Shown piece by piece: positions 1 through 64,000 of a stretch of DNA of 64,000 nt. The first letter of the stretch is position 1, and the number at the start of each line of letters is the position of its first letter. Under the pieces are notes generated by a model. The model ran no database searches, was not told the DNA's origin, and saw nothing but the letters and a program-made list of their open reading frames with translations. Source of the stretch: Streptomyces cadmiisoli (GTDB lineage Bacteria > Actinomycetota > Actinomycetes > Streptomycetales > Streptomycetaceae); NCBI RefSeq assembly GCF_003261055.1, contig NZ_CP030074.1, forward strand, positions 905,902 to 969,901, written 5' to 3'. The position numbers and the translations under genes were made by a program.

Positions 1-549
1 TCCAGAGGCCAGTCCATTAGTTTCTATTCGCGGTACGATTCCTTCCATTGTAGGATTAATTACTAGGTCGGTCGGCACCAAGAAGTAATCCTTGCTGATC
101 AGGTCGTAAGCCCCAGTCCACGAAAAGGGAGCATCATCCCTATATGAAGTATCGACCGGAAGATTGAATCTCATTGGGTCGACTGCTCCTGAGCTTGCCA
201 GTTCCCTGAAGGAGCCCCTCACGATCCGCCACGAAGGCAACGTTTCTGCCGAAGTGCGTTCGACGGCTTCCATGGCCGCACTTAGTTTGGCCGCGTCTTT
301 CGTAGCTCCTTTTCCTCCATGAACTGTCAAGTCTTTTGCCAAGGGGGTGACGGCCTGCCATACCGGAATGTTAAGAAAATCTATAGGCGAAGCGTCATAA
401 ATACGCGTGATTGGAATCTTCGACAGCATTGGCTTAATGAATTCCCACGTCTCCGCAAAGCTCCGCGCGTGTCCGGAGTTTGTCACTTCAGTGTCACTCT
501 TGAATGACCGCAAGTCGATCGAGGTGAGTCGATCCGGAGTGACGTACAT
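1..549 (-). CDS. YcaO-domain protein, N-terminal part (cut by window edge)
   Basis: This reading frame is open from an ATG at 549 to base 1 and continues out of the window, so 183 residues are visible. YcaO proteins bind ATP and activate peptide backbone amides, making azolines, thioamides or amidines in ribosomal peptides. Visible signatures are HGGKGATKDAAKLSAAMEAV at about 78-97 followed by ERTSAE, the usual YcaO nucleotide-binding stretch, then AYDLISKDYFLVPTDLV at about 147-163 and TNGLASG at the edge. AGGA lies 5 bases before this ATG; an in-frame ATG at 579 is an alternative start. It is transcribed away from the precursor peptide, JmjC and acetyltransferase genes, which suggests a RiPP locus. 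The substrate and exact chemistry are not predictable. Base composition is more A+T rich than most of the window. Confidence 0.85.
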   Translation of the reverse strand, partial: MYVTPDRLTSIDLRSFKSDTEVTNSGHARSFAETWEFIKPMLSKIPITRIYDASPIDFLNIPVWQAVTPLAKDLTVHGGKGATKDAAKLSAAMEAVERTSAETLPSWRIVRGSFRELASSGAVDPMRFNLPVDTSYRDDAPFSWTGAYDLISKDYFLVPTDLVINPTMEGIVPRIETNGLASG

Positions 550-952
550 CTCTTTCCTGCCTTTACTTATAGCGGGCATTTCTTAGAGTGCAGCCTTTGA
601 AGGTAAAGGCCACAAATTACCCAGTTGACTCCACGGTCTCAATGAGCCACCGGCTGAACTCGCGAGAAACGTGCCTCCGCGGCGGGTTCCTTCGTTGCGC
701 TGCCTAGGATGTAGAGCCCACACCCTCTCCTTCTGGACATCCATATTGACTAGTGAGGCGTACTCCCTGTTGTGAAGTCAACGAAACGGATTGAGCTTTG
801 TGGTCGGTCTCTCGGTAGAGGGTGCGGTTGCTTCCCTTAGCACACCAGCCACTCTCGGTATGCGCGGTGTGAGGCCGGGTGTTTGCTGTGCTGGTCTATA
901 GCCGTGATAAGGTTGGATGTAACTTCATTTGGTTGGGTACAGTGACTGCCTG
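550..952. other. Intergenic stretch upstream of the YcaO gene, no gene seen
   Basis: No credible coding frame or RNA gene was recognised. It contains the divergent upstream region of the YcaO gene and ends at the left inverted repeat of an IS-derived element at 953. Short frames that cross it are shadows. Confidence 0.5.
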
Positions 953-999
953 GATCTTGCGTGAGGGTCCACCGACGGAGCCGGTGGACCCTCACGCTT

Positions 1000-1475
1000 T
1001 CCGCTCCCTCCGACGCCGCCCGCTTCCTGACCTGGCAGGATGCGGAACATCCTGGGGGCTGGTCACGCGTCGATCGCACCTTCCGCGACGGGCACACCGC
1101 CACCTGGTGCGCCGCCGAATCCCAGCTGGGCTGGTGGGGCCCAAACGGGAATGTCCGCCTGGTCGTGGCCAGCGCCGACCCCGCAACCCTGCCGGCCAAG
1201 GCCACCTGGTACCCGGCCACCGACCTGCCCCGCCCCGGCAGCCCGCGCGCCGTCGACTCCCCCTACCCCCGTCTGCAGACCTTGCCGAGATCGTACGGAT
1301 CTACGGGCTCCGGCACTGGGTCGAGCAGAGCTACAAACTGGTCAAGGACGAATTCGGCTGGGCCGACTTCCAGGTCCGCTCCGATGCCGCTATCCGACGT
1401 CACCAGATCCTCCTGAACTGCGCGTTCAGCTTCTGCCGGAACACCTGGTTCGCCCCGCCCCCACCTCCTCCTGCG
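1000..1475 (+). pseudogene. IS701-like DDE transposase fragment, frameshifted
   Basis: Two plus-strand frames have to be joined to read a transposase core. One frame gives WQDAEHPGGWSRVDRTFRDG and LGWWGPNGNVRLVVASADP, and the other continues with LAEIVRIYGLRHWVEQSYKL and VKDEFGWADFQVRSDAAIRR followed by HQILLNCAFSF. These are the central and C-terminal parts of IS701-type DDE transposases, including the glutamate in HWVEQSYK. The N-terminal half is absent and there is a frameshift near 1260. The fragment lies inside the inverted-repeat element at 953-2111. It is non-functional. Confidence 0.75.
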
Positions 1476-1689
1476 ACCGACCAGCCACCCGGGCCTTGAT
1501 GCACTGCCAAGCCCGTTAGAGAGAGGGGAACCGGGGTCCCAGCAGCCCCAGCCAGCCTGCTGGCCCCAGGCACTCAGGGCCGGGGCCATGCTGCAACGCT
1601 ACTGGCGGGGGCATGGTCGACCAAGCCCCCGCCCGCACACGTGCTGAAGGTCCCCTACTCGGCCTGGACCCCGGCCGTCGTGCAATCTG

Positions 1690-1956
1690 CCCCTGCACCG
1701 GGCAGCCCAGAACAACGTCTGGCTCGAGACCGTCCCGACCGCCCTCGACCTGCCGGCCTGGATGTCCGTGCTCGCCCTCACCGGCAAGGCCCGACTCCGG
1801 GAACCCGGCCGCCTGCGGTTCCGCCTGTTCTCCGCAGCCGCCCAACTCGTCACCACCGGCCGACGCAGAATCCTCCGCCGTGCCCGGCACGAGCCCTGGG
1901 CCACGGAGATCACCGCCGCCTTACAACGGCTCGCCCTCCTGCCCGACCCCGGCTGA
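1690..1956 (+). pseudogene. IS1380-family transposase, C-terminal tail
   Basis: The frame ending with TGA at 1954-1956 reads NNVWLETVPTALDLPAWMSV, then KARLREPGRLRFRLFSAAAQ and LVTTGRRRILRRARHEPWAT, a pattern typical of the C-terminus of IS1380-family transposases. The catalytic part is missing and no start codon can be assigned. The right inverted repeat of the surrounding element begins about 105 bp downstream, a normal spacing for the end of an IS, so this tail probably belongs to the element that supplied the repeats. Confidence 0.65.
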
Positions 1957-2111
1957 CCAGCAGGCGCCCTATCCCGACGACAGCACCACCCCACCCGGAG
2001 CAGTGGCCCGGCGCCCACCCGAAGCGACAACCGGGCCGCCGGCCTGCCCACCATCAGCTCCGGAAAGCGAAAGGGTCCCCCGACTCCGTCGGCGGACCCT
2101 CACGCAAGATC

Positions 2112-2599
2112 GAGCCTAGCGGTTCACGAACAGCATCTGGTTTCCGCTCTACTGGGACGGATTAGCCGGGGATGCTGCTGATGGCCGATCTGGCAGCACC
2201 GGTTTCGCCCTGTGGCGGGCCGCCGACTCCTCTCACCACGCAGGCCACGCAGCAACCCCCGCGTCATCAAACGCAAGATGTCTACCTGGCACCTCAAACA
2301 CCCTCCTCACCGCACCCCACCCCACCAGAACCAGTCGATATCCAACAAAAACCCTAAGTCATCTGTACTCGGTCAAAACGGTTGGTTGCGGCAGTCTATT
2401 CCCTGATTCGCAGCAGGAGAACGGCAGCAGAGCCACCAGCCCGAACAACCGAAACGGCCAGCCCGAAAGACGGACCGTAATGAAGGATTGAGGTTTGTGT
2501 AGATACACCGATAAGGGACCGAGAATAGCAGTGCATCTAGCTTCACGAAGGTCCAATCCGTGATAAGTTCACGTCACGTTACTGAATGAGGTGAGTGCT
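2112..2599 (+). other. Intergenic stretch with a possible IS4-type transposase tail
   Basis: A short plus-strand frame at about 2212-2345 reads RSNPRVIKRKMSTWHLKHP, which resembles the C-terminus of IS4-type transposases of streptomycetes. Nothing upstream completes it. The rest, up to the precursor gene, shows no gene. The promoter of the precursor must lie in the more A+T-rich part at 2470-2590, but no clear -35/-10 pair was found. Confidence 0.35.
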
Positions 2600-2731
2600 A
2601 TGAACGATGAAAAGAGTGGCGAGGAAAGTCTCACTCTCGAAGAGGAGGAGCTTATCGAAGAGGAGGAGCTTCAGGATCTAGCCGGCGGCGAACAGAACAA
2701 GATCAAGAAGGTGGGCCCTCCCACTCGATAG
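2600..2731 (+). CDS. Putative RiPP precursor peptide (43 aa)
   Basis: A 43-codon gene starts at ATG 2600 and ends with TAG at 2729-2731; the upstream GAGGTGAG is a plausible ribosome binding site. The first 24 residues are very acidic (LTLEEEELIEEEELQDL within it), followed by a Gly-Gly at 29-30 (LAGG) and a basic tail EQNKIKKVGPPTR. An acidic leader, a double-glycine cleavage-type site and a short basic core are the usual layout of ribosomal peptide precursors. It lies between a divergent YcaO gene and co-directional JmjC and acetyltransferase genes that could modify it. The core has three lysines, two prolines and an arginine, all possible targets of hydroxylation or acetylation. No known precursor family was recognised, so the assignment is by size, composition and context. 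Confidence 0.6.
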   Translation: MNDEKSGEESLTLEEEELIEEEELQDLAGGEQNKIKKVGPPTR

Positions 2732-2748
2732 GGTCACCTGAAGTACAG

Positions 2749-2793
2749 CGGTAGACGGTCTACGGAGTTCGAATAGGCCGTCTACCGTTTCTT
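2749..2793 (+). terminator. Hairpin terminator or attenuator after the precursor gene
   Basis: A 10-bp perfect stem pairs 2749-2758 (CGGTAGACGG) with 2778-2787 (CCGTCTACCG) across a 19-base loop, followed directly by TTTCTTG. It lies 17 bp after the precursor stop codon and 120 bp before the JmjC gene. Such an element would let the precursor be made in excess over the downstream enzymes, as is common in RiPP operons. Confidence 0.65.
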
Positions 2794-2909
2794 GTGCCGT
2801 TAAGCCATGAGACAACCTATCTAGAGGACAATTGCATGGCAAAGAGTGACCAATATTCATACTGCAACACACTATTGCTTACCTAAAAGATTACGTGAGG
2901 AGTAGAATA

Positions 2910-4112
2910 GTGAAATATGCTGCCATGGAGAAACTGACCGAATCAACCGATGCTTTCAAGGGGAGGCCGCCTTCCTACCCACTGACCTGGAATCTGGCAG
3001 AGAATCCACTTGAGCAGGTAGTAAGCACCGATGATCTTGCTGAAATTTTCGATGAGGTGATTTACCAAAAGGACAGCATTCGCCTCGTACTCGATGGTAA
3101 TCCTGTAAATCCTAGTACTTACACTCGTCAAGCGCGTACTCCGGACGCAGCCTTTTCAGGCGAGATTCTTCCCTATCACATCGCCACGCACCTGGATCAG
3201 GGAAGTAGCGTGGCGATAAACAACCTTGAGCGATATTCGAAGCCGTTGCGTGAGTTCGTTCGTGAACTCGTTGCAGAAATCGGGACTAATGTTGAGTGCG
3301 TAGGATTTCTAACACCTCCTGGAAATACTGGTTTCGCCGCACATGCAGATCCGACGGATGTACTTGTTTATCAAGTGTCTGGTTATAAGAGGTGGACCGT
3401 CTACAAGCCGCTCCCCGAAGGAGTAGAGTTCAGCGACTTTGCGTCACATGCAGCAAACAGTAGCCCATACCTGGAAGTGACACTTGGCCCAGGAGATTGC
3501 CTTTGGATCCCTCGAGATTGGGTGCATGTTGGCAGAGCTTCACAGGGTGATACGCATTCGTGGCACGTTAGTTTTGTCTTCTGGCCGAGAACATACGATT
3601 GGCTTGTTGCTGAAATTTTGAGCAGCCTTGCACGGCAGGAAAACGTCCCGCACCTCCGGGAAAATTTGCCCTGGGGGGCCGCACTCAATGATGAGGTAAT
3701 GCGGATAGCAATTCAATCTGCCCTGAAACGGATTAAGGAGGGTCTGGATTATCTTGACGTTTCACAGGCTATGAAAAATGCTCAAGTGAAACTTCGACTC
3801 GCACTCCCGAGTCCTCGTTACCCACTCATTCAAGAAAAGATAGATAAAAATACAGCTCTGCGAATTATTCCTGAAAGTGTATTGTCGCTTTCACGATGTC
3901 AGAATGGGAGCGTTCGGTTGAATCTTGCGCGAACCGTAGTCACTCTCAAGAAACCAGCGGCGGACGTATTTTTGCCGATTCTTGTCGGTGGCGACGCGAG
4001 TAATGACAGGATCTGGCGTCCTGCTGATTTTATTCCAAGTATCAGCGAAAGGGCTTCCGTTGAAATAGCGAAGAAGCTTTATCGACTGGGTGTGGCTCGG
4101 GTAGTCAAGTGA
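2910..4112 (+). CDS. JmjC/cupin-4 family oxygenase, probable RiPP tailoring enzyme
   Basis: A 400-residue protein of the cupin-like JmjC (ribosomal oxygenase type) superfamily, iron and 2-oxoglutarate dependent hydroxylases. The metal-binding triad is visible: His145 and Asp147 in GFAAHADPTDVLVYQVSGYK, and His206 in LWIPRDWVHVG; the lysine and tryptophan of GYKRW follow the first motif as in the family. The GTG at 2910 is preferred because GAGGAG (2897-2902) lies 7 bases upstream; a GTG at 2895 overlaps that site. It stands 178 bp after the precursor gene beyond a hairpin. Homologues hydroxylate protein side chains, so hydroxylation of the adjacent peptide is a reasonable inference but not shown. 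The gene is A+T-richer than the neighbouring streptomycete DNA. Confidence 0.8.
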   Translation: MKYAAMEKLTESTDAFKGRPPSYPLTWNLAENPLEQVVSTDDLAEIFDEVIYQKDSIRLVLDGNPVNPSTYTRQARTPDAAFSGEILPYHIATHLDQGSSVAINNLERYSKPLREFVRELVAEIGTNVECVGFLTPPGNTGFAAHADPTDVLVYQVSGYKRWTVYKPLPEGVEFSDFASHAANSSPYLEVTLGPGDCLWIPRDWVHVGRASQGDTHSWHVSFVFWPRTYDWLVAEILSSLARQENVPHLRENLPWGAALNDEVMRIAIQSALKRIKEGLDYLDVSQAMKNAQVKLRLALPSPRYPLIQEKIDKNTALRIIPESVLSLSRCQNGSVRLNLARTVVTLKKPAADVFLPILVGGDASNDRIWRPADFIPSISERASVEIAKKLYRLGVARVVK

Positions 4113-4281
4113 AGAATCATTATCTGGTAGCCGTGAATATCCGTCTTTGCCGCCACAGGTTATACAAAACGGCACGCTTCACTGTCTCGGCGCGAGACAA
4201 TTCGGTTTGCTTCTGTACGCAACGTTAGTTCCTGAATTTCGGGGTTTTCGCGCCCGGTATTTTGGTTTTGGAGAACTCTAT

Positions 4282-5517
4282 ATGGTGAGTGTGCGTCAAA
4301 TTACCACTGATGAACTTGCAGAATGGGTTAGGGTGCAGCGATCTGCGTACTTTATGCATCCAACAAGAATCGACATGGCTAGCCAGGAGAGGTGGTTCGT
4401 CGACGGAGAGGTTTTCGGTGCATACGAGAATAATGAGTGTGTTGGAACGTTTAGATCATCCCCCTATGGTATTGTGGTGCCAGGAGGAAACAGGGTAACT
4501 GCAGCAGGGATTACTAGCGTAGCAGTTACACACACACACCGCCGCAGGGGAATCCTGAATAGGATGATGCATACCGCTCTCGCTTCCTGCGTGAGCGAAG
4601 GTATGGTCATGGCGATGCTAGTTCCCACAGAATACACCTTGTATGGCCGCTATGGTTTTGGCCCAGCAGTTAAGAACGGATATATCAAAGTATCGAACCC
4701 GAAGAACGCATGGAATGAGAGCCTTGGCGCCTCTCTAGAGGGCAGTGTGTCTTTGATAACGGGTGAAAAGGTCAGAGATCTAGGACCGAACCTTTATCGT
4801 AAGTTTCAGGAGATGCAAGCTGGCGCGGCAGACAGAAAACCTGCGTGGTGGTCTGACGTTACGGGCGAATGGTTCCTGTCCCGGCGCGCAATTCAACCAT
4901 TTTATGTCGTCCATCAAGACGGTGCCGGAAATATAACAGGGCTCGCCATATATGAAGCGACGCTGTCCGGAGAGTGCGGGAAGAATGCTACGCTCCGAGT
5001 AGTAGATCATATTTTCCTGGACGATGCGGCGAGAAATGCTATCTGGCGTTACATATTTTCGTTGAGTAATGTTGATTCTGTCATCGTTGACTCGATACCA
5101 ATCGATGACCCTTTGCCGCTTCTTCTAAATGATCCAGGCGCTGCTCATGTGGGGAGCAATCCCACCCTGTGGCTTCGAATTCTAGATATTGCCAAGGTGT
5201 TGAGTGTTCGGAATTACGCGGCGAGTGGGAGCATTGCGATTTCAGTTCGAGATTCGCTCGGATATTGTAGCGGATGTTGGCTTTTGACGGTAGATGAAAG
5301 TGGCAAGGTGACTGTCACACCCACGTCTCAAATGGGCGATGTCGAACTTGATGTGGACTCCCTCTCGTCCCTGTATATGGGCGGAAATAATGCGATAACT
5401 TTGCGCAAGGCCGGTGCGATAAGAGAGAATAGACCAGGGGCTTCTGAAATGCTGCAGGAAATGTTTCGAGTCCATGAAGCACCCTGGTTTCCGGCAAATG
5501 GACTCAATCTGGTATAG
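4282..5517 (+). CDS. Eis-like GNAT N-acetyltransferase
   Basis: A 411-residue protein with the Eis-type layout: an N-terminal GNAT domain, a second GNAT-like part and a C-terminal SCP2-like part. The acetyl-CoA loop is seen in SVAVTHTHRRRGILNRMMH (V-x-x-x-x-RRRGI) and the next motif in LVPTEYTLYGRYGFGPAV. Eis enzymes acetylate primary amines on aminoglycosides, peptides or lysines. The ATG at 4282 is chosen because GGAG at 4270-4273 lies 8 bases upstream; the frame is open further upstream but without a site. It follows the JmjC gene by 169 bp in the same direction. The precursor core contains three lysines, so it could acetylate that peptide or confer self-protection; this is inference. Confidence 0.8.
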   Translation: MVSVRQITTDELAEWVRVQRSAYFMHPTRIDMASQERWFVDGEVFGAYENNECVGTFRSSPYGIVVPGGNRVTAAGITSVAVTHTHRRRGILNRMMHTALASCVSEGMVMAMLVPTEYTLYGRYGFGPAVKNGYIKVSNPKNAWNESLGASLEGSVSLITGEKVRDLGPNLYRKFQEMQAGAADRKPAWWSDVTGEWFLSRRAIQPFYVVHQDGAGNITGLAIYEATLSGECGKNATLRVVDHIFLDDAARNAIWRYIFSLSNVDSVIVDSIPIDDPLPLLLNDPGAAHVGSNPTLWLRILDIAKVLSVRNYAASGSIAISVRDSLGYCSGCWLLTVDESGKVTVTPTSQMGDVELDVDSLSSLYMGGNNAITLRKAGAIRENRPGASEMLQEMFRVHEAPWFPANGLNLV

Positions 5518-5551
5518 GCTGTTTATTGACCTGGCGGCAGGTCTTCGAGGG

Positions 5552-5721
5552 GCATCACCTCTGGTTATGTGCCGCACGGCGCCGTCCTGACGACCGAACA
5601 GGTCGCGGCGGAGGTCACCGGCGGCCCCGGCTTCCCAATCGGATACACCTACATCGGGCACCCCACCGCCTGCGCGGTGGCGATGGCCAACCTGGACATC
5701 ATGAAGAGCGCCCGGCGGTAG
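5552..5721 (+). pseudogene. Class III aminotransferase remnant
   Basis: A 56-codon stretch without a start reads SGYVPHGAVLTTEQVAAEV, GGPGFPIGYTYIGHPTACAV and AMANLDIMKSARR, then TAG. The order and residues match the region around GYTYxGHP in class III pyridoxal-phosphate aminotransferases, after the cofactor lysine. The lysine region and everything before it are missing, as is the usual C-terminal third. It is a leftover of an aminotransferase gene, probably cut by the adjoining insertion element. Confidence 0.75.
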
Positions 5722-5798
5722 GCGTGTCTCGTTGATGAGGGCGACCCCGGAAGTCGAGCAGGCACGAGCCATGGTGATCATGGAGTTCTCTACGCTCA

Positions 5799-6659
5799 GT
5801 GATCACCGGAGGGCCCGTGCCTGTCCTGCCATCATGCCTGCTCGAACCCCTGTGGGACCAGTTCGCGACGCTGTTACCGGAGCACGTGGACAGCCACCCG
5901 CTGGGCTGCCACAACCCGCGCATCGCGGACCGCGTGGTGTTCGACCACGTAATCGCCGCCCTGGTGCACGGCTCCGGCTACGAGCGTTTCGCAACTCCTG
6001 GATGCTCGGACCGCACCATCCGACGACGAGTCGCCTACTGGGCCCAACTCGGAATAGCCGGGCAGTTGCACGCCCTGGTGCTTGAGGCGTACGACCGGAT
6101 GATCGGCCTTGAGTTGCGCGAGTTGTCCGTGGACGGCTGCATCACCAAGGCTCCCTGCGGTGGCGAGGCCGCCGGGCGCTCCCCAGCGGACCGGGGCAAG
6201 CAGGGCCTGAAGCGCTCGGTGGCCACCGAGGCCCGCGGCATCCCGCTGGGCATCGTCTCAGCCGGGGCCAGCCGGCACGACTCACCGCTGCTCGTGCCCA
6301 CCTTGGAGGCCGCGAAGGAGCAGGTCGGATCCCTGCCAGATCAGGTCAATGTCAACTTGAACCGTGGCTACGACAGCCACAAGACCCGGGCCGCATTGTC
6401 GGAACTCGGCTTCACCGACGAGATCGCCCGCAAGGGCGTGCCCGCTCCCATCCAGGCCGGCAAGAGATGGGTGGTCGAGCGCAGTCACGCGTGGATGAAC
6501 GGCTTCGGCAAACTGCGACGCTGCACCGAGAAACGCAGCCGGGTCGTCGACTTCTACCTCTACCTGTCCGCCGCCATCGTCACGCTCCGTATGCTCATCC
6601 GCCGCGCCACCCCGCTCTACCGATGGGACGGTCGCCCCACCACCAAACGCCTGAAGTAG
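5799..6659 (+). CDS. IS5-family transposase (catalytic Asp possibly lost)
   Basis: A 286-residue DDE transposase of the IS5 family, starting at GTG 5799. An N-terminal helical region with ERFATPGCSDRTIRRRV precedes the catalytic core. The first acidic residue is Asp112 in LSVDGCITKAP and the glutamate is in KRWVVERSHAWMNG. At the second position the expected LDRGYDS is LNRGYDS, with Asn188 where relatives have Asp; a single G-to-A change (AAC for GAC) would explain it. If that residue is the second catalytic acid, the protein is inactive although full length. The sequence GGCGTGTCTCGTTGATGA at 5722-5739 resembles an IS5-type end; no matching right end was found. Confidence 0.8.
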   Translation: MITGGPVPVLPSCLLEPLWDQFATLLPEHVDSHPLGCHNPRIADRVVFDHVIAALVHGSGYERFATPGCSDRTIRRRVAYWAQLGIAGQLHALVLEAYDRMIGLELRELSVDGCITKAPCGGEAAGRSPADRGKQGLKRSVATEARGIPLGIVSAGASRHDSPLLVPTLEAAKEQVGSLPDQVNVNLNRGYDSHKTRAALSELGFTDEIARKGVPAPIQAGKRWVVERSHAWMNGFGKLRRCTEKRSRVVDFYLYLSAAIVTLRMLIRRATPLYRWDGRPTTKRLK

Positions 6660-6906
6660 CGCCTACTGCCGGGTGCTCTTATTCCGACGGAATATCGTGC
6701 ACGCGCGGTGCCTGCCCCCTCGGCCTGGGGACAGGGCCCGCACTGTTGTCCGTAGGCACGGCAGGGGACTCCGAGCGCCTGCTGCATGCCCCGCTGATGG
6801 CCTCATTGATCAGCTTTCGTGGACGTTCTGCCCAGAGTCGATCCTGATGGGCCACAACCCGGCCCGCATCGTGGGAGTGTGAGAACTGCTCAGTTGTGAG
6901 GTTGGG

Positions 6907-8805
6907 ATGGGGGAGTGGGACGTGGCTGCGGGGAAGGGTGCGATACCCGAGCTGACGCGGGCGCATCGGGTCCTGATCGGTGTGGTGGTTGCCGGTGCCG
7001 TCGTCATCGCCGGTATCGGCTTCGCTGGTTCGTACGCGGCCGTCCGCGAGCTGGCCGTCCAGAAGGGCTTCGGGAACTTCTCCTACGTCTTCCCGATCGG
7101 CATCGACGCGGGCATCTGTGTCCTGCTCGCGTTGGACCTCCTCCTGACCTGGATCCGCATTCCGTTCCCGCTGCTACGCCAGACGGCCTGGCTGCTGACA
7201 GCGGCCACGATCGCCTTCAACGGCGCGGCGGCCTGGCCGGACCCGCTGGGCGTGGGCATGCACGCCGTGATTCCGGTCTTGTTCGTGGTGTCGGTCGAGG
7301 CCGCGCGGCACGCGATCGGCCGGATCGCCGACATCACCGCGGACCAGCACATGGAGGGCGTCCGCTTCACCCGCTGGCTCCTGTCGCCCGTGCCCACGTT
7401 TCTGCTCTGGCGCCGTATGAAGCTGTGGGAGCTGCGCTCCTACGAGCAAGTGATCAAGCTGGAGCGGGAACGCCTGGTCTACCAGTCCAGCCTGCGCTCC
7501 CGCTTCGGCCGAGCCTGGCGTCGCAAGGCCCCCGTCGAGGCGTTGATGCCGTTGCGGCTGGCCCGGTACGGCGTCCCGCTCGCCGAGACCGCGCTCGCTG
7601 GTCTGGCAGCCGCCGGCATCGAGGAGCCACCGATCCAGTTCACCGTCGAGCGGGTCACCGGCGCGGCCCCGGCGCAAGACACCGTCCTCGAGACGGCGGC
7701 ACCGCGGGAGCAGGGAGCGGCCGTGCTGGAGAGCGCAGAGCCGAAGCCGGTCAAGGACACCGTCCCAACCCCTGCGCCCGGGCGACCGGACGAGCGGCGG
7801 GAGTCGGCCGATGAAGCGGCCGATCGGTTCGCCGAGGCCTACCAGGCGTTCCTCGCCCAGTTCCAGGCCGAGCCGTCCCCCACGCAGTGGGCCGTCTGGC
7901 TCCGTAACACCTACGGCATCTCCACGGGATCCGGGGAACCACTCTCCGAGGACCAGGTGCAGTCTTTGCTCCGGGTCCTGCAGAAACGCTATGCGCTCGT
8001 CAGCCAAGAGCCTGCTGGCACCGGCGGAGCGGAGCCGGCCGACCAGTGGTACGACTACTTCCACAGCGCCTGGCGCACCTACGCGCAGCAGTTCGGCACG
8101 TATCCGGATGCAGCCGATCTTGCTGCCTACGTGTACGAGCGGGACGCCATCACTGCAGACGGCAGCCGACCCATCACCGGCGCGGACCTGGCAGCCTTCG
8201 TCACGAGCTTTGAGGAGCGTGAGATCGCCAGCAGCAAACCGCCCGCCGCAACTGCCGCCGCCGACCCTGACGAGCAGGTCGCCGAAGAGGTCCCCCGGTC
8301 TGAAGAAGAACCCGAAGCGGCGCCGGCCGGCGCGGGCGCCCGGGCCGCAAAGGAGCAACGCACCCCGCGCGTGAACGCCGCCATCGATGACGAGTCTCCG
8401 GACGAGGGCGCCGTCACGGGGGTGGTCGTCGCCCTGACCACCGTCGACCGCTACTACCTGGCGTGGATGGAGTACCAGGCCGAGACCGGTGCAGAACCGG
8501 TCAAGGCCGAGCAGCTGTCCGCGTTCCTGGCCGGCAAAGGCCTCTATGGCCGGGGCGGGAAGCCGGTGAGCCCCTCCACCTTGCGGCGCTACCTGATGCC
8601 GTTCCGGGTCTACAGCCTCTGGGCCGCGCACCGGGCGCGCAGTGCCAAGCCGCCCTTCGACGCCGTTGCGCATGACTGCGCCGGCCACGGGGTCACTGCG
8701 CAGTACAACAGGCCCATCACCGCCGACTACGTCGCCGAGAACGCCGCCGACTTCGAACGCCGCTGGCAGGCACTCATCCGCCACCACGCCGAATCGCAGC
8801 AGTAG
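6907..8805 (+). CDS. DUF2637 (Spd-like) membrane protein with C-terminal repeats
   Basis: A 632-residue protein. Residues about 20-140 hold four membrane segments (for example VLIGVVVAGAVVIAGIGFAG and VGMHAVIPVLFVVSVEAARH) and match the DUF2637 family, common on Streptomyces plasmids and integrative elements and linked to intramycelial spread. The rest is cytoplasmic, Pro/Glu/Ala-rich, with at least three related helical modules of about 60 residues, seen near AYQAFLAQFQAEPSPTQWAV, YFHSAWRTYAQQFGTYPDAA and YYLAWMEYQAETGAEPVKAE, each followed by a G-x-x-x/T-rich turn and a second helix. The ATG at 6907 has GAGG a few bases upstream. No transfer ATPase (TraB) gene is nearby, so it is probably an orphan piece of a conjugative element. 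Confidence 0.75.
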   Translation: MGEWDVAAGKGAIPELTRAHRVLIGVVVAGAVVIAGIGFAGSYAAVRELAVQKGFGNFSYVFPIGIDAGICVLLALDLLLTWIRIPFPLLRQTAWLLTAATIAFNGAAAWPDPLGVGMHAVIPVLFVVSVEAARHAIGRIADITADQHMEGVRFTRWLLSPVPTFLLWRRMKLWELRSYEQVIKLERERLVYQSSLRSRFGRAWRRKAPVEALMPLRLARYGVPLAETALAGLAAAGIEEPPIQFTVERVTGAAPAQDTVLETAAPREQGAAVLESAEPKPVKDTVPTPAPGRPDERRESADEAADRFAEAYQAFLAQFQAEPSPTQWAVWLRNTYGISTGSGEPLSEDQVQSLLRVLQKRYALVSQEPAGTGGAEPADQWYDYFHSAWRTYAQQFGTYPDAADLAAYVYERDAITADGSRPITGADLAAFVTSFEEREIASSKPPAATAAADPDEQVAEEVPRSEEEPEAAPAGAGARAAKEQRTPRVNAAIDDESPDEGAVTGVVVALTTVDRYYLAWMEYQAETGAEPVKAEQLSAFLAGKGLYGRGGKPVSPSTLRRYLMPFRVYSLWAAHRARSAKPPFDAVAHDCAGHGVTAQYNRPITADYVAENAADFERRWQALIRHHAESQQ

Positions 8806-8977
8806 GGGGCGTCACCGCGCACCGGCTGGGCACCCCGTCTCCCCGACATGCCCAGCAGGCTACGCAATCAGAAGAAGCACCAGGTCAGCACTCCATTGCG
8901 CCGACATCGCGATCATTGCGCAGCCGTGTGCACCGCGTCCTTGCGCAGCCCTGCTCGTGGACCGACGAGGAGGACCC

Positions 8978-9339
8978 ATGTAGGCACTGCGCATCGACCC
9001 GGACGCCACGGTCACGGACCTCAAACTGCCGCGCCCGATGCGCGCATCGAGATCCAGGAACACGTCGGTTCCGACGCCGTCGACCAAGGGTTCACCACCG
9101 GGGTGCCGTTGTGCACATTCACGGCAACGGGCCGAAGCAAGGACTTCCCCAGAACCTGGCCGCATGGGCCTGGGCGAGTGCCTGGCGTGGCATGCTCCCT
9201 GTACCCGCTGGCCGGTCCCATCGTCATCACGGGCCGAACCGCGAGCGGGGACATGGCGGCACTCGACAGCGACCTTGCGCAGCACGCCAAGGCCGTTGCG
9301 CAGACCGTCCGCGACACGCTGTCTGTTGTCTCACACTGA
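8978..9339 (+). pseudogene. Small actinobacterial hypothetical gene, stop at codon 2 and frameshifts
   Basis: A very good ribosome binding site (GAGGAGG) precedes ATG 8978, but the next codon is TAG. Reading on, ALRIDPDATVTDLKLPRP appears in that frame, then in other frames VHIHGNGPKQGLPQNLAAWA and LYPLAGPIVITGRTASGDMA followed by ALDSDLAQHAKAVAQTVRDT. Joined together these look like one compact small protein encoded on streptomycete mobile elements (DUF3846-like by appearance). A single base change from AAG to TAG plus at least one frameshift would account for the damage. The family name is tentative; the broken state is clear. Confidence 0.6.
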
Positions 9340-9541
9340 AACGTCCAAGATCTCTCTCACCGGAATGTCACCTGGAACGCTCTGTTGAGCTGGTGTGTTG
9401 GTTCTATGACGTGACATTGCGTGAAACGTGATCGTGGCAAGTCACGCAAAAGCGCAGGACATTCCGATGCGAATCGCGTAGAAGATTTGATCTTGGTTCG
9501 TGGGTCCGGAGTACCTGTCTTGGTCTATGGGCTTGAAGCGC
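9340..9541 (+). promoter_or_regulatory. Leader-like region before the degenerate array
   Basis: This 200-bp non-coding stretch is less G+C-rich than its surroundings and precedes the first recognisable repeat. It contains an 8-bp inverted repeat, TTGCGTGA at 9417-9424 and TCACGCAA at 9442-9449, and several similar short motifs around GACATT and GGAATGTCACC. It could be an array leader or part of a transposon end; neither is proved. Confidence 0.3.
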
Positions 9542-10468
9542 GGTACATCACTACTTCTCCGCGTGTGCGAGCGTCACGGTCTTCGGTGACGGTTCTGCGT
9601 GTGCGCGCTGGCCTTCGAGGCGGGGCTGCGGATTGCGACCCGCCGCGGTACATCTCTGCGTTCACAGACCGAACCCGCCCTGGCTGGCCGTGAGGGGGGC
9701 GAGTGCTGCTGCACCTCCGCGTATGCGGAATGGGTGAAATGCCCCCGAGGTATGTGGGTGCTGCTGACTGGTGCATCTCTGCGGGTGTGCGGACTCGACG
9801 CCCGCGGGCTCTTGGATGTGTCCGTCACGTCTGGTGCATCTCCGCGCGCGGAGTGGACAGGGTAACGATCCGCGCGTTCGTTCCGTCGATCGGTGCATCC
9901 CTGCGCGTGCGGGTGGACGCGCGCCAGTGGGACTTACCCCGACTAACGGTAGGTGTATTGCTGCGCTGCGGGGTGAACTCGGCATCGCAACCAGCCTCGA
10001 AGTGCCCGAACGGTGCATCTCCGCGCGCGGGGTGGATCCGCATCTGAGGAAGCGGCAGGGCGGACGGACCGGTACATCTCCGCGTGTGCAGGTGGGATCT
10101 TCCTCGGCACGCTGGTAGGTCGCGTCGTACGGTGCATCTCCGCGCGTGCGGTGTAGGCATTAGTCCAGGTGGCGCAGATTCCCGACGAGGCCGGTGCATT
10201 GCATCTCTGCGTGTGCGGAGTGGACGAGACGGCCAGGAGGGCTCCCGGGGCGGTCATCGATGCATCTCCGCTCGTGCGGGGTGGCCGGTATGGGCGATGT
10301 CGATGACCCGGGCGATCACGGTGCATCTCCGCTCGTGCGGGCTGGACGCCGGAAACTGCGAGGCGATGTGCGACACGGCCGGTGCATCTCCGCGTGTGCG
10401 GGTGGACGCCGACACCACCGAGGTCGACTTCCTCGGCACCGGTGCATCTCCGCTTATGGGGGACGGAC
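9542..10468 (+). CRISPR. Degenerate type I-E-like CRISPR array, about 15 units
   Basis: Repeat-like units recur every 59-63 bp. Clear units begin at 9709, 9770, 9833, 9892, 9952, 10012, 10071, 10131, 10199, 10259, 10320, 10381 and 10441; weaker ones near 9542, 9590 and 9647. The consensus begins GGTGCATCTCCGC, has a variable YGTG loop and ends GCGGGGTGGAC; most intervening sequences are 33 bp and unrelated. It resembles the I-E repeat of actinobacteria but nearly every copy differs, mainly by changes and indels in the loop. A 7-bp local duplication interrupts the unit at 10193-10205. The array ends 223 bp before cas3 and is read in the same direction. It may be decaying, or may be a diverged array used only by the adjacent Cas6e. 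Confidence 0.75.
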
Positions 10469-10691
10469 TCTCTTTGACCTGCGCTTGTGTGGTGACTTTG
10501 CCCTTGCGTGATGTCGGTGTGGGCAGGGTGACTGAGGCAGTCTGTCCTGTTTCCAGAGCTGATATTGCGTTCTTTGTAGCTATTTCACTCAAGAGGGCGG
10601 TTGTGGGAAGCAGTCGGCGACCTGCCGGGGCGTGGCGGGGTAGAGGGCGACGTGTTCGGTTTCGGTGGCTGTCAGGAGGGGGAGCGCAGGC

Positions 10692-13598
10692 GTGGGGGTA
10701 GTGGAAGACAGCAGGATCAACGGGCTGACGTTGTGTCTGTGGGGTAAGTACTGTGCCCGTCATGGGCTGATCTATCCGGTGCTGTTCCACATGCTCGATA
10801 CGGCTGCGGTGGCGGGGGAGTTGTGGGACCGGCTACTGACCGGGCCGCAGCGTGACACTGTCGCGGCGGGGCTGGGGATGAGCCGGGCGCAGGCCTGCTG
10901 TGTGGTGATGTTCATCGCAGGCCTGCATGATTTGGGCAAAGTGAGCCGTTTCCAGGCCTGCGAGCCGGTTGCGTGGGCACGGGTCAGCGATGAGCTGCGG
11001 GCCGATGCGGGCCGCTGGAGACTGATGCGGCACGAGCGGGCTTCCGTGCATGCCCTGGTCGGGATCCTCGCGGAGATGGGCTACGAACTGTCCGGTGATG
11101 CCAGCCCGGCCGTGCGGATGGCGCAGATTGCCGGCGGTCACCATGGACGTTTCCCGCAGCTCGATGTGCACGGCGCGGCCAGCGTCCGGCGCGTGCAGGT
11201 CGATCTCGGCGGCCGGCTGTGGCAGGAGATCCGTTACCGCTACGCCGCTCAGGTGCGGCATCTGACGGGTGCCGAAACGGTGCCGGGGCAGGTGTCGGTC
11301 ACGGCGGCGGTACTGATGACCGGGCTGGTGATGGCCGCCGACCGGCTGGCCAGCCAGCGCAAGGTGTGGGCGCCGCGGGCGGATGCGCCCGCCTACGGTG
11401 CTGCCCAGCATTTCGCCTGGGCCCGATGGAAGGCCCGTGAAGTGGTGGAGGAGTCACGGCTGGCGCGGATCGACCTGCCGGTGCTGCCGTTTATCACCGC
11501 GCATCCCCACCTGCGCGCCCCGAACCCACTTCAGGCATCAATCCTGGACAGCCTTCCCCAGCTGGCCGATGCACGGGGCGCCGGGATCGTGCTGGTCACC
11601 GACGGCACTGGCGCGGGCAAGACCGTCACTGCCCTGGAGGCGTCCCGCATCCTCAACGACGCGTGCGGCAGCCGGGGACTGTGCTTCCTGCTGCCCACCA
11701 CGGCCACCGCGGACGCCGCCTACGACACGCTGTGCGGCTATCTTCATGCGCACCGTCCCACCCCGGCCGTGCTCACGCTCGTGCACAACCACAGCTGGCT
11801 GAACGCCGCCTACTCCGATGAGATGCTCGCCCCCGGCGACGTCCCCACCTGCACCGGCGACGACCCCCACACCGACGAAGACGATGACGACGACTGCCGG
11901 CCGCCAGGCAACGGTGGGAAGAGCGGGACCTGGCGGCGGATCCTCCCGGACGGCTGGGTACGCGGCTGGGACCGTGCACTGCTGGCCCAGTTCACCGTCG
12001 CCACCGTCGACCAGGCACTGATGGCCGCGCTCCCGGTACGCGACAGTGCCCTGCGGATGCTGTCCCTGTCGGGCAAGTGCGTGGTCGTCGACGAGGCGCA
12101 CGCGCTCACCGCGTTCAGCCGGCGCATCCTGCTGCGGCTGCTGCACTGGCTCGGTAGCCTGCGCACTCCGGTGGTCGTGCTCTCGGCGACACTGCCGGGA
12201 CAGACGGCACGCGAACTCTTGTACTCCTACCTGGCCGGTGCCGGACACCGCAGACGCGATCTGATCGCGCGCGAGGACGAGTTCACCGTGCCCTACCCGG
12301 GCTGGCTGTTCGCCGACGCCGCCACTGCCCAGACTGCTGTCATCCTTGGTGATGTACGCACCCGGCACGCCGCCGCGCAGCAGCGCACCATCACACTCCG
12401 CCTGGCCCCGGCGCGCTACCGGCGCCTCGAGGTTCCGGCGCGCCGGGCCAGAACGGGGGAGCGGCTGGCCCGTATCGCCGCCGCAGTCGCCCCCGTGGCA
12501 CGGCTGGGCGGATGCGCCGTCATCGTGTGCGCCACGGTCGCCGATGCCCAGGACACCTACCGCTACCTGCAGCAGTTCCTTGAATGGCCCGCAGGCCCGC
12601 AAGACCTGCTGCTGGTCCACGCCCGTTTCCCCGGCCACTGCCTCGAACGGGCGCTGGCCCGGGTCCGTACCCAGCTGGGCCCGTTCGGGCCGCGCCCCGA
12701 ACGGCTGGTGGTGGTCACGACCAGTCTGCTGGAACTCAGCCTCAACATCGACGCCGACCTCGTGGTCAGCGACCTCACCTCGCTGGCCCGGCTGATCCAG
12801 CGCGCGGGACGGCTGTGGCGCTTCGAACAAGCCTGGCAGGACGAACGTCCCCCCGGCATCACCCCGCGTCCGCCCTGGATCCGGGCCCGCGGCCCCCGCC
12901 TCACCGTCCTGCACCCTATCGACCATGACCGCACCACCCTGCTGCCCGAGGCCTGGGCCGCCACTGACCACCCCTACCTCCAGCACGCCAGCGCCCACCT
13001 GCTCACCCTGCCCGGCCACCAGCGGATCACCCTGCCCGAGCAGGCCCAGCACCTGGTCGAACTCGTCCACCAGTCCGGCCTGCCGGCCACCTGGTCCGGC
13101 CCGCTCGCCGCCCTCCACGAGCAGCACCTGGCCGCCGAGCGGGCCGAGGAGCACACCAGCACCATCCATCTCATCCCCCCGCACGACCGTGTCGCCTCCC
13201 TGGCCGACCTGCACCGCCAGAAACTGACCGCCGCGCAGGCCGCCACCCGCCCGCACGACCGGCCCCGCCGCGTCCTTGCCTCCTACCGGCGTCCCGGCCA
13301 CCCGCCCACCCTCGACACAGCCGGCCGCTTTCCCCTGCTCCAGGGACCTCACCTGTGCCCAGCCGCCATCCGCACCGTCCTGCAGCACACCGTGCCGGTC
13401 CCCAGCGCCTGGGCCGCTGCCGCTACCCAGGACCACCAGAGCCCCGAAGCCTGGCAACAGCACCCCCTGCTCGCCGACCTCGTCCTCCTCCCGCACGATC
13501 CGGACCGTCCGCAACCAGTCCAGCTCGGCCACCACCTGCTGCACATCGACGACGAACTCGGCCTCATCCACGGCGAAACGGCCCCCGCAGCGCACTGA
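10692..13598 (+). CDS. cas3: Cas3 helicase-nuclease, type I-E
   Basis: A 968-residue Cas3 with an N-terminal HD nuclease and a superfamily 2 helicase. HD-domain ligands are visible: His33 (FHMLDTA), His79-Asp80 (GLHDLGK), His120 (SVHALVG) and His150-His151 (GGHHGRFP). Helicase motifs are GTGAGKT at about 305-311, VVVDEAHAL, VLSATLPG and LIQRAGRLWR. Cas3 is recruited by target-bound Cascade and degrades DNA. GTG 10692 is chosen because AGGAGGGGGAG lies 7 bases upstream; a GTG at 10665 is possible. An insertion rich in Asp (near TDEDDDDDC) separates the helicase motifs. All catalytic motifs look intact, which is unusual for a cas operon linked to transposase genes. It heads the cas run but is separated from cas8e by 443 bp. 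Confidence 0.93.
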   Translation: MGVVEDSRINGLTLCLWGKYCARHGLIYPVLFHMLDTAAVAGELWDRLLTGPQRDTVAAGLGMSRAQACCVVMFIAGLHDLGKVSRFQACEPVAWARVSDELRADAGRWRLMRHERASVHALVGILAEMGYELSGDASPAVRMAQIAGGHHGRFPQLDVHGAASVRRVQVDLGGRLWQEIRYRYAAQVRHLTGAETVPGQVSVTAAVLMTGLVMAADRLASQRKVWAPRADAPAYGAAQHFAWARWKAREVVEESRLARIDLPVLPFITAHPHLRAPNPLQASILDSLPQLADARGAGIVLVTDGTGAGKTVTALEASRILNDACGSRGLCFLLPTTATADAAYDTLCGYLHAHRPTPAVLTLVHNHSWLNAAYSDEMLAPGDVPTCTGDDPHTDEDDDDDCRPPGNGGKSGTWRRILPDGWVRGWDRALLAQFTVATVDQALMAALPVRDSALRMLSLSGKCVVVDEAHALTAFSRRILLRLLHWLGSLRTPVVVLSATLPGQTARELLYSYLAGAGHRRRDLIAREDEFTVPYPGWLFADAATAQTAVILGDVRTRHAAAQQRTITLRLAPARYRRLEVPARRARTGERLARIAAAVAPVARLGGCAVIVCATVADAQDTYRYLQQFLEWPAGPQDLLLVHARFPGHCLERALARVRTQLGPFGPRPERLVVVTTSLLELSLNIDADLVVSDLTSLARLIQRAGRLWRFEQAWQDERPPGITPRPPWIRARGPRLTVLHPIDHDRTTLLPEAWAATDHPYLQHASAHLLTLPGHQRITLPEQAQHLVELVHQSGLPATWSGPLAALHEQHLAAERAEEHTSTIHLIPPHDRVASLADLHRQKLTAAQAATRPHDRPRRVLASYRRPGHPPTLDTAGRFPLLQGPHLCPAAIRTVLQHTVPVPSAWAAAATQDHQSPEAWQQHPLLADLVLLPHDPDRPQPVQLGHHLLHIDDELGLIHGETAPAAH

Positions 13599-14041
13599 AG
13601 CCCGCCGCAAGACAGGCCGCAGAATCCCGACGCAGCCACCGCCGGCCTCACCCTGCCCGCGGAGCGCCACCACTGCCGAGGGACATGCGAACCCGGCTAC
13701 AGCGCACGGCGGTGCAAACGGCGCGCACCGTCCCCCGTTGCGCGCCTGGCCCGCACTCCAGCCGTTGATCACACTAGTTCGCAGGCTCTGTACCGCGGTT
13801 CACCACGGATGCTTTCCTTGATCCATGTGACGGTGCGTATCGCACGTCACGGAATGTTTCCGTCCGTCGTCTCTGCGGCCCCTGCGATCCGCTCCCGCCC
13901 CAGGACGTCCTCCACGGACCCAGCCCGGGCGCGCCCCCCTCGCGCCGCATCCAGTCCATAGCGCTCTGCCCGAGCGCGTCGCCCAGGCCTCCTCGCCATG
14001 GCCCCGCACAGCCCGGCAGGAAGCGAAGAGGAGTGTTCGCG
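13599..14041 (+). promoter_or_regulatory. cas3-cas8e spacer with palindromic operator-like site
   Basis: No gene was recognised in this 443-bp gap. A near-perfect palindrome lies at 13827-13850: GTGAC and GTGCG on the left pair with CGCAC and GTCAC on the right around TAT, with one extra G on the left. This could be a repressor binding site or an RNA hairpin in the leader of the Cascade genes. A second promoter for cas8e-to-tnsC probably lies in this gap. GAGGAG at its end is the ribosome binding site of cas8e. Confidence 0.45.
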
Positions 14042-15622
14042 ATGCCACCCCCGAGTTTCCGGATCGACCTGAGCCCCTGTATCCCGGTGCGCTGCGGCAA
14101 GCACATCGAGTACGTCGGCTTACGTGAACTCCTCACGGACGCACACCGCATCGACGACCTGGCCCTGCCCCTGCCTCCCGCCCGGTCCGGCCTCTACCGG
14201 GTCCTGGCCGCGATATGCGCCGCCGTCACCGAACTCGACGACCCGGACCAGCCGATCAAGGAGTGGCTGGACCACCGCGCAGAGCTCCTCAGACGCGAAG
14301 ACGGCTTCGATACCGATGCCGTGCACGCCTACTTCGACGCCGATCCCGGCGCCTTCGACCTCTTCCACCCCACGCGCCCGTGGTGGCAGGACGCGGCACT
14401 GGCCGTCCAGTGCCCCAAACGCAGCGGGATCAACTCCCTCATCTACGGCCGCGCGGCCGGCCGCAACCTGGTCTGGTTCAACCCCCGCCACACCGACACC
14501 GATCCCCAGCCCGTGCCCACCAGGGAAGCGCTGTGGAGCCTGCTCGCCTACCACTACTACGGACCCTCCGGGCGGGCCACCACCCGGACCGTCGATGGAG
14601 TCACCAGCGGGCAGCTGAAAGCCGGACCGCTGCGCTCCACCGTCTCCTTCCACCCCCGCGGCCGCACCTTGTACGAGACCCTCCTGCTGCACCAGACGCC
14701 CTACCGCGGCGACGATCAGGCCCCCGGCAGTGACGCCTGCCCCTGGCAGGAACCCCCTGCCCATCCCCTGCGGACACCCCATGCGGCGACCTGGCCCAAG
14801 CGGCTGCTGACCGGCCGCTCCGTGCACGCGGCGCTCCTGGTCCCGGACGCCAGTGGCGAACACGTCACCGACGCCTACCTGACCTGGGCCACCCAGCACC
14901 CGCTGCTCGAGGCCACCGATCCCTACCTCGTCTACGACATCGACCCCAAGGCGCCCGCGGAACGCCGGCGCAGCCCGCGCCGCGCGAACGCCGACCACGC
15001 CCTGTTCCGCGCCCTGCCCGCGCTGGCACTCGCCGGTGATGAACACCGGCCAGGCTGCCGGCCCGAGGCATTCACCACCATCAACAGCCTTCCCAAGGAC
15101 ACGCGCGCCCGCCTGCGCGTGTGGGTGTGCGGATTCGACCAGGAAGGCCAGGTCAACAACCGTATCTGGTACACCAGCCTGACCCCGCCGATCTGGCCGC
15201 TGGCCCAGGAGAACGACCCCGTCAAGGCCTCCCGCATCGTCGAGTGCTGCGCCGCCGCGGAGACTCTGGGCGCCGCCCTGCGCCGACAAGCCGACCAGGC
15301 ATGGAAGGACACCGGCCTCACCCCGCCCCCGGCCAAGGGCGGCGGGAAAAGAGACACCAGCCCGTGGGCCGGACAGGCCCTCGCCGGCTACTGGCCGCGC
15401 GCCGAGCAGGCCTTCTGGGAACTCCTCGACGACACACGGTCCGCCTACGGGGTGTTCGCCGCCACGGCCATCACCGCACTGTCCGAGACCACACGGGACG
15501 CCCTCAACCGCCTGCCCAAGGCCGGCCCGGCCCTGGCCCGCGCCGTGCAGAGCCTGCGACGCGCCGGCACACCCCCCGACGACACCCTCCGCCCGACCAA
15601 AGGACCGCATGCCCAGCCGTGA
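14042..15622 (+). CDS. cas8e: Cas8e (Cse1), large subunit of Cascade
   Basis: A 526-residue Cse1-type protein, close to the usual size of about 500. Cas8e recognises the PAM, starts R-loop formation and recruits Cas3. It was recognised from the typical segments DLFHPTRPWWQDAAL and GRAAGRNLVWFNPRHTD in the N-terminal half, the YHYYGPSGRATT stretch, and from its position before a Cse2 gene. ATG 14042 has GAGGAG 8 bases upstream; an in-frame GTG at 14033 sits closer to it and is less likely. It overlaps cas11e by 14 bases. No frameshift or truncation was seen. Confidence 0.9.
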   Translation: MPPPSFRIDLSPCIPVRCGKHIEYVGLRELLTDAHRIDDLALPLPPARSGLYRVLAAICAAVTELDDPDQPIKEWLDHRAELLRREDGFDTDAVHAYFDADPGAFDLFHPTRPWWQDAALAVQCPKRSGINSLIYGRAAGRNLVWFNPRHTDTDPQPVPTREALWSLLAYHYYGPSGRATTRTVDGVTSGQLKAGPLRSTVSFHPRGRTLYETLLLHQTPYRGDDQAPGSDACPWQEPPAHPLRTPHAATWPKRLLTGRSVHAALLVPDASGEHVTDAYLTWATQHPLLEATDPYLVYDIDPKAPAERRRSPRRANADHALFRALPALALAGDEHRPGCRPEAFTTINSLPKDTRARLRVWVCGFDQEGQVNNRIWYTSLTPPIWPLAQENDPVKASRIVECCAAAETLGAALRRQADQAWKDTGLTPPPAKGGGKRDTSPWAGQALAGYWPRAEQAFWELLDDTRSAYGVFAATAITALSETTRDALNRLPKAGPALARAVQSLRRAGTPPDDTLRPTKGPHAQP

Positions 15623-16220
15623 CGAACGCCGCTGCCACTACGACGCCTTCGTCGCTCACGTCCGCAGCCTGTGCAGCACCCCACGCATCCGCAGCCTCCT
15701 CGAGGACGGCCGAGGACGGCCCCCCACCCAGTGCCCGCGCATGGACGCCTACCTCGTCAAACCCTGCCAAGGCTTCGGCGCCCGCCGCGCCCACTACACA
15801 ACCGCCTCCCTGATCGCCCTGGAACGTCCCGCCCCGGACTGGACCGAGCAGGCACCCTCCGCCCCACTCCCGCACCCCGGCCTCACCCCGGACGATCTGC
15901 TGGAGCGTGAACCGGCACCGCCGGACAACTGGGCACGACGTCCCAACCTCGGCCGAACCCTGGCCGACGCCGCCCGCGCACACCCCCACACCGCAGCAGG
16001 CTGGCAACGCGAAGTGGAAGTGATGGGCGTGCTCTCCGCCGACCTGCTGCACACCCGACTGCCCCACACCGTCCAGCGCCTCCTCAGCCTCGGCCTGGCA
16101 TACGACGTCGCCGTGCTGCTCGAAGACCTCGCCCAATGGGACTTCGAACCGCTGGAAGTCGCCGGCCGCTGGCGCCACTCCTTCTACCTGACCGTCCCCG
16201 ACACCCTCCTGGAGCTGTGA
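15609..16220 (+). CDS. cas11e: Cas11e (Cse2), small subunit of Cascade
   Basis: A 203-residue, largely helical Cse2 protein. Two copies line the belly of the I-E Cascade complex and stabilise the displaced strand. Supporting features are its size, the basic residues early in the protein, LVKPCQGFGARRAHYTTASL, and LARTL-type arginine-rich segments near the middle (NLGRTLADAARAHPHTAAGW). It starts inside the end of cas8e and its TGA overlaps the ATG of cas7e by one base, so translation is probably coupled. A short tandem repeat at 15706-15720 (CGAGGACGGC twice) adds a few residues near position 35. Confidence 0.85.
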   Translation: MPSRDERRCHYDAFVAHVRSLCSTPRIRSLLEDGRGRPPTQCPRMDAYLVKPCQGFGARRAHYTTASLIALERPAPDWTEQAPSAPLPHPGLTPDDLLEREPAPPDNWARRPNLGRTLADAARAHPHTAAGWQREVEVMGVLSADLLHTRLPHTVQRLLSLGLAYDVAVLLEDLAQWDFEPLEVAGRWRHSFYLTVPDTLLEL

Positions 16221-17413
16221 TGCACACCCGCTACCTCGACATCCACGTGCTCGAACACCGGCCGCCGTCCTGCCTGAACCGGGATCGGCACAACATGCCC
16301 AAGACCATGACCGTCGGCAACGCCACACGCATCATGGTCCCCGCCCAGGCACAACGACGCCCCCAGCGCCTGGCACTGGAGACCACGCTCGAAGAACCCG
16401 CCGCCCGCACCCGCAACCTCCCCCCACAGGTCGCCCAGGCGCTGCGCGCAGCAGGCTGGCCCGAGGAACTGGCCCGCTTCGCCGCCGGACAGATCGCCCG
16501 CTCCGCCACTACCAAAGGCCTGGAAACCAATCCCAAGGAAGACCACCGCACCAACGCCATGCTCCTGGTCGCCGCCGGCTCCATCGTCGAGGACCTCGCC
16601 GAGCTGTGCACCGCTCACCGCGCCGACCTCGAGAAGGGCCTGGCCCGCCTCCAGAAGAAGAAGGAGCCCGACGACAGCGACGACACCAAGCCCGGCCGCG
16701 GCAAGCCGCCCGCCCTGCTGCCCACCGACCAGGTGGCCGCCTGCCTGAACCGTCCCACCGCCACCATCCACCTCTTCGGCCGCATGCTCGCCGGCCTGAC
16801 AGACGCCGACGTCCCCAGCGCCGTACAGACCGCCCCAGCCCTCACCACGCACACAAGCGACCTGCAGCCGGACTTCGTGACCGCAGTGGACGACTGGCAG
16901 GACCCGGGCGACCGCGGCAGCGCCTTCATGGACACCACGTTCCTGACCAGCGGAGTGTTCTACCGGTTCACCACGGTCAACCTCACCGACCTGACCCGCA
17001 AACTCGATGGCGACCAGAATCAGGCGCTACGCCTGGCCGGACTGTTCATGCGCGCCGTCATCATGACCGTGCTCCCCGCGAAGCAGACGTCCACCGCCCC
17101 GCACACCGTGCCCGACCTCGTCGCCTACGCCGTCCGCGACGGCCGCCCCGTCACCTACGCCAGCGCCTTCGAACAGCCCGTGCAAGCCACCCCCAAAGGC
17201 GGCTACCTCACCCCCAGCTACCACGCCCTGGACACCTGCGCCGGCATCACACATCGGCTGACCGGAACCAGCGACCTCGTCGGCCACGGCTACGCCACCG
17301 CCCAGAACAACGACGCAGCCCACCTCGGCACCCGGCACGACAGCTTCGACACCCTCATCGCCGCAGCCCTCGCACACGCCGCCACCGGCCAGCCCCCAGC
17401 CAACGCCGCATGA
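16220..17413 (+). CDS. cas7e: Cas7e (Cse4/CasC), Cascade backbone
   Basis: A 397-residue Cas7 protein that forms the six-subunit crRNA-binding backbone of Cascade. The N-terminus YLDIHVLEHRPPSCLNRD followed by GNATRIMVPAQAQRR corresponds to the conserved I-E Cas7 start (h-x-IH-L-x-x-x-P-x-x-LNRD) and the RxxxSSQ-like position. The C-terminal half has FMDTTFLTSGVFYRFTTVNL and VLPAKQTSTAPHTVPDLVAY, the loop usual in this family. ATG 16220 overlaps the cas11e stop codon. A charged linker with KKKEPDDSDDTKPGRGK occurs near residue 150. Confidence 0.92.
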   Translation: MHTRYLDIHVLEHRPPSCLNRDRHNMPKTMTVGNATRIMVPAQAQRRPQRLALETTLEEPAARTRNLPPQVAQALRAAGWPEELARFAAGQIARSATTKGLETNPKEDHRTNAMLLVAAGSIVEDLAELCTAHRADLEKGLARLQKKKEPDDSDDTKPGRGKPPALLPTDQVAACLNRPTATIHLFGRMLAGLTDADVPSAVQTAPALTTHTSDLQPDFVTAVDDWQDPGDRGSAFMDTTFLTSGVFYRFTTVNLTDLTRKLDGDQNQALRLAGLFMRAVIMTVLPAKQTSTAPHTVPDLVAYAVRDGRPVTYASAFEQPVQATPKGGYLTPSYHALDTCAGITHRLTGTSDLVGHGYATAQNNDAAHLGTRHDSFDTLIAAALAHAATGQPPANAA

Positions 17414-18201
17414 GCGCCCTGCTCCTGCGCCTCGCAGGCCCCCTGGCAGCCTTCGGCACCAGCGCCGCCTTCCACGACCGCGACACCGCCCCCCACCCCA
17501 CCCGCTCCGCCCTGATCGGCATGTTCGCCAACTGCGCCGGACGCGAACCCCACCACGCCCTCGCCCCCTTCACCGAGCTGCCCGGCCAGCCCCGCTACCA
17601 GGACCTGGGATTCCTCATCCGCATCGACCGGCCCGGCACGCCCCACACCGACTTCCACACCGTCGGCGGCGGCCACCCCCGCGACAAGCAACTGCGCACC
17701 AGCGGCGGCCCCCAACGCCCCGAGGCCCAGTCCACTCTCATCTCCCACCGCCACTACCTCGCCGACGCGGTCTTCACCGTCGCCGTCACCGGCCCCACCC
17801 CACTCCTGCAGAGCATCGCCGGCCACCTCCGCCACCCCCACAACGCTCCCTACCTCGGCCGCCGCACCTGCGTCCCCACCGAACCCCTCGTCCTGGCCAC
17901 CGCCATCCCGGACCCCCTGGACGAACTCACCTGCCGCGCCCCGCTCTCCCTCGCCCGACCACCCCGCCCCCACACCTCCACCGTCAACGTCGACTTCATC
18001 CACGAAGACCCCCCACCCAACCCCACCACCGCCATCGACCACTACGAACTGTGCGACCAGCCCGTCGACTTCACCCCCGGCCACCGCCGCTACCACCCCC
18101 GCAACGTGTGGCGCACCCGCATCCCCCTCCCTGCCGCCCTCTACGCCGGCCCCGACCCCCTCACCACCCTCGCCGCCTACATGCACCCGGAGCAGCCATG
18201 A
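17410..18201 (+). CDS. cas5e: Cas5e (CasD), Cascade 5' handle-binding subunit
   Basis: A 263-residue Cas5 of the RAMP fold. The start SALLLRLAGPLAAFGTSAAF is the classic Cas5 N-terminus (LLLRLxGPxxSFG), followed by DTAPHPTRSALIGMFANCAG, the usual P-T-x-S-x-x-GhhA segment. Later segments include TVGGGHPRDKQLRTSGG and LGRRTCVPTEPL. It binds the crRNA 5' handle and holds Cas8e. It overlaps cas7e and cas6e by 4 bases each (ATGA), so it belongs to one translationally coupled unit. Confidence 0.92.
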   Translation: MSALLLRLAGPLAAFGTSAAFHDRDTAPHPTRSALIGMFANCAGREPHHALAPFTELPGQPRYQDLGFLIRIDRPGTPHTDFHTVGGGHPRDKQLRTSGGPQRPEAQSTLISHRHYLADAVFTVAVTGPTPLLQSIAGHLRHPHNAPYLGRRTCVPTEPLVLATAIPDPLDELTCRAPLSLARPPRPHTSTVNVDFIHEDPPPNPTTAIDHYELCDQPVDFTPGHRRYHPRNVWRTRIPLPAALYAGPDPLTTLAAYMHPEQP

Positions 18202-18869
18202 CCCCCACCGCCACCCTCACCCGCATCCGCCTCAACACCGCCCACCACGCCGTACGCCGTGACCTGGCCGACCGCGTCCAGCTCCACAAAACCCTCATGC
18301 GCCTGACCCCCGGAACCCCCAGCCCCCACCCCCGCCGCGACGCCGGACTCCTCTTCCGCCTCGACACCGACCACGACGAGCCCACCCTGCTCGTCCAGAC
18401 CACCCAGCCACCCAATCTCAACGGCCTGCCCGCCCGCTACGGCACCCTTCTCGCGGCCCGCGACCTCACCCCCCTCCTGCACGCCCTCACTCCCGGCCGA
18501 CACGTCCGCTACCGCATCACCGCCGTCCCCGTCCGCCACCTCCCCGGCACCCCCTGCGGCCGACGACCCGACGGCCGCCTCCTGCGCCGCCGCGGCACCC
18601 CGACCGCCCTGCACGGCCACGACGCCGCCCAGTGGTGGCAGCGCAGAGCCAGCCAGTCCGGCCTCGCCCTCACCAGCATCAGCCTCACCCCCCGCACCTT
18701 CGAACGCTCCCCGCACGCCCCCCACCGGCCCGGACTCGACCACCAGCTCGTCCAGTTCGACGGACACGCCCGCATCACCGACGCCCATCTCCTCGCCCAG
18801 AGCATCTGCCGCGGCATCGGCCGCGCCCAGTCCTACGGCGCAGGCCTACTCAGCCTCGCCCCCGCCTGA
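18198..18869 (+). CDS. cas6e: Cas6e (CasE), crRNA-processing endonuclease
   Basis: A 223-residue Cas6e that cuts CRISPR transcripts at the repeat hairpin and stays bound to the 3' end. The N-terminal active-site region is DLADRVQLHKTLMRL, with His30 at the catalytic histidine position; the tyrosine often found three residues earlier is Val27. The glycine-rich C-terminal motif GIGRAQSYGAGLLSLAP matches the family (GIGRAKxxGCGLLxL). It is the last cas gene. The next gene is not cas1 but a TnsB-like transposase, 45 bp downstream on the same strand. Its natural RNA substrate is probably the degenerate array upstream of cas3, or the cleaner array at 48.2 kb, or both. Confidence 0.92.
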   Translation: MTPTATLTRIRLNTAHHAVRRDLADRVQLHKTLMRLTPGTPSPHPRRDAGLLFRLDTDHDEPTLLVQTTQPPNLNGLPARYGTLLAARDLTPLLHALTPGRHVRYRITAVPVRHLPGTPCGRRPDGRLLRRRGTPTALHGHDAAQWWQRRASQSGLALTSISLTPRTFERSPHAPHRPGLDHQLVQFDGHARITDAHLLAQSICRGIGRAQSYGAGLLSLAPA

Positions 18870-18914
18870 CCCCGCACCACCTCACGCGGGCAAAGCACCC
18901 GAGAGGACATCCCT

Positions 18915-20561
18915 GTGATCTTCGAGCAGTCGCCACGCGACACCAGCGTGCGCCGGGCAGCCGTCGGCCGGCTCATGTTCCTCGTCCAGCACAACAGCCT
19001 CACCACCGACCACATCAAGACCGTCGCCGAGGCTTTCGGAGTCCACCCGCGCAGCGTGCGCCGGTGGATGGACAACGCCGCACAGCACAACGGCCGCTAC
19101 ACCCCCGGGCGCCGCGCCTCCTTCACTCTCACCCAGGAGATGCGCGACGCCGTCGCCCTGTTCTGCGGCAACATCGCCGCCGCCTACCGGGACCTGCGTA
19201 AACGAGGCAGCCTGGGAGACGACCCCGTCTGCTACGCCACCTTCCACCGCGCCGTCACCACCGCCTACACCCCCGGCTTCCTCGCCGGCCTGCGCGGCGG
19301 CGAGAGGGAACGCCGCAAGTTCGACGTCCACTTGACACGGGGCGTCGGACACCGCAATCAGGCATGGGAAGGCGATCACGTCGAAGCGAGCGTCTGGGTC
19401 AACGTCAACGGACACCGCCGCAAACCCTGGATCACCTGGTTCATCGACTGCGCCAGCGACGCCGTCTGCGGCCTGTCCGTCTCCGCACAGACCCCCAGCC
19501 GGGAAAACATCCTCCTCGCCGTGCGATCCGCTGTCCTGCGAGGAGGCAATCACGGCCCTTTCGGAGGCAGCCCCGGCCTCGTCCGCATCGACAGAGGAAA
19601 AGACTTCCTGAGCGACACCGTCGACGCCGCCTTCGGCGTCCTCGGCGTCCGCGTCGTCGACCTGCCTCCCAGGCACCCAGAGCTCAAGGGAACTGTCGAA
19701 GCCCTCAACAACGCCGTCAAAACCATGCACTTCCCCGGCCTCCCCGGCTACGTTCACGCCCCCCGAACCAGCCGGCGCACCAAACCAGACCCCGATGAAC
19801 GCCTGCTGACCTACGAGGCATTCATCCGCCACCTCCTCGCATGGGTCCACGAGTGGAACCACGAGCACCGCATCCGCACCCGCGACAACCGCACCCCACA
19901 CGAGCTGTGGAACAACGACCTCACCCCCATCTACGACCCCGACCCCGCAGACCTCCACTTCACCCTCGAAACCCATCCCACCCCCCTGACGATCAACTCA
20001 GACGGCGTTCACTGGGGGAAGAAACGCCGCTACCTCGCTCCCTACATGCAAGGCCTTGGCGGCACCAAGGTCGTGCTGCGCTACATGCCCCGCCAGGAAC
20101 GCTCCGTCGAGCTCTACGACGCCAAAGACGGCACTTACCTGGGCCCAGCCGTCCTGCAAAACGAAGCAACCCCCCAGGAACGACGTGAGGTACGGCGCGC
20201 CGCCGACCGAGAAGCCGGCCGCCTGCGCACCGCCCTGGACAAGGCGAACCGCCAGCGCGAGGAACGCTTCGAGGCCGACACCGTCCCCACCACCCCCCGC
20301 CCGACCAGCGACATCACCCAGGAACAAGCAACCGAAATCCTCAACGGGCACCGCCAGGACGCACACGCCCGCGAAACACGCCCCGACCTCATCCCGCTGC
20401 CCAACCCCACCGCCACCTGGAACAACACCGCAAACCCGGCCGAAACCCAGCTCGGCTCCACGGCCCCTCTGCTCCCGCCGCTGCCCAACCCCACCGACTC
20501 CTGGCACGCCACACCCCTGTCCAGCACACCCGAGGAGCCCACCGATGAACCACACGATTGA
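18915..20561 (+). CDS. TnsB/TniA-like DDE transposase fused into the cas operon
   Basis: A 548-residue transposase of the TnsB/TniA/MuA type. An N-terminal helix-turn-helix (AEAFGVHPRSVRRWMDNA, about 39-55) precedes an rve-fold core with Asp154 (WEGDHVEASV), Asp226 (LVRIDRGKDFLSD) and Glu262 (LKGTVEALNN), spaced DD-35-E, all intact. A Mu-type C-terminal barrel follows (DGVHWGKKRRYLAPYMQ, then VELYDAKDGTYLGPA), and a proline-rich tail. GTG 18915 has GAGAGGAC about 8 bases upstream. It starts 45 bp after cas6e with no terminator seen, so it is likely in the cas transcript. It is unlike the IS21 IstA in this window, having the Mu-type barrel. No TnsA nuclease gene is nearby, suggesting replicative rather than cut-and-paste transposition. 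Confidence 0.88.
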   Translation: MIFEQSPRDTSVRRAAVGRLMFLVQHNSLTTDHIKTVAEAFGVHPRSVRRWMDNAAQHNGRYTPGRRASFTLTQEMRDAVALFCGNIAAAYRDLRKRGSLGDDPVCYATFHRAVTTAYTPGFLAGLRGGERERRKFDVHLTRGVGHRNQAWEGDHVEASVWVNVNGHRRKPWITWFIDCASDAVCGLSVSAQTPSRENILLAVRSAVLRGGNHGPFGGSPGLVRIDRGKDFLSDTVDAAFGVLGVRVVDLPPRHPELKGTVEALNNAVKTMHFPGLPGYVHAPRTSRRTKPDPDERLLTYEAFIRHLLAWVHEWNHEHRIRTRDNRTPHELWNNDLTPIYDPDPADLHFTLETHPTPLTINSDGVHWGKKRRYLAPYMQGLGGTKVVLRYMPRQERSVELYDAKDGTYLGPAVLQNEATPQERREVRRAADREAGRLRTALDKANRQREERFEADTVPTTPRPTSDITQEQATEILNGHRQDAHARETRPDLIPLPNPTATWNNTANPAETQLGSTAPLLPPLPNPTDSWHATPLSSTPEEPTDEPHD

Positions 20562-21324
20562 CACCACCACCCCAGCCAACGACCACTACCTCGGCCTGGC
20601 CGGAGCCAGCATCCTGCCCACCACCGCCTCGCGCCTGACCCAGCGCCACCTGACCACGGTCATCAAAGCCCAAGCCCTGCTCTGCATCCACGGCGACGTG
20701 GGACTCGGCAAAACCTTCGCCATCAACACCAGCCTGCGCGACCTCGCCCCTGACAACACGCTCTGGCTCGAATGCCGCAAGGGGGCCCCGCTCGGTACTC
20801 TGCGTCCCGCCCTCTATCGCGCGCTGGCGCTGCCCGGAGAACCTCCCGCCAAAGGCGATGCGTTCGACCAACTCCTCGTACAGGCCTTCGCCGAACAGCA
20901 CCGTGTCCTGGTCTGCGACGAAGCCCAGGGCCTGACCAAGACCTCCCTGGAGTACCTGCAGACTCTCTGGGAGAACAGGCGCACCCAGCTGACCGTCATC
21001 CTCGCCGGCGGCGACAACTGCCTCCAGCGCATCCGCAGCTGCTCCGGTCTCTTCTCCCGTATCCCGATCTACCAGCAGTACCAGCCGCTCACCCCCGACG
21101 AAGTCCTGGCCTTGATGCCGACCTACCACGCCTTGTGGCAGAACGTCGCCGCCGACGACCTGATGTGGATCAACGACGCCGCGTGTCACGGCAACTTCCG
21201 CAACTGGGCCAAGATCACCTTCCACATCCAGGACATCCTCGAACAGCACGCCGAGACCGCCTGGTTCAGCCGCGACACGGTCCGCATGGTCCTCACCTTC
21301 CTCGACAGCAGCATCCGTAGCTGA
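20545..21324 (+). CDS. TnsC/TniB-like AAA+ ATPase
   Basis: A 259-residue AAA+ ATPase. Walker A is GDVGLGKT at 50-57 and Walker B VLVCDEAQGL at 121-130, followed by LEYLQTLWENRRTQLTVILA with a sensor-1-like region. The C-terminal part has MPTYHALWQ and GNFRNWAKITFHI, motifs shared with two other ATPases near 53-55 kb in this window. In Tn7, Tn5053 and Mu this protein selects target DNA and activates the transposase. The ATG overlaps the end of the transposase gene by 17 bases and GAGGAG precedes it, so the two are translated together. At 259 residues it is on the short side for TnsC and close to TniB and MuB. Confidence 0.87.
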   Translation: MNHTIDTTTPANDHYLGLAGASILPTTASRLTQRHLTTVIKAQALLCIHGDVGLGKTFAINTSLRDLAPDNTLWLECRKGAPLGTLRPALYRALALPGEPPAKGDAFDQLLVQAFAEQHRVLVCDEAQGLTKTSLEYLQTLWENRRTQLTVILAGGDNCLQRIRSCSGLFSRIPIYQQYQPLTPDEVLALMPTYHALWQNVAADDLMWINDAACHGNFRNWAKITFHIQDILEQHAETAWFSRDTVRMVLTFLDSSIRS

Positions 21325-21691
21325 CCTCCACCGCCAGGTTTGCTGGAGCTGCTGGACGGCCGCGTCGGCTGGAGCCGCCTCTACGCGGCGGCAGAAATTG
21401 CCCAGAACCGGGATCGTGACTGCCGTCTCCTGTCCCGAACCACCCAAGAGCACAGGCCAAGGCCGCCAGCCTGGCTGCGTCGCCTCCCGCACGGGTGGCG
21501 CCGGTAGGCCAACGAGCGGGCGGTCGGGCCGGCATCGGGCACCCGGCCGCTCTGGGGCGGGGGCGGTTCGGGTCCAGGACACGCGCGCCCCAGGAGGACG
21601 CCCCCCGGGGCCCGCACCCGCCGGCCGCACCACACCGCCCCACCGCACGTTGCACCCGTGCCGTCTGGCACATGCCAGGTAAGGTGCTGGG
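21325..21691 (+). other. Gap after the TnsC-like gene with a possible C-terminal gene fragment
   Basis: An open stretch at about 21339-21508 reads LLELLDGRVGWSRLYAAAEI then AQNRDRDCRLLSRTTQEHRP and ends in TAG, without a start codon. It looks protein-like but no family was recognised; it may be the tail of a deleted gene of the transposition module. The remainder is very G+C-rich with no gene. A transposon end would be expected in or near this gap, but no repeated TnsB-type sites were picked out by eye. Confidence 0.35.
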
Positions 21692-22849
21692 GTGGATCAG
21701 CGCGGCACTCAGGGAGAAAGGGCGCGGCCCGCTCCCGACGGGCAGCCCATGTTGTGGCAGGCTGCCGACGACCTGCCCGCCACAGACATGCCCTTCCAGG
21801 TCGCCTTTCTCGCCCTCGGCGCCGCGCGCGGTCTGGGAAGCAAGGGCCTGCACGCGCTGGTCCGCGAACACCGGGAGCAACTCGGCCGGGTATGGGAGGC
21901 TCCTCCGGTCCGTCTGGCCGCAGAGCTCGCCCATGCGAAAGTCCCCGCCGCCCGCAAGGTCGCAGACGAGATCAGCACCTACCGCTCCGAGCTGCTGAAA
22001 ACGGCCCGGGTCAAGGCCGACGAACTTACTCGGCGCAACATCCACCTCATCGGCCCCTCGGCCCTGCCGGCCCGGCTTGCCGAACTCCCCGGCGGGCCCC
22101 TGTGGCTGTTCGTCGAGGGCGACCCCCGAGCCCTGTACGAGGGCCCGTACGTCGCGGTCGTCGGCACCCGGGACATCACGCCCGACGGGGTGCGCGCCAC
22201 CGAAGCCGCTGTGCGCACCCTGGCTGCCTACCCCATCACGCTGGTGTCCGGCCTCGCCAATGGCGTCGACGCGGTCGCGCACCAGGCCGCGCTGCGCGAC
22301 GGAGTACGCAACGTCGCCTTCCTCGGCCACGGCATCGATATCGTCTTCCCTGCCGAGACCGCGGACATCCGTGCCCGTATCGTGCGCACCGGCGGTGCGG
22401 TGGCCAGCGAATACCTGCCCGGCGAGCACTACCGCAAGGCCCAGTTCGTCCAGCGCAACCGCCTCCAGGCCGGCCTCGCGGACATCGTCGTCGCCGCCGA
22501 GGGCCAGCACACCGGCGGCACCGCGCACACCGTGCGCTTCGCCGCCACCTACCACCGGCCGATCATCGGCTTCACCTGGCCCGGCGCCGGCGACCTGACC
22601 GACCTGATTGACACCGAGCCCACCGGCCAGCTCATCGAAATCTTCACCACGGCCGGACGGCGCACCCTGGACGCCCTGTGCCGCAGCACGGCCGACTCCT
22701 ACGGACACACCACCTTCGGCCTGAGCCTGGTCGAGCGCCAACTCGGCCGCGAGGTGGAACTGCGTGCCCTGCCTCCCGAAGACCTCAAACGGCTACGGCA
22801 GCGCCTGGACGACCTGCTGGGCCAGGAAGACGGTGGTGATGCCGGCTAA
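21692..22849 (+). CDS. DprA/SMF-like DNA-processing protein
   Basis: A 385-residue protein with a helical N-terminus (FLALGAARGLGSKGLHALV) and a DprA-type Rossmann fold. Key segments are VAVVGTRDITPDGVRA, LVSGLANGVDAVAHQAALRD, VAFLGHGIDIVFPAE and YLPGEHYRKAQFVQRNRLQA followed by VVAAEGQHTGGTAHTVRFAA. The G-S/T-R and S-G-x-A-x-G-x-D-x-x-A-H signatures are those of DprA, which loads RecA on single-stranded DNA or, in divergent groups, acts in defence-related nucleotide chemistry. The start GTG 21692 has AAGG upstream. It overlaps the next gene by 11 bases, so the two form a pair. Chromosomal dprA of streptomycetes is normally next to topA and rnhB-type genes, so this is a second, accessory copy. 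Confidence 0.8.
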   Translation: MDQRGTQGERARPAPDGQPMLWQAADDLPATDMPFQVAFLALGAARGLGSKGLHALVREHREQLGRVWEAPPVRLAAELAHAKVPAARKVADEISTYRSELLKTARVKADELTRRNIHLIGPSALPARLAELPGGPLWLFVEGDPRALYEGPYVAVVGTRDITPDGVRATEAAVRTLAAYPITLVSGLANGVDAVAHQAALRDGVRNVAFLGHGIDIVFPAETADIRARIVRTGGAVASEYLPGEHYRKAQFVQRNRLQAGLADIVVAAEGQHTGGTAHTVRFAATYHRPIIGFTWPGAGDLTDLIDTEPTGQLIEIFTTAGRRTLDALCRSTADSYGHTTFGLSLVERQLGREVELRALPPEDLKRLRQRLDDLLGQEDGGDAG

Positions 22850-24062
22850 GGCAGTCCTCTTCGACTACAAGACCATCCTCCTCAAGCACGGCACCCCCAC
22901 GGCCACCGGGACGGCTGCGCTGCTGCACAGCCTGGTCGCCAAGGGCCTGCAGTGGTGCATCCTGTCCACCGACCCACTCTCGCCGGACCAGAAAGAACAA
23001 CTCCAGCAGCTCGGCTATCCCGAGCCCAGCCTGCTGATCGATCAGTCCCACATAGCCGGCGGCAAAAGGCGCGGCTCGCCGGCCTGGATCGACGCCGTCA
23101 CCACCGCTCTGCATCTGCAGCGGTATGAACTGCTGTACGTCGGCTGCACAGCCATGGACTGGCGCACCGCCATCAACTCCGGCGTCATGTACCAGCACGC
23201 CGCATGGGCCGCCTCGATGCCCAGCGGCACCACCTCGCTCGTCGCACGCACGCCTGGCGACGTGGACCGGTTCCTGGAGATGTTCCTCTCCAGCGACCCG
23301 AGCTGGTCACACCGCGCTGACCAGGGAAACTGGTCGCTGCGCTCACTGCTGTCCGCCTCGGCCCTGCTGCCCTCGACCTCGCCCGGCCCCACCTTCAGGC
23401 TCCAGGACGTCTTCACCTACAAAAAGCCGGTGAAAATCGCAGACGCGGACGCCCGGAGCGTTCTCATGCTGTTCGTCCTCGCCAACGCCTATCTGGAAGA
23501 CCTGATCCCCGCCAACCCCTACTTCTGCATCTACCCCAGCAGCACGAGCGGCCAGGTCAGCGAGCGGCTCAAGACCTATCTCGACAAGGCAGCCGCACTA
23601 TTTCACGGCTACTACCGCGAGGACCTCCTTGTCCGCGCTGTCGACGCCCCGGACACCAGCCTGGAACGCTGGAAGGCCAGCCAAGGCCAAGCCGCCCAGA
23701 ACATCTCCATCGCCACGCAGGCCCAGACGGTGCACCTGGGGTCCGGCTACCGCGGCAAACTCGGCACGAAAACCGTCGTCGTCCTCGACGACTTCACCAC
23801 CCACGGCATGTCCCTGGAATGGGCACGCCTGCTGCTGACCGCAGCCGGCGCCCAGCGGATCGTCATGCTCACCGTTGGCAAGTACGGCAGCCGCCACACC
23901 CGCTACGACCTCAAAGACCCCAGCACGCTGGCCCCCTACCAGCTCAACAGCCTCACTGCCGACAGTTTCACCACGACATCACTGACACCCGTGTTCGACC
24001 CCCAGGCTCAAGACCGCCTCTACCAGCACCTTGTCACCAGCCTGGACTCCTCCAAGGATTGA
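22839..24062 (+). CDS. HAD-like and phosphoribosyltransferase fusion protein
   Basis: A 407-residue two-domain protein. The N-terminal 130 residues look like a HAD fold: AVLFDYKTILLKHG at motif I and WCILSTDPLS at motif II. Motif I reads D-Y-K instead of D-x-D, so ordinary phosphatase activity may be lost. The C-terminal half is phosphoribosyltransferase-like, with KTVVVLDDFTTHGMSLEWAR as the PRPP loop (usual hhhDDhhTTG). ATG 22839 lies inside the end of the dprA-like gene with AGGAAGA upstream, so translation is coupled. Pairing of DprA-like and PRTase proteins in accessory DNA suggests a nucleotide- or DNA-directed stress or defence function, but no activity can be named. Confidence 0.75.
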   Translation: MPAKAVLFDYKTILLKHGTPTATGTAALLHSLVAKGLQWCILSTDPLSPDQKEQLQQLGYPEPSLLIDQSHIAGGKRRGSPAWIDAVTTALHLQRYELLYVGCTAMDWRTAINSGVMYQHAAWAASMPSGTTSLVARTPGDVDRFLEMFLSSDPSWSHRADQGNWSLRSLLSASALLPSTSPGPTFRLQDVFTYKKPVKIADADARSVLMLFVLANAYLEDLIPANPYFCIYPSSTSGQVSERLKTYLDKAAALFHGYYREDLLVRAVDAPDTSLERWKASQGQAAQNISIATQAQTVHLGSGYRGKLGTKTVVVLDDFTTHGMSLEWARLLLTAAGAQRIVMLTVGKYGSRHTRYDLKDPSTLAPYQLNSLTADSFTTTSLTPVFDPQAQDRLYQHLVTSLDSSKD

Positions 24063-24253
24063 CGACGACGCCACCGGCCCCTGCCGCGCCCGCCCGGCCC
24101 GCACTCCGAGCGTCCGGCCGATCGCCCTGTCACGAGGCCGAAGCCTCCGAAGCCGGCGCGCCGCGTGCCTAGTTTCACGACCACCGGCTCCGTCTCGCCG
24201 TCGACCACGATCTCCTCTGCGTGGCTGCCGGGCACCGACCGGTTGTCTGTCAC
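24020..24253 (-). CDS. Possible small protein, 3' end disrupted
   Basis: On the minus strand a GTG at 24253 opens a 77-codon frame whose first 33 residues look like a natural small acidic protein (TDNRSVPGSHAEEIVVDGET, then EPVVVKLGTRR); the rest is arginine-rich and looks like run-on into foreign sequence. The frame overlaps the end of the HAD-PRTase gene by 43 bases on the opposite strand. It lies 46 bp downstream of the sigma-cassette genes and could be their last, truncated member. The start overlaps its own G-rich ribosome site, so it is uncertain. Confidence 0.3.
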   Translation of the reverse strand: MTDNRSVPGSHAEEIVVDGETEPVVVKLGTRRAGFGGFGLVTGRSAGRSECGPGGRGRGRWRRRQSLEESRLVTRCW

Positions 24254-24299
24254 CTCCGGCGCCGCATTTCGTCGGCTCCTCGATCAGGGTGGGGGCGGC

Positions 24300-25004
24300 T
24301 CAGGCGGGGAGGGGCTGGTCGAGGTTTTCTTCGATCTGGTCGAGGAGGTGATCGAGGATGCGGTGTGCCTGGGTGAGGCGTTGCGTGGCGCTGTCGAGGG
24401 TGTCGAGGGCGTCGTCGAGAAGCACGGCGTGTAGGTCGGCGGCGGGGCTCTCCAATGTCTGCGCGACGGTGGTCCAGGCCGTGTTGACGCAGTCGTGGAT
24501 TTCGTTGAATGCCGCGGTGTTCTGCGTCCTCGTGAGTGTCCGGCCTTGTGCTGTGGTGATGAGCCGCGAGATGACTAGCTGAGCGTGGGTCAGTTTGGAC
24601 CGTGCGGTCTCCAGGGAAGACGGGCCGTCGTCCGTCATGCTCACAAGGCCGTGGAACTCGTCGCTGGTGTGCTGCAGTAAATCGAGTGCTTCCTGTAGCC
24701 GCTGGTTGCCGTCGACATGGGTGCGTTCGCCAAGACGCCCGGTGACGCGCAGGCTCGAACGGTGCAAGGCATCCCCGGCCAGGCCGTCTGCCAGCCGAGA
24801 CGGAGCGGGGCAGGCAGGAAGGGAAGCGAGTTGCTGAAGACCGCCCGTGAGATCGAGGACGTCGTCGAGGCACTGGGACAGTTCTTCGTCAGCAGCCGCA
24901 AGGAGCTGATCCAGACGCGTATCAGCGTCCGTGGGGCGGTTCTCTCCCGCGACGGTGTCAGCCTCGGAGCCCGTTGTCTCCCGGGATGCGGTGTGTTCAC
25001 TCAT
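24300..25004 (-). CDS. Helical protein coupled to an ECF sigma factor
   Basis: A 234-residue, mostly helical soluble protein of unknown family. After an acidic start (SEHTASRETTGSEADTVAGE) it is a string of amphipathic helices with Leu/Gln/Asp/His heptads, for example LDDALDTLDSATQRLTQAHR near the C-terminus. No membrane segment or zinc motif was seen, so it is not a classic ZAS-type anti-sigma factor. Its ATG at 25004 overlaps the sigma gene stop by 8 bases (ATGAGTGA), implying translational coupling and stoichiometric partnership. A regulator or interaction partner of the sigma factor is the simplest guess. Confidence 0.65.
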   Translation of the reverse strand: MSEHTASRETTGSEADTVAGENRPTDADTRLDQLLAAADEELSQCLDDVLDLTGGLQQLASLPACPAPSRLADGLAGDALHRSSLRVTGRLGERTHVDGNQRLQEALDLLQHTSDEFHGLVSMTDDGPSSLETARSKLTHAQLVISRLITTAQGRTLTRTQNTAAFNEIHDCVNTAWTTVAQTLESPAADLHAVLLDDALDTLDSATQRLTQAHRILDHLLDQIEENLDQPLPA

Positions 25005-25482
25005 CGCGGCCCCCAATCTCCTCAACGAGAGTCTGCTGCAGTCGACGCCGGGCGCGGTTCCGGTTCTTCCGTACGGCGTCTTCTCGCATATCAAGCGCTT
25101 GGGCGATCTCCCGGTCGGTGAAGCCGTCCTGGGCCCACGCCATGACGTGCCGCTGCAGCGGCGGCAGCTGGGCCAGAGCGTTCAGGACCCGCTGATTTCC
25201 CTCTTTGAGCGTCACGTGGGCGATGGGACAGGTCCCGCCCGAGCGATCGGGCAACGGGTCGTACGGGGTGACCCGTTGGCCGGTCTGACGCAGATAGCAG
25301 CGGTGAGCGACCTTGCGCAGCCACGCCCGCGGTTCCCGGATACGGTCCCATTTCTCGATGGCTATCGTGAAAGCCTCATGAGCGGCATCGGCAGCCTCGT
25401 AGGGAGTCGCGCCGACACGGACCAGGAACCGTGTCAGCTGCGGCATCTCGACGCGGTAGAGGTCCTCAAGACTGCTGGTCAT
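24997..25482 (-). CDS. ECF-type RNA polymerase sigma factor
   Basis: A 161-residue ECF sigma factor. Region 2 is recognisable in RFLVRVGATPYEAADAAHEA and WDRIREPRAWLRKVAHRCYL, region 4 in ALAQLPPLQRHVMAWAQDGF and TDREIAQALDMREDAVRKNR, which forms the helix-turn-helix for the -35 element. ATG 25482 is chosen since it starts just before the region 2 helix; a longer frame upstream is possible. It is the middle gene of a three-gene minus-strand cassette (small membrane protein, sigma factor, helical protein) that has a counterpart at 58.7-60.1 kb. Target promoters are unknown. Confidence 0.85.
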   Translation of the reverse strand: MTSSLEDLYRVEMPQLTRFLVRVGATPYEAADAAHEAFTIAIEKWDRIREPRAWLRKVAHRCYLRQTGQRVTPYDPLPDRSGGTCPIAHVTLKEGNQRVLNALAQLPPLQRHVMAWAQDGFTDREIAQALDMREDAVRKNRNRARRRLQQTLVEEIGGRDE

Positions 25483-25552
25483 TAACGCGGGCGAAGCCCC
25501 GTCGGTGTGTAAAGGCGCCGGTACCGTCTTCCTCGCCACAGGCGAGACCGAC

Positions 25553-25777
25553 TCAGCCACGGCGGAACTCCGCCAACTGCGCTCCCGTCACAACCTCGAC
25601 GCTGCCGGGCCGTTCCAGCAGACGGCTGCCGGGCGGCAGGTTCCGCACCCGCTCGCTGAGACCTTGCTGCTGCATCTCGGTTCTGCGCAGTTCGGTACGG
25701 CCAGCCACCCATATGTGCAGCAGCCGACACAGCCAGCCGCACAGCATCAGCAGCCCTCCCCCGAGCACCGGATCCAT
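25553..25777 (-). CDS. Small membrane-anchored protein of the sigma cassette
   Basis: A 74-residue protein with an N-terminal hydrophobic segment (LGGGLLMLCGWLCRLLHIWV) and a charged C-terminal part ending in QLAEFRRG. ATG 25777 follows AGGCGGACC; the GTG directly before it is an alternative. It lies 70 bp upstream of the sigma gene on the same strand. The cassette near 58.7 kb also begins with a small protein having one N-terminal membrane helix, so this position is conserved. It may tether or inhibit the sigma factor, but no motif shows how. Confidence 0.5.
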   Translation of the reverse strand: MDPVLGGGLLMLCGWLCRLLHIWVAGRTELRRTEMQQQGLSERVRNLPPGSRLLERPGSVEVVTGAQLAEFRRG

Positions 25778-25935
25778 CACGGTCCGCCTTCCCCGGCGGT
25801 GACCCGTTCACCTGCCGACACTATGTAGTGCACGCACCCCCGCCTTTTGTGACCCCGCCGTCCGTGACGTACGTCTCACGGACCCGTCAGCCGAATATTC
25901 TCAGGGCCTTGCCCGCCGGGAAGGAGAACTCCGTC

Positions 25936-26346
25936 ATGGATCCGCAGGCCGGGGATTACCGCACGCAGGCGCGCTACTTCGCGGGCAGGGCCGCGCTGGA
26001 CGGCGCGGCGCTCACGGATGTGCAGGAGCGGCTCGCGCGGGCGGTGCTCGAGGTCGTGCTGCTGGCCGGCCTGCCGCCGTACGACATCGAGGCGGCGGCA
26101 GACGGTGAGGAGACCGGGGTGGGCCTGGTCCCGGTCCCCGGCAACAACCGTGCGCTGCGGGTGCAGTGGCAGCAGGATCCGACGGCCGCCCATCACCTTG
26201 CCTCCGAGTTGTGCGCTGCCCAGCAGGCCGCCATGAACCAGGCCCTGCGCGCGATCCTGTCCGCTCACCGCTTCCGGATCGTGGACGGCCCGCTGGGCGA
26301 GGCCCCGGTCGTCCTCGATGTGGTCCGGCCTCGTCGGCAGGGATGA
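25936..26346 (+). CDS. Hypothetical protein, 136 aa
   Basis: ATG 25936 is preceded by AAGGAGAA and opens a 136-codon gene with normal streptomycete codon use. The product has a helical N-terminus (ARYFAGRAALDGAALTDVQE), a central acidic part with a short basic strand (NNRALRVQWQQDPTAAHHLA) and an Ala-rich helix near the end (AAQQAAMNQALRAILSAHRF). No signal peptide or membrane helix is present. The family was not recognised. It is divergent from the sigma cassette, with about 160 bp between them that must hold promoters for both directions. Confidence 0.6.
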   Translation: MDPQAGDYRTQARYFAGRAALDGAALTDVQERLARAVLEVVLLAGLPPYDIEAAADGEETGVGLVPVPGNNRALRVQWQQDPTAAHHLASELCAAQQAAMNQALRAILSAHRFRIVDGPLGEAPVVLDVVRPRRQG

Positions 26347-26941
26347 TCATCGGCACAGAGAAACGGGTGAGTGGGACAAGCCCCGGGGGCGGGCGAGGGG
26401 ATCGGGCGCCGCTTGTGTGCATCGCGCAATACGGCGGAGCCGCACGCGACGCCGAGGTCGGCCCGGGGAGCCGCGGCGCCCCCAGCGACAGGCTAGGAGG
26501 GCTACGCGCCGGTGGCATCCCTGACGGTCGCTGGCACCGCGGCGCTCGGCCAGCTGAGCGGCGGTGTTCTCGATCCACAGCAGCGTCCACTCGACACCGC
26601 TCCGCCACCCGGGCTCCGCACCGTCGTACCTGCCCTCGGCGTGGTACGGCAGCTCACGAGGCAGTGTCGTTGCTCCCGCCTCTTTCTGTTTTGCGTCGCA
26701 GGGTGACGATTGCCACGGGAGTAGCGGGTATCTGTCCCGCCCGTTGGAGTCGCCTCCGTTGAGGGCGGCCCACTTCCAGCTCGCCAACGGCCTCCAGCGG
26801 CTGCTGCATCAGTGTCCACATGGCGCGTGCGTATCGGCACATGGCTCTGTTCACGAGAACGGGTTCCGGCTCGCTATCCGTGATGTGCGCACGCTGAGTG
26901 ACGACTGACGCTCCAATCAGGCTCCGGGAAGTTGCCTGAAA
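26347..26941. other. Gene-poor stretch with possible decayed minus-strand gene
   Basis: No intact gene was recognised. Several minus-strand frames carry natural-looking pieces, for example ATPVAIVTLRRKTERGG near 26700 and GWRSGVEWTLLWIENTAAQL near 26600, that lie in different frames. This suggests a heavily frameshifted minus-strand gene of unknown family. The right side runs into the ISL3 transposase relic. Confidence 0.35.
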
Positions 26942-27604
26942 ATGACCAGGGCCGATCTTGAGCGGTCGACAGTACGGCGTCGTGGAAGAGATGGCGCCCG
27001 CCTGGAGGGCCTGCTGTTACCGTCCATCGCGGACGTGTCGGTGCTGTCGCTGGACGTGAGCGACGAGGCGATATGCATCGACGTCTGCAGTACCGCGGAC
27101 GGGGAGGCATGCCCGGACCGTGGGAGCGAGTCGACCCGGGTGCACAGCTCTTACCTGCGGTTTCCTGCGGACGTGCCGAGTTGGTGACGTCTGGTGGTCC
27201 TGCAACTGCGAGTTCGGCGGTTCTTCTGTCCGGAGTCTTCGTGTGCTCGGCGGACGTTCGCTGAGCAGATGCCGACTGACCCGGCGGCACAGCATGTGGA
27301 CGGAGCGGTTGCGGTCGGCTCTCGCCGCGGTGGGTTTCGCCCTTGCTGGCCGGGCCGGCGCCCGGATGGCACGGGCCTTCGGGGTGTCCATCAGCCGCAG
27401 CGCGGTGTTGCGGCTGCTCGATGCATTGCCCGAACCCGAAGTCCCGGCCCCGCGGGTGGCTGGTGTTGATGAGTACGCCACACGCAAAGGACGGGTCTAC
27501 GGCACGGTGCTCGTCGACATCGAGACCCGCCGGCCGGTGGATCTGCTGCCTGACCGCGAGCCGTCCAGCCTGGCCGCTTGGCTGGCGCACGTTCTTGAAA
27601 ACCG
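26942..27604 (+). pseudogene. ISL3-family transposase, frameshifted and 3'-truncated
   Basis: Pieces in three plus-strand frames together give the first half of an ISL3 transposase: LEGLLLPSIADVSVLSLDVS and HSSYLRFPADVPS, then VVLQLRVRRFFCPESSCARR, then LRSALAAVGFALAGRAGARM and APRVAGVDEYATRKGRVYGT. The N-terminal zinc-ribbon region has lost a cysteine context (CPDRGSESTRVHS) and the DDE core stops after the first Asp region near LLPDREPSSLAAWL. At about 27590 the sequence changes to unrelated DNA just before the MFS gene. The element is dead. Confidence 0.8.
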
Positions 27605-27642
27605 CTTGAGACGTCTGTCATGAGCTGGCACGGTGGCCCCTT

Positions 27643-28935
27643 GTGCCTGCAACCGATGCGCCCAAGAATCGAGATCCTGAACCACCGGAAGGCGAGGCGT
27701 TTCCGGTAACCAGTACCGGCCTTGCGTCCGAACAGCCGCTCCGCTCTGCTGCCTTCCGATGGTTTCTAGCCGGCCAGTCGATCTCCTTGGCAGGCAGTGC
27801 CATGTCGCCTGTCGCACTCGCCTTCGGCGTACTGGAAGTTACGGACAGCGCGGCTTGGTTGTCCGCGGTTACCACTGCGGCCTTGGTCCCGATGGTCGCG
27901 ACGCTCCTCCTCGGCGGCGGCATCTCCGACCGCTACAGGCGCGACATCGTGCTGCGCCTCACCAGCCTGGGCGCGGGCCTCACTCAGGTCGGCGTCGCGA
28001 TCCTCCTGCTCACCCATCAGCACCCCGCGCTGCTGCTGCCGCTGTCCGCCCTCAATGGCATCTTCCAGGGATTGACCACGCCCGCACTGCGCGGCATCGT
28101 CTCCAACCTGGCAGCAGGACGAGGCCTCCAGCAGGCCAGTTCGCTGGTGGCGTCCGCCAGGAACGCCACTCGGATCCTCGGCCCGACCACGGCCGGCCTA
28201 CTGACCGCTTCAGTCGGAGGCGGCTGGGCGATCGCTGCAGACGCCGCGTCCTTCCTCCTGGCAGCCGCGTTCTTCGCCCGGATGTCGCTGCCCAATCTGC
28301 CGCCGCGCACCGAGAACGGACCGACGATGCTCGGAGAACTGCGGGAAGGCTGGAGCTACTTCAGCTCCAAGCCGTGGATCTGGACGGTGACATTCGCTTT
28401 TGGCGTCTTTAATGCCTTGAATATGGGTGTTTGGCAGATCTTGGGCCCGGTGATCGCGAACGAGACGATTGGGGCTGAGGGCTGGGGACTGGTGCTGAGC
28501 GCCCGCGGTGTCGGGTCGCTCCTGGCCAGCGTCGTGATGGTGAAGCTGACGGTACGGCGGCCAATGGTGCCGGCGCTGTCCTCGATGACGCTCGGCGCCG
28601 TCCCCCTGATCCTGCTCGGCGTCGGCGCGACCACGCTGTGGCTGGCTGCGGCGGCGTTCGTGGCGGGAGTGGTCTCCGAGTTTTTCACCGTCGTGTGGGA
28701 GACGGTCTGGTACACGCACGTCCCGGAGCGGATGCTCTCCCGGGTCGGCGCCCACGACGAGTTCTGGTCCTTCGTGCCCATCCCCATAGGCCAGCTGTCC
28801 ACACCGGTCCTCGCCGCGGCGTTCGGAACGGCGGCAGTCGCCGTCACGGGCGGCGGGGTGGCGGCAGTGGCAATGCTGATGCCGTTACTAGTGCCGTCGC
28901 TTCGGCGAATTGAGATCAAGCGAGGCGGCGATTGA
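27643..28935 (+). CDS. MFS transporter, EntS/MFS_3-type exporter
   Basis: A 430-residue major facilitator with about 12 hydrophobic segments. The loop between helices 2 and 3 has GGGISDRYRRDIVLRL, the MFS GxxxDRxxRR signature. Segments such as FRWFLAGQSISLAGSAMSPV at the start and FSYF-like SYFSSKPWIWTVTFAFGVFN after the central loop are typical of the MFS_3 group that exports siderophores or drugs. The start is GTG 27643. It stands alone between IS relics, so its substrate cannot be inferred from context; a resistance or siderophore role is possible. Confidence 0.8.
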   Translation: MPATDAPKNRDPEPPEGEAFPVTSTGLASEQPLRSAAFRWFLAGQSISLAGSAMSPVALAFGVLEVTDSAAWLSAVTTAALVPMVATLLLGGGISDRYRRDIVLRLTSLGAGLTQVGVAILLLTHQHPALLLPLSALNGIFQGLTTPALRGIVSNLAAGRGLQQASSLVASARNATRILGPTTAGLLTASVGGGWAIAADAASFLLAAAFFARMSLPNLPPRTENGPTMLGELREGWSYFSSKPWIWTVTFAFGVFNALNMGVWQILGPVIANETIGAEGWGLVLSARGVGSLLASVVMVKLTVRRPMVPALSSMTLGAVPLILLGVGATTLWLAAAAFVAGVVSEFFTVVWETVWYTHVPERMLSRVGAHDEFWSFVPIPIGQLSTPVLAAAFGTAAVAVTGGGVAAVAMLMPLLVPSLRRIEIKRGGD

Positions 28936-29374
28936 ACTGGGACAGCTACATCCTTGTCATACAGTGACGCTGAATTCAGAAAGGGCTGAAGTCGATCCAG
29001 ATTGTTGGCGGGTTCGCGTGGGCCGACGACAAAGCACACTAATGCCTCCCGTGGTGTGTACGACGCCCTGCGCCCGAAATTTACAAAGTCAAAGCCGCCA
29101 CGGGTCCGGACGATTCAGAGCCGCGGATTATCATTGACGACACCATCTTCGACAAGGAATAGCCGAATATAGCGAGGCGTAAATGTCCCGTTTCTGTGGA
29201 CGAGAGCAGTACTACGGCCTCACGCAGCTCAGGGTCAACCGGTTCGAGGGCGCAAACTCATCGGCCCCGTCGACCCCGCGGCCACGGCTCGCCGGACCAG
29301 GCCCTGCGTGCAGTCCAAGACCTCTGAGCTTGTCATTTATGGTCCGGCGTCGAACGGCGCCACTTGCGTGGATG
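28936..29374 (+). other. Gap with a short C-terminal coding remnant
   Basis: A plus-strand stretch ending with TAG at 29160-29162 reads PEIYKVKAATGPDDSEPRII followed by IDDTIFDKE, which looks like the tail of a lost gene; no family was recognised. A possible ATG at 29183 opens a 92-codon frame without recognisable features. Nothing else was found. Confidence 0.3.
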
Positions 29375-29861
29375 TCAGTCCCACGCGTTGAAGAGGACTC
29401 CACCCAACGTGGTGATGCCGTAGAAGCGGACCTCACGCCACTCGCCCTGCGTGAGCACTGAGGTGTCCACGTCGGAGAGCGGTGTGGCGAGTCGTTCGCT
29501 GCTCAGGACCGTGAAGCCCGCGTTGGTGAAGGCGTGAGCCCACAACGGCGGAGAGAGAAAGTCCTCTCCGTACCAGTCCCGCCGTGTCTTGGCGAAGGCG
29601 ACCCAGGGGTGGTGAGCGTGACACAGGACAGTGTTCTCGCCTTCGCGTCCGATGACTGCCGCGGTGTGGAAGGTCCGGGGGGTACACCCGTTCCTCTACC
29701 TCACCTACTTCCCCTCCGGCGACGCGGGCAGCGGCACACAGAGCGGCGCGGAACGCCCGCAGTTCAGTCTCCGGGAGCGGGCCGTCCTTCGGCCGGAAGA
29801 AACCTGTCGCGCCCCGCGGCAGCGTGAAGCCGCTGCTCCTCTCACTGACCATGCCGCTCAT
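29375..29861 (-). pseudogene. Hypothetical protein with a frameshift at a six-base G run
   Basis: The minus-strand frame from 29861 or 29852 reads SSGFTLPRGATGFFRPKDGP and FRAALCAAARVAGGEVGEVE; after a run of six C (six G on the plus strand, near 29679-29684) the sense continues in another frame as RTFHTAAVIGREGENTVLCH, AKTRRDWYGEDFLSPPLWAH and VLSSERLATPLSDVDTSVLT to TGA at 29375. Together they form one protein of about 160 residues of unknown function. The homopolymer makes either a recent mutation or a sequencing error plausible. The gene begins right beside the left end of the IS21 element. Confidence 0.6.
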
Positions 29862-29936
29862 TTTGTGTCGGCGTCGGCTGAATCGTGACCCACTTTGGGC
29901 GGTGGAAATCTGACCCGGTTGGTGTCGATGGGTGGT

Positions 29937-30779
29937 TCAGTCGTTGTCGGGTGTGTCGGTGGGGACGCGTCCGAGTTCGCGTCCTCGCATGCGGTAGGAG
30001 TCGCCTTTGAGGGAGTGGACCTCTGCGTGGTGGACCAGTCGGTCGATCATGGCGGCGGCTACGGTCTCGTCGCCGAAGACCTCTCCCCAGCGCCCGAAGG
30101 GCTTGTTGCTGGTGACGATCACGGACGCGCGTTCGTATCTGTTTGATATGAGCTGGAAGAACAGGTTCGCGGCCTCCGCTTCGAAGGGGATGTAGCCGAC
30201 CTCGTCGACCACGATCAGCGGATAGCGGCCGAGCCTGGTGAGCTCGGCCGACAGGCGGCCGGTCTCGTGGGCGGCGGCGAGCTTGTCGACCCATTCGGCG
30301 GCGGTGGCGAAAGCGACGCGGTGTCCGGCCTGGCAGGCCCGCACTGCCAGGCCGATCGCCAGGTGGGTCTTCCCGGTGCCGGGCGGGCCCAGGAAGACGA
30401 CGTTTTCCTTGCCCGCGATGAAGTCCAACGTGCCCAGATGCGCCAGCTGTTGGCGCGTCATGCCGCGCAGATGGGTGACGTCGAGCTCCTCCACCGTCTT
30501 GATCGCGGGGAAACGGGCGGCGCGTACTCGTGCCTCGCCGCCATGCGATTCGCGGGCGGAGACCTCGCGCTGGAGGCAGGCGACCAGGTATTCGGCGTGG
30601 GTCCAGGACTCCTTGCGGGCCCGTTCGGCGAGCCGGTCGGCGGCGGCAAGGAGAGCCGGGGCCTTCATGGCCCGGGCCAGGAATGCCAGGTCGGAGGCGG
30701 TCTGCTGACCGGTCCTGCGACCTGTGGCCGTGTCGGCGGCGGGTGCTTGTGCGTCGGTGGTGGTGGAGGTGCGGGCCAT
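29937..30779 (-). CDS. istB: IS21 helper ATPase IstB
   Basis: A 280-residue AAA+ ATPase that forms a filament on target DNA and activates IstA. Walker A is FLGPPGTGKTHLAIGLA and Walker B LIVVDEVGYIPFE; the IstB signature SNRYERASVIVTSNKPFGRW follows, then a C-terminal HSLKGDSYRMR. The N-terminal extension is rich in Thr/Ala. Its ATG overlaps the istA stop by one to four bases (ATGA), the standard IS21 arrangement. It differs clearly from the TnsC-like ATPases of this window, which have GDxGxGKT. Confidence 0.92.
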   Translation of the reverse strand: MARTSTTTDAQAPAADTATGRRTGQQTASDLAFLARAMKAPALLAAADRLAERARKESWTHAEYLVACLQREVSARESHGGEARVRAARFPAIKTVEELDVTHLRGMTRQQLAHLGTLDFIAGKENVVFLGPPGTGKTHLAIGLAVRACQAGHRVAFATAAEWVDKLAAAHETGRLSAELTRLGRYPLIVVDEVGYIPFEAEAANLFFQLISNRYERASVIVTSNKPFGRWGEVFGDETVAAAMIDRLVHHAEVHSLKGDSYRMRGRELGRVPTDTPDND

Positions 30780-32035
30780 CAGCCGGCCTCCTTGCCTTCG
30801 CCGCCGTCGATGACGGTGAACAACCGGTCGTAAGAGCCCAGCTCGCGCTGTTCGACCTCGATGAGCGGGCTGGAGGCGGAGCCGACGGCGTGGATGTGAC
30901 CGGTGGGCCGGCGCCGTGCTTCCTGGCGCATCGCCCGTCCGGCCTCGGCGTGCTCGGGATCGGTGAGGGTCTGGTGGCGGGCCCAGCAGCGAGCATGCTG
31001 GGCGACGATCTCGCCGCCGGAGGTGAGCACGATGACCTGCTCGTTGTCGGTCAGCACGGTGACCTGGTGGCCGATCGCGGCGGGGTCGACGGAGTAGTCG
31101 CAGGTGTCAACCCGGACATAGTGGTCCCGGCCCAGCCGGGCCGAGAACCGCCACCAGGTGGGCGGGTCGACCGCGGGCAGGGTGAGCATCTGGGCCCGGT
31201 CCGCTGCCCACCGGTCGGCCGGACGGGCCCCGAGAGTGCGGTGGACACGCCGGTTGGCGACCTTCAGCCAGGTCTGCAGCTGGGTGTTGAAGTCGTCCGG
31301 TCCGCTGAAGTGCCGTCCGGGCAGGAACGAGGTCTCCAGATAGCCGTTGGCCCGTTCCACCAGCCCTTTCGCCTCCGGATCCCTCGGCCGGCACAAGTAG
31401 ATCTTCGTGGCGAGCAGGCCCGCGAACGCGGCGAACTCGCTTGTCGGGCGGCCGCGGCCGACGCCGGCCTCGTTGTCCCAGACCAGCGTCCTGGGAACGG
31501 CACCCCACTCCGTCAGCAGCCGCCAGTGCCCGTCGATCAGATCGCCGGTCCTGCGGGATGGCAGCATCCGGGCGGCGATCACGCGGGAGTAGCCGGACAC
31601 CATCACCAGGACCGGCGGGCGTCCGCTCTGCCCATAACCAAGGGGGATGTCCGCCTCGGGGAACCATAGATCGCACTGGGCCAGCTCACCTGGCCGATAG
31701 ACAGTGCGCGAGACCGGATCAACCGGAACATAGGCCGGCCGCAGTTGCCGGATCCGGTCTTTGAGGATGGTCATGCCCCTCTCCCAGCCGATCCGCTCGG
31801 CGATCACCGTCGCGGGCATCGTCGGAGTCTCCCGCAGCAGTTCCCGGATCTGCACCTCCACCGCGTCGACGGCCGAGCCCCTGGCCGGCCGCTGGTACTG
31901 CGGCGGCCGGTCGCTGGCCAGGGCCCGCTTGACGGTGTTCTTCGAGATGCCCAGATGCCGAGCGATCGCCCTGATCGGCATCTGCTCAGCCCGGTGCAGC
32001 CGGCGGATCTCTGCCCAGTCCTCCACGAGGATCAC
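30779..32035 (-). CDS. istA: IS21 transposase IstA
   Basis: A 418-residue IS21 transposase. It has an N-terminal helix-turn-helix (IRAIARHLGISKNTVKRAL), an rve core with Asp in AQCDLWFPEADIPLGYG, Asp in RTLVWDNEAGVGRG and Glu in EAKGLVERANGYLETSF, and a C-terminal domain ending in QRELGSYDRLFTV. The start GTG 32035 has AGGAGGGAAG just upstream. It lies directly before istB within intact ends. No damage was seen. Confidence 0.92.
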   Translation of the reverse strand: MILVEDWAEIRRLHRAEQMPIRAIARHLGISKNTVKRALASDRPPQYQRPARGSAVDAVEVQIRELLRETPTMPATVIAERIGWERGMTILKDRIRQLRPAYVPVDPVSRTVYRPGELAQCDLWFPEADIPLGYGQSGRPPVLVMVSGYSRVIAARMLPSRRTGDLIDGHWRLLTEWGAVPRTLVWDNEAGVGRGRPTSEFAAFAGLLATKIYLCRPRDPEAKGLVERANGYLETSFLPGRHFSGPDDFNTQLQTWLKVANRRVHRTLGARPADRWAADRAQMLTLPAVDPPTWWRFSARLGRDHYVRVDTCDYSVDPAAIGHQVTVLTDNEQVIVLTSGGEIVAQHARCWARHQTLTDPEHAEAGRAMRQEARRRPTGHIHAVGSASSPLIEVEQRELGSYDRLFTVIDGGEGKEAG

Positions 32036-32159
32036 CTTCCCTCCTGACCTTGATCACCAAGGCCAGAGTCAGACGAAGATCACCAAGTGGGTCACTTTTG
32101 ATCCGCCATCAGAGGGTCAGCGTTCGGCCGTCGCCGAGATTTTGCCTGGTGCGAGGCGC

Positions 32160-33468
32160 ATCAGTGGTCATAGGTCTTGGGCTGCCGATTCATGCTGTGC
32201 GTCGCGGTTTGGTGCCCACCTTGTGGTGGGCGGGGAGGGCATACGCCTCGCCGGTGGCGAGGATTCTGCCGACGTCGTGGCGGGTAGCGGGGCGGCGCTT
32301 CTTCGAGCCGGGCGGCCTGCCTGGGCCGGGGCGGGACGGTTTCGGTGCGCTGGCCGGAGAGCCGGTCTTCGCGTGCAGGTTCCTGAACCCTCTGCGGACG
32401 CGGGCGGGTGTCAGTTAGTTCGGTTCGGTCGGCTTCTCCCAGGGCCTGCGGAGGTCGGCGGTCAGCGAACGGGCGAGCCGGAGCTGGGCATAGGCAGCGA
32501 TGACGAGGTCCACCGGTCGGCCGCTTCCGAGCTGCGAAGCCGAGGCTTGGTCCAGCCGAGGGTCTGCTTGAACAGGCGGAATGTGTGCTCGATGTCGAAG
32601 CGAAGGAATGACTGCCAGCAGCGGTCGACGTCCGCTTCGGTGGCGCCGGTGCGCGACCACCACAGCCAGACCGGCTTGTTCACTCCACCGCTGGGCAGCT
32701 TCTGAACGACCAGCCGGATGACGGTGCCCTCGATGATGGGCAGCGGCCCCCCGTGGTCGAGCCATGCGGCCCGGCGGGTCAGCCGCGGGTGCAGCCGGTC
32801 CCACGCCTGCGCGGTCGCCTGACCGTAGAGCCGGGTGTCCGTGACCGTCACGGCTTGCTCAGTGCCCCGTTGCGGGGTCGCCGAAGACGAACTCACCGCC
32901 ATGCTTGGGCGGCCGGCCGCCCTTGGGGTTGGCCAGGTGGAACTCTTCGCGGGTGGGTGTCGGACGCCGCATCACGCGATCGGACCGGAGCCGGCCAAGA
33001 ACCTCGATGGGAAGGCCGTCCAGCAGGTGAGCGATGCGAGGGGCGTCGTATCCGGCGTCCAGCACGACCAGGACCTCCGGGTCGCCCGGCTTCCACTGGC
33101 CGGCGGTGACCAGCCGCTCGATGACCTCACGGATCTGCACGGTGGTCACCGCGGCGACATCGGACACCGGGCTCCAGGCGGACCGCGTCCAGCACCGCCG
33201 TCCAGGAGGTGCGGCCGGTCTCCAGCGCGGCCACCACCGAGTACGGCCAGCCGGGCACCATCTGATGCTTGCCCTCACCCCGGCCGAACGTGTGGCAAAA
33301 AGCTCGGTCAGCACATGTGTTGGCGTCCGGCCGCAGCCAAGGCGAGAGATCCACCGCCAGCACGATCCGGCCGTCCGCCGCCCTGGGCAACGGCACCCCG
33401 GCCAGGGCCCGGCGCAGCCGGGCGACGTCGATCAGGCCGTGGTTGAGCCCGCCAAATTGCTCGCTCAT
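32160..33468 (-). pseudogene. IS701-like transposase, full length but frameshifted several times
   Basis: On the minus strand, four frames in order give a complete transposase: SEQFGGLNHGLIDVARLRRA and GEGKHQMVPGWPYSVVAALE, then SDVAAVTTVQIREVIERLVT and LVVLDAGYDAPRIAHLLDGL, then TEQAVTVTDTRLYGQATAQA and RFDIEHTFRLFKQTLGWTKP, then VIAAYAQLRLARSLTADLRR and a tail with GRPPGSKKRR-like residues. Breaks lie near 33170, 32865, 32600 and 32510. The catalytic Asp of LDAGYDA and Glu of DIEHTF are still readable. The gene is non-functional as it stands. Confidence 0.8.
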
Positions 33469-33681
33469 GGTTCATTAATTTCGCGGTCATCTGCAATTCA
33501 CTGTCAATCGGCTGCTGGTTTGTTTTGTGGTCTGTATTTGCGGCGCGCTGAATCGGGATTTCTCTGCTGTTGGGTCCGTAAAAGCCGCAGGGTGATCGAC
33601 TTCACTCTTGATGTCGTGTGGGTGCGTGTGGTTATGATCCGCGGCAGATTTCAATAGTTGTGTGATGCATGGGGTGGGGCT

Positions 33682-36600
33682 GTGAATTCACACAGGGCGT
33701 GGCAGGTTCGGTTGACAGGGAACTTGTGGGTGCGTCATGCGGTGGCGCGATGGCTGGTTTTGGCGTTGATGGTGGGCGGGGTAGTCGTGGTGGACGTCCC
33801 AGTGGTGCGTGCTGATTCGCCGAAGCTGTCGCCGGCTGAGCGGGCTGCGGCGTCGGGTGAGCCGGTTGAGGTGACGGCCCAGCGGACCGAGTACTCGCAG
33901 ACTTTCGCGAATCCGGACGGGACCTACACCCTGAAGCAGGCCACGGCGCCGGAGCGGGTCAAGGACGCTTCGGGGCAGTGGCATGACATCGACACGACCC
34001 TGGTGCGCAGGTCCGACGGGACGATCGGCCCCCGGTATGCGGCTGTGGATGCTTCCTTCTCGGACGGCGGCAGCCAGGACATGGTGCGTCTGGAGGAGGG
34101 GCAGCGGGCGCTTTCGGTGCGCTGGCCCGGTGAGTTGCCCGAGCCGTCGTTGGACGGGGCGACCGCTACTTACGCTGAGGTTCTGCCGGGGGTGGACCTG
34201 CAGTTGACGGCGATGCCTGACGGCTACCGCGAGGTGCTGCTGGTCAAGACTGCCCAGGCGGCGCAGAACGAGGCGCTGGAGCAGGTGCGGTTCACGGTCG
34301 CGGGTGAGGGTGTGTCCCTGGTCGCGGGGGCCGGCGGCGGGTTGCGGGCCCTGGATCCGGACGGTAACTCCGTTTTCACCGGTCCGGCCGGGCAGATGTG
34401 GGACTCCGCGGGAGGCAGTGAGCCGGAGCCCCGGACGCCCCGTCAGACCGGGGCTGTCACACGCTCGGCGTCCGTGACGGCCGGTGAGAGTGAGGCGCCG
34501 GTGCAGCCGGGGACCGGGGCAGCGACCGCGACGCTCCCGGTGCAGGTTGACGCGGACAGCATTTCCGTTACCCCTGATCTGGGATTGCTGCGCGGCGACG
34601 ACACGGTCTATCCGGTCTACATCGACCCGTCGGTGGGGCTCTCGCGTGCGGAGCGGACGGTCCTGTCCTCGGACGGGGACAAGTTCTACCAGTTTTCCGG
34701 CGACTACGGGGTGGGCCGCTGTGCGCCTGCCGACGGCTACGCGTGCGATGACGACTTCACGGCCAACTACGCCAACCGCATGTACTTCGAGTTCAGCCCA
34801 GCTGCTCTGGCCGGCAAACACGTACTGAACGCGACCTTCCGCGCGTATGAGACGTGGTCGTTCAACTGCGATGCCAAAACGGTCCGGCTTGAGCGCACCG
34901 GGAACATCTCCGAGGGAACACGGTGGCCCGGTCCGGCCATCGGGGCGCTCATGGAGTCCAAGACGGTTTCGGCGGGCCGAGGGGAACACTGCAGTCCCGC
35001 GCAGCCGGATGCCTGGGTGGAGTTCAACGGCGGCCTGACCGCGACAGTGCGTGATTTCGCGGACGGCAAGTTCTCCCGCCTCACGCTCATGCTGCGGGCC
35101 GGCGACGAGAGCGACCCGCGTGCCTGGAAGCGCTTCGACGACAACGCCCAGCTCACCGTCGACTACGTCCCTGACCCTGGCGTGCCGATCAATGTCGGTG
35201 TGATCCCGGGTGTGTACAGCACCGGAGCGCGTGGCTACTGCCAGCCGGCGACTGACCCGCTGGCGGTCACGGTGGACCAGCCGACCATGCGTGCGCGGGT
35301 GGAGACGGAGGTCTCGCCCGGCCCCAACGACAGCAAGGGCCAACTGAAGATCAACTACCGTATCGCGCGGCTCGAGGCAGGTGCATGGGAGGAGATCTGG
35401 GCCGCCGACTCCGATGGCGGTTACAAGCCGGACGGCACGCTGCTGGACAAGCAGACGACGAAACGCACCGACGGCACCACCTACCGCTACCGGGCCCGTA
35501 CCCAGTCGCACTGGTCTTACGACGGCGCGAGCGGAGACCTGTACTCCTCGTTCTCGCCGTGGTGCTACTTCGTCATCGACTCCACCGCCCCCAAGCCACC
35601 GACGATCCAGCCCAAGGACGTGAACGGCTCTCCCTACGTGGAGTGCACCACGGACGCCTGCCCGCCCAAGGGCGGTCCGGGAGTTGCCGGCACGTTCGTG
35701 TTCAAACCCAACAGCGCCGACACCGACATCCGCAAATACCGGTGGACACTCCACGGCCCGAACGGGCAGGTGGGACTGCCGCGTACCGAGACCGCGAAAC
35801 CTGATCACACAGCGGAGATCAGCAATGCCGTCCCGAAGATGGGAGGAACCCACCACCTGAAGGTATGGGCCATCGACGTGCGGGAGCGGACGGGCACGCC
35901 GGAAACGTTCGACTTCCAGGTGAGTCTGCCGCCGGGGCCGATCGGACGCTGGCGCTTCGATGACGGCGCTCCGGGCTCGGAGGTCACCACGGCCAAGGAC
36001 AGCTCGGCCGAAGACCCGCAGCACGATCCCTCCGCCCCGACGCACGACCTGACCCTGCGGGACAAGGCCGGCTTCTCGACCATGGCGCGACGCGGTGACG
36101 AGGACACCTCACTGTGGCTGGACAGCAGCAACCCCGACGCGCAGCAGGCCTACGCCGACGCATCAGCGCCGGTGGTGAACACAGCCCACTCCTTCACCGT
36201 CTCAGCGTGGGTGAACCTCACGGATACATCGACCAGCCGAATGATCGTCACCGCGCCCGGCGCCCAGGCGCAGGCCTTCGCCCTGTACTACTCGTCGTCC
36301 TCCAGGTCGTACGTGTTCCACTACACGGCCACCGACTCGGCCACACCCGTCTTCATCAGGTCCGCGGCCGTCAAGGCAGATCCCCCACTGCGGGTGTGGA
36401 CACATCTCGCCGGCGTCTACACCGCCGCCACCGACGCAAACGGTGAACGCACGCCCGAGGACGACACCATCCAACTGTTCGTCAACGGCCGCGCCCAGGG
36501 CGACCCGGTCAACATGCGTGATGCCGCGCCCAGCTACGTGCCGTGGGAAGCGAGCAAGGGCCTGCAGGTGGGGCGGTCGATCGTACGGGGTGCTGCCGGG

Positions 36601-37380
36601 CAGCACTTCCGCGGCCGGATCGACGAGGTCGCCGTCTGGCAGAACGCGCTCAGCTCGGACGAGGTCGCCAAGGAAGCCACCGCGAGCGTCGACAACGCAC
36701 CCGGCGTCGAGCTGGTCGCCGACTGGAACGCGGAGATCTCCTCCGGCACCACCGTCAACGAAGGCTCCCCGTACCCGATCGGCGCCATGACACTGTCCGG
36801 CGGAGCAAGGCTGGATGGAGACTCCAGCACCGTGGTGGTCGACGGCAGCGGCGGCCACGCCTCGGTAGCCGGTCCGGCGATCGACGAGACCGGCTCTTTC
36901 ACGGTCTCCGCTCAGGCGCAGGTCAATCCCGCGGCCCTGAATGCCAAGCCGGACGGCTACGAGGCCCAGATTGCTGGCCAGTCCGGCAGCGGAGGAGCGT
37001 CCTGGGCTCTTTCGGTGCAGAAGGTAGCAGCGGACGAATACCTGTGGAGGTTCGTGCGTACGACCGTCTCCGGAACATCCGTAGCCACGGCTGATGTGAC
37101 TGATTGGTCGGAATGGGCTGATACCAGCGTTCCGGTCACGCTGACGGGTGTGTATGACGCGCAGGACCAGGGGGGCCGCATGCACCTGTACGTGGGATCC
37201 AAAGCCGTGGACGACGGCGCCAACAACGCCGACACGACACCGCAGCAGGGCACCGGCGCTCTGTTCCTCGGCGGCACGACCGGCAGCAGTCACTTCGCCG
37301 GTCAGCTGGGCCGCCTGCGGATCTGGAGCGGGGCCATGACCGCGGACCAAGTCCGCAACATCGTCATCGCCGGCGACTGA
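33682..37380 (+). CDS. Secreted LamG-domain protein preceding an RHS toxin
   Basis: A 1,232-residue exported protein. An N-terminal signal (ARWLVLALMVGGVVVVDVPV, cleavage near VRA-DS) is followed by a large beta-rich region, a DNRLRE-like segment (YANRMYFEFSPAALAGKHVL, about 365-385), fibronectin-like modules and two LamG-type concanavalin-fold domains (SFTVSAWVNLTDTS near 835 and SFTVSAQAQVNPAAL near 1075). GTG 33682 is preferred to the TTG at 33658. This kind of protein is regularly found directly upstream of RHS/YD-repeat genes in actinobacteria, here 179 bp away, and probably helps display or deliver the toxin at the surface. No catalytic motif was seen. Confidence 0.8.
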   Translation: MNSHRAWQVRLTGNLWVRHAVARWLVLALMVGGVVVVDVPVVRADSPKLSPAERAAASGEPVEVTAQRTEYSQTFANPDGTYTLKQATAPERVKDASGQWHDIDTTLVRRSDGTIGPRYAAVDASFSDGGSQDMVRLEEGQRALSVRWPGELPEPSLDGATATYAEVLPGVDLQLTAMPDGYREVLLVKTAQAAQNEALEQVRFTVAGEGVSLVAGAGGGLRALDPDGNSVFTGPAGQMWDSAGGSEPEPRTPRQTGAVTRSASVTAGESEAPVQPGTGAATATLPVQVDADSISVTPDLGLLRGDDTVYPVYIDPSVGLSRAERTVLSSDGDKFYQFSGDYGVGRCAPADGYACDDDFTANYANRMYFEFSPAALAGKHVLNATFRAYETWSFNCDAKTVRLERTGNISEGTRWPGPAIGALMESKTVSAGRGEHCSPAQPDAWVEFNGGLTATVRDFADGKFSRLTLMLRAGDESDPRAWKRFDDNAQLTVDYVPDPGVPINVGVIPGVYSTGARGYCQPATDPLAVTVDQPTMRARVETEVSPGPNDSKGQLKINYRIARLEAGAWEEIWAADSDGGYKPDGTLLDKQTTKRTDGTTYRYRARTQSHWSYDGASGDLYSSFSPWCYFVIDSTAPKPPTIQPKDVNGSPYVECTTDACPPKGGPGVAGTFVFKPNSADTDIRKYRWTLHGPNGQVGLPRTETAKPDHTAEISNAVPKMGGTHHLKVWAIDVRERTGTPETFDFQVSLPPGPIGRWRFDDGAPGSEVTTAKDSSAEDPQHDPSAPTHDLTLRDKAGFSTMARRGDEDTSLWLDSSNPDAQQAYADASAPVVNTAHSFTVSAWVNLTDTSTSRMIVTAPGAQAQAFALYYSSSSRSYVFHYTATDSATPVFIRSAAVKADPPLRVWTHLAGVYTAATDANGERTPEDDTIQLFVNGRAQGDPVNMRDAAPSYVPWEASKGLQVGRSIVRGAAGQHFRGRIDEVAVWQNALSSDEVAKEATASVDNAPGVELVADWNAEISSGTTVNEGSPYPIGAMTLSGGARLDGDSSTVVVDGSGGHASVAGPAIDETGSFTVSAQAQVNPAALNAKPDGYEAQIAGQSGSGGASWALSVQKVAADEYLWRFVRTTVSGTSVATADVTDWSEWADTSVPVTLTGVYDAQDQGGRMHLYVGSKAVDDGANNADTTPQQGTGALFLGGTTGSSHFAGQLGRLRIWSGAMTADQVRNIVIAGD

Positions 37381-37559
37381 AACAGCCGATGGGCCAAGGA
37401 GGCACAGGTCTCCTCAACCCACCGGGCCACCAGCCTGCACAACCAGCTGTCGGGCCGACGGCTGGCCGCCCTTGATTTTTCCGGCCGTGCACGAGCACGA
37501 CCGCCCGCACCCCCACCCCCACCCCTGCCCATTGCCGGGGCCTTCGTTGGAGCTTGGAC

Positions 37560-40500
37560 ATGAGACCCATGCCGTCGTTCCGCCGCCGTACTTCCACCGC
37601 TGATTCCACTGGGAATCCGACTCGCTTGCAGGCCCGCGTCGCGCTGACCGCTGCGTTCGCCCTCCTTCCAGGGCTGCTCTCACCCCTGACCGCGCTGGCT
37701 CAGGAAGCGGAGCCGCTGGGCCGTCCCGATGCACCCGAGCAGGTATCGGCCAAGATGGTCCCGCTGAAGCCGAAGCAGACAGCGACCTCGCGCCTGATCG
37801 CCCGCCAGGAAGCCGCCGGCAAGAAGACAGCACAACGGGCCCTGCGCGAGCAGGACGCCACCGTGTCCTGGCCTGCCCCCGCGACGACCACCCTGACCAC
37901 CCCCGCCTGGGGCACTGCCAACGCCACGGTGGGATCCCTGCCCGTCTCCCTCGCCGCGCCCGCCGCGAAGACGGCACGGGGCAACAAGGCAGCAACGTCG
38001 GTCAAGGTGTCCGTGCTCAGCCGGAAACAGACAAAAGCCCTCGGCATCAAGGGCGTCGCCCTGACCGTGACGGCCCCGCGGACCGGCGCAACAGCCGATC
38101 TCACCATCGACTACTCCGCCTTCGCCAACGCCTACGGCGGCGACTGGGCCGGCCGCCTGCAGGTGCTGCGCCTGCCCGAATGCGCGCTCACCCAGCCCGG
38201 CCAGGCCTCCTGCCGCGACTCGACACCCGTCACGTACAGCAACGACCGTGAGGACAACAAGCTCCGCGCGGACCTGACCTTCAACACCACTTCCCCCGCA
38301 TCACCGGCGGCGAAATCAGGCACGTCGCAGGCCCCGCGGTTGTCCGAGCGGTCGGCGAAGACGGCCGACGGGCAGACCCTGGTCCTTGCCCTCGCGGCGG
38401 CTACCAAGTCCGGCGGCGGTGACTACAAGGCCACACCGCTGTCGGCTTCCTCGACCTGGCAGGCGGGCGGCTCTTCCGGCACCTTCACCTGGAGTTACCC
38501 GATCAAGACGCCACCGGCCGCCGCCGGTCCCCGACCCGACCTCGCCCTCTCCTACGACTCCGGCAGCGTGGACGGGCGTACCGCCAACACGAACAACCAG
38601 GGCAGCCAGATCGGTGAAGGCTTCGACCTGACGTCGTCGTTCATCGAGCGCAAGTACGGCTCCTGCGAGGACGACGAACAGGCGGACAAGTACGACCTGT
38701 GCTGGAAGTACGACAACGCCTCCCTCGTCCTCAACGGCAAGGCCACCGAACTGGTCAAGGACGACACCAACGGCAAGTGGCGGCTCAAGGACGACGACGC
38801 CTCCCTCGTCACCCACTCCACCGGCGCCGACAACCCCGACGACGGCGACCCGGTCTCCGGCGGCAACGGCGACGGCAAGGGCGAGTACTGGACCGTCATC
38901 ACCGGCACAGGCACCAAATACGTCTTCGGCCTCAACAAGCTCGACGGCGCGGGCAGCGAACGCACCAACAGCGTCTGGACCGTCCCCGTCTTCGGCGACG
39001 ACAGCGGCGAGCCGGGCTACAGCAGCGGCACCTCGCTCAGCGGACGCGCCAAGACACAGGCCTGGCGGTGGAACCTCGACTACGTCGAGGACACCCACGG
39101 CAACGCCATGAGCTACTGGTACACCGCCGAAGCCAACAACTACGACACGCTCGGCGACGACTCCACCGGCACGCCGTACACCCGCGGCGGACACCTCACC
39201 AAAATCCTCTACGGCCAGCGTGCCGGCGCCCTGTTCTCCGGGACCCCGGCGGCCTCCAACAAGGTCACCTTCACCTACGACGAGCGCTGCATCCGCACCG
39301 ACGACGGCTGCGACTCGCTGACCGAATCGACCAGCGCGCACTGGCCCGACGTACCCTTCGACGCCCTCTGCAAGGACGGCGACAAATGCACCGGCAACGT
39401 CGGCCCCAGCTTCTTCACCCGCAAACGCCTCACCGGCATCACCACACACGCCTGGAACGCGGCCCGCACCCCCAGCGCCGACTTCGAGCCCGTCGACTCC
39501 TGGCAGCTCACCCACCAGTACCTCGACCCGGGCGAGACCGGCGATTCCCACGACCAGTCCCTGTGGCTGAAGTCCATCCAGCACACCGGCGAGCACGGCA
39601 CCCCGATCACCACCGACCCCGTCACCCTGACCAGCGAATTCCTCACCAACCGCGTCGACGGTGAGAGCGACAACATCCTGCCCCTGGCCAAGCCGCGCCT
39701 GACCGGCATCACCACCGAGACCGGCGCAAAGATCGCCGTCAACTACGCCGAAGCCGAGTGCGTCGCCGGACAGACCAGACCCCGCCCCGACCAGAACACC
39801 AGCACCTGCTACCCCGTCTACTGGAAGCCCAACGGCGGAAGCGTCGACCCGATTAGGGACTGGTTCCAGAAATACCCCGTCACTGCCGTCGACACCACCG
39901 ACGAACAGGGCGCCTCCGGGACCATCGCCCAGACCTACGAGTACTCCGGCGGCGGAGCCTGGCACTACAACGACGACCCCATGACCCCGCAGAAGGAACG
40001 CACCTGGTCCATCTGGCGCGGCTTCGCCAAGGTCACCCACTACACCGGGCCCAGCGACGGCACCCGCAGCAAGACCGTCACCGTCTACATGCGCGGCATG
40101 CACGGCGACCGCCTCCTCAAAGCCGACGGCACAACCCTCGACCCCGACGCCCGCAGAACCGCCCAGGCGACGGGCGTCAAAGCGGCAGCCATCACCGACT
40201 TGGACCAGTACGCCGGCTTCACCCGCGAGTCCGTCACCTACAACGGCACCAACGAAGTCGCCGGCACCATCAACGACCCCTGGTCCCGCAAAACCGCCAC
40301 CCAGCACAAGTCCTACGCCGACATCGAGGCGTACTACGTCCGCACCGGCGCCACCCACACCCGCACCAACATCACCAGCGGCAGCCAGCCCGTCGACCGC
40401 ACCCGCACCACCGCCACCACCTACGACGACTACGGCATGCCGCAAACCGTCGAAGACAAGGGCGACAACGCCGTCACCGGCGACGAAACCTGCACCCGCA

Positions 40501-43500
40501 CCTGGTACGCCCGCAACGACACAGGCCTGACCTCACTGGCCTCCCGCACCCGCACCACCGCCAAGGTCTGCGCCACCGCCGACAGCGCCCTCGACCTCCC
40601 GGCCGACGCCACCAAGGCCGGCGACGTCATCTCCGACACCGCCATCACCTACGACGCAACAACCGCCTGGACCGCCGACCAGACACCCACCCGAGGCGAA
40701 CCCAAGTGGACCGGCCGCGCCAGCGCCTACAACGCAAGCGACCAGCCAACCTGGCAGAAACTCACCACCACCACCTTCGACACCCTCGGCAGACCGCTGG
40801 TCGTCAAGGACACCAACGACACCCAGACCAGCAGGACCGTCTACGCCCCGCTGGCGACAGGCCCGCTCACCGGCACCACGGTCTACGACGCCAAGGACTA
40901 CGACACCAAGACCGTCATCGACTTCGCCACCGGCGCAGCCACCAAGATCACCGACCCCAACGCGAAGGTCACCCAGACCACCTACGACAGCCTCGGACGC
41001 GTCACCCAGCTCTGGCTGCCCAACCGGCTGCCCATCGCCACACCCAACTACAAATACGCCTACCACCTGTCCAACGACTCCCCGTCCTGGGTCTCCACCA
41101 GCACCCTGACCCCCACAGCCTCCGGCTACAACACCAGCTACACCATCTACGACTCACTACTGCGAGCCAGGCAGACACAGTCCCCGTCCCCGTCCGGCGG
41201 CCGCATCGTCACCCTGGCCCAGTACGACACCCGCGGCCTGGCCAGCTCCACCCTCTCGGACATCTGGGACGCCAGCAACGCGCCGTCCGGCGACCCGGCC
41301 ACCGTCGAAGGCGCACAGGCCCCCATGCAGGTGGACACCACCTACGACGCAGCGGCCCGCCCGGTCACCAGCCAGACCAAGGTCAAGGGCGTCCACCGCT
41401 GGACGACCACGACCGTCCACCAGGGCGACCGCGTCATCCAGACGGCGCCCACCGGAGGCCAGGCCACCGCGACCCTGACCAACGCCCTGGGCCAGACGAC
41501 CGAGACCCGCCAGTACGCAAGCCCCACCGCCACCGGGTCCTACAACCACACCCGCTACACCTACACCCCGGCCGGCCAGCAGAAGACCATCACCGCCCAC
41601 GACAACAGCGTCTGGTCCTACACCCACGACCTGTTCGGCCGCCAGACCAGCGCGACCGACCCCGACAAGGGCACCACGACCACCGGCTTCACCAACCTCG
41701 ACCAGGTCGACTGGACCCAGGACGCGGAAAACCGCAAGCTCATCCACGCCTACGACGTACTCGGCCGCAAGACCGACATGTGGCAGACCGACAAGACCGT
41801 CGCCGCGAACAAACTGGCGCACTGGGACTACGACCAGATCGCCAAGGGCCAGCAGGACACCGCCACCCGGTACGTCAACGACCCCAGCGGGCAGGCAGCC
41901 TACGTCCAAAAGGTCACCAAGTTCGACAACCTCTACAACGCCACCAACAGCCAGCTGACCCTGCCGGCCAGCGATCCGCTGGTCACCGCGGGTGTCGGTC
42001 CGACCCTGGCCTTCACCGCGACTTATAACGCCGCCAACCAGCTTTCCGGCATCGGGCATCCAGCCGTTGCCGGCCTCGCCTCGGAAGGCATCACCAACGC
42101 CTTCGACACCCTCGGCAACCCGAAAACCGTCAACGGCACCACCGGGTACCTCCTGGGCGCCGCCTACTCCGAACTCGGCGACCCGACCACCCTCACCGTG
42201 GGCAAGGACTCCACCAGCTCGGCGAAGAAGGCCTACCTCAACTACCGCTACGAAACCGGCACCCGCCGCCTGACCAAGTCCTACGTCACCGACGACACCC
42301 ACGGCTACATGCCGCAGGACCTCACCTTCACCCGCGACGACGCCGGCAACGTCAACTCCGTAAGTGATGCCAGCACCCTCGGCGGCACCAGCCAATCAGA
42401 CAACCAGTGCTTCACCTACGACGGCTACAGCCGCCTCACCGAAGCCTGGACCCCCAAAACCCCCGACTGCGCCAGCACCGGACGCACCACCGCCAACCTC
42501 GGCGGCGCCGCCCCCTACTGGACCTCCTACACCTACACCACCGCCGGCCAGCGCAACACAGAAACCCACCACCTGACCACCGGCGACCAGACCACCACCT
42601 ACGCCTACGGCACCCCCACCGGCCAGCCACACCCCCTCGACCGCACCACCGGCGCCAAGAACGCCACCTACAGCTACGACAAAACCGGCAACACCACCGG
42701 CCGCCCCGGCGCCACCGGCACCCAGACCCTCACCTGGAACAGCGAAGGCAAACTCGCCAGCCTCACCGAGCAAACCAAACAGACCAACTACCTCTACGAC
42801 GCCAACGGCAGCCTCCTCATCCGCCGCGCCACCGGCGACGGCGACACCGTCCTCTACCTCGGCGACACAGAAGTCCGCCTCACCACCCAGGGCAGCACCA
42901 AAACCCTCACCGGCACCCGCTACTACAGCGCAGGCGGACAGACCATCGCCGTCCGCACCGCCGCAGCCGGCACCACGAAACTCTCTTTCCTCGCCACCGA
43001 CCCCCACGGCACCGCCACCGTCGCCCTCGACGCCACCACCTGGGCCATCACCAAGCGCTACACCACACCCTTCGGAGCCGCCCGCGGAACGGCCCCCAGT
43101 TCCTGGCCTGACGACAAACGCTTCCTCGGCAAACCAGCGGATGATGCAACTGGACTGACCCACATCGGAGCACGGGAATACGACCCGGGAATCGGCCAAT
43201 TCCTCAGCGTCGACCCGATCCTCGCAACAGGCGCACCGCAGTCCCTCAACGGGTACTCCTACGCGAGTAACAGCCCCATCACCAACGCAGACCCCACAGG
43301 CCTGTGTGCACACCTCGACTGCCCCACCCGCCCGAGTCCCGACCACCAGAACACCACCCCCGGCCACGTGCCGGGCAAGCCCACCAAGTCCGCCAATACG
43401 GTTTACGCGGAGAACGGCGAGAGTTACAACAGCTCACACGATTCGTCCAGCAGCGGAACTGCCCAAGGTGGCACCAAAGGGCTAAAGATTGGGCCCAGTG

Positions 43501-44138
43501 ACACCGCAGGGGGGTGCGGATCCTGGGGCTTCCTTTCAGCGGTCTGCAATGACGTTGGGGAGACGTTTTACGGAGCTATTAGTAACGTTCCGTACACGGC
43601 TGAGCTGGCAGGTTGGCTCTTTGACGGAGACTGCCGAAATGGTGGCGCCGGGTCACCCGGTTGTGACTACGGGGCTCAGTTCGACAACTGGATAGCGAGT
43701 CACGGCTATGACATTTCCAGTGACCCCTACCAAGTTCCTAGTGCCGTCGCAGCAATATTTGGCATGCGCCATGGGGGTCTGAGGCATGGACCTAAGGGAA
43801 TCAGGCTCGACCGGCACGGTCGTCTGACCAACGGTAAGTACACTGTAGAGAATGAGTTGATGGCGAAGCACTTGCCTGGACGTGAAGCCGTCGCTGGCAG
43901 AAGTGTCTTCCTCAAAGGTGTAGACGCAGAGAAGGCGACGCTTGACGCGGCAGCCTATGCAGATAAGCATGATCTTTGGACGGGGGATGCACGTCAAAAG
44001 GCGAAGGTTTACGTGGAGAATGGTCCGGTGGGAGTAGTCGGAAGAACCGGAGAGCTTACCAGTTATATCAACGTCTACAGAAAAATACCCAAACAAGGTG
44101 TGACCATTGTCCACGGTTCCCCAGGAGGTGCGCCCTGA
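37560..44138 (+). CDS. RHS/YD-repeat polymorphic toxin
   Basis: A 2,192-residue secreted toxin. A signal peptide (RVALTAAFALLPGLLSPLTA, then LAQEAE) leads to a long RHS shell with many YD repeats (for example TTYDSLGRVTQLWLP and YDGYSRLTEAWTP). The core ends with the hallmark REYDPGIGQFLSVDPILATG and LNGYSYASNSPITNADPTGL near residue 1,900. The C-terminal tip of about 280 residues is the variable toxin: a Ser/Gly linker, a Cys-containing part (GGCGSWGFLSAVCND) and a terminal domain with RLTNGKYTVENELMAKH and YINVYRKIPKQGVTIVHGSP. No toxin family was recognised. ATG 37560 has GGAG 7 bases upstream. The stop overlaps the next gene, which is probably its immunity gene. Confidence 0.9.
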   Translation: MRPMPSFRRRTSTADSTGNPTRLQARVALTAAFALLPGLLSPLTALAQEAEPLGRPDAPEQVSAKMVPLKPKQTATSRLIARQEAAGKKTAQRALREQDATVSWPAPATTTLTTPAWGTANATVGSLPVSLAAPAAKTARGNKAATSVKVSVLSRKQTKALGIKGVALTVTAPRTGATADLTIDYSAFANAYGGDWAGRLQVLRLPECALTQPGQASCRDSTPVTYSNDREDNKLRADLTFNTTSPASPAAKSGTSQAPRLSERSAKTADGQTLVLALAAATKSGGGDYKATPLSASSTWQAGGSSGTFTWSYPIKTPPAAAGPRPDLALSYDSGSVDGRTANTNNQGSQIGEGFDLTSSFIERKYGSCEDDEQADKYDLCWKYDNASLVLNGKATELVKDDTNGKWRLKDDDASLVTHSTGADNPDDGDPVSGGNGDGKGEYWTVITGTGTKYVFGLNKLDGAGSERTNSVWTVPVFGDDSGEPGYSSGTSLSGRAKTQAWRWNLDYVEDTHGNAMSYWYTAEANNYDTLGDDSTGTPYTRGGHLTKILYGQRAGALFSGTPAASNKVTFTYDERCIRTDDGCDSLTESTSAHWPDVPFDALCKDGDKCTGNVGPSFFTRKRLTGITTHAWNAARTPSADFEPVDSWQLTHQYLDPGETGDSHDQSLWLKSIQHTGEHGTPITTDPVTLTSEFLTNRVDGESDNILPLAKPRLTGITTETGAKIAVNYAEAECVAGQTRPRPDQNTSTCYPVYWKPNGGSVDPIRDWFQKYPVTAVDTTDEQGASGTIAQTYEYSGGGAWHYNDDPMTPQKERTWSIWRGFAKVTHYTGPSDGTRSKTVTVYMRGMHGDRLLKADGTTLDPDARRTAQATGVKAAAITDLDQYAGFTRESVTYNGTNEVAGTINDPWSRKTATQHKSYADIEAYYVRTGATHTRTNITSGSQPVDRTRTTATTYDDYGMPQTVEDKGDNAVTGDETCTRTWYARNDTGLTSLASRTRTTAKVCATADSALDLPADATKAGDVISDTAITYDATTAWTADQTPTRGEPKWTGRASAYNASDQPTWQKLTTTTFDTLGRPLVVKDTNDTQTSRTVYAPLATGPLTGTTVYDAKDYDTKTVIDFATGAATKITDPNAKVTQTTYDSLGRVTQLWLPNRLPIATPNYKYAYHLSNDSPSWVSTSTLTPTASGYNTSYTIYDSLLRARQTQSPSPSGGRIVTLAQYDTRGLASSTLSDIWDASNAPSGDPATVEGAQAPMQVDTTYDAAARPVTSQTKVKGVHRWTTTTVHQGDRVIQTAPTGGQATATLTNALGQTTETRQYASPTATGSYNHTRYTYTPAGQQKTITAHDNSVWSYTHDLFGRQTSATDPDKGTTTTGFTNLDQVDWTQDAENRKLIHAYDVLGRKTDMWQTDKTVAANKLAHWDYDQIAKGQQDTATRYVNDPSGQAAYVQKVTKFDNLYNATNSQLTLPASDPLVTAGVGPTLAFTATYNAANQLSGIGHPAVAGLASEGITNAFDTLGNPKTVNGTTGYLLGAAYSELGDPTTLTVGKDSTSSAKKAYLNYRYETGTRRLTKSYVTDDTHGYMPQDLTFTRDDAGNVNSVSDASTLGGTSQSDNQCFTYDGYSRLTEAWTPKTPDCASTGRTTANLGGAAPYWTSYTYTTAGQRNTETHHLTTGDQTTTYAYGTPTGQPHPLDRTTGAKNATYSYDKTGNTTGRPGATGTQTLTWNSEGKLASLTEQTKQTNYLYDANGSLLIRRATGDGDTVLYLGDTEVRLTTQGSTKTLTGTRYYSAGGQTIAVRTAAAGTTKLSFLATDPHGTATVALDATTWAITKRYTTPFGAARGTAPSSWPDDKRFLGKPADDATGLTHIGAREYDPGIGQFLSVDPILATGAPQSLNGYSYASNSPITNADPTGLCAHLDCPTRPSPDHQNTTPGHVPGKPTKSANTVYAENGESYNSSHDSSSSGTAQGGTKGLKIGPSDTAGGCGSWGFLSAVCNDVGETFYGAISNVPYTAELAGWLFDGDCRNGGAGSPGCDYGAQFDNWIASHGYDISSDPYQVPSAVAAIFGMRHGGLRHGPKGIRLDRHGRLTNGKYTVENELMAKHLPGREAVAGRSVFLKGVDAEKATLDAAAYADKHDLWTGDARQKAKVYVENGPVGVVGRTGELTSYINVYRKIPKQGVTIVHGSPGGAP

Positions 44139-44536
44139 TGGACGTATCGGAAATGGTAATGCAAGCGGCCCAGCGTGGTGAGACCTGGTCCTGGCTCGAC
44201 TCGAAAGTAGTTATGGAGGAGTTGGCCGCTAATTGCGAACTCATCCTTGACTGGGATTGGGAAGCGGTAGAGGGGTGGGGGTCCCTGAGTCGCGAAGGGC
44301 GTGACGAAGCCATAGTCTCGGGGACCATCCCGCTATGTGTAGCACTCGCTGAATCGCCTTGCGCTCGGATGGCTGTGGAGTTGGGTTGTGAAGTCATCAC
44401 GGTATCCTCGTGGCTTTCCCCTGAACTCTATTGCAGTCGGGAAGCCCTTACACAAGCATTCGGATACCCTGATGGGTTCTCCTCGATGGATGCGCAGAAT
44501 TTTTCTGCGCATGATCTCTGGTTTGTGACTGTATGA
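44138..44536 (+). CDS. Probable immunity protein for the RHS toxin
   Basis: A 132-residue acidic protein encoded directly after the toxin; its ATG overlaps the toxin stop (TGATG) and CAGGAGGTG lies upstream. Notable segments are GETWSWLDSKVVMEELAANC and LILDWDWEAVEGWGSLSREG. Polymorphic toxin genes are almost always followed by a cognate immunity gene translated in tandem, which is the basis for the call; the sequence itself matched no family I could name. It has no signal peptide, consistent with protection inside the cell. Confidence 0.7.
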   Translation: MDVSEMVMQAAQRGETWSWLDSKVVMEELAANCELILDWDWEAVEGWGSLSREGRDEAIVSGTIPLCVALAESPCARMAVELGCEVITVSSWLSPELYCSREALTQAFGYPDGFSSMDAQNFSAHDLWFVTV

Positions 44537-45085
44537 GAGGCCCACGACGACCTGTGTGTCCTCGTCCATCAACGGGCGCGCTTCGGGGATCGGGGCAGTG
44601 TTCGCTGTCGCGCGCCGGCCGGGCCCGCCGCGCTCGAGCGCCGGGCCAGCTGCCGGCATGCCGGGAGGAACCGGAGCGCAGAGCAACAGCAGCGGAACGC
44701 CCACCGCCGCGCCTCCACACGAACAACAGCCAAGCCGCGATGCGGCGCGAATTTGCCGCGCTCCTGCCGACGCTTCAACCGGTCACACGCCGATGCAGTC
44801 TTGGCCGTGCATCGGAGCCCCAACACCGCCGCGCCGGAACGGCGCGGCCTGCGCCCGACCGTCGACGGGGGTTCATTCCCGCGTGCGTGGGGAGCAGACC
44901 GCCGGCACCTACGACGTCGACCTTGAGTGGGGTCCATCCCCGCGTGCGTGGCGCGTCACTCCGACCGTGAGTGCCGTTCTGGTCTGACGATCAGGACGAC
45001 AAGAGCGGAGTGACGAGAGATCGTCACGCTCCGTTCTGTGAGGGCCGGAGGGTGAAATCCCCTCCGGCTACTCGGCGACGAACTG
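44537..45085. other. Gap holding a CRISPR relic and a hairpin
   Basis: No gene was recognised. It contains the two-repeat CRISPR relic at 44869-44958 and a hairpin pairing GCCGGAGG (45045-45052) with CCTCCGGC (45061-45068) just before the IS3 fragment. The first 330 bp is compositionally G+C-rich and without a credible frame. Confidence 0.45.
44869..44958 (-). CRISPR. Two-repeat type I-E CRISPR relic
   Basis: Two 29-bp repeats, 44869-44897 and 44930-44958, flank one 32-bp spacer (44898-44929). On the minus strand they match the clean array at 48.2 kb: core CACGCACGCGGG with small changes. The distal half of one repeat is degenerate (CCACGCACGCGGGGATGGAC kept, first bases altered). The direction is opposite to the arrays at 9.5 and 48.2 kb. 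It is probably what remains of an array broken by the RHS/IS rearrangements. Confidence 0.7.
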
Positions 45086-45675
45086 GTGAGGAGCCGCTTC
45101 CAGTTCGTCGACGACCACCGGGACACCTACGAGGTGAAGCGGCTCTGCCACGTCCTGGACGTGAACCGGTCCAGCTACTACAAGTGGCTCGCCGGCGCCG
45201 AGGCCCGGGCCGCCCGGCAGCACAACGATCAGGTCCTGGCCGAGGAGATCCGCAGGGTCCACGCCGAGTCCGGCGGCGCCTACGGCTCCCCGCGCGTGAC
45301 CGCCGAGCTCCGTGAGAGGGGGCGTCGGGTCAACGAGAAGCGGGTCGCCCGGATCATGCGGATGTTCTCCATCACCGGCATCCGCCTGCGCAGACGCGTG
45401 CGCACCACCGTCCCGGACCCGGCGGCCTCACCGGTTGCGGACCTGTTCCAGCGCAACTTCACCGCCGCCGAGCCGGGACGGAAGTACATGGGCGACATCA
45501 CGTATCTATCGCTCGCGGGCGGAGAGTTCCTCTACCTTGCGACGGTGCTGGACTGCTTCAGCCGCAAGGTCGTCGGCTGGTCCATCGCCGACCACATGCG
45601 CACCGGCCTGGTCGCCGACGCACTGCGGATGGCGGCCTCGACCCGCGGCGGCCTGGACGGCGCCGTGTTCCAGCG
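45086..45675 (+). pseudogene. IS3-family OrfB transposase, 3'-truncated
   Basis: A frame starting near 45086 gives the first two thirds of an IS3 OrfB: YEVKRLCHVLDVNRSSYYKW, SGGAYGSPRVTAELRERGRR, VNEKRVARIMRMFSITGIRL and the start of the rve core, KYMGDITYLSLAGGEFLYLA with the first catalytic Asp. It breaks at GLDGAVF (about 45672), where relatives continue into HSDxGSQY; the second Asp and the Glu are missing. The sequence then becomes the tail of a polymorphic toxin. OrfA is also absent. Confidence 0.85.
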
Positions 45676-45800
45676 GTGGCATGTTCCGGGTCGATGCGAA
45701 AACCGGCTACTTCGGCTACATGAATTCCTCGGGGACAACCTCTACCTTCTTTAGGCCCAAGGGGGATCCGGTTATGTACTTCTGGAGTCAGTTTAAGTGA
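45676..45800 (+). pseudogene. Displaced polymorphic-toxin tip
   Basis: After the IS3 break, one frame reads MFRVDAKTGYFGYMNSSGTT then STFFRPKGDPVMYFWSQFK and stops at 45798-45800. This is the characteristic ending of a toxin domain used on RHS and other polymorphic toxins (FxVDxxTGYFGxxNSxG followed by FxRPxGxPVxYFxxQF). Only about 40 residues are left and there is no start. It is followed by an overlapping immunity-like gene, as in stored toxin-tip cassettes. Confidence 0.7.
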
Positions 45801-46213
45801 CATACCCGAGCCGTGAGTTCACTGAGCGCTTTCATCAGATTGCTCGCACTGAGGGATGGGGATCTCCTCCCCTCCCAGTGCAGTCGCTCGGAATGTGGGA
45901 GGACTTCGTAGAAGAGTGCGAGATCGGCTACGCTTCCGACCTGTCCGAGTATCTGAACGATCTTTCCGTTCGGCAGTTGCTGCAGAAGGTATTGGACGAT
46001 GCCGAAGCCAAACGCACGGAGACGTACCTGCCCTTCGCACAACGGGTCCGACGCATCTATGAACGGTTCCATGAAGTGGTGAATGAGGGCCCGGAGGTCC
46101 GGCCCAGGAGCGAGTGCTGGTGGGACCGCAGACTGCCGGCCACGGGGGCGGCCGAGTTCGTTGCTGATGTCTGGGAGCGTTACGCCGTGGATCTCCGAAC
46201 TGCGGATAGCTGA
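45797..46213 (+). CDS. Probable immunity protein of the displaced toxin tip
   Basis: A 138-residue soluble acidic protein starting at GTG 45797, which overlaps the stop of the toxin-tip fragment (GTGA). Segments include REFTERFHQIARTEGWGSPP, LSEYLNDLSVRQLLQKVLDD and ERFHEVVNEGPEVRPRSE. The family was not recognised. Overlap with a toxin remnant makes immunity the most likely role; the toxin itself is broken, so the gene would now be an orphan immunity gene giving protection against kin toxins. Confidence 0.65.
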   Translation: MTYPSREFTERFHQIARTEGWGSPPLPVQSLGMWEDFVEECEIGYASDLSEYLNDLSVRQLLQKVLDDAEAKRTETYLPFAQRVRRIYERFHEVVNEGPEVRPRSECWWDRRLPATGAAEFVADVWERYAVDLRTADS

Positions 46214-46237
46214 ATAGGGTTGCGGGATTGGTGGAAT

Positions 46238-46267
46238 CCGGAGGGATGTCGACGTGTATCCCTCCGG
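46238..46267 (+). terminator. Strong hairpin between two immunity-like genes
   Basis: CCGGAGGGAT (46238-46247) pairs perfectly with ATCCCTCCGG (46258-46267) around a 10-base loop. There is no T run after it, so it may be an intrinsic terminator of the actinobacterial kind or an RNA structure in the leader of the next gene, whose ATG is 25 bp downstream. Confidence 0.4.
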
Positions 46268-46291
46268 CAGGTGCGACTGGAAGGGTTGTTT

Positions 46292-46723
46292 ATGGGCAGG
46301 AACATCAGTATCAAATTCCAGTTCAATGGCGCGATTTCCGTGCCAGATATTATTGGATCACTCGTGCGGGGAGGCTGGAGATTGGATGACGGTGGATGTA
46401 TCAGCTATCTCGTGGAGTCCGATATGACCGATTGGGAGAGAAAGGCTCTCGGTGCTGAATCTGCTGCAATTAGCGAGATGGAGCAAGCCCGTCAATCCCA
46501 CGGGGCCTGTGCCGTCATCCTCACCTGGGAGGCGACAGGCATCGGAGGCTCTTTCCTTTTGCTGTCTGGCGGTCCTAGGCTCGTACTGGATCCTAGGGTG
46601 GATACTGTCTATCGCCGAGATGTTGATGATTATGTCGACTTTGAGTGGTATTTGGCCAGGATCCTTCCCGCAGTCGGAGCGCTTGGACTAACCGGCTACG
46701 AGATCTCCGACCTGCCGTATTGA
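46292..46723 (+). CDS. Hypothetical protein, probable orphan immunity gene
   Basis: A 143-residue protein from ATG 46292, with GGAAGGG upstream. It starts RNISIKFQFNGAISVPDIIG and later has WRLDDGGCISYLVESDMTDW and DTVYRRDVDDYVDFEWYLAR. It is more A+T-rich than neighbouring genes and soluble. It follows the toxin-tip/immunity cassette on the same strand, and rows of such small genes are typical behind RHS toxins, so an additional immunity gene is likely. No family was recognised. Confidence 0.6.
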   Translation: MGRNISIKFQFNGAISVPDIIGSLVRGGWRLDDGGCISYLVESDMTDWERKALGAESAAISEMEQARQSHGACAVILTWEATGIGGSFLLLSGGPRLVLDPRVDTVYRRDVDDYVDFEWYLARILPAVGALGLTGYEISDLPY

Positions 46724-46775
46724 ATAATGGAACGCGAGAACTCGGCCTTAAGCCGCCGGGTCCGCGGCCGGTGGC

Positions 46776-47408
46776 CAGGGCTGATTCAAAGTCGTGGTGA
46801 TCATGTGGCGTTGCTGGTCAGGGCAGGCCGATCAGGTTCAGCGGGCGGGTGAAGGGCGTGCAGGAGATCTCGCGCAGGCCGGAGGCGATGCCGCGATGCC
46901 CGGCGGTGCGCAGGGTGCTGATCGCGAAGCTGCGCAGCGTGGCCATGTTCTCCGGCGCGTGCCCGGTTCGGATCTTCGAGGCGTCCTCGCTGAAGGTGGT
47001 GTCTCTGACGTGGTGCACAGCCTCGATACCCCACTACGAGCGGACGAGTTCGCCGATGACCTGCGGCGATGCCGCGCGTGCCGGAAGGTCGGTGATGGTG
47101 TAGACGGTCTCGCGGGTGATCTTGCCGGTCTTTCGGTCGGTGCGGTGCCGGTGGATCTTCGCGGCCTGTGCCACGTGCGGGAAGTCCAGGCCGAGGTCGG
47201 TGACAGTGAGGGTGCGCACCGAGCCGGTCTCGCGCCGCCCGTGTCCGCTCTCGCGCTCGTAGCGCCGCGCGGTCACCTGTTTCCACGGCAAGGAGCGCAG
47301 CGCGTCGTGCAGCGTCGGCTGGTTCCGCTTGACCACGAGCACGAAGTGCGCCTTCTTCTCTTCCACCAGCCACCTGGCGTGGTCGCGGTGGGTGTGCAGG
47401 GCGTCGGC
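46776..47408 (-). pseudogene. ISAs1-family transposase, 5'-truncated with internal stop
   Basis: On the minus strand ADALHTHRDHARWLVEEKKA and FVLVVKRNQPTLHDALRSLP lead into TVTDLGLDFPHVAQAAKIHR, ETVYTITDLPARAASPQVIG and, after an in-frame TAG, WGIEAVHHVRDTTFSEDASK and MATLRSFAISTLRTAGHRGI. This is the C-terminal half of an ISAs1 (DDE Tnp ISAs1) transposase. The likely right terminal repeat CAGGGCTGATTCAAAGTCGT starts at 46776. The N-terminal half is missing: at about 47405 the sequence switches directly into cas1 on the other strand. Confidence 0.8.
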
Positions 47409-47772
47409 TCTCGGCTGCTCACCGGCCCTCGGCTTCGTCCACTCCGGCCACGAACTCTCATTCGTCCTGGACATCGCCGACCTCTACAAGACCGACATCG
47501 GTATCCCCATCGCCTTCGACACCGCAGCCGAGAGCGACGAAGACCCCGGCCCCCGCACCCGCCGCGCCCTGCGCGACCACATCGCCCGCACCGGCCTCCT
47601 CGACCGATGCGTCAACGACATCAAGAACCTGCTCCTGCCACCCGGCACCGAGACCACAACTCCCGACGCCGATCACGTCACCCTCCAGACCGACGGCGGC
47701 CATCACATCCCCGCCGGCCGCAACCACGACCCCGAGTCCGATTTCGACCCGATCCCAGGAGGCCAGTGGTGA
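47409..47772 (+). pseudogene. cas1e: cas1e, C-terminal remnant
   Basis: The frame from about 47409 to TGA 47770-47772 reads ALGCSPALGFVHSGHELSFV, LDIADLYKTDIGIPIAFDTA and ALRDHIARTGLLDRCVNDIK, the unmistakable C-terminal third of a type I-E Cas1 integrase, including the metal-site His of GFVHSG and Asp of LDIADLYK. Roughly the first 190 residues, with the catalytic Glu, are gone at the junction with the ISAs1 remnant. The remaining tail is followed by an overlapping cas2. Adaptation by this locus is therefore abolished. Confidence 0.88.
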
Positions 47773-48119
47773 CCGTCATCGTCCTCACCAACTGCCCACC
47801 GGGCCTGCGTGGCTATCTCACCCGCTGGCTCCTGGAGATCTCACCCGGCGTCTTCCTCGGCAACCCCTCGGCCCGCATCCGCGACCTGCTCTGGGACGAA
47901 GTCCGCACCTACGCCGACCAGGGCCGAGCCCTCCTCGCCCACACCACCGACACCGAGCAGGGCTTCACCTTCCGCACCCACGACCACGCCTGGCACCCCC
48001 TCGACCACGAAGGACTCACCCTGATCCACCGACCCCACAAAAAGCCTGCCGAAAAGGCTCCTCCGGCCCTTCCCCCTGGCTGGAGCAAGGCCGCGAAGCG
48101 GAGACGCTTCCGCGGATAG
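47769..48119 (+). CDS. cas2e: Cas2e, type I-E adaptation protein
   Basis: A 116-residue Cas2e starting at GTG 47769, overlapping the cas1 stop by four bases. TVIVLTNCPPGLRGYLTRWL, GNPSARIRDLLWDEVRTYAD and AHTTDTEQGFTFRTHDHAWH are the standard I-E Cas2 segments. The protein looks complete, with a basic C-terminal extension ending in AAKRRRFRG. Cas2 forms the Cas1-Cas2 integration complex; with cas1 truncated it has no partner encoded in this window. A leader and a CRISPR array follow immediately. Confidence 0.92.
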   Translation: MTVIVLTNCPPGLRGYLTRWLLEISPGVFLGNPSARIRDLLWDEVRTYADQGRALLAHTTDTEQGFTFRTHDHAWHPLDHEGLTLIHRPHKKPAEKAPPALPPGWSKAAKRRRFRG

Positions 48120-48244
48120 CAGATCACCACTCACGGACATCCGACGAGCTTTGCGCTGTTCAATGAGATATGCGGAGAATGCCGGATTCTTAGGAAGTTG
48201 CTCCTGCGTACAGGGCCACTGCCTATCGTGCCTGGTCAACAAGA
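48120..48244 (+). promoter_or_regulatory. CRISPR leader of the clean array
   Basis: The 125 bp between cas2 and the first repeat is noticeably richer in A+T than its surroundings (for example TGTTCAATGAGATATGCGGA) and carries no gene. Its position and the fact that the most degenerate repeat is at the far end of the array fit a leader on this side. Confidence 0.55.
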
Positions 48245-48761
48245 CTGCTCCCCACGCACGCGGGGATGGACCCTCGATGCGTTCGATGCGGTGGTGTTGA
48301 ACGGGCTGCTCCCCGCGCACGCGGGGATGGACCCATCGCACGGAAGCCAGTGCAGTTCATCGTCGACTGCTCCCCGCGCACGCGGGGATGGACCCATCTA
48401 CGAGGGGCGCGGCTGGGGCCTGCAGGGCTGCTCCCCGCGCACGCGGGGATGGACCCGGGTCCGGTCCAGTCGGGCCAGACGCCGGTCTCTGCTCCCCGCG
48501 CACGCGGGGATGGACCCGTCAAACTGGCCGCTGTGATTGCCCAGACAGGCTGCTCCCCGCACACGCGGGGATGGACCCGCGGTCGGACAGGCCATCAAAA
48601 CCGGCCTCGCCTGCTCCCCGCGCACGCGGGGACGGACCCCCCGGCTACTGGTCCGAGAAGGTCCGGGCCGGCTGCTCCCCGCGCACGCGGGGATGGACCC
48701 ATCGGTGACGTCTCCGAGGCCGAGGGCGGCTTCTGCTTCCCGCGTACGTGGGGATGGGCCC
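48245..48761 (+). CRISPR. Type I-E CRISPR array, nine repeats and eight spacers
   Basis: Repeats of 29 bp start at 48245, 48306, 48367, 48428, 48489, 48550, 48611, 48672 and 48733, exactly 61 bp apart, giving eight 32-bp spacers. The core is CCCCGCGCACGCGGGG followed by ATGGACCC, a perfect I-E hairpin repeat. Repeats 2-5 and 8 are identical; 1, 6 and 7 have single changes and the last has several, marking the trailer end. It lies just after cas2e. The repeat clearly differs from the degenerate array at 9.5-10.5 kb. No spacer was seen to match another part of the window by eye. Confidence 0.95.
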
Positions 48762-48796
48762 ATCATCCTTCCGGCGCCCTCCAGCGCTGTTGGGCG

Positions 48797-48818
48797 CCGG
48801 CCCGGTCCGCTGGGCCGG
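48797..48818. terminator. Hairpin after the CRISPR array
   Basis: CCGGCCC at 48797-48803 pairs with GGGCCGG at 48812-48818. It lies between the array and the convergent helicase gene and could end transcription from both sides. There is no T run. Confidence 0.35.
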
Positions 48819-48853
48819 CGGCCAGCACGCACGCTCTTCAGGGAACACGGGGT

Positions 48854-51238
48854 CTACCAGCGCATGCCCAACTCATCGAGGTCGTTGCGGCGCTGCTCGC
48901 TCAGCTTCGGGGCGCGTCGGCGGGTGTTGTCGAGGAAGGCGCCGAGTCGTATGGGCGTGCCCTGGATGGTCTCGACGTGCTGGCGGGGTACCCGCAGGTG
49001 CCCTTCGCGGGCGTGGAACTGGCGTGCGGCCGCAAGGTTGGCCTCCCAGCGCGCATCCTGCGACACCCGCGCCAGCACCTCACCCTCACTCGGGGGTTCG
49101 ATCCCCAGCGTCTCGAGTAGGTACTGCTGTGCGGGGGCCAGCTTGTCCCACCCGGCACGCTGCACGGCGATCCAAGTCCCGAGGTCTTCGCCCTGCATCA
49201 CCACCTCGCCTGGCCCGGCCGGGAGAGTGCCGCCGTTCTTCACGTGCGTGAGCGCCAGCCGAAGACAGCGCTGCCATCCGATCTCCCATTCCGGGCACCA
49301 CCCGGGATCCACCTCGTCCAACGCTTCCATACGCGCGTGTGACAGCTCCCCGGCGTAGGGGACGCCGGTTTCCCCGCCTGCGCGGCGTACGGCGTTCTCA
49401 CGGGTCTTCCGGGCCATCGCACGCTGATTTTTCAACCACGCCCCGAGGGGGAAGGAGTCCCATACGGCGGTTGCTGCTGGCAGGCAGTGGGAGTGGATTG
49501 CGGCGTAGTTGCGGGCGACGTCGAGGCCGGCGTCCCATGCGGAGGCGTGGACGGACCAGACCATGCCCAGCGTCTCCAGCTCGGCAACCCGCGAGGCTTC
49601 CAGGGTGCCGGCCGCGTAGTACCGGCGCTGATCCGCGATCCACGCCCCGAGTGGATGCGATCCGACCGACGACCAGTCTTCCGGGGTGACGTACGTGAAC
49701 GGCACCCGCAACTCATTCTCGCCGGTCTCGCGCAGCCACCGTGTGGCTGCCTCGATGCCGCGCCGCCAGTACGCCCGTTCCGGGTCGATGACCCGTAGCT
49801 GCACGAACTGGGTGAGCACGGCGGGGTCGCGTTCCTCGCTAAACCGCAGCACCCCCGCCGCCCGCGCAGACACCGACACCCGACCGTCGACGTCCTCGTC
49901 CAGGCCCTGCTCCGCACCCTCCTCCACACCGTCCGCGCCGTCCGTCTCGATGGCTGAACGGCTGTTGCGCAGACGGGGATCGGCGAGCGCTTCGATGGTG
50001 TCCGAGTCGTGCGCCCGCAGAGCTCCAAGCACCTTCGTCAGGGTCCCGTACGCATCCGAAGTCAGCAATTCATTCGGATCTTCACCCGGCCCGACGAATA
50101 CCGGAACGACCAGCGAAGCCAGCTTCCCCCGCTCCGGCTTCAACCGCAGCGCACCCCCACCATCTGCACAATATCCACCATGCTGCCCCGCGCATCGGAG
50201 AAAAGGACGGCGTCACATTCAGCGGTATCGACACCTTCCCCGAGAACCCTAACGGAACTCAACACCCGCAATTCCGCACGCACATTACGGCCCTCGAAAT
50301 CAGGTCCTCCGAGGAAGTCCGAGGCGAACTCATCGAGCACGTTACGCCGGTGGCCGGGAGCGTGTTCACCGTAGAGCCAGTCCGCCCACACCTGCCCGGC
50401 AGACGGATACCGGTCCGGGTCGTCCTCGGCGAGCCGGGCCGCGACCACCGGCACCGACACCGCCATCGCCTCAGCCTCCTGAACCCGACTGTGAAACGAC
50501 AGCACCCGACGGAACCGCTCCTCCGACGCAGCATGCATCAACCCGGCCTGAACAGCCGCCAAGCGCGCCCCGCGCACCGCATCGGACCCGGTGTCCTCAC
50601 TGGCCAGCGCCGCGTACAGGCCGGGATCACGGATGTCGAGACACAGCACCTGATACGGCGCCACAATCCCCCGACCGATCGCCTCCGACAACGTCAACCG
50701 GTAAGCCACCGGCCCGAACACCGGCGAGTCGTCCTCCATCGACGCCACCAACCGCGGCCGCTCACCCTCCGCCTCCCACACCCGCGCAGTCGCCGTCATA
50801 TACAGCCGACGCTCCGCGGGCAGCTGCGCCTGGTCGTGCACAGCCGCCCACGGCTTCAAGCCATCACCACTCGTCCGGTGCGCCTCGTCCACGACCATGA
50901 GGCTCCACACCTCCAGGCCAGCCGCGTGCGCACGCTGAAGGACACCCAGGCCGACGGACGCGTACGTCGCGAACACCGTCACGGTCTCCAAACCACCCAC
51001 CCAGGAGACCAGTTCGACAGGATCAGTCGTGCAGGGCAGACCCTGACTCTCCTCAGCCCGCAACGAGCACACCCCGACCATCGCCCCGGACCGACCCGCC
51101 CGACGCCACGCGCCGGCCATCTGCGTCAGCAGGTCCAGCGTCGGCACCAAAACCAGCACGCGACGCGCGGAAAGCCGACGCGCGGATTCTGCTCCGATGA
51201 GGGTTTTACCGGATCCGGTAGCGGCGATCACCTGCGTC
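48854..51238 (-). pseudogene. DEAD/DEAH helicase with helicase-associated domains, 5'-truncated and frameshifted
   Basis: The minus strand encodes a superfamily 2 helicase: VIAATGSGKTLIGAES, LVPTLDLLTQMAGAWRRAGR, LMVVDEAHRTSGDG, MTATARVWE and VLGEGVDTAECDAVLFSDAR. Near 50150 a one-base deletion shifts the frame between DIVQMVG and ALRLKPERGKLASLVVPVF. The second half carries about four helicase-associated repeats (LGAWIADQRRYYAAGTLE, LGTWIAVQRAGWDKLAPAQQ) and ends LDELGMRW. The N-terminus is missing: coding stops right before the Walker A segment at about 51238, where unrelated DNA begins. Such helicases occur in streptomycete mobile and defence islands. The truncation point may mark an insertion by the adjacent transposition module. 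Confidence 0.85.
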
Positions 51239-51654
51239 TGTGAGGTTCGGGGAGGGTGTCACTGGGGTGTTCGGGTTTTCTCGTCAGTGGTGCTGGCTTG
51301 TTTTTGTGCTGGCCGGTGGGTGTTTCGGCTGGTTGATCTTGGTGGTGGTGTTCCGGATTTGGTGGTGGTGTGTTCTCGGATCGGTTGGTGGGGTGTTCGT
51401 CGGATCTCCTTCGAGGCGGGCTCTATAGCGCATGAGGTTGTGAGTCGGAGGTGAAAGGGGGGTCTCTGTCATCCGTCCAGGTGATCGGCGGGGCTCTTGT
51501 CGGGGGTGTCGGCTTTAGCGTCTCATTCGTCGCGCCTGTCACGGGTGTGACGTGAACTGCCTCGTGTGGGGGCGGTAGTTGACTGTCCGGAGGCTGGTGC
51601 TGTGATCACTGCTTGGTTACCGGTTCGCTCTGTGTGCGGGTATCGGCTCTGGTG
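51239..51654 (+). other. Non-coding region before the second transposition module; candidate transposon end
   Basis: No gene was recognised in these 416 bp. The region begins TGTGAGGTTCGGGGAGGGTG exactly where the helicase reading frame is lost, and TGT is the usual terminal triplet of Tn7/Mu-type transposons. It holds several G/T-rich repeats such as GGTGGTGGTGTTC and GGTGTCACTGG that could be transposase binding sites. It also has to contain the promoter of the transposase gene. No matching inverted end was found elsewhere in the window. Confidence 0.4.
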
Positions 51655-53256
51655 ATGGTGGGCGGCGACGCTTCTGAGACCGTGGCCGCTTTGGGGACCG
51701 GGGATGACGGTTTGGGGCGGCATCGGGATGAGCTGAGGGTTGCGGCGGTGGCTCAGCTGCTGCGGCTGCGGGCCGCGGGGGAGTTGACGACGGCGCATGT
51801 GCGGCTGGTCGCCGACGCGGTGGGCGTGCACAAGAGGACGGTGTGGAGCTGGCTGGCCCAAGCGGAGGAGACCGGATCCGCGGAGAAGCCGGAACGCCGC
51901 CGTTTCCGGGTCACCGAGGAGGTCATCGATGTCCTTGCCGACTATCAGGGCAACGTGAAGCGCGCTCACGAGCGTTTGGTCGAGATGGCGGTGGCTGCGG
52001 GCCGCAAGCCGCCGGGGCTGACGACGCTGCACGATGCGATCGCGCGGGATCTTGATCCGGGTTTCATGGCGGGCCTGCGCGAGGGGATCCCGGCGGCCCG
52101 CGGTTTCGATCCCTGCTTTCAGCGGCCGGCGGTGGCGCGGAACGAGGTGTGGGAGGGGGATCACAAACAGGCCGAGACCGTGGTGTTGATGCCGGACGGG
52201 AAGACGTCGAGGGTGTGGGTGACGTGGTTCGAGGACCGCGGTACTGGCCATGTGATGGGCTGGGCGGTCACCGCCGGCTCCGCGCACCGGGGTTCGGTCC
52301 TGGCGGCGGTGCGTATGGCGGTGCTGCGCGAGGAGCCCTATGGTCCGGCCGGCGGTCTGCCCTATCTGGTGCGCGTGGATGGCGGTGCCGACTTCCTGTC
52401 CAAAACGGTCCGACGGGCCTTCGGTCTGCTCGGTGTCCCTGTGCACCGTGTGCGCAGTGCCCGGCACAAGGGCGGTGTCGAGCGGCTGAACCGTACGAGC
52501 ATGACGCGTTTCTTCGCTGATCTGCCCCGTTACACGAAGGCGCCCCGGCTCGATCACCGCCGCCGTCTGGGTGATTCGGATCCGCCGCTGACGTTCGAGG
52601 CGTTCGTGGGCCTGTTGGGGGAGTGGGTTCACAAGCACAACACCGTGCATGTCATCGAGCGCACGGGGATGACGCCGCTTGAGGCCTGGCAGGCGGATCC
52701 CACTGAGATCCGGCCCGAGCCGCGCGCCTGCGAGCTGCGTGCCTTCATGCTGGAGAGCGACCACAGGGTCCGCAAGATCACCAGCCATGGGGTGGAGTTC
52801 GGGGGCCGCGCCTATATGCCGGAGAACGGGGTGGGCCGGATCGGGCTCGAGGTGCGGGTGCGGTGGATGCCGCATCACACCCACGAGATCGACCTGTACA
52901 CCTTTCGCGGCAACCGCTACCTGGGCCGGGCCTTCCTCAGCAACGAGGCCGGCGAGGAACTGCGCGCCAAGGTGCTCCGCGAGCGGGACGAGCACAGCAA
53001 AAGCCTGCGACGTGCCCTGCAACGCTCCGGCGAGCGCCGGCGGGAACGCCACCTGCCGTCCACCCGGCCCGAGGTGCCCATCCGTGCCCTGCGCATGACC
53101 GAGCAGGAGGCCCGCGCCGAACTCGACGGCACGAAGGCGCCCGCCACGCCGCGGCGCCGCGCCCAGCCGTACCGGCCCCTGACCCCCGTTCCGGCGACGT
53201 GGAAACGACCCGGCCAAGACCTCAACCACACCGCATCCAAGGACGACGCCTCGTGA
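51655..53256 (+). CDS. Second TnsB/TniA-like DDE transposase
   Basis: A 533-residue transposase from ATG 51655 (in-frame GTGs at 51634 and 51652 are alternatives). An N-terminal helix-turn-helix (ADAVGVHKRTVWSWLAQAE) precedes an rve core with Asp169 (EVWEGDHKQAETVV), Asp242 (LVRVDGGADFLSK) and Glu276 (KGGVERLNRTSM); all three are intact. A Mu-type barrel follows (HGVEFGGRAYMPENGVG, then YTFRGNRYLGRAFLSNEAG) and a basic tail. It has the same layout as the transposase behind cas6e but is a clearly diverged paralogue. Its stop overlaps the next ATPase gene. No TnsA gene is nearby. Confidence 0.87.
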   Translation: MVGGDASETVAALGTGDDGLGRHRDELRVAAVAQLLRLRAAGELTTAHVRLVADAVGVHKRTVWSWLAQAEETGSAEKPERRRFRVTEEVIDVLADYQGNVKRAHERLVEMAVAAGRKPPGLTTLHDAIARDLDPGFMAGLREGIPAARGFDPCFQRPAVARNEVWEGDHKQAETVVLMPDGKTSRVWVTWFEDRGTGHVMGWAVTAGSAHRGSVLAAVRMAVLREEPYGPAGGLPYLVRVDGGADFLSKTVRRAFGLLGVPVHRVRSARHKGGVERLNRTSMTRFFADLPRYTKAPRLDHRRRLGDSDPPLTFEAFVGLLGEWVHKHNTVHVIERTGMTPLEAWQADPTEIRPEPRACELRAFMLESDHRVRKITSHGVEFGGRAYMPENGVGRIGLEVRVRWMPHHTHEIDLYTFRGNRYLGRAFLSNEAGEELRAKVLRERDEHSKSLRRALQRSGERRRERHLPSTRPEVPIRALRMTEQEARAELDGTKAPATPRRRAQPYRPLTPVPATWKRPGQDLNHTASKDDAS

Positions 53257-54077
53257 CGACCGCCCCCAAGCGCAAACACCCCGGCCAGCGCCGCCAGCCG
53301 GCCGCCGCCCTGGCGAGCCAGACATCCAGGCGCCGCCCCGACCTGCGCCCGCAGCACTTTCTCGGCCTCAAGGACTCCACCCTGGTCGCCACGGACACCC
53401 TGCTGCAGATCAAAGACACCGTCATCGACACCGTCGAGTCCAGGGCCATGTCGGTGATCTACGGCGGCCCGGGGCTCGGCAAGAGCTTTTCCACCCGGGC
53501 CACGGTCCAGGAGATGAACCCGGACCTGATCCTCCCGCTCGACTTCGCCCGCTCCCGCCCCGGGCCGAAGGACCTGCGCGAGGAGCTGTTCCACCAGATG
53601 CGGCTCAACAGCAAGATGCCCGGCACACCGACCGCGTTCGACAAACTGCTGCGTGAGAGCCTGCCGCGCCGCCCGTACGTCATCGTGTGCGACGAGGCAC
53701 AGCAGTACCGCAGAGAGAATTTCGAGTTCCTGCGCAAACTGTGGGACAACTGCGATCCCCAGCCCGCCATCATGTTCGTCGGCGGCCGCGAGGCCTACGA
53801 GACGCTGCAGAGCGACCCGGCACTGGCCTCCAGGATCTACATCCGTCTGGAGATCCTGGCGATGACCGAAGACGAGATCCTCAAAACGGTTCCCGACTCC
53901 CACCCCGTGTGGCGGGGCGTGGACGAAGCGCTGCTCAAGCGGATCGACACCCAGTACGCGCTCGGCTCGTTCCGCGAGTGGGTCAAGGTGACCAAGCATG
54001 TGCTCAAGGGCATGGACTATCTCGGCGCCGAACAGGTCGACGACGAGGTCGTCGACTGGGCCCTGGCCCGATGCTGA
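53253..54077 (+). CDS. TnsC-like AAA+ ATPase, first of a tandem pair
   Basis: A 274-residue AAA+ ATPase starting at GTG 53253, overlapping the transposase stop (GTGA). After a basic N-terminus (TAPKRKHPGQRRQPAAALAS) come QHFLGLKDSTLVATDTLLQI, Walker A YGGPGLGKSFSTRA, Walker B YVIVCDEAQQYRRENFEFLR and sensor-type AIMFVGGREAYETL. The C-terminal part has VPDSHPVWRGVDEA and GSFREWVKVTKHVL, shared with the two other TnsC-like proteins here. Expected role: target capture and activation of the neighbouring transposase. It overlaps the next ATPase gene by 7 bases. Confidence 0.86.
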   Translation: MTTAPKRKHPGQRRQPAAALASQTSRRRPDLRPQHFLGLKDSTLVATDTLLQIKDTVIDTVESRAMSVIYGGPGLGKSFSTRATVQEMNPDLILPLDFARSRPGPKDLREELFHQMRLNSKMPGTPTAFDKLLRESLPRRPYVIVCDEAQQYRRENFEFLRKLWDNCDPQPAIMFVGGREAYETLQSDPALASRIYIRLEILAMTEDEILKTVPDSHPVWRGVDEALLKRIDTQYALGSFREWVKVTKHVLKGMDYLGAEQVDDEVVDWALARC

Positions 54078-54892
54078 CCGATCACCCAGCCGCCTTGCCC
54101 GACACCGGCACGCAGCCGCTGTCCCCGGCCACCGCAGCCGCGCCCCGGCGCCTGCACTTCCTGGGCCTGGCTGGAGCCCGCACCGTCGCAACCCCCTCAC
54201 TTGCGGCCGTCGAGGACGCCCTGGCCGACGCCCACGGGCAGAGGCGCTTTCTGTGCGTGCTGGGCGACGCCGGAGTCGGCAAGACCTTCGCCGTCCACCA
54301 CTGTGCCCATACCCGCTTCCCCACGACCCGCCTCCTGCTGCGGCTGGGGGCCAGGCCCACACCGGCCGATCTGCGTACCCACCTGCACCACACCCTCGGC
54401 CTGCCAGGCACCGCGCCTGCCGCACCCGCCCTCGCCGACACACTCATCCGCCGCACGCTCGCCACCCAGCCCTACATCGTGGTGGTCGACGAGGCCGACC
54501 GGATGCCCGAGGCCTGCTTCGAGTACCTGCGGTTCCTGTACGACGCCACCCCTTCGGGCCTGTGCGTGGTCCTGATCGCCGGCCAGCGCGGTGCCAAGGC
54601 GCTGCGCGCCCAGCAGATGCTGGCCACCCGCACCGCACGGTGGCTGACCCTCTATCCGCTCACCCGCGACCAGATCCCGTACGCGGCCCAGGCCCTGCAC
54701 CCGATGTGGCAGACCACTACGCCGGATCAACTCCTCTTCCTGGACGGCGTCTTCGCCTCCGGCAGCCTGCGCCGCTGGGCCCTGCTCACCCACCACGTGC
54801 AGCGCACCCTGAAGGCCACCGGCCGCCACCAGCCCGACCCCGGCCTGCTGCAGCACACCCTGAACCGCATCGACACCTCATGCCGCCCATGA
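54071..54892 (+). CDS. TnsC-like AAA+ ATPase, second of a tandem pair
   Basis: A 273-residue paralogue of the preceding ATPase. It shows LHFLGLAGARTVATPSLAAV, Walker A GDAGVGKTFAVHHC, Walker B YIVVVDEADRMPEACFEYLR, LCVVLIAGQRGAKALR, ALHPMWQTTTPDQL and GSLRRWALLTHHVQRTL. Its Walker A (GDxGxGKTFA) is closer to the ATPase of the cas-linked module than to its tandem partner. Two ATPase subunits may form a mixed filament or divide target choice. Its end overlaps the following gene by 13 bases. Confidence 0.86.
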   Translation: MLTDHPAALPDTGTQPLSPATAAAPRRLHFLGLAGARTVATPSLAAVEDALADAHGQRRFLCVLGDAGVGKTFAVHHCAHTRFPTTRLLLRLGARPTPADLRTHLHHTLGLPGTAPAAPALADTLIRRTLATQPYIVVVDEADRMPEACFEYLRFLYDATPSGLCVVLIAGQRGAKALRAQQMLATRTARWLTLYPLTRDQIPYAAQALHPMWQTTTPDQLLFLDGVFASGSLRRWALLTHHVQRTLKATGRHQPDPGLLQHTLNRIDTSCRP

Positions 54893-56298
54893 CCCCACCC
54901 GCTTTTGCCGCCTGTGCGCCGACCACAGTGCCGCCCGTCTGGCTGCTCCTGGATGCGGGCGACGACCACGCCATCCACCATGCCGCTCACCAGCGTGCCC
55001 ACCCCGAGGACGGCCGCATCACCACGGACCCCACCCCGCACACCAACAGCCTCGCCTACCTCGCCCTGGACCTGCTGCGCGCCATGGGCCGCGACAGCTT
55101 CGCCCGCCCTGACGCCGAGCGGATGGCCACCGACGCGGCCTGGCGCGCGGTGACCTGCTGGACCCTGACCACCCGAATCAGGGAAGCCACCGTGCTGCGC
55201 GCCCACCGCCTCACACCCGAACGCCTGGAGCGCCTGGCCACCTGGCGTGCCGAGACCGGCATCCGCCTCGTCCTCGTGGCCCATACACCCACCGAAGCCG
55301 CCGAATTGCGCCTGCGCACACGGCTGGCCGCGGCCCGCCTCACCGATCTGCGGACGATATCGGACACTGCGTCCATCCTGGACGCCATCGGCCCGCCCGC
55401 CCCGGGCCGGTGCCCGGGACCGCCGCCGTCCGATCATGTGCACCGGCTGCCCAACCTGCCCCGAACAGACGTGGCCGCCTTCCGCGAGGAGTGCAAGCGC
55501 CGCCTGAACGAGGCCGACTTCGCCCATACCGACGGCCAGTACCAGGCGGGCTACGCCGCCGCCCGCACCTGGCTCACCCGCCGACCCGCACCATCGGCCG
55601 CGCCCCGGACCAAGGATGCCAAGGGCGCTGTCCCCCAGGACAAGGACGCCGTCCCCGAAAGCAGCGGTCACTGGCCGGACTTGGAAGGTCTGCGCCTGTT
55701 CCTGGCCCGCCTCACCGTCTCAAGCCCCAGCCCCCAGCACACCCTCGCCCGCGTACGCGGAGCCCAGAGAGGATTCCTCAGCCGGCACCTCCAACTCGAC
55801 GTCCCTGACGACCTCATCGAGCGGGGCGGCCCCGGAATCACCACCGTGCCGATCACCCCCCGCCGGGCCCACGCCCTGGCCACACACCTGCCCAATCCGC
55901 TGCGCGCTGCCGCAGCGGCCGCCCTGCTGTTCACCGGCACCGATCAGTCCCTGCTGGCCATGACCCAGATCGCCAGCGTCGACGAGCACGCCACCCGCCT
56001 GGCCATCGACCGCGACTCGCGGATCTACATCGGCACGCCACCCGGCCCGCGGCACATGTACGCCATCCCGCCCCGCGCCCGCCCCCTGCTCACCGCCGCC
56101 CTCGCCTTCCGCCGCCGCACCCCGCGCACCACCGACCACCTCGGACTGTTCGCCGGCTGCTTCGGTACCCCCGTCCGCTTCGACAACCTCATCCGCGACG
56201 CCGGCCTCGACTTCCCGGCCGTCACACACCCGCACCCCGCACAGGACTGGCACACCGCCGCCCGCTGCCGACACCTGCCCGCCGCCCTGCGGGGATGA
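54880..56298 (+). CDS. Degenerate tyrosine-recombinase-like protein of the transposition module
   Basis: A 472-residue protein in the same operon (ATG 54880, or 54889). The N-terminal half is helical and unassigned (WRAVTCWTLTTRIREATVLR, TGIRLVLVAHTPTEAAELRL). The C-terminal 200 residues resemble the tyrosine-recombinase catalytic fold: PLRAAAAAALLFTGTDQSLL, MTQIASVDEHATRLAI, YAIPPRARPLLTAALAFRRR and LIRDAGLDFPAV. The arginine expected after TG, the HxxR box and the nucleophilic tyrosine are not evident, so it is probably non-catalytic and may bind DNA. It occupies the position where TniQ or a resolvase would be expected in Tn5053-type operons, but no TniQ zinc motif is present. Confidence 0.55.
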   Translation: MPPMTPPAFAACAPTTVPPVWLLLDAGDDHAIHHAAHQRAHPEDGRITTDPTPHTNSLAYLALDLLRAMGRDSFARPDAERMATDAAWRAVTCWTLTTRIREATVLRAHRLTPERLERLATWRAETGIRLVLVAHTPTEAAELRLRTRLAAARLTDLRTISDTASILDAIGPPAPGRCPGPPPSDHVHRLPNLPRTDVAAFREECKRRLNEADFAHTDGQYQAGYAAARTWLTRRPAPSAAPRTKDAKGAVPQDKDAVPESSGHWPDLEGLRLFLARLTVSSPSPQHTLARVRGAQRGFLSRHLQLDVPDDLIERGGPGITTVPITPRRAHALATHLPNPLRAAAAAALLFTGTDQSLLAMTQIASVDEHATRLAIDRDSRIYIGTPPGPRHMYAIPPRARPLLTAALAFRRRTPRTTDHLGLFAGCFGTPVRFDNLIRDAGLDFPAVTHPHPAQDWHTAARCRHLPAALRG

Positions 56299-56305
56299 TG
56301 GTCGG

Positions 56306-56647
56306 GTGCAGCAGCCCTCTCCTGAACCGACACCGGTCATCCTCGCCATTGACGACCTCAGGGCGCTGCCCCGAGCGACACGGCTCGCCCGTACGAGCCG
56401 TGAAGGAGTCCAACTCCTCCAGGAGCACCAGCACATCTTCATCGACGAGCTCTGGCTCGACCACGACCTCGGCGGGGATGACAGCATCATGCCGGTGGTG
56501 ACCCTCCTGGAAGAGGCCGCCTTTTATGGACACCCGTTCCAGATCGGCACCGTCTACGTGCACAGCGCTAACCCCATCGGGGCCGAGACTGTTGTGCGGT
56601 CCCTTTCACATTGGAAGTACCGCGTTCGCAGAGCCGCCACCCAATGA
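56306..56647 (+). CDS. Small receiver-like (cREC-type) domain protein
   Basis: A 113-residue protein starting at GTG 56306, only 7 bp after the recombinase-like gene. It reads VILAIDDLRALPRATRLART, SREGVQLLQEHQHIFIDELW and LDHDLGGDDSIMPVVTLLEE, then GHPFQIGTVYVHSANPIGA. The acidic pair in IDD, the LDHDLG segment and the alternation of strands and helices suggest a response-regulator-like receiver fold of the kind seen as single domains in phage and defence islands. No output domain or partner kinase is present. The link to the transposition genes may be only positional. Confidence 0.5.
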   Translation: MQQPSPEPTPVILAIDDLRALPRATRLARTSREGVQLLQEHQHIFIDELWLDHDLGGDDSIMPVVTLLEEAAFYGHPFQIGTVYVHSANPIGAETVVRSLSHWKYRVRRAATQ

Positions 56648-56669
56648 CAGCTTGCGGCACAGCACCCTG

Positions 56670-56760
56670 TCACCAGCGCATGCCGAAGGTGTCGAGGCCG
56701 CCTCGCCGGGCAACAAGACGATGGACCGCAAGCTCAAGCCCTCGCTGTGGACCGCCTCGT
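56670..56760 (-). pseudogene. Helicase-associated protein tail remnant
   Basis: The minus strand ends a short frame with RLVARRGGLDTFGMRW and TGA at 56670-56672. The LDxxGMRW ending equals that of the helicase at 48854 (LDELGMRW), so this is the last few codons of a second helicase-associated protein. Everything upstream is replaced by the recombinase-like fragment on the other strand. Confidence 0.5.
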
Positions 56761-57136
56761 CCACGCCACCGTCGACGACGTGCATCACGACGGCTCCCGG
56801 CTCGCCCTGCCCGAGCCCTTCAGCGGCGCGTACGACCAGGAGCATCTGCCGCCCCGCGTCCGGTACGCGATCCCGCCCCACGCCCGGCCTTATCTGCAAG
56901 CCGCCCGGTTCTTCCGTCAGCTCGAAGGTGCACCGGGCCACTTCCATCTGTTCAGTAAATCCTTCGGCTACCGCCGCACAGCCCTCGTCAGGGACGCCGG
57001 CCACCCCATCCCGGCGCTCGACTACCCGTACCCCGGCCCGGTCTGGCACCACCAGGCCCGCCTGCTGCGTCCGCACTCTCGAAGGCAGCCTTCAAGCGTG
57101 AATAGACCGGCATCCGCACGCGGGGACGCGCGATGA
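56747..57136 (+). pseudogene. Partial copy of the recombinase-like gene, C-terminal part
   Basis: The frame from about 56747 reads ATVDDVHHDGSRLALPEPFS, RVRYAIPPHARPYLQAARFF and LVRDAGHPIPALDYPYPGPV. It parallels residues about 370-465 of the protein at 54880-56298 (YAIPPRARPLLTAALAF, LIRDAGLDFPAV, DWHTAARCRHLP). The N-terminal three quarters are missing and no ribosome binding site is present. It shows that a second module of this type once stood here. Confidence 0.6.
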
Positions 57137-57184
57137 TGAGCTGTGCTGCACGACGAGCGTGCCGGGGAGGCGTGAAAACGGATC

Positions 57185-57655
57185 GTGATCACCACTGACC
57201 ATCCGCACAGGGAAAGGGCGGAACAGCGCCGGAAGTTCGTCCCGCCGTCCAGGTTGCACCTGCCCGACGTTCCGGACCGGGCAGAGGACGCCCTGCTGGA
57301 CCAGTTGTTGTACGCAACCGCGGACGGATGCCAGGACTGCCGTTCGATGCTGCTCGACCGTTTCGCTCAGGACGCGGGGGCGACGCACAAGCTGGTGGAC
57401 TGGGCCTGCTGGATTGCGACCGAGGTGTACGGTGGCCTGCCGGCCGAGCTTGTCGACGAAGCCGCGACGGCGGACACCCTCTTTCGCCCCTCGCTCACCT
57501 TTTGCCGGCTCGCCGCGGAGTACCGCGCTCGGGGACGGACCAGCAGCGGCATGTACACCGCCCGTGAACCTGCGCAGCGCCGCGAGGCGGCGGACACCGC
57601 CGTCACCCTGGTCGCCGGACTCCAGAGGTGCTGGACGGACTTCCTCTACCGGTGA
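57185..57655 (+). CDS. Hypothetical protein, 156 aa
   Basis: A soluble helical protein of unknown family starting at GTG 57185. Segments include LPDVPDRAEDALLDQLLYAT, CQDCRSMLLDRFAQDAGATH and WIATEVYGGLPAELVDEAAT. Four cysteines are present but without a clear metal-binding pattern. Codon use is normal for the organism, which supports a real gene. It lies between the transposition module and the jetD duplicate and has no evident operon partner. Confidence 0.5.
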   Translation: MITTDHPHRERAEQRRKFVPPSRLHLPDVPDRAEDALLDQLLYATADGCQDCRSMLLDRFAQDAGATHKLVDWACWIATEVYGGLPAELVDEAATADTLFRPSLTFCRLAAEYRARGRTSSGMYTAREPAQRREAADTAVTLVAGLQRCWTDFLYR

Positions 57656-58426
57656 CCAGGGTCGTGCCCGATCGTGCAGGCCACGCAGGCGTCGGCGAGC
57701 TCCGGCCTGGGCTGATGTTCCCGTAGACGCTGCATCGCGTGGCTGGACAGGAACTCGAAGGACCGAATTGGTTCAGCCTTCCAGGTGTCGGTCGCTGTTG
57801 ACCGGCGGGCTGCCGGTCGGTGCTGGCGGGTGACGAAGATTCGGGCGTGTTCGTCGAGCTTGGCCGCGACCCGTGGCTGTGAGACCGGCAGGGGTGGAGG
57901 CTGGAGTGCAGGGGACCGCGGACTGTTTGGCCGGTCGGACGCGGGAGTGGCCCCGGCCACGGTCCTGGCGTCGGCTGTCCGGTGTCTGCTGCCCTGGGTG
58001 TCAGGCCCGGTGCCGCGCAAGTGCCTCTCGCACCGCGGTGATGGCGTGCGCTCCTGTTCCAGGCGCAGGTGCGGCCGGTAGCCCCGGTCCTGGTCGAGGC
58101 GGGCCTCCTCGGGGTGAGGCGTGTCTGTGTCTTCTGCTGCCGGTGGCACTCGTGGGCGAGGAGGGGTGGCGCGGTCCATGAGCAGTGACGTGGTGTGCGG
58201 GACGCGTCCTTGGATCTGGTCGCGGATGGCGAAGCCATGGGTGTTGTTGGCGCCCCAGTGACAGAGGTCGACGTCGTTGAGCCAGGGCAGATGACGCAGC
58301 AGGGCAGCGGCGTATCCGGAGCCGAGGACGGCGATGGCGCCGGGGACCGGCGGCAGCGGGAGATCTGGCCGAACCGCCCGCACTGGATTGCCGACCGGCA
58401 CATCTGTACGACTTGTGTGGTGTCAC
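57656..58426 (-). pseudogene. Duplicated 3' part of jetD with altered Toprim-like site
   Basis: The minus strand reads AIAVLGSGYAAALLRHLPWL, NDVDLCHWGANNTHGFAIRD and HTTSLLMDRATPP, closely matching the C-terminal part of the jetD gene at 60508-61686. The key GDIDTHGF of jetD is GANNTHGF here, so both acidic metal ligands are lost, and the frame is broken after about 100 residues. DNA similarity continues past the gene end (57826-58080 against 60327-60582), so this is a segmental duplication that has decayed. Confidence 0.75.
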
Positions 58427-58716
58427 CGGTCACGCGTCGGTCTCCGGCTTGAAACCAGCAGCAGGTGCCGACTCGGGCCTGCCCTGCCGGCGCGGGCACC
58501 TCGAAGTCGCCCGCTGTTTCTGGCCGGTTGCACGACGAGTTCTCTGACCCGGCCCCTACGGGTCGGTGTTTCTGCAGGTCAGTAAGGGTCTGGCGTGGCA
58601 ATAGGGCTGCGTGGGAAAAAAGTTGGGTCACGGCGTCCGGATTCGGGCCTCTCGGCGCGTGTAGGTGGTGAGGGCGATAGGCCCTCATCAACGAGTCGAT
58701 GACGGGAGGCCGGTCG
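58427..58716. other. Gap before the second sigma cassette
   Basis: No gene was recognised. It must contain the promoter of the plus-strand sigma cassette. The A-rich stretch GGGAAAAAAGTTGGGTC near 58612 stands out but no clear promoter pair was found. Confidence 0.35.
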
Positions 58717-58998
58717 GTGACCTGGCTGGAGTGGACGGGCGCGGGTGGGATCTCGATCCCGCTGTTGTTCCTGGCGTACCACGCGCTGCGCCGTACGAAG
58801 AGCGCGATGGAGATGTGCCTGACGGTGTATCTGCACGTTCGCACGGAGCGCGAGCAGCGCGCAACGATGATTGCGATGGCGGCGGCGCTGCCGGAGGGCG
58901 GGGCCGCGGCCCGCTTCGAGGAAGGGCAGCCGGCGTGGCTGTTCTACAAGCACTCGGAGCCGGACCAGCGGGCGATCACCTCCCAGGAGGCTGCGTGA
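58717..58998 (+). CDS. Small membrane-anchored protein of the second sigma cassette
   Basis: A 93-residue protein with an N-terminal hydrophobic helix (GAGGISIPLLFLAYHALRRT) and a charged soluble tail ending DQRAITSQEAA. GTG 58717 has GGGAGG 8 bases upstream; ATG 58699 would place the ribosome site inside the gene. Its stop overlaps the GTG of the sigma gene (GTGA), so the two are coupled. It is the positional counterpart of the small membrane protein at 25553-25777. Confidence 0.7.
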   Translation: MTWLEWTGAGGISIPLLFLAYHALRRTKSAMEMCLTVYLHVRTEREQRATMIAMAAALPEGGAAARFEEGQPAWLFYKHSEPDQRAITSQEAA

Positions 58999-59522
58999 CC
59001 GAGCCCGACCGGGGCACGGACTTCGAGGCGTTCGTCCTCGAGACCAGCGCGGCGTTCTCCCGCGTAGCCCGGGCCGAAGCAGGCGGCGACCTGCACAGCG
59101 CCGAAGACGCCGTGCAGGTCGCGTACATGCGCATGTTCACGTCGTGGGAAAAGATCGTGGCGCGGCCCGGTAACCGGGCCGCCTACGGCCGTACCGCGGT
59201 GAGGAACGCGGTCATCGACCAGTTCCGGCGTAACCAGCGCATGGTTCCTGCCCCGTTGCAGGAACTGCCCGAACAGGAATCCCAGACCGGTATTCCCGAT
59301 GCCGCCTACGAAATGATCAAAGAGGGTATCGATGAACTAGTCGCCAAACTTCCCGACCGGCAGCGGCAGGCCATCACCCTGTGCGTTCTTCAGGATTTCA
59401 GTCCTGAAGAAGCGGGGAGGCGCCTGGGCCTTAAGGAGGAGTCGGTGAAGAAGTACATCCGCATGGCCATCATGAACCTGAAGAAGTTCGTCAACGAGAC
59501 CGGCGAGGAGGAAACCGCATGA
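58995..59522 (+). CDS. ECF-type RNA polymerase sigma factor
   Basis: A 175-residue ECF sigma factor. Region 2 shows DLHSAEDAVQVAYMRMFTSW and NRAAYGRTAVRNAVIDQFRR; region 4 shows LVAKLPDRQRQAITLCVLQD and FSPEEAGRRLGLKEESVKKY. It starts at GTG 58995 inside the end of the small membrane gene and its TGA overlaps the ATG of the next gene. With its neighbours it forms a three-gene cassette that parallels the one at 24.3-25.8 kb, on the opposite strand. Its regulon is unknown. Confidence 0.88.
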   Translation: MTEPDRGTDFEAFVLETSAAFSRVARAEAGGDLHSAEDAVQVAYMRMFTSWEKIVARPGNRAAYGRTAVRNAVIDQFRRNQRMVPAPLQELPEQESQTGIPDAAYEMIKEGIDELVAKLPDRQRQAITLCVLQDFSPEEAGRRLGLKEESVKKYIRMAIMNLKKFVNETGEEETA

Positions 59523-60145
59523 CCACCTGGGACAGGGAAAACGAGCAGGGCGCCATCCGGCTCCTCGCCGTATGGGCCCTGCTCGAACGCTCCGAGCAGG
59601 CCCTTTCGGAGAGTCCGCGGACACCCGAGGACTCGGCACAGGCGGAGGGGGGCCAGCTTGCCGGCTGGCCCCCGGCCCCCGCCGAATGTCCGGACGACCC
59701 AGACCGTATCGAAGCCAAGGGTGAACTCGTCCTACTGCTGGCACGCGAGTGCGCGCGGAAAGCCACTGCACAGGAAACACGCCGGATCGCGGAACTCCTG
59801 GAATATCTGGACAGGGATGAAGAGTCCCTGGCCTGGTGGCAATGGGCGGCAGAACGAGGCGACGCGGACGCGGCGGACTATCTGGAAATGCTTCATGCGG
59901 AAAAGCAGGAGCAAGAGAATACGTCAGTCGACTCTTCTCCGCCACCTGAGTTGGAAGAAAGTGCAGCACTGTTCGTGTGGAAAGCCAGCGGCGCAACTGC
60001 TGGATCCCGCACTTTTGCGGCAGTTCAAATGGCGCTGAGTGCTGCAGCCAACCCAGGGCTAAGTGAAGACGCAAAGCAGCTGGTGAGGGAAATCGAAGAG
60101 TACTTGCAGCACCCTGACCGCATGACAGATGGAAGGCGCCGCTGA
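59519..60145 (+). CDS. Acidic helical protein coupled to the sigma factor
   Basis: A 208-residue acidic protein whose ATG overlaps the sigma stop (ATGA). The middle contains a Sel1/TPR-like pair of helices (RRIAELLEYLDRDEESLAWW and QWAAERGDADAADYLEMLHA), usually a protein-binding module, and the C-terminus is helical (LSEDAKQLVREIEEYLQHPD). There is no membrane helix or zinc motif. It may bind and control the sigma factor. The 3' half is more A+T-rich than the 5' half. It differs in sequence from the corresponding helical protein at 24300-25004. Confidence 0.65.
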   Translation: MTTWDRENEQGAIRLLAVWALLERSEQALSESPRTPEDSAQAEGGQLAGWPPAPAECPDDPDRIEAKGELVLLLARECARKATAQETRRIAELLEYLDRDEESLAWWQWAAERGDADAADYLEMLHAEKQEQENTSVDSSPPPELEESAALFVWKASGATAGSRTFAAVQMALSAAANPGLSEDAKQLVREIEEYLQHPDRMTDGRRR

Positions 60146-60212
60146 TGCGAACCATTCTTCTGCCGTCCCACCAAGTTGAAACGAGATCCGTCCTATAGGC
60201 AGACTCATCATG

Positions 60213-60277
60213 AGTGCCTCACGCTGAGGCACAACGACTCGTTGAGGCAGCGGCCCGCCACACTGGCGGGCCGCTGC
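60213..60277. terminator. Two hairpins, probable bidirectional terminator
   Basis: GTGCCTCA pairs with TGAGGCAC across CGC at 60213-60231. A stronger hairpin follows: GCAGCGGCCCGCCA (60247-60260) pairs perfectly with TGGCGGGCCGCTGC (60264-60277). The pair lies between the convergent sigma cassette and jetD genes. Confidence 0.7.
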
Positions 60278-60507
60278 TGCATCTCCAGAACCGCAAAACG
60301 ACTCACGGACCCACCCCAGCGCGGCGGGTGATCAAGATTCGGGCGTGTCTGTCGTGCTCGGCCGCGCCCGTAGGCTGTGGGCCTCGTAGGGGCAGAGGCT
60401 GGAGCATGGGGAGCTCCAGACCGCTTGCCTGGCGGACGCGGAAGCGGCCTTTTCCTCGACAACCACGGCCCTGGTCCGCGGCTGTCCGGTGTCTGCAGCC
60501 CTGGGTG

Positions 60508-61686
60508 TCATTCCCGGTGCTGTGTCAGTGCCTCTCGCACGGCGGTGATGGCGATGCGCTCCTGCTCCAGGCGCAGGTGCGGCCGGTAGGCGCCGGTCCG
60601 CAGGTCCCGGTCGAGGTGGGCCTCCTCGGGGGTGAGGTGTGTCAGGCCGCCGCGTGCTTGGGTCTTCTCCTGGCCCCAGTGGGACTCGTGGGCGAGGAGG
60701 GTGGCGCGGTCCATGAGCAGTGACGTGGTGTGCGGGAAGCGTCCTCGGACCTGGTCGAGGATGGCGAAGCCATGGGTGTCGATGTCGCCCCAGTAGCAGA
60801 GGTCGACATCGTCGAGCCAGGGCAGATGACGCAGCAGGGCGGCGGCGTATCCGGAGCCGAGGATGGCGATGGCGTCGGGGACTGCTGGCAGTGAGAGGTA
60901 GGTGATCTCGTTCTCGAGGACGAAGACGGTGCGTACCCCTGGGGACCAGTGGGCCAGTTCCTCGGCGCGGACGGTGAGTTCGCTGAATGGCAGGGGGGAG
61001 TCGCCGAGGTAGCGAAGGCGGATGTAGATGGGCTTGGTGCGAAAGCCGTACCGTGCGACGAGATCGCTCTTCGGTGCGATGGCGTTGACGCGGCTTTCAG
61101 GGAGCACACAGTCGAGGAGTTCGGCGAGGATTCCTTTGTTGGTCTCGATGAACTTGGTGTCAACGCCCGGGGTGTCGATCTCGCGCAGGTAGACCGCCTC
61201 GGTGTCGTGGTCGCGGATCCAGCACGTGGTGCGCACGAGCTGGTGCCAGTCTGCAGCGTGGGCGAGGACCTTCATGGGATGGTCGGCCATCCACCGTGCG
61301 ATGCCGGGGTCCTGGCGTGCGGTCTGCTCGTGCAGGGTGTGAAAGCTGTCGACCTGGGTGGTGACGCGGAGCAGCATCCAGAGGCGGTCGCGGGTGTCGA
61401 CCCAGGCTCGGGCCGGAACGGTATTCGACGGGGTGCCGTTGCGGCCGCCGATGGATTTGGTTTGGATGCGCAGATGGGGGTTCCGGTCGGGGGCCCAGCA
61501 CTGGGCCCAGGCGAGCGCCTGCTCGTAGTGCTGCAGGGCGTCGGCCGCGGTCGGGCCCTTCAGCGGCACTCCGATGGGTTCGAAGGGGTGACCGCCCGCG
61601 GCGGCGGTGAGGTAGCGGCCGCTGGTCCACTTGCGGCGCAGGGTTTCCACCACATGCTCGGGGCGGGTCCATGCTGCCGGGGTCAC
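60508..61686 (-). CDS. jetD: JetD, Toprim-like nuclease subunit of Wadjet
   Basis: A 392-residue protein of the JetD family (DUF3322 N-terminal and DUF2220 C-terminal parts). JetD cleaves plasmid DNA extruded by the JetABC SMC complex. The Toprim-like site is visible as VFVLENEITYLSLP (about 255-268) and LCYWGDIDTHGFAILDQVRG (about 295-314), with the Glu and Asp-x-Asp intact. The N-terminal half has WTSGRYLTAAAGGHPFEPIG. GTG 61686 overlaps the jetC stop (GTGA). The gene itself looks intact, but jetC upstream is broken, so the system is probably inactive. A decayed copy of its 3' end lies at 57.7-58.4 kb. Confidence 0.9.
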   Translation of the reverse strand: MTPAAWTRPEHVVETLRRKWTSGRYLTAAAGGHPFEPIGVPLKGPTAADALQHYEQALAWAQCWAPDRNPHLRIQTKSIGGRNGTPSNTVPARAWVDTRDRLWMLLRVTTQVDSFHTLHEQTARQDPGIARWMADHPMKVLAHAADWHQLVRTTCWIRDHDTEAVYLREIDTPGVDTKFIETNKGILAELLDCVLPESRVNAIAPKSDLVARYGFRTKPIYIRLRYLGDSPLPFSELTVRAEELAHWSPGVRTVFVLENEITYLSLPAVPDAIAILGSGYAAALLRHLPWLDDVDLCYWGDIDTHGFAILDQVRGRFPHTTSLLMDRATLLAHESHWGQEKTQARGGLTHLTPEEAHLDRDLRTGAYRPHLRLEQERIAITAVREALTQHRE

Positions 61687-64000
61687 GACTGCTCCTTCGG
61701 GGGCTGGTTCGCCTGCTGGGCTGCTGCCTGCTTGCGGGCGCGGAACTCCTCGATGGTGAGGTTGTTCAGGCGGGAGCGGGTCTTGTCGGGGCGGTCAACG
61801 TAGCCGACGCGGGTGACGTGGGGCTCGATGACGTGGAGTTTCTGGAGCGGGGTGACGACGAGGAGTTGCAGACCCAGGCGCTGGAACAGGTCGAGGGCGA
61901 AGTGGGCGGAGGGGTCGTCACCGCGTCCGAAGGCTTCGTCGATGGTGACGAAGTGGAAGGTCTTGGGTTTGGCGGCGGTGGGGTCGATGCGGAACTGGTA
62001 GGCGAGGGAAGCAGCGAGGATGGTGTAGGCGAGTTTTTCCTTCTGGCCGCCGGACTTGCCGCCGGAGTCGGAGTGGACTTCGTACTCGGCGTCGTCCTCA
62101 CGGTTGAGTTCGCTGGCGGAGAAGACGAACCAGCGCCGCACGTCGGTGACCCGGGCGGTCCACTCCTTGTCGAGACGGGTGTGCTCCGGGCGGCCCTTGA
62201 AGCGGTCGAGGAGCGCCTTGACCTGGAGGAACTTCTCTTCGGTGTACGCGTCGCCGGCGTCGTTCGAGAGCGCTTCGCTGGTGCAGGCGCGCAGGTCGTG
62301 CTGGAACTCGCGGACCTCCCTGTTCGGCGTGGGGGCGGCGTTGAGCCGGATGTAGCGCCCCGGGTTGTAGTCGATGCCGGCCAACGAGGTGTTGATCACG
62401 TCGATGCGCTCGCGGATCTGCTGTTCCTGAGCACCGAGATGGGCCTGGAAGGAAGCGATGTCGCGGATGACGTTGGTGCGCAGGTACAGGAGGAACTGTT
62501 CCTCGAACCGGGGCAGGTCCTCGTCGGTGAGCCGGCTGTGCAACGTGCGGTAGCCGTCGGCGGATTCGATGGTGTTGTCCAGCTCGGCGGTGTGGACCGG
62601 GTATCTGCCGCGGAAGGCGGTCATCAGCCCCGCTGCCTGGCTGCTGGCGTGGCGCAGGGCGTCGTGGCGGCTGCTGCTGCTGCGCAGCAGCCGTTCTTCG
62701 GCATGACGCTCGGCGTCGTCCAGCATCTCCAGGAGGCCGTCGCCGTCGGCCGCGGGCAGGAACTTCCTCAGGGCGTCCTCGTGCTCCGCCATGCCGTCGA
62801 GGTCGCACGTCGCGAGGAACGTGGTGGTCCTGTCCAGCAGGTCGGCGATGTGCTGGACGTCGCGGCGCAGGCCGCCCAGCTCCTCCTGCCCCGTGGTGAA
62901 CGTCTTGCTGATCTGTACGATCTCGTCCTCGGTCCGCCGGAGCTGTGCGGTGAGCTTGTCCAGACCGGCTTCTGCTTCCAGGGCGCTCTTCTGCTGCTCG
63001 AACTGCTCGATGTCCGCGACGGTGCTTGGCCAGTCGAGTTCCGCGTAGGCGTCGACGCTGGCCAGCAGGGTGAGGGCGGCACTGGTTCCGGCGCGGGCCC
63101 GCTGCTGCTTCTCGAGTTCCCGGGTGGCCGTGGTGATGTCGGCGCTTTCGCGGGTGAGGCGGGTGGCCTCGGCGAGGAGGGCGTCGAGCTTGGCCTGGTT
63201 GCTCCAGCCCAGCACCCAGTTGCGCCGGTCGTCGATGCGGTGGGTGTCGTTCTTCTCGTGGCGGCCTCCGCCGCCTTTGATAAGGCCCTGCCGGGTGACG
63301 GCGGGCCGGGTGGTGCGGGGTGAACGCGTCCAGGTTTTCGGCACACAGGTAGTCGGCACGCGAGCGCAGCCGCGCGGCGAGCCAGTCGCGGGCCCAGCTG
63401 TCGGACTTGAGCTGGAGTTTGGCGGTCAGCAGGGTGGGGTCGTCTGGCAGCGTGGTGAGGGGTGTGTGGGCGGGGACTTGGTAGTAGACCAGTCTGAGGC
63501 CCAGGTGACGGCCGTTGACCCAGGCCGAGACTGTGTCGTAGTGGGCGTGTGGGACCAGCAGGGACAAGGCGAACCCGTGCAGTACGCCGCTCGGCGGCGC
63601 CGGCCCATTCGGCTTCGTCGTCGCGGACCTGGATCAGCTCGCCGGCGAACGGCAGGACCTAGTCGGAGACGCCCGTGGCGGTGGCGAGTTCGCGGCGCAG
63701 GGCCAGCAACTGGGCGGGGATGCTGGAGCGCTGCTGTTGCAGGCTGGTGATCTCGCGCCGCAGCGCGTCGGTCGCGGTGGTGTTGCCGTGGCGCGCGATG
63801 GCGAGATTGTCGAGTTTCCCGCGGGCCTGCTGCTCTTGTTCCTCGGCCCGGGAGCGGGCGGTGGAGATCTGGTCGGTCCGTTCGCGGAAGGAGGCGGCGT
63901 CGGTGACGGGATCCATGCCGGCCTGCGCGAGCCAGGTGTCGTACTCGGTGGCGCGCTTGCGGCGCCGTTCACGTTCGCGGCCGAGCTCTTTGATCCGGCC
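61683..64000 (-). pseudogene. jetC: JetC, SMC-like ATPase of Wadjet, frameshifted, runs off window
   Basis: The minus strand encodes the C-terminal and middle parts of a JetC condensin-like ATPase. The end is well preserved: SGGKSGGQKEKLAYTILAAS (ABC signature) and FHFVTIDEAFGRGDDPSAHF (Walker B and D loop), then LLVVTPLQKLHVIEPHV. Upstream are coiled-coil arms. Damage is seen at about 63310 (frame change between DAFTPHHP and VTRQGLIKGG), at about 63585 (frame change after WAGAAER) and at 63661 (in-frame TAG after ATGVSD). The Walker A part lies beyond the window. Three lesions argue for true decay rather than one sequencing error. Confidence 0.85.

Follow-up and report, generated by a model that had tools for sequence, protein, structure and literature searches.

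A telomeric type I-E5 CRISPR-transposon locus of Streptomyces cadmiisoli and guides suggestive of a contest for chromosome ends

The window, a stretch of 64,000 nucleotides from Streptomyces cadmiisoli that reaches the end of a contig belonging to a linear replicon with a terminal repeat, contains another locus of the variant already named I-E5, and our analysis suggests that such elements use CRISPR to compete for chromosome ends. In the account that we find reasonably probable as a whole, a lineage of telomeric Mu/Tn7-like transposons with TnsB and TnsC would have acquired, on a single occasion, a type I-E effector lacking cas1-cas2, and the element would reside in the terminal zone of the linear Streptomyces replicon. 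Its degenerate array would load Cascade to recognise protospacers with an AA-type PAM, both in genes characteristic of linear-replicon ends and in the transposons resident there (tnsB, tnsC, tap, tpg, terminal helicases, and other terminal ORFs), and the end would be kept by interference. In the branch of the window Cas3 looks active, so that linear plasmids entering the cell and competing telomeric transposons are probably destroyed or crippled once recognised. TnsB and TnsC would mobilise the element, and the same recognition may steer them in a guided transposition without TniQ, which would fit a branch with a nuclease-dead Cas3. At the level of sequence, the linkage, the single TnsB clade, the terminal position and orientation, the spacer targets with their PAM, the left ends in five relatives, and, in one branch, the HD-residue loss are established; all activities, expression, a role of the array in loading this Cascade, and a gain from competition are inferred.

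The first-pass annotation had described a type I-E operon continuing into transposition genes, and this description held: cas3-cas8e-cas11e-cas7e-cas5e-cas6e is followed 45 bp on by a tnsB-like gene, whose product has the invariant residues D154/D226/E262, and then by an overlapping gene for an ATPase of the MuB/TnsC fold (Table 1). All six subtype I-E proteins are thus encoded (Cas3, Cas8e, Cas11e, Cas7e, Cas5e, and Cas6e), together with the DDE transposase and MuB/TnsC-type AAA+ ATPase of a Tn7/Mu-type element, and the Cas3 of the window retains both the HD-nuclease and the helicase motifs. Neither cas1 nor TniQ was found, with no cas1 match in this genome and 0 matches to PF06527 (TniQ); a cas1-cas2 adaptation module is usual in subtype I-E, though not obligatory. 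One of 12 other genomes or records has cas1 (G253, a weak partial match). PF06527 matches occur in three of eight genomes searched, the one in G253 lying ~3.4 kb upstream of its cas3; these three genomes are the positive control of the TniQ search, in which 14 controls score 0.

Table 1. Coordinates of the features of the window.
Feature	Position	Strand	Remarks
Candidate left transposon end TGTTGTCTCACACTGAAACGTCC, tentative	9324..9346	+	resembles mapped L168/L138 I-E5 ends
Degenerate CRISPR array	9546..10469	-	about 14-15 repeats, unit mostly 59-67 bp; upstream of cas3
Plasmid-matching spacer	9978..10010	-	33/33 matches; protospacer TT-flanked (AA in crRNA sense)
cas3	10665..13598	+	HD and helicase motifs intact
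cas8e (cse1)	14033..15622	+	
cas11e (cse2)	15609..16220	+	
cas7e	16136..17413	+	Pfam match from residue 34; true start may be later
cas5e	17407..18201	+	
cas6e	18198..18869	+	ATG 18198 is the likelier start; longest ORF from 18051
tnsB-like DDE transposase, Mu C-terminal domain	18915..20561	+	
tnsC-like AAA+ ATPase, MuB/TnsC fold	20545..21324	+	overlaps tnsB
Array 2	48245-48761		
Terminal helicase, DEAD + HA domains, two ORFs	48854..51231	-	frame stops at transposon end 51239
Second telomeric transposon, cas-less	51239..64000	+	starts TGTGAGG at three different flanks
tnsB2	51613-53256		in cas-less element
tnsC2	53253-about 54000		in cas-less element

This arrangement has been described before. 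I-E5 is presented as a CAST variant of telomeric transposons in passages of PMC12669027 (citing Hsieh et al. 2025), and type I-E loci with tnsB-tnsC in Streptomycetaceae were already in print (Faure 2019, as told in passages of PMC8730458 and PMC12231136). The passages concerned describe I-E5 systems as CASTs, possibly dual-function, or as an alternative adaptation module, and cite no experiment. The suggestion of a type I-E version of Cascade-guided transposons corresponds to the variant named in PMC12669027, as far as its I-E5 passages go, and is not a new arrangement. Judged on sequence, the window has the features given there (an I-E effector linked to a transposase of the telomeric family, no TniQ/TnsD found, an active-looking Cas3 with intact HD residues), and these passages show no difference for the window itself. 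The published Streptomycetaceae loci likewise share its gene order, array, lack of cas1-cas2, and variable spacer length. What we add, with a novelty that is uncertain, is the end-pointing orientation, the guide targets, the HD-less branch, and the mapped left ends; the I-E5 passages of PMC12669027 hold nothing on the last three, and a literature search, with the full texts of Hsieh 2025 and Faure 2019 outside its scope, returned no paper on I-E5 guide targets.

The linkage of cas6e to tnsB-tnsC, whose recurrence had been proposed as a check, was found again in 30 other distinct loci, with 6-169 bp between cas6e and tnsB and strong co-divergence (one candidate search scored the 7995 candidates sharing most words). 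In the TnsB tree, the 32 cas-linked rows group with a single other one, L059, whose contig begins about at tnsB (SH-aLRT 100 with the quick method), and their nearest kin are the transposases of cas-less telomeric elements. Given this number of loci with a common gene order and the single TnsB clade, we attach practically no credence to the idea that unrelated cas and transposase genes became neighbours by accident.

The elements also share their placement: all 16 scored copies, from 11 complete chromosomes, point to the nearer end, 4-336 kb away. The second element of the window belongs to a 12.76 kb terminal block common to both ends of contig C2 and also present inside both ends of contig C1. 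Such cas-less telomeric Mu/Tn7-like transposons resemble I-E5 in the TnsB/TnsC family, the TG-type left end, transcription toward the chromosome end, and insertion in a terminal helicase, and differ from it by having no cas genes.

The degenerate array upstream of cas3 had been overlooked at first; like the telomeric position, the guide targets, and the earlier description of the arrangement, it was out of sight for the first-pass annotation. Arrays are present in 24 of 25 cas3-upstream regions tested (that of L166 is doubtful), and none was seen in the 436 bases upstream of L056. When its repeat orientation is compared with that of canonical I-E arrays lying upstream of cas3, the window array is probably transcribed away from cas3; the orientation of the canonical arrays speaks against a leader on its far side. 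Degeneracy affects repeats across the whole array (mean identity 0.81), those on the leader side being no better, and the array could be decaying. Canonical Streptomyces I-E systems (controls L174-L179) have the same order from cas3 to cas6e and an array upstream of cas3; unlike I-E5, they continue from cas6e into cas1-cas2, and their arrays have near-perfect repeats with a constant unit of 61 bp. Stem compensation in the degenerate repeats (25 vs 11 expected) was dropped as a special feature, since the canonical controls exceed expectation too (12 vs 2.8).

Left ends could be mapped in five I-E5 elements. All sit on the far side of the array, and none separates cas6e from the transposase, the layout that the first-pass annotation had named as refuting the association. 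L168 is inserted in a rival tnsB, L138 in a rival tnsC, and L092 and L047 in an HA helicase. Judged by the interrupted rival genes, the TGTGA strings initially taken for the ends of L168 and L138 fall short of the true positions by ~95 and 105 bases, and TGTGACCTGC failed confirmation as an end in L137/L167. The ends of L168 and L138 follow the pattern TGCTGAGTCTCA.TTCA.TG.CC and lie 234 and 310 bp beyond their arrays; the tentative window end lies 221 bp beyond its own, in a search where ~0.4 chance matches are expected per 900 bases. Neither a right end nor a target duplication was found for these elements. The TnsB-site cluster GGTGTTCGG was rejected as a mark of I-E5 ends, being present at the cas-less end 51239 and absent upstream of I-E5 arrays. 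A cluster of TTGCGCAG at 8916-9296, also found beside L140, was weighed as possible transposase sites.

The spacers point to the ends of replicons. Searched against the same 2.4 Mb set, 40 of 344 I-E5 spacers matched telomere-zone genes of rivals vs 2 of 449 canonical I-E spacers (Fisher 2.5e-13); the 40 include copies common to several arrays (about 29 are distinct), and at least two (L139|12, L169|1) may be array pieces. Targets comprise tnsB and tnsC of rivals, tap and tpg (identified by NCBIfam equivalog models), helicases, and other terminal ORFs; because the set was assembled from the surroundings of tnsB, tnsB/tnsC are over-represented among the targets, and the control shares the set, not the reason for enrichment. 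An AA-type PAM, seen as TT at the expected protospacer edge, accompanies 31 of the 40 matching spacers and is lacking in nine. In an independent collection of plasmids, one window spacer alone has a strong match: it pairs 33/33 with four linear plasmids, at a distance of 3.2-5.4 kb from their ends, and among its nine listed plasmid matches three are further from an end, by 22, 44, and 214 kb (best 15 of 25 records). On linear plasmids, the L137 and L168 arrays match transposases as well as terminal helicases (best 30 of 46 and 40 of 131 records, respectively), the L137 helicase matches being mostly 15-168 kb from ends. Array 2 matched only other arrays in the plasmid search, and the canonical-array search was swamped by other arrays and is of no use as a control. 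No self-target of the window array was found; phage targets were found neither for it nor for the canonical array, so that this search does not discriminate.

These targets, together with a branch that seems to have lost the nuclease, invite a bolder proposal, which we put forward tentatively and consider less probable than the general account: an RNA-guided contest for chromosome ends against tap, tpg, the terminal helicase, and rival transposition genes, in which one branch would do without cutting, its nuclease-dead, helicase-live Cas3 serving guided insertion or silencing. The target list and this branch make the role of I-E5 testable through the PAM, the target genes, active vs naturally HD-less Cas3, and the left ends; if guides do steer mobile DNA to telomere genes, this would be an RNA-guided arms race over the ends of linear bacterial replicons.

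That guided transposition is the main function, with Cascade (perhaps with the Cas3 helicase) recruiting TnsC to telomere-zone targets and TnsB inserting the element next to these as in a TniQ-less CAST, seems to us rather unlikely. In one clade, four of 24 Cas3 proteins have lost the HD-nuclease residues (six of six replaced in L049, L058, and L168, five of six in L138) while helicase motifs persist, as does a recognisable HD fold in the three tested (L049, L058, L168), and the TT edge is present for all eight spacers of this clade whose protospacer was located. The insertions described above lie inside targeted families, and published passages name I-E5 a CAST and state that TniQ is dispensable for a type I-D CAST. 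However, HD residues are intact in the other 20 loci, including the window. No spacer of L047, L092, L169, L168, or L138 was found to match its own flank (101 bases of flank for L047), and known spacers give no fixed guide-to-insertion distance at the two tnsB/tnsC insertion points: the nearer protospacer edge lies at 111-231 nt in tnsB and 132-463 nt in tnsC, the exception being L170|5, from another array, whose protospacer spans the tnsC insertion site. Arrays reach 37 repeats, whereas CASTs are said, in the passages available, to have very short ones. Site choice needs no CRISPR, because the cas-less window element also sits in helicase genes. Support for the initial view, that the locus is akin to Cascade-guided transposons but of type I-E, is partial: it comes from the conserved linkage, the telomeric-family transposase, and the lack of any TniQ match in this genome, and guided transposition itself is a possibility.

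The proposal that TnsB-TnsC act as the adaptation module in place of Cas1-Cas2 (Faure 2019, according to passages of PMC8730458 and PMC12231136) appears quite improbable. It would explain why tnsB-tnsC occupy the cas1-cas2 place of canonical plasmid systems (6/6 control loci), the cas1 counts given above, the more variable unit length (61 bp in 228/345 units vs 432/449 canonical), and the few or no common spacers of loci with 91-94% identical cas cores. Yet the commonest unit length remains 61 bp and the PAM persists, as ordinary acquisition would give; the leader-side repeats are not fresh copies; the kinship of TnsB is with transposases; and transposon ends exist, which those passages report as absent. 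The alternative raised at the outset, a transposon with a defensive I-E system in its core, may still apply, as the window Cas3 keeps its motifs. An ordinary defensive I-E cargo without functional tie to TnsB-TnsC or telomeres is about as doubtful as the adaptation module. The intact HD and helicase motifs of the window Cas3 and the variable guide-to-insertion distance agree with it, but the target bias toward the telomere zone already weakens it, and the constrained cas6e-tnsB spacing, the strong co-divergence within one clade, and the loss of HD residues with the helicase kept oppose plain cargo.

The operon order claimed in the first-pass annotation, cas3, cas8e, cas11e, cas7e, cas5e, cas6e, tnsB and tnsC, holds (table below), as does the catalytic triad of TnsB that it read as intact: Asp154/Asp226/Glu262 is invariant among 22 relatives. 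It had also reported cas1 missing and no evident TniQ, and neither was found in the whole genome. In its fold, the window TnsC resembles MuB as well as TnsC proteins from known elements; sequence-only comparison with the PDB gives only weak ATPase matches. The annotation overlooked a CRISPR array of about 14-15 degenerate repeats immediately upstream of cas3.

Features of the window
Feature	Position	Remark
IS21-type element	29937-32035	IstA/IstB
Two very large ORFs	33658-44138	1240 aa (Laminin_G_3 domains) and 2194 aa (RHS repeat)
cas3	10665-13598	first gene of operon
cas6e	ends 18869	last cas gene, 45 bp before tnsB
tnsB	18915-20561	DDE transposase
tnsC	ends 21324	ATPase; overlaps tnsB

The linkage of cas6e to tnsB recurs. 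By tblastn and counting, cas6e lies 6-169 bp ahead of tnsB in 36 rows, which leaves 30 distinct further loci once the window and five rows duplicating another locus are subtracted. A quick tree was built from 97 TnsB rows. One of its branches (SH-aLRT 100) sets apart 32 cas-linked rows together with locus L059, whose contig begins about at tnsB; the cas-less L013, L052 and L054 adjoin this side. Cas distances are correlated with those of TnsB (r 0.93-0.95). Of 392 genomes of the genus, 166 contain a TnsB relative, whatever its kind, and close I-E5-like DNA occurs in 15 of 394 genomes of the family, including that of S. cadmiisoli. The window locus very probably belongs to I-E5, the already known type I-E variant linked to tnsB-tnsC of telomeric transposons; the locus itself is new. 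Of 12 further genomes or records searched for cas1, one (G253) gave a match, a partial one. G253 also has a TniQ match (G253:C1:10991017-10991448) about 3.4 kb upstream of cas3 of its I-E5 locus L137.

Excerpts of PMC8730458 describe Streptomycetaceae I-E loci with tnsB-tnsC and an array but without cas1-cas2, their ends undetected, and put forward an adaptation hypothesis; those of PMC12231136 give the same account and add variable spacer length. In contrast to the loci as excerpted in PMC8730458, left ends were mapped here in five I-E5 elements. The same sharp boundary, TGTGAACT..., occurs in L092, L047 and L169, at 158-250 bp past the array; the flanking gene is an HA-domain helicase in L092 and L047, and the L169 flank, judged by eye, resembles an ion channel. 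Two elements that begin TGCTGAGTCTCA interrupt genes of rivals: L168 a tnsB (near codon 190) and L138 a tnsC (near codon 222). Position 9324 is a tentative candidate for the left end of the window element. A right end was sought for I-E5 elements and not found.

The window is G000:C2:905902-969901 and contig C2 has 969,901 bases, so position 64000 is the end of C2. The final 12.76 kb recur inverted at the opposite C2 end and also within each end of contig C1, which extends about 14.9 kb beyond; the true telomeres of C2 are therefore probably absent from the assembly. This block opens at 51239 with TGTGAGG, three different flanks precede it, it holds a second tnsB and a second tnsC, and each of its two C2 copies interrupts a terminal helicase gene, though not at the same point. 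This is direct evidence of a TG-ended mobile terminal element in the genome, a cas-less element that likewise inserts in helicase genes. Its copies (window 51239-64000, C2:1-12764 and both C1 ends) are 99.9% or more identical. The block shared by chromosome and linear plasmid ends suggests recent end exchange or repeated transposition. Within it, 60508-63359 encodes JetD and an SbcC-type Walker B protein (Wadjet-like), possibly anti-plasmid cargo. Across 11 complete chromosomes, all 16 scored I-E5 copies point to the nearer end, at 4.4-336 kb (the position in CP047318 being approximate); scoring left out G118 and G762, whose records begin at dnaA, incomplete assemblies, and plasmid CP134205, where the locus lies near 283 of 452 kb.

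The guides appear to aim at the telomere zone. With at least 26 aligned identities required, protospacers outside arrays were found in 2.4 Mb of loci for 40 of 344 I-E5 spacers (about 29 distinct; two may be array pieces), against 2 of 449 spacers of canonical controls. Their best matches are tnsC (10), tnsB (4) and other targets (26), which include Tap and Tpg (curated NCBIfam models), helicases and further transposases. TT stands at the expected edge in 31 of the 40, that is, 5'-AA in crRNA sense; the E. coli I-E PAM is AAG. The window spacer at 9978-10010 matches 33/33 in four linear plasmids, 3.2-5.4 kb from their ends and with TT beyond, in a gene for a 157-aa protein; further matches listed lie 3.2, 3.5, 22, 44 and 214 kb from the plasmid end. 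Among the matches listed, those of the L168 array fall, in nine records, in helicases at 1.6-14.7 kb from an end, and those of the L137 array in transposases at 8-31 kb and in helicases at 9-168 kb. The phage search gave no match for the window array or a canonical array, and two weak matches, both in one phage, for that of L139. The I-E5 locus L099 carries a tap gene (18435-20831) downstream of tnsC, and a spacer of the I-E5 array L136 matches this tap gene at 29/33 identity.

Interference is, on balance, the function we favour for the window's branch. All six checked HD residues are intact in 20 of 24 Cas3 proteins, and no self-target of the window array was found in its own genome. Guided transposition as the main function is rather unlikely. 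No fixed distance between insertion and known protospacer emerged, and the cas-less element too inserts in helicase genes, so guided insertion as such may or may not take place. Excerpts of PMC11656645 describe CAST arrays as short and a type I-D CAST that can operate without TniQ, and those of PMC12669027 place I-E5 in telomeric transposons, without TniQ-TnsD and with an active Cas3 HD, and regard a dual function as possible. Cas3 has lost all six HD residues in L049, L058 and L168, and five, keeping the HD aspartate, in L138; these four form a single clade in the TnsB tree, and the HD fold is recognisable in all three members tested. All 24 proteins keep the helicase motifs DEAH and SAT, and 23 keep QRAGR, the remaining one having a gap there; in this clade TT flanks the protospacers of 8 of 8 spacers for which one was found, none of them from L049. 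With motifs and TT-flanked protospacers kept, this branch seems, from its sequences, to retain guidance without cutting. One of these eight, spacer 7 of L058, is 87% similar to an L049 spacer, so the eight were not all acquired after the HD loss.

An array is present in 24 of 25 upstream regions tested of I-E5 loci, that of L166 being doubtful. Compared with canonical plasmid controls, exact 61-bp units are rarer (228/345 vs 432/449) and mean repeat identity to consensus is lower (0.81 vs 0.97), with degeneracy uniform from one array end to the other. Locus pairs with cas cores 91-94% identical have few or no spacers in common; L131 and L139 have many. The window's second array (48245-48761) is regular, with nine repeats of a type common among canonical Streptomyces I-E arrays; none of its eight spacers had a protospacer outside arrays in the 2.4 Mb of loci. 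No cas genes of its own lie near it. A remnant of two repeats on the opposite strand (44869-44958) adjoins a group II intron match (45001-45076). Clusters of TTGCGCAG/CTGCGCAA separate the array from a DUF2637 gene in the window (8916-9303) and in L140 (1301-1456), the only two loci, related I-E5 ones, to have them among those scanned.
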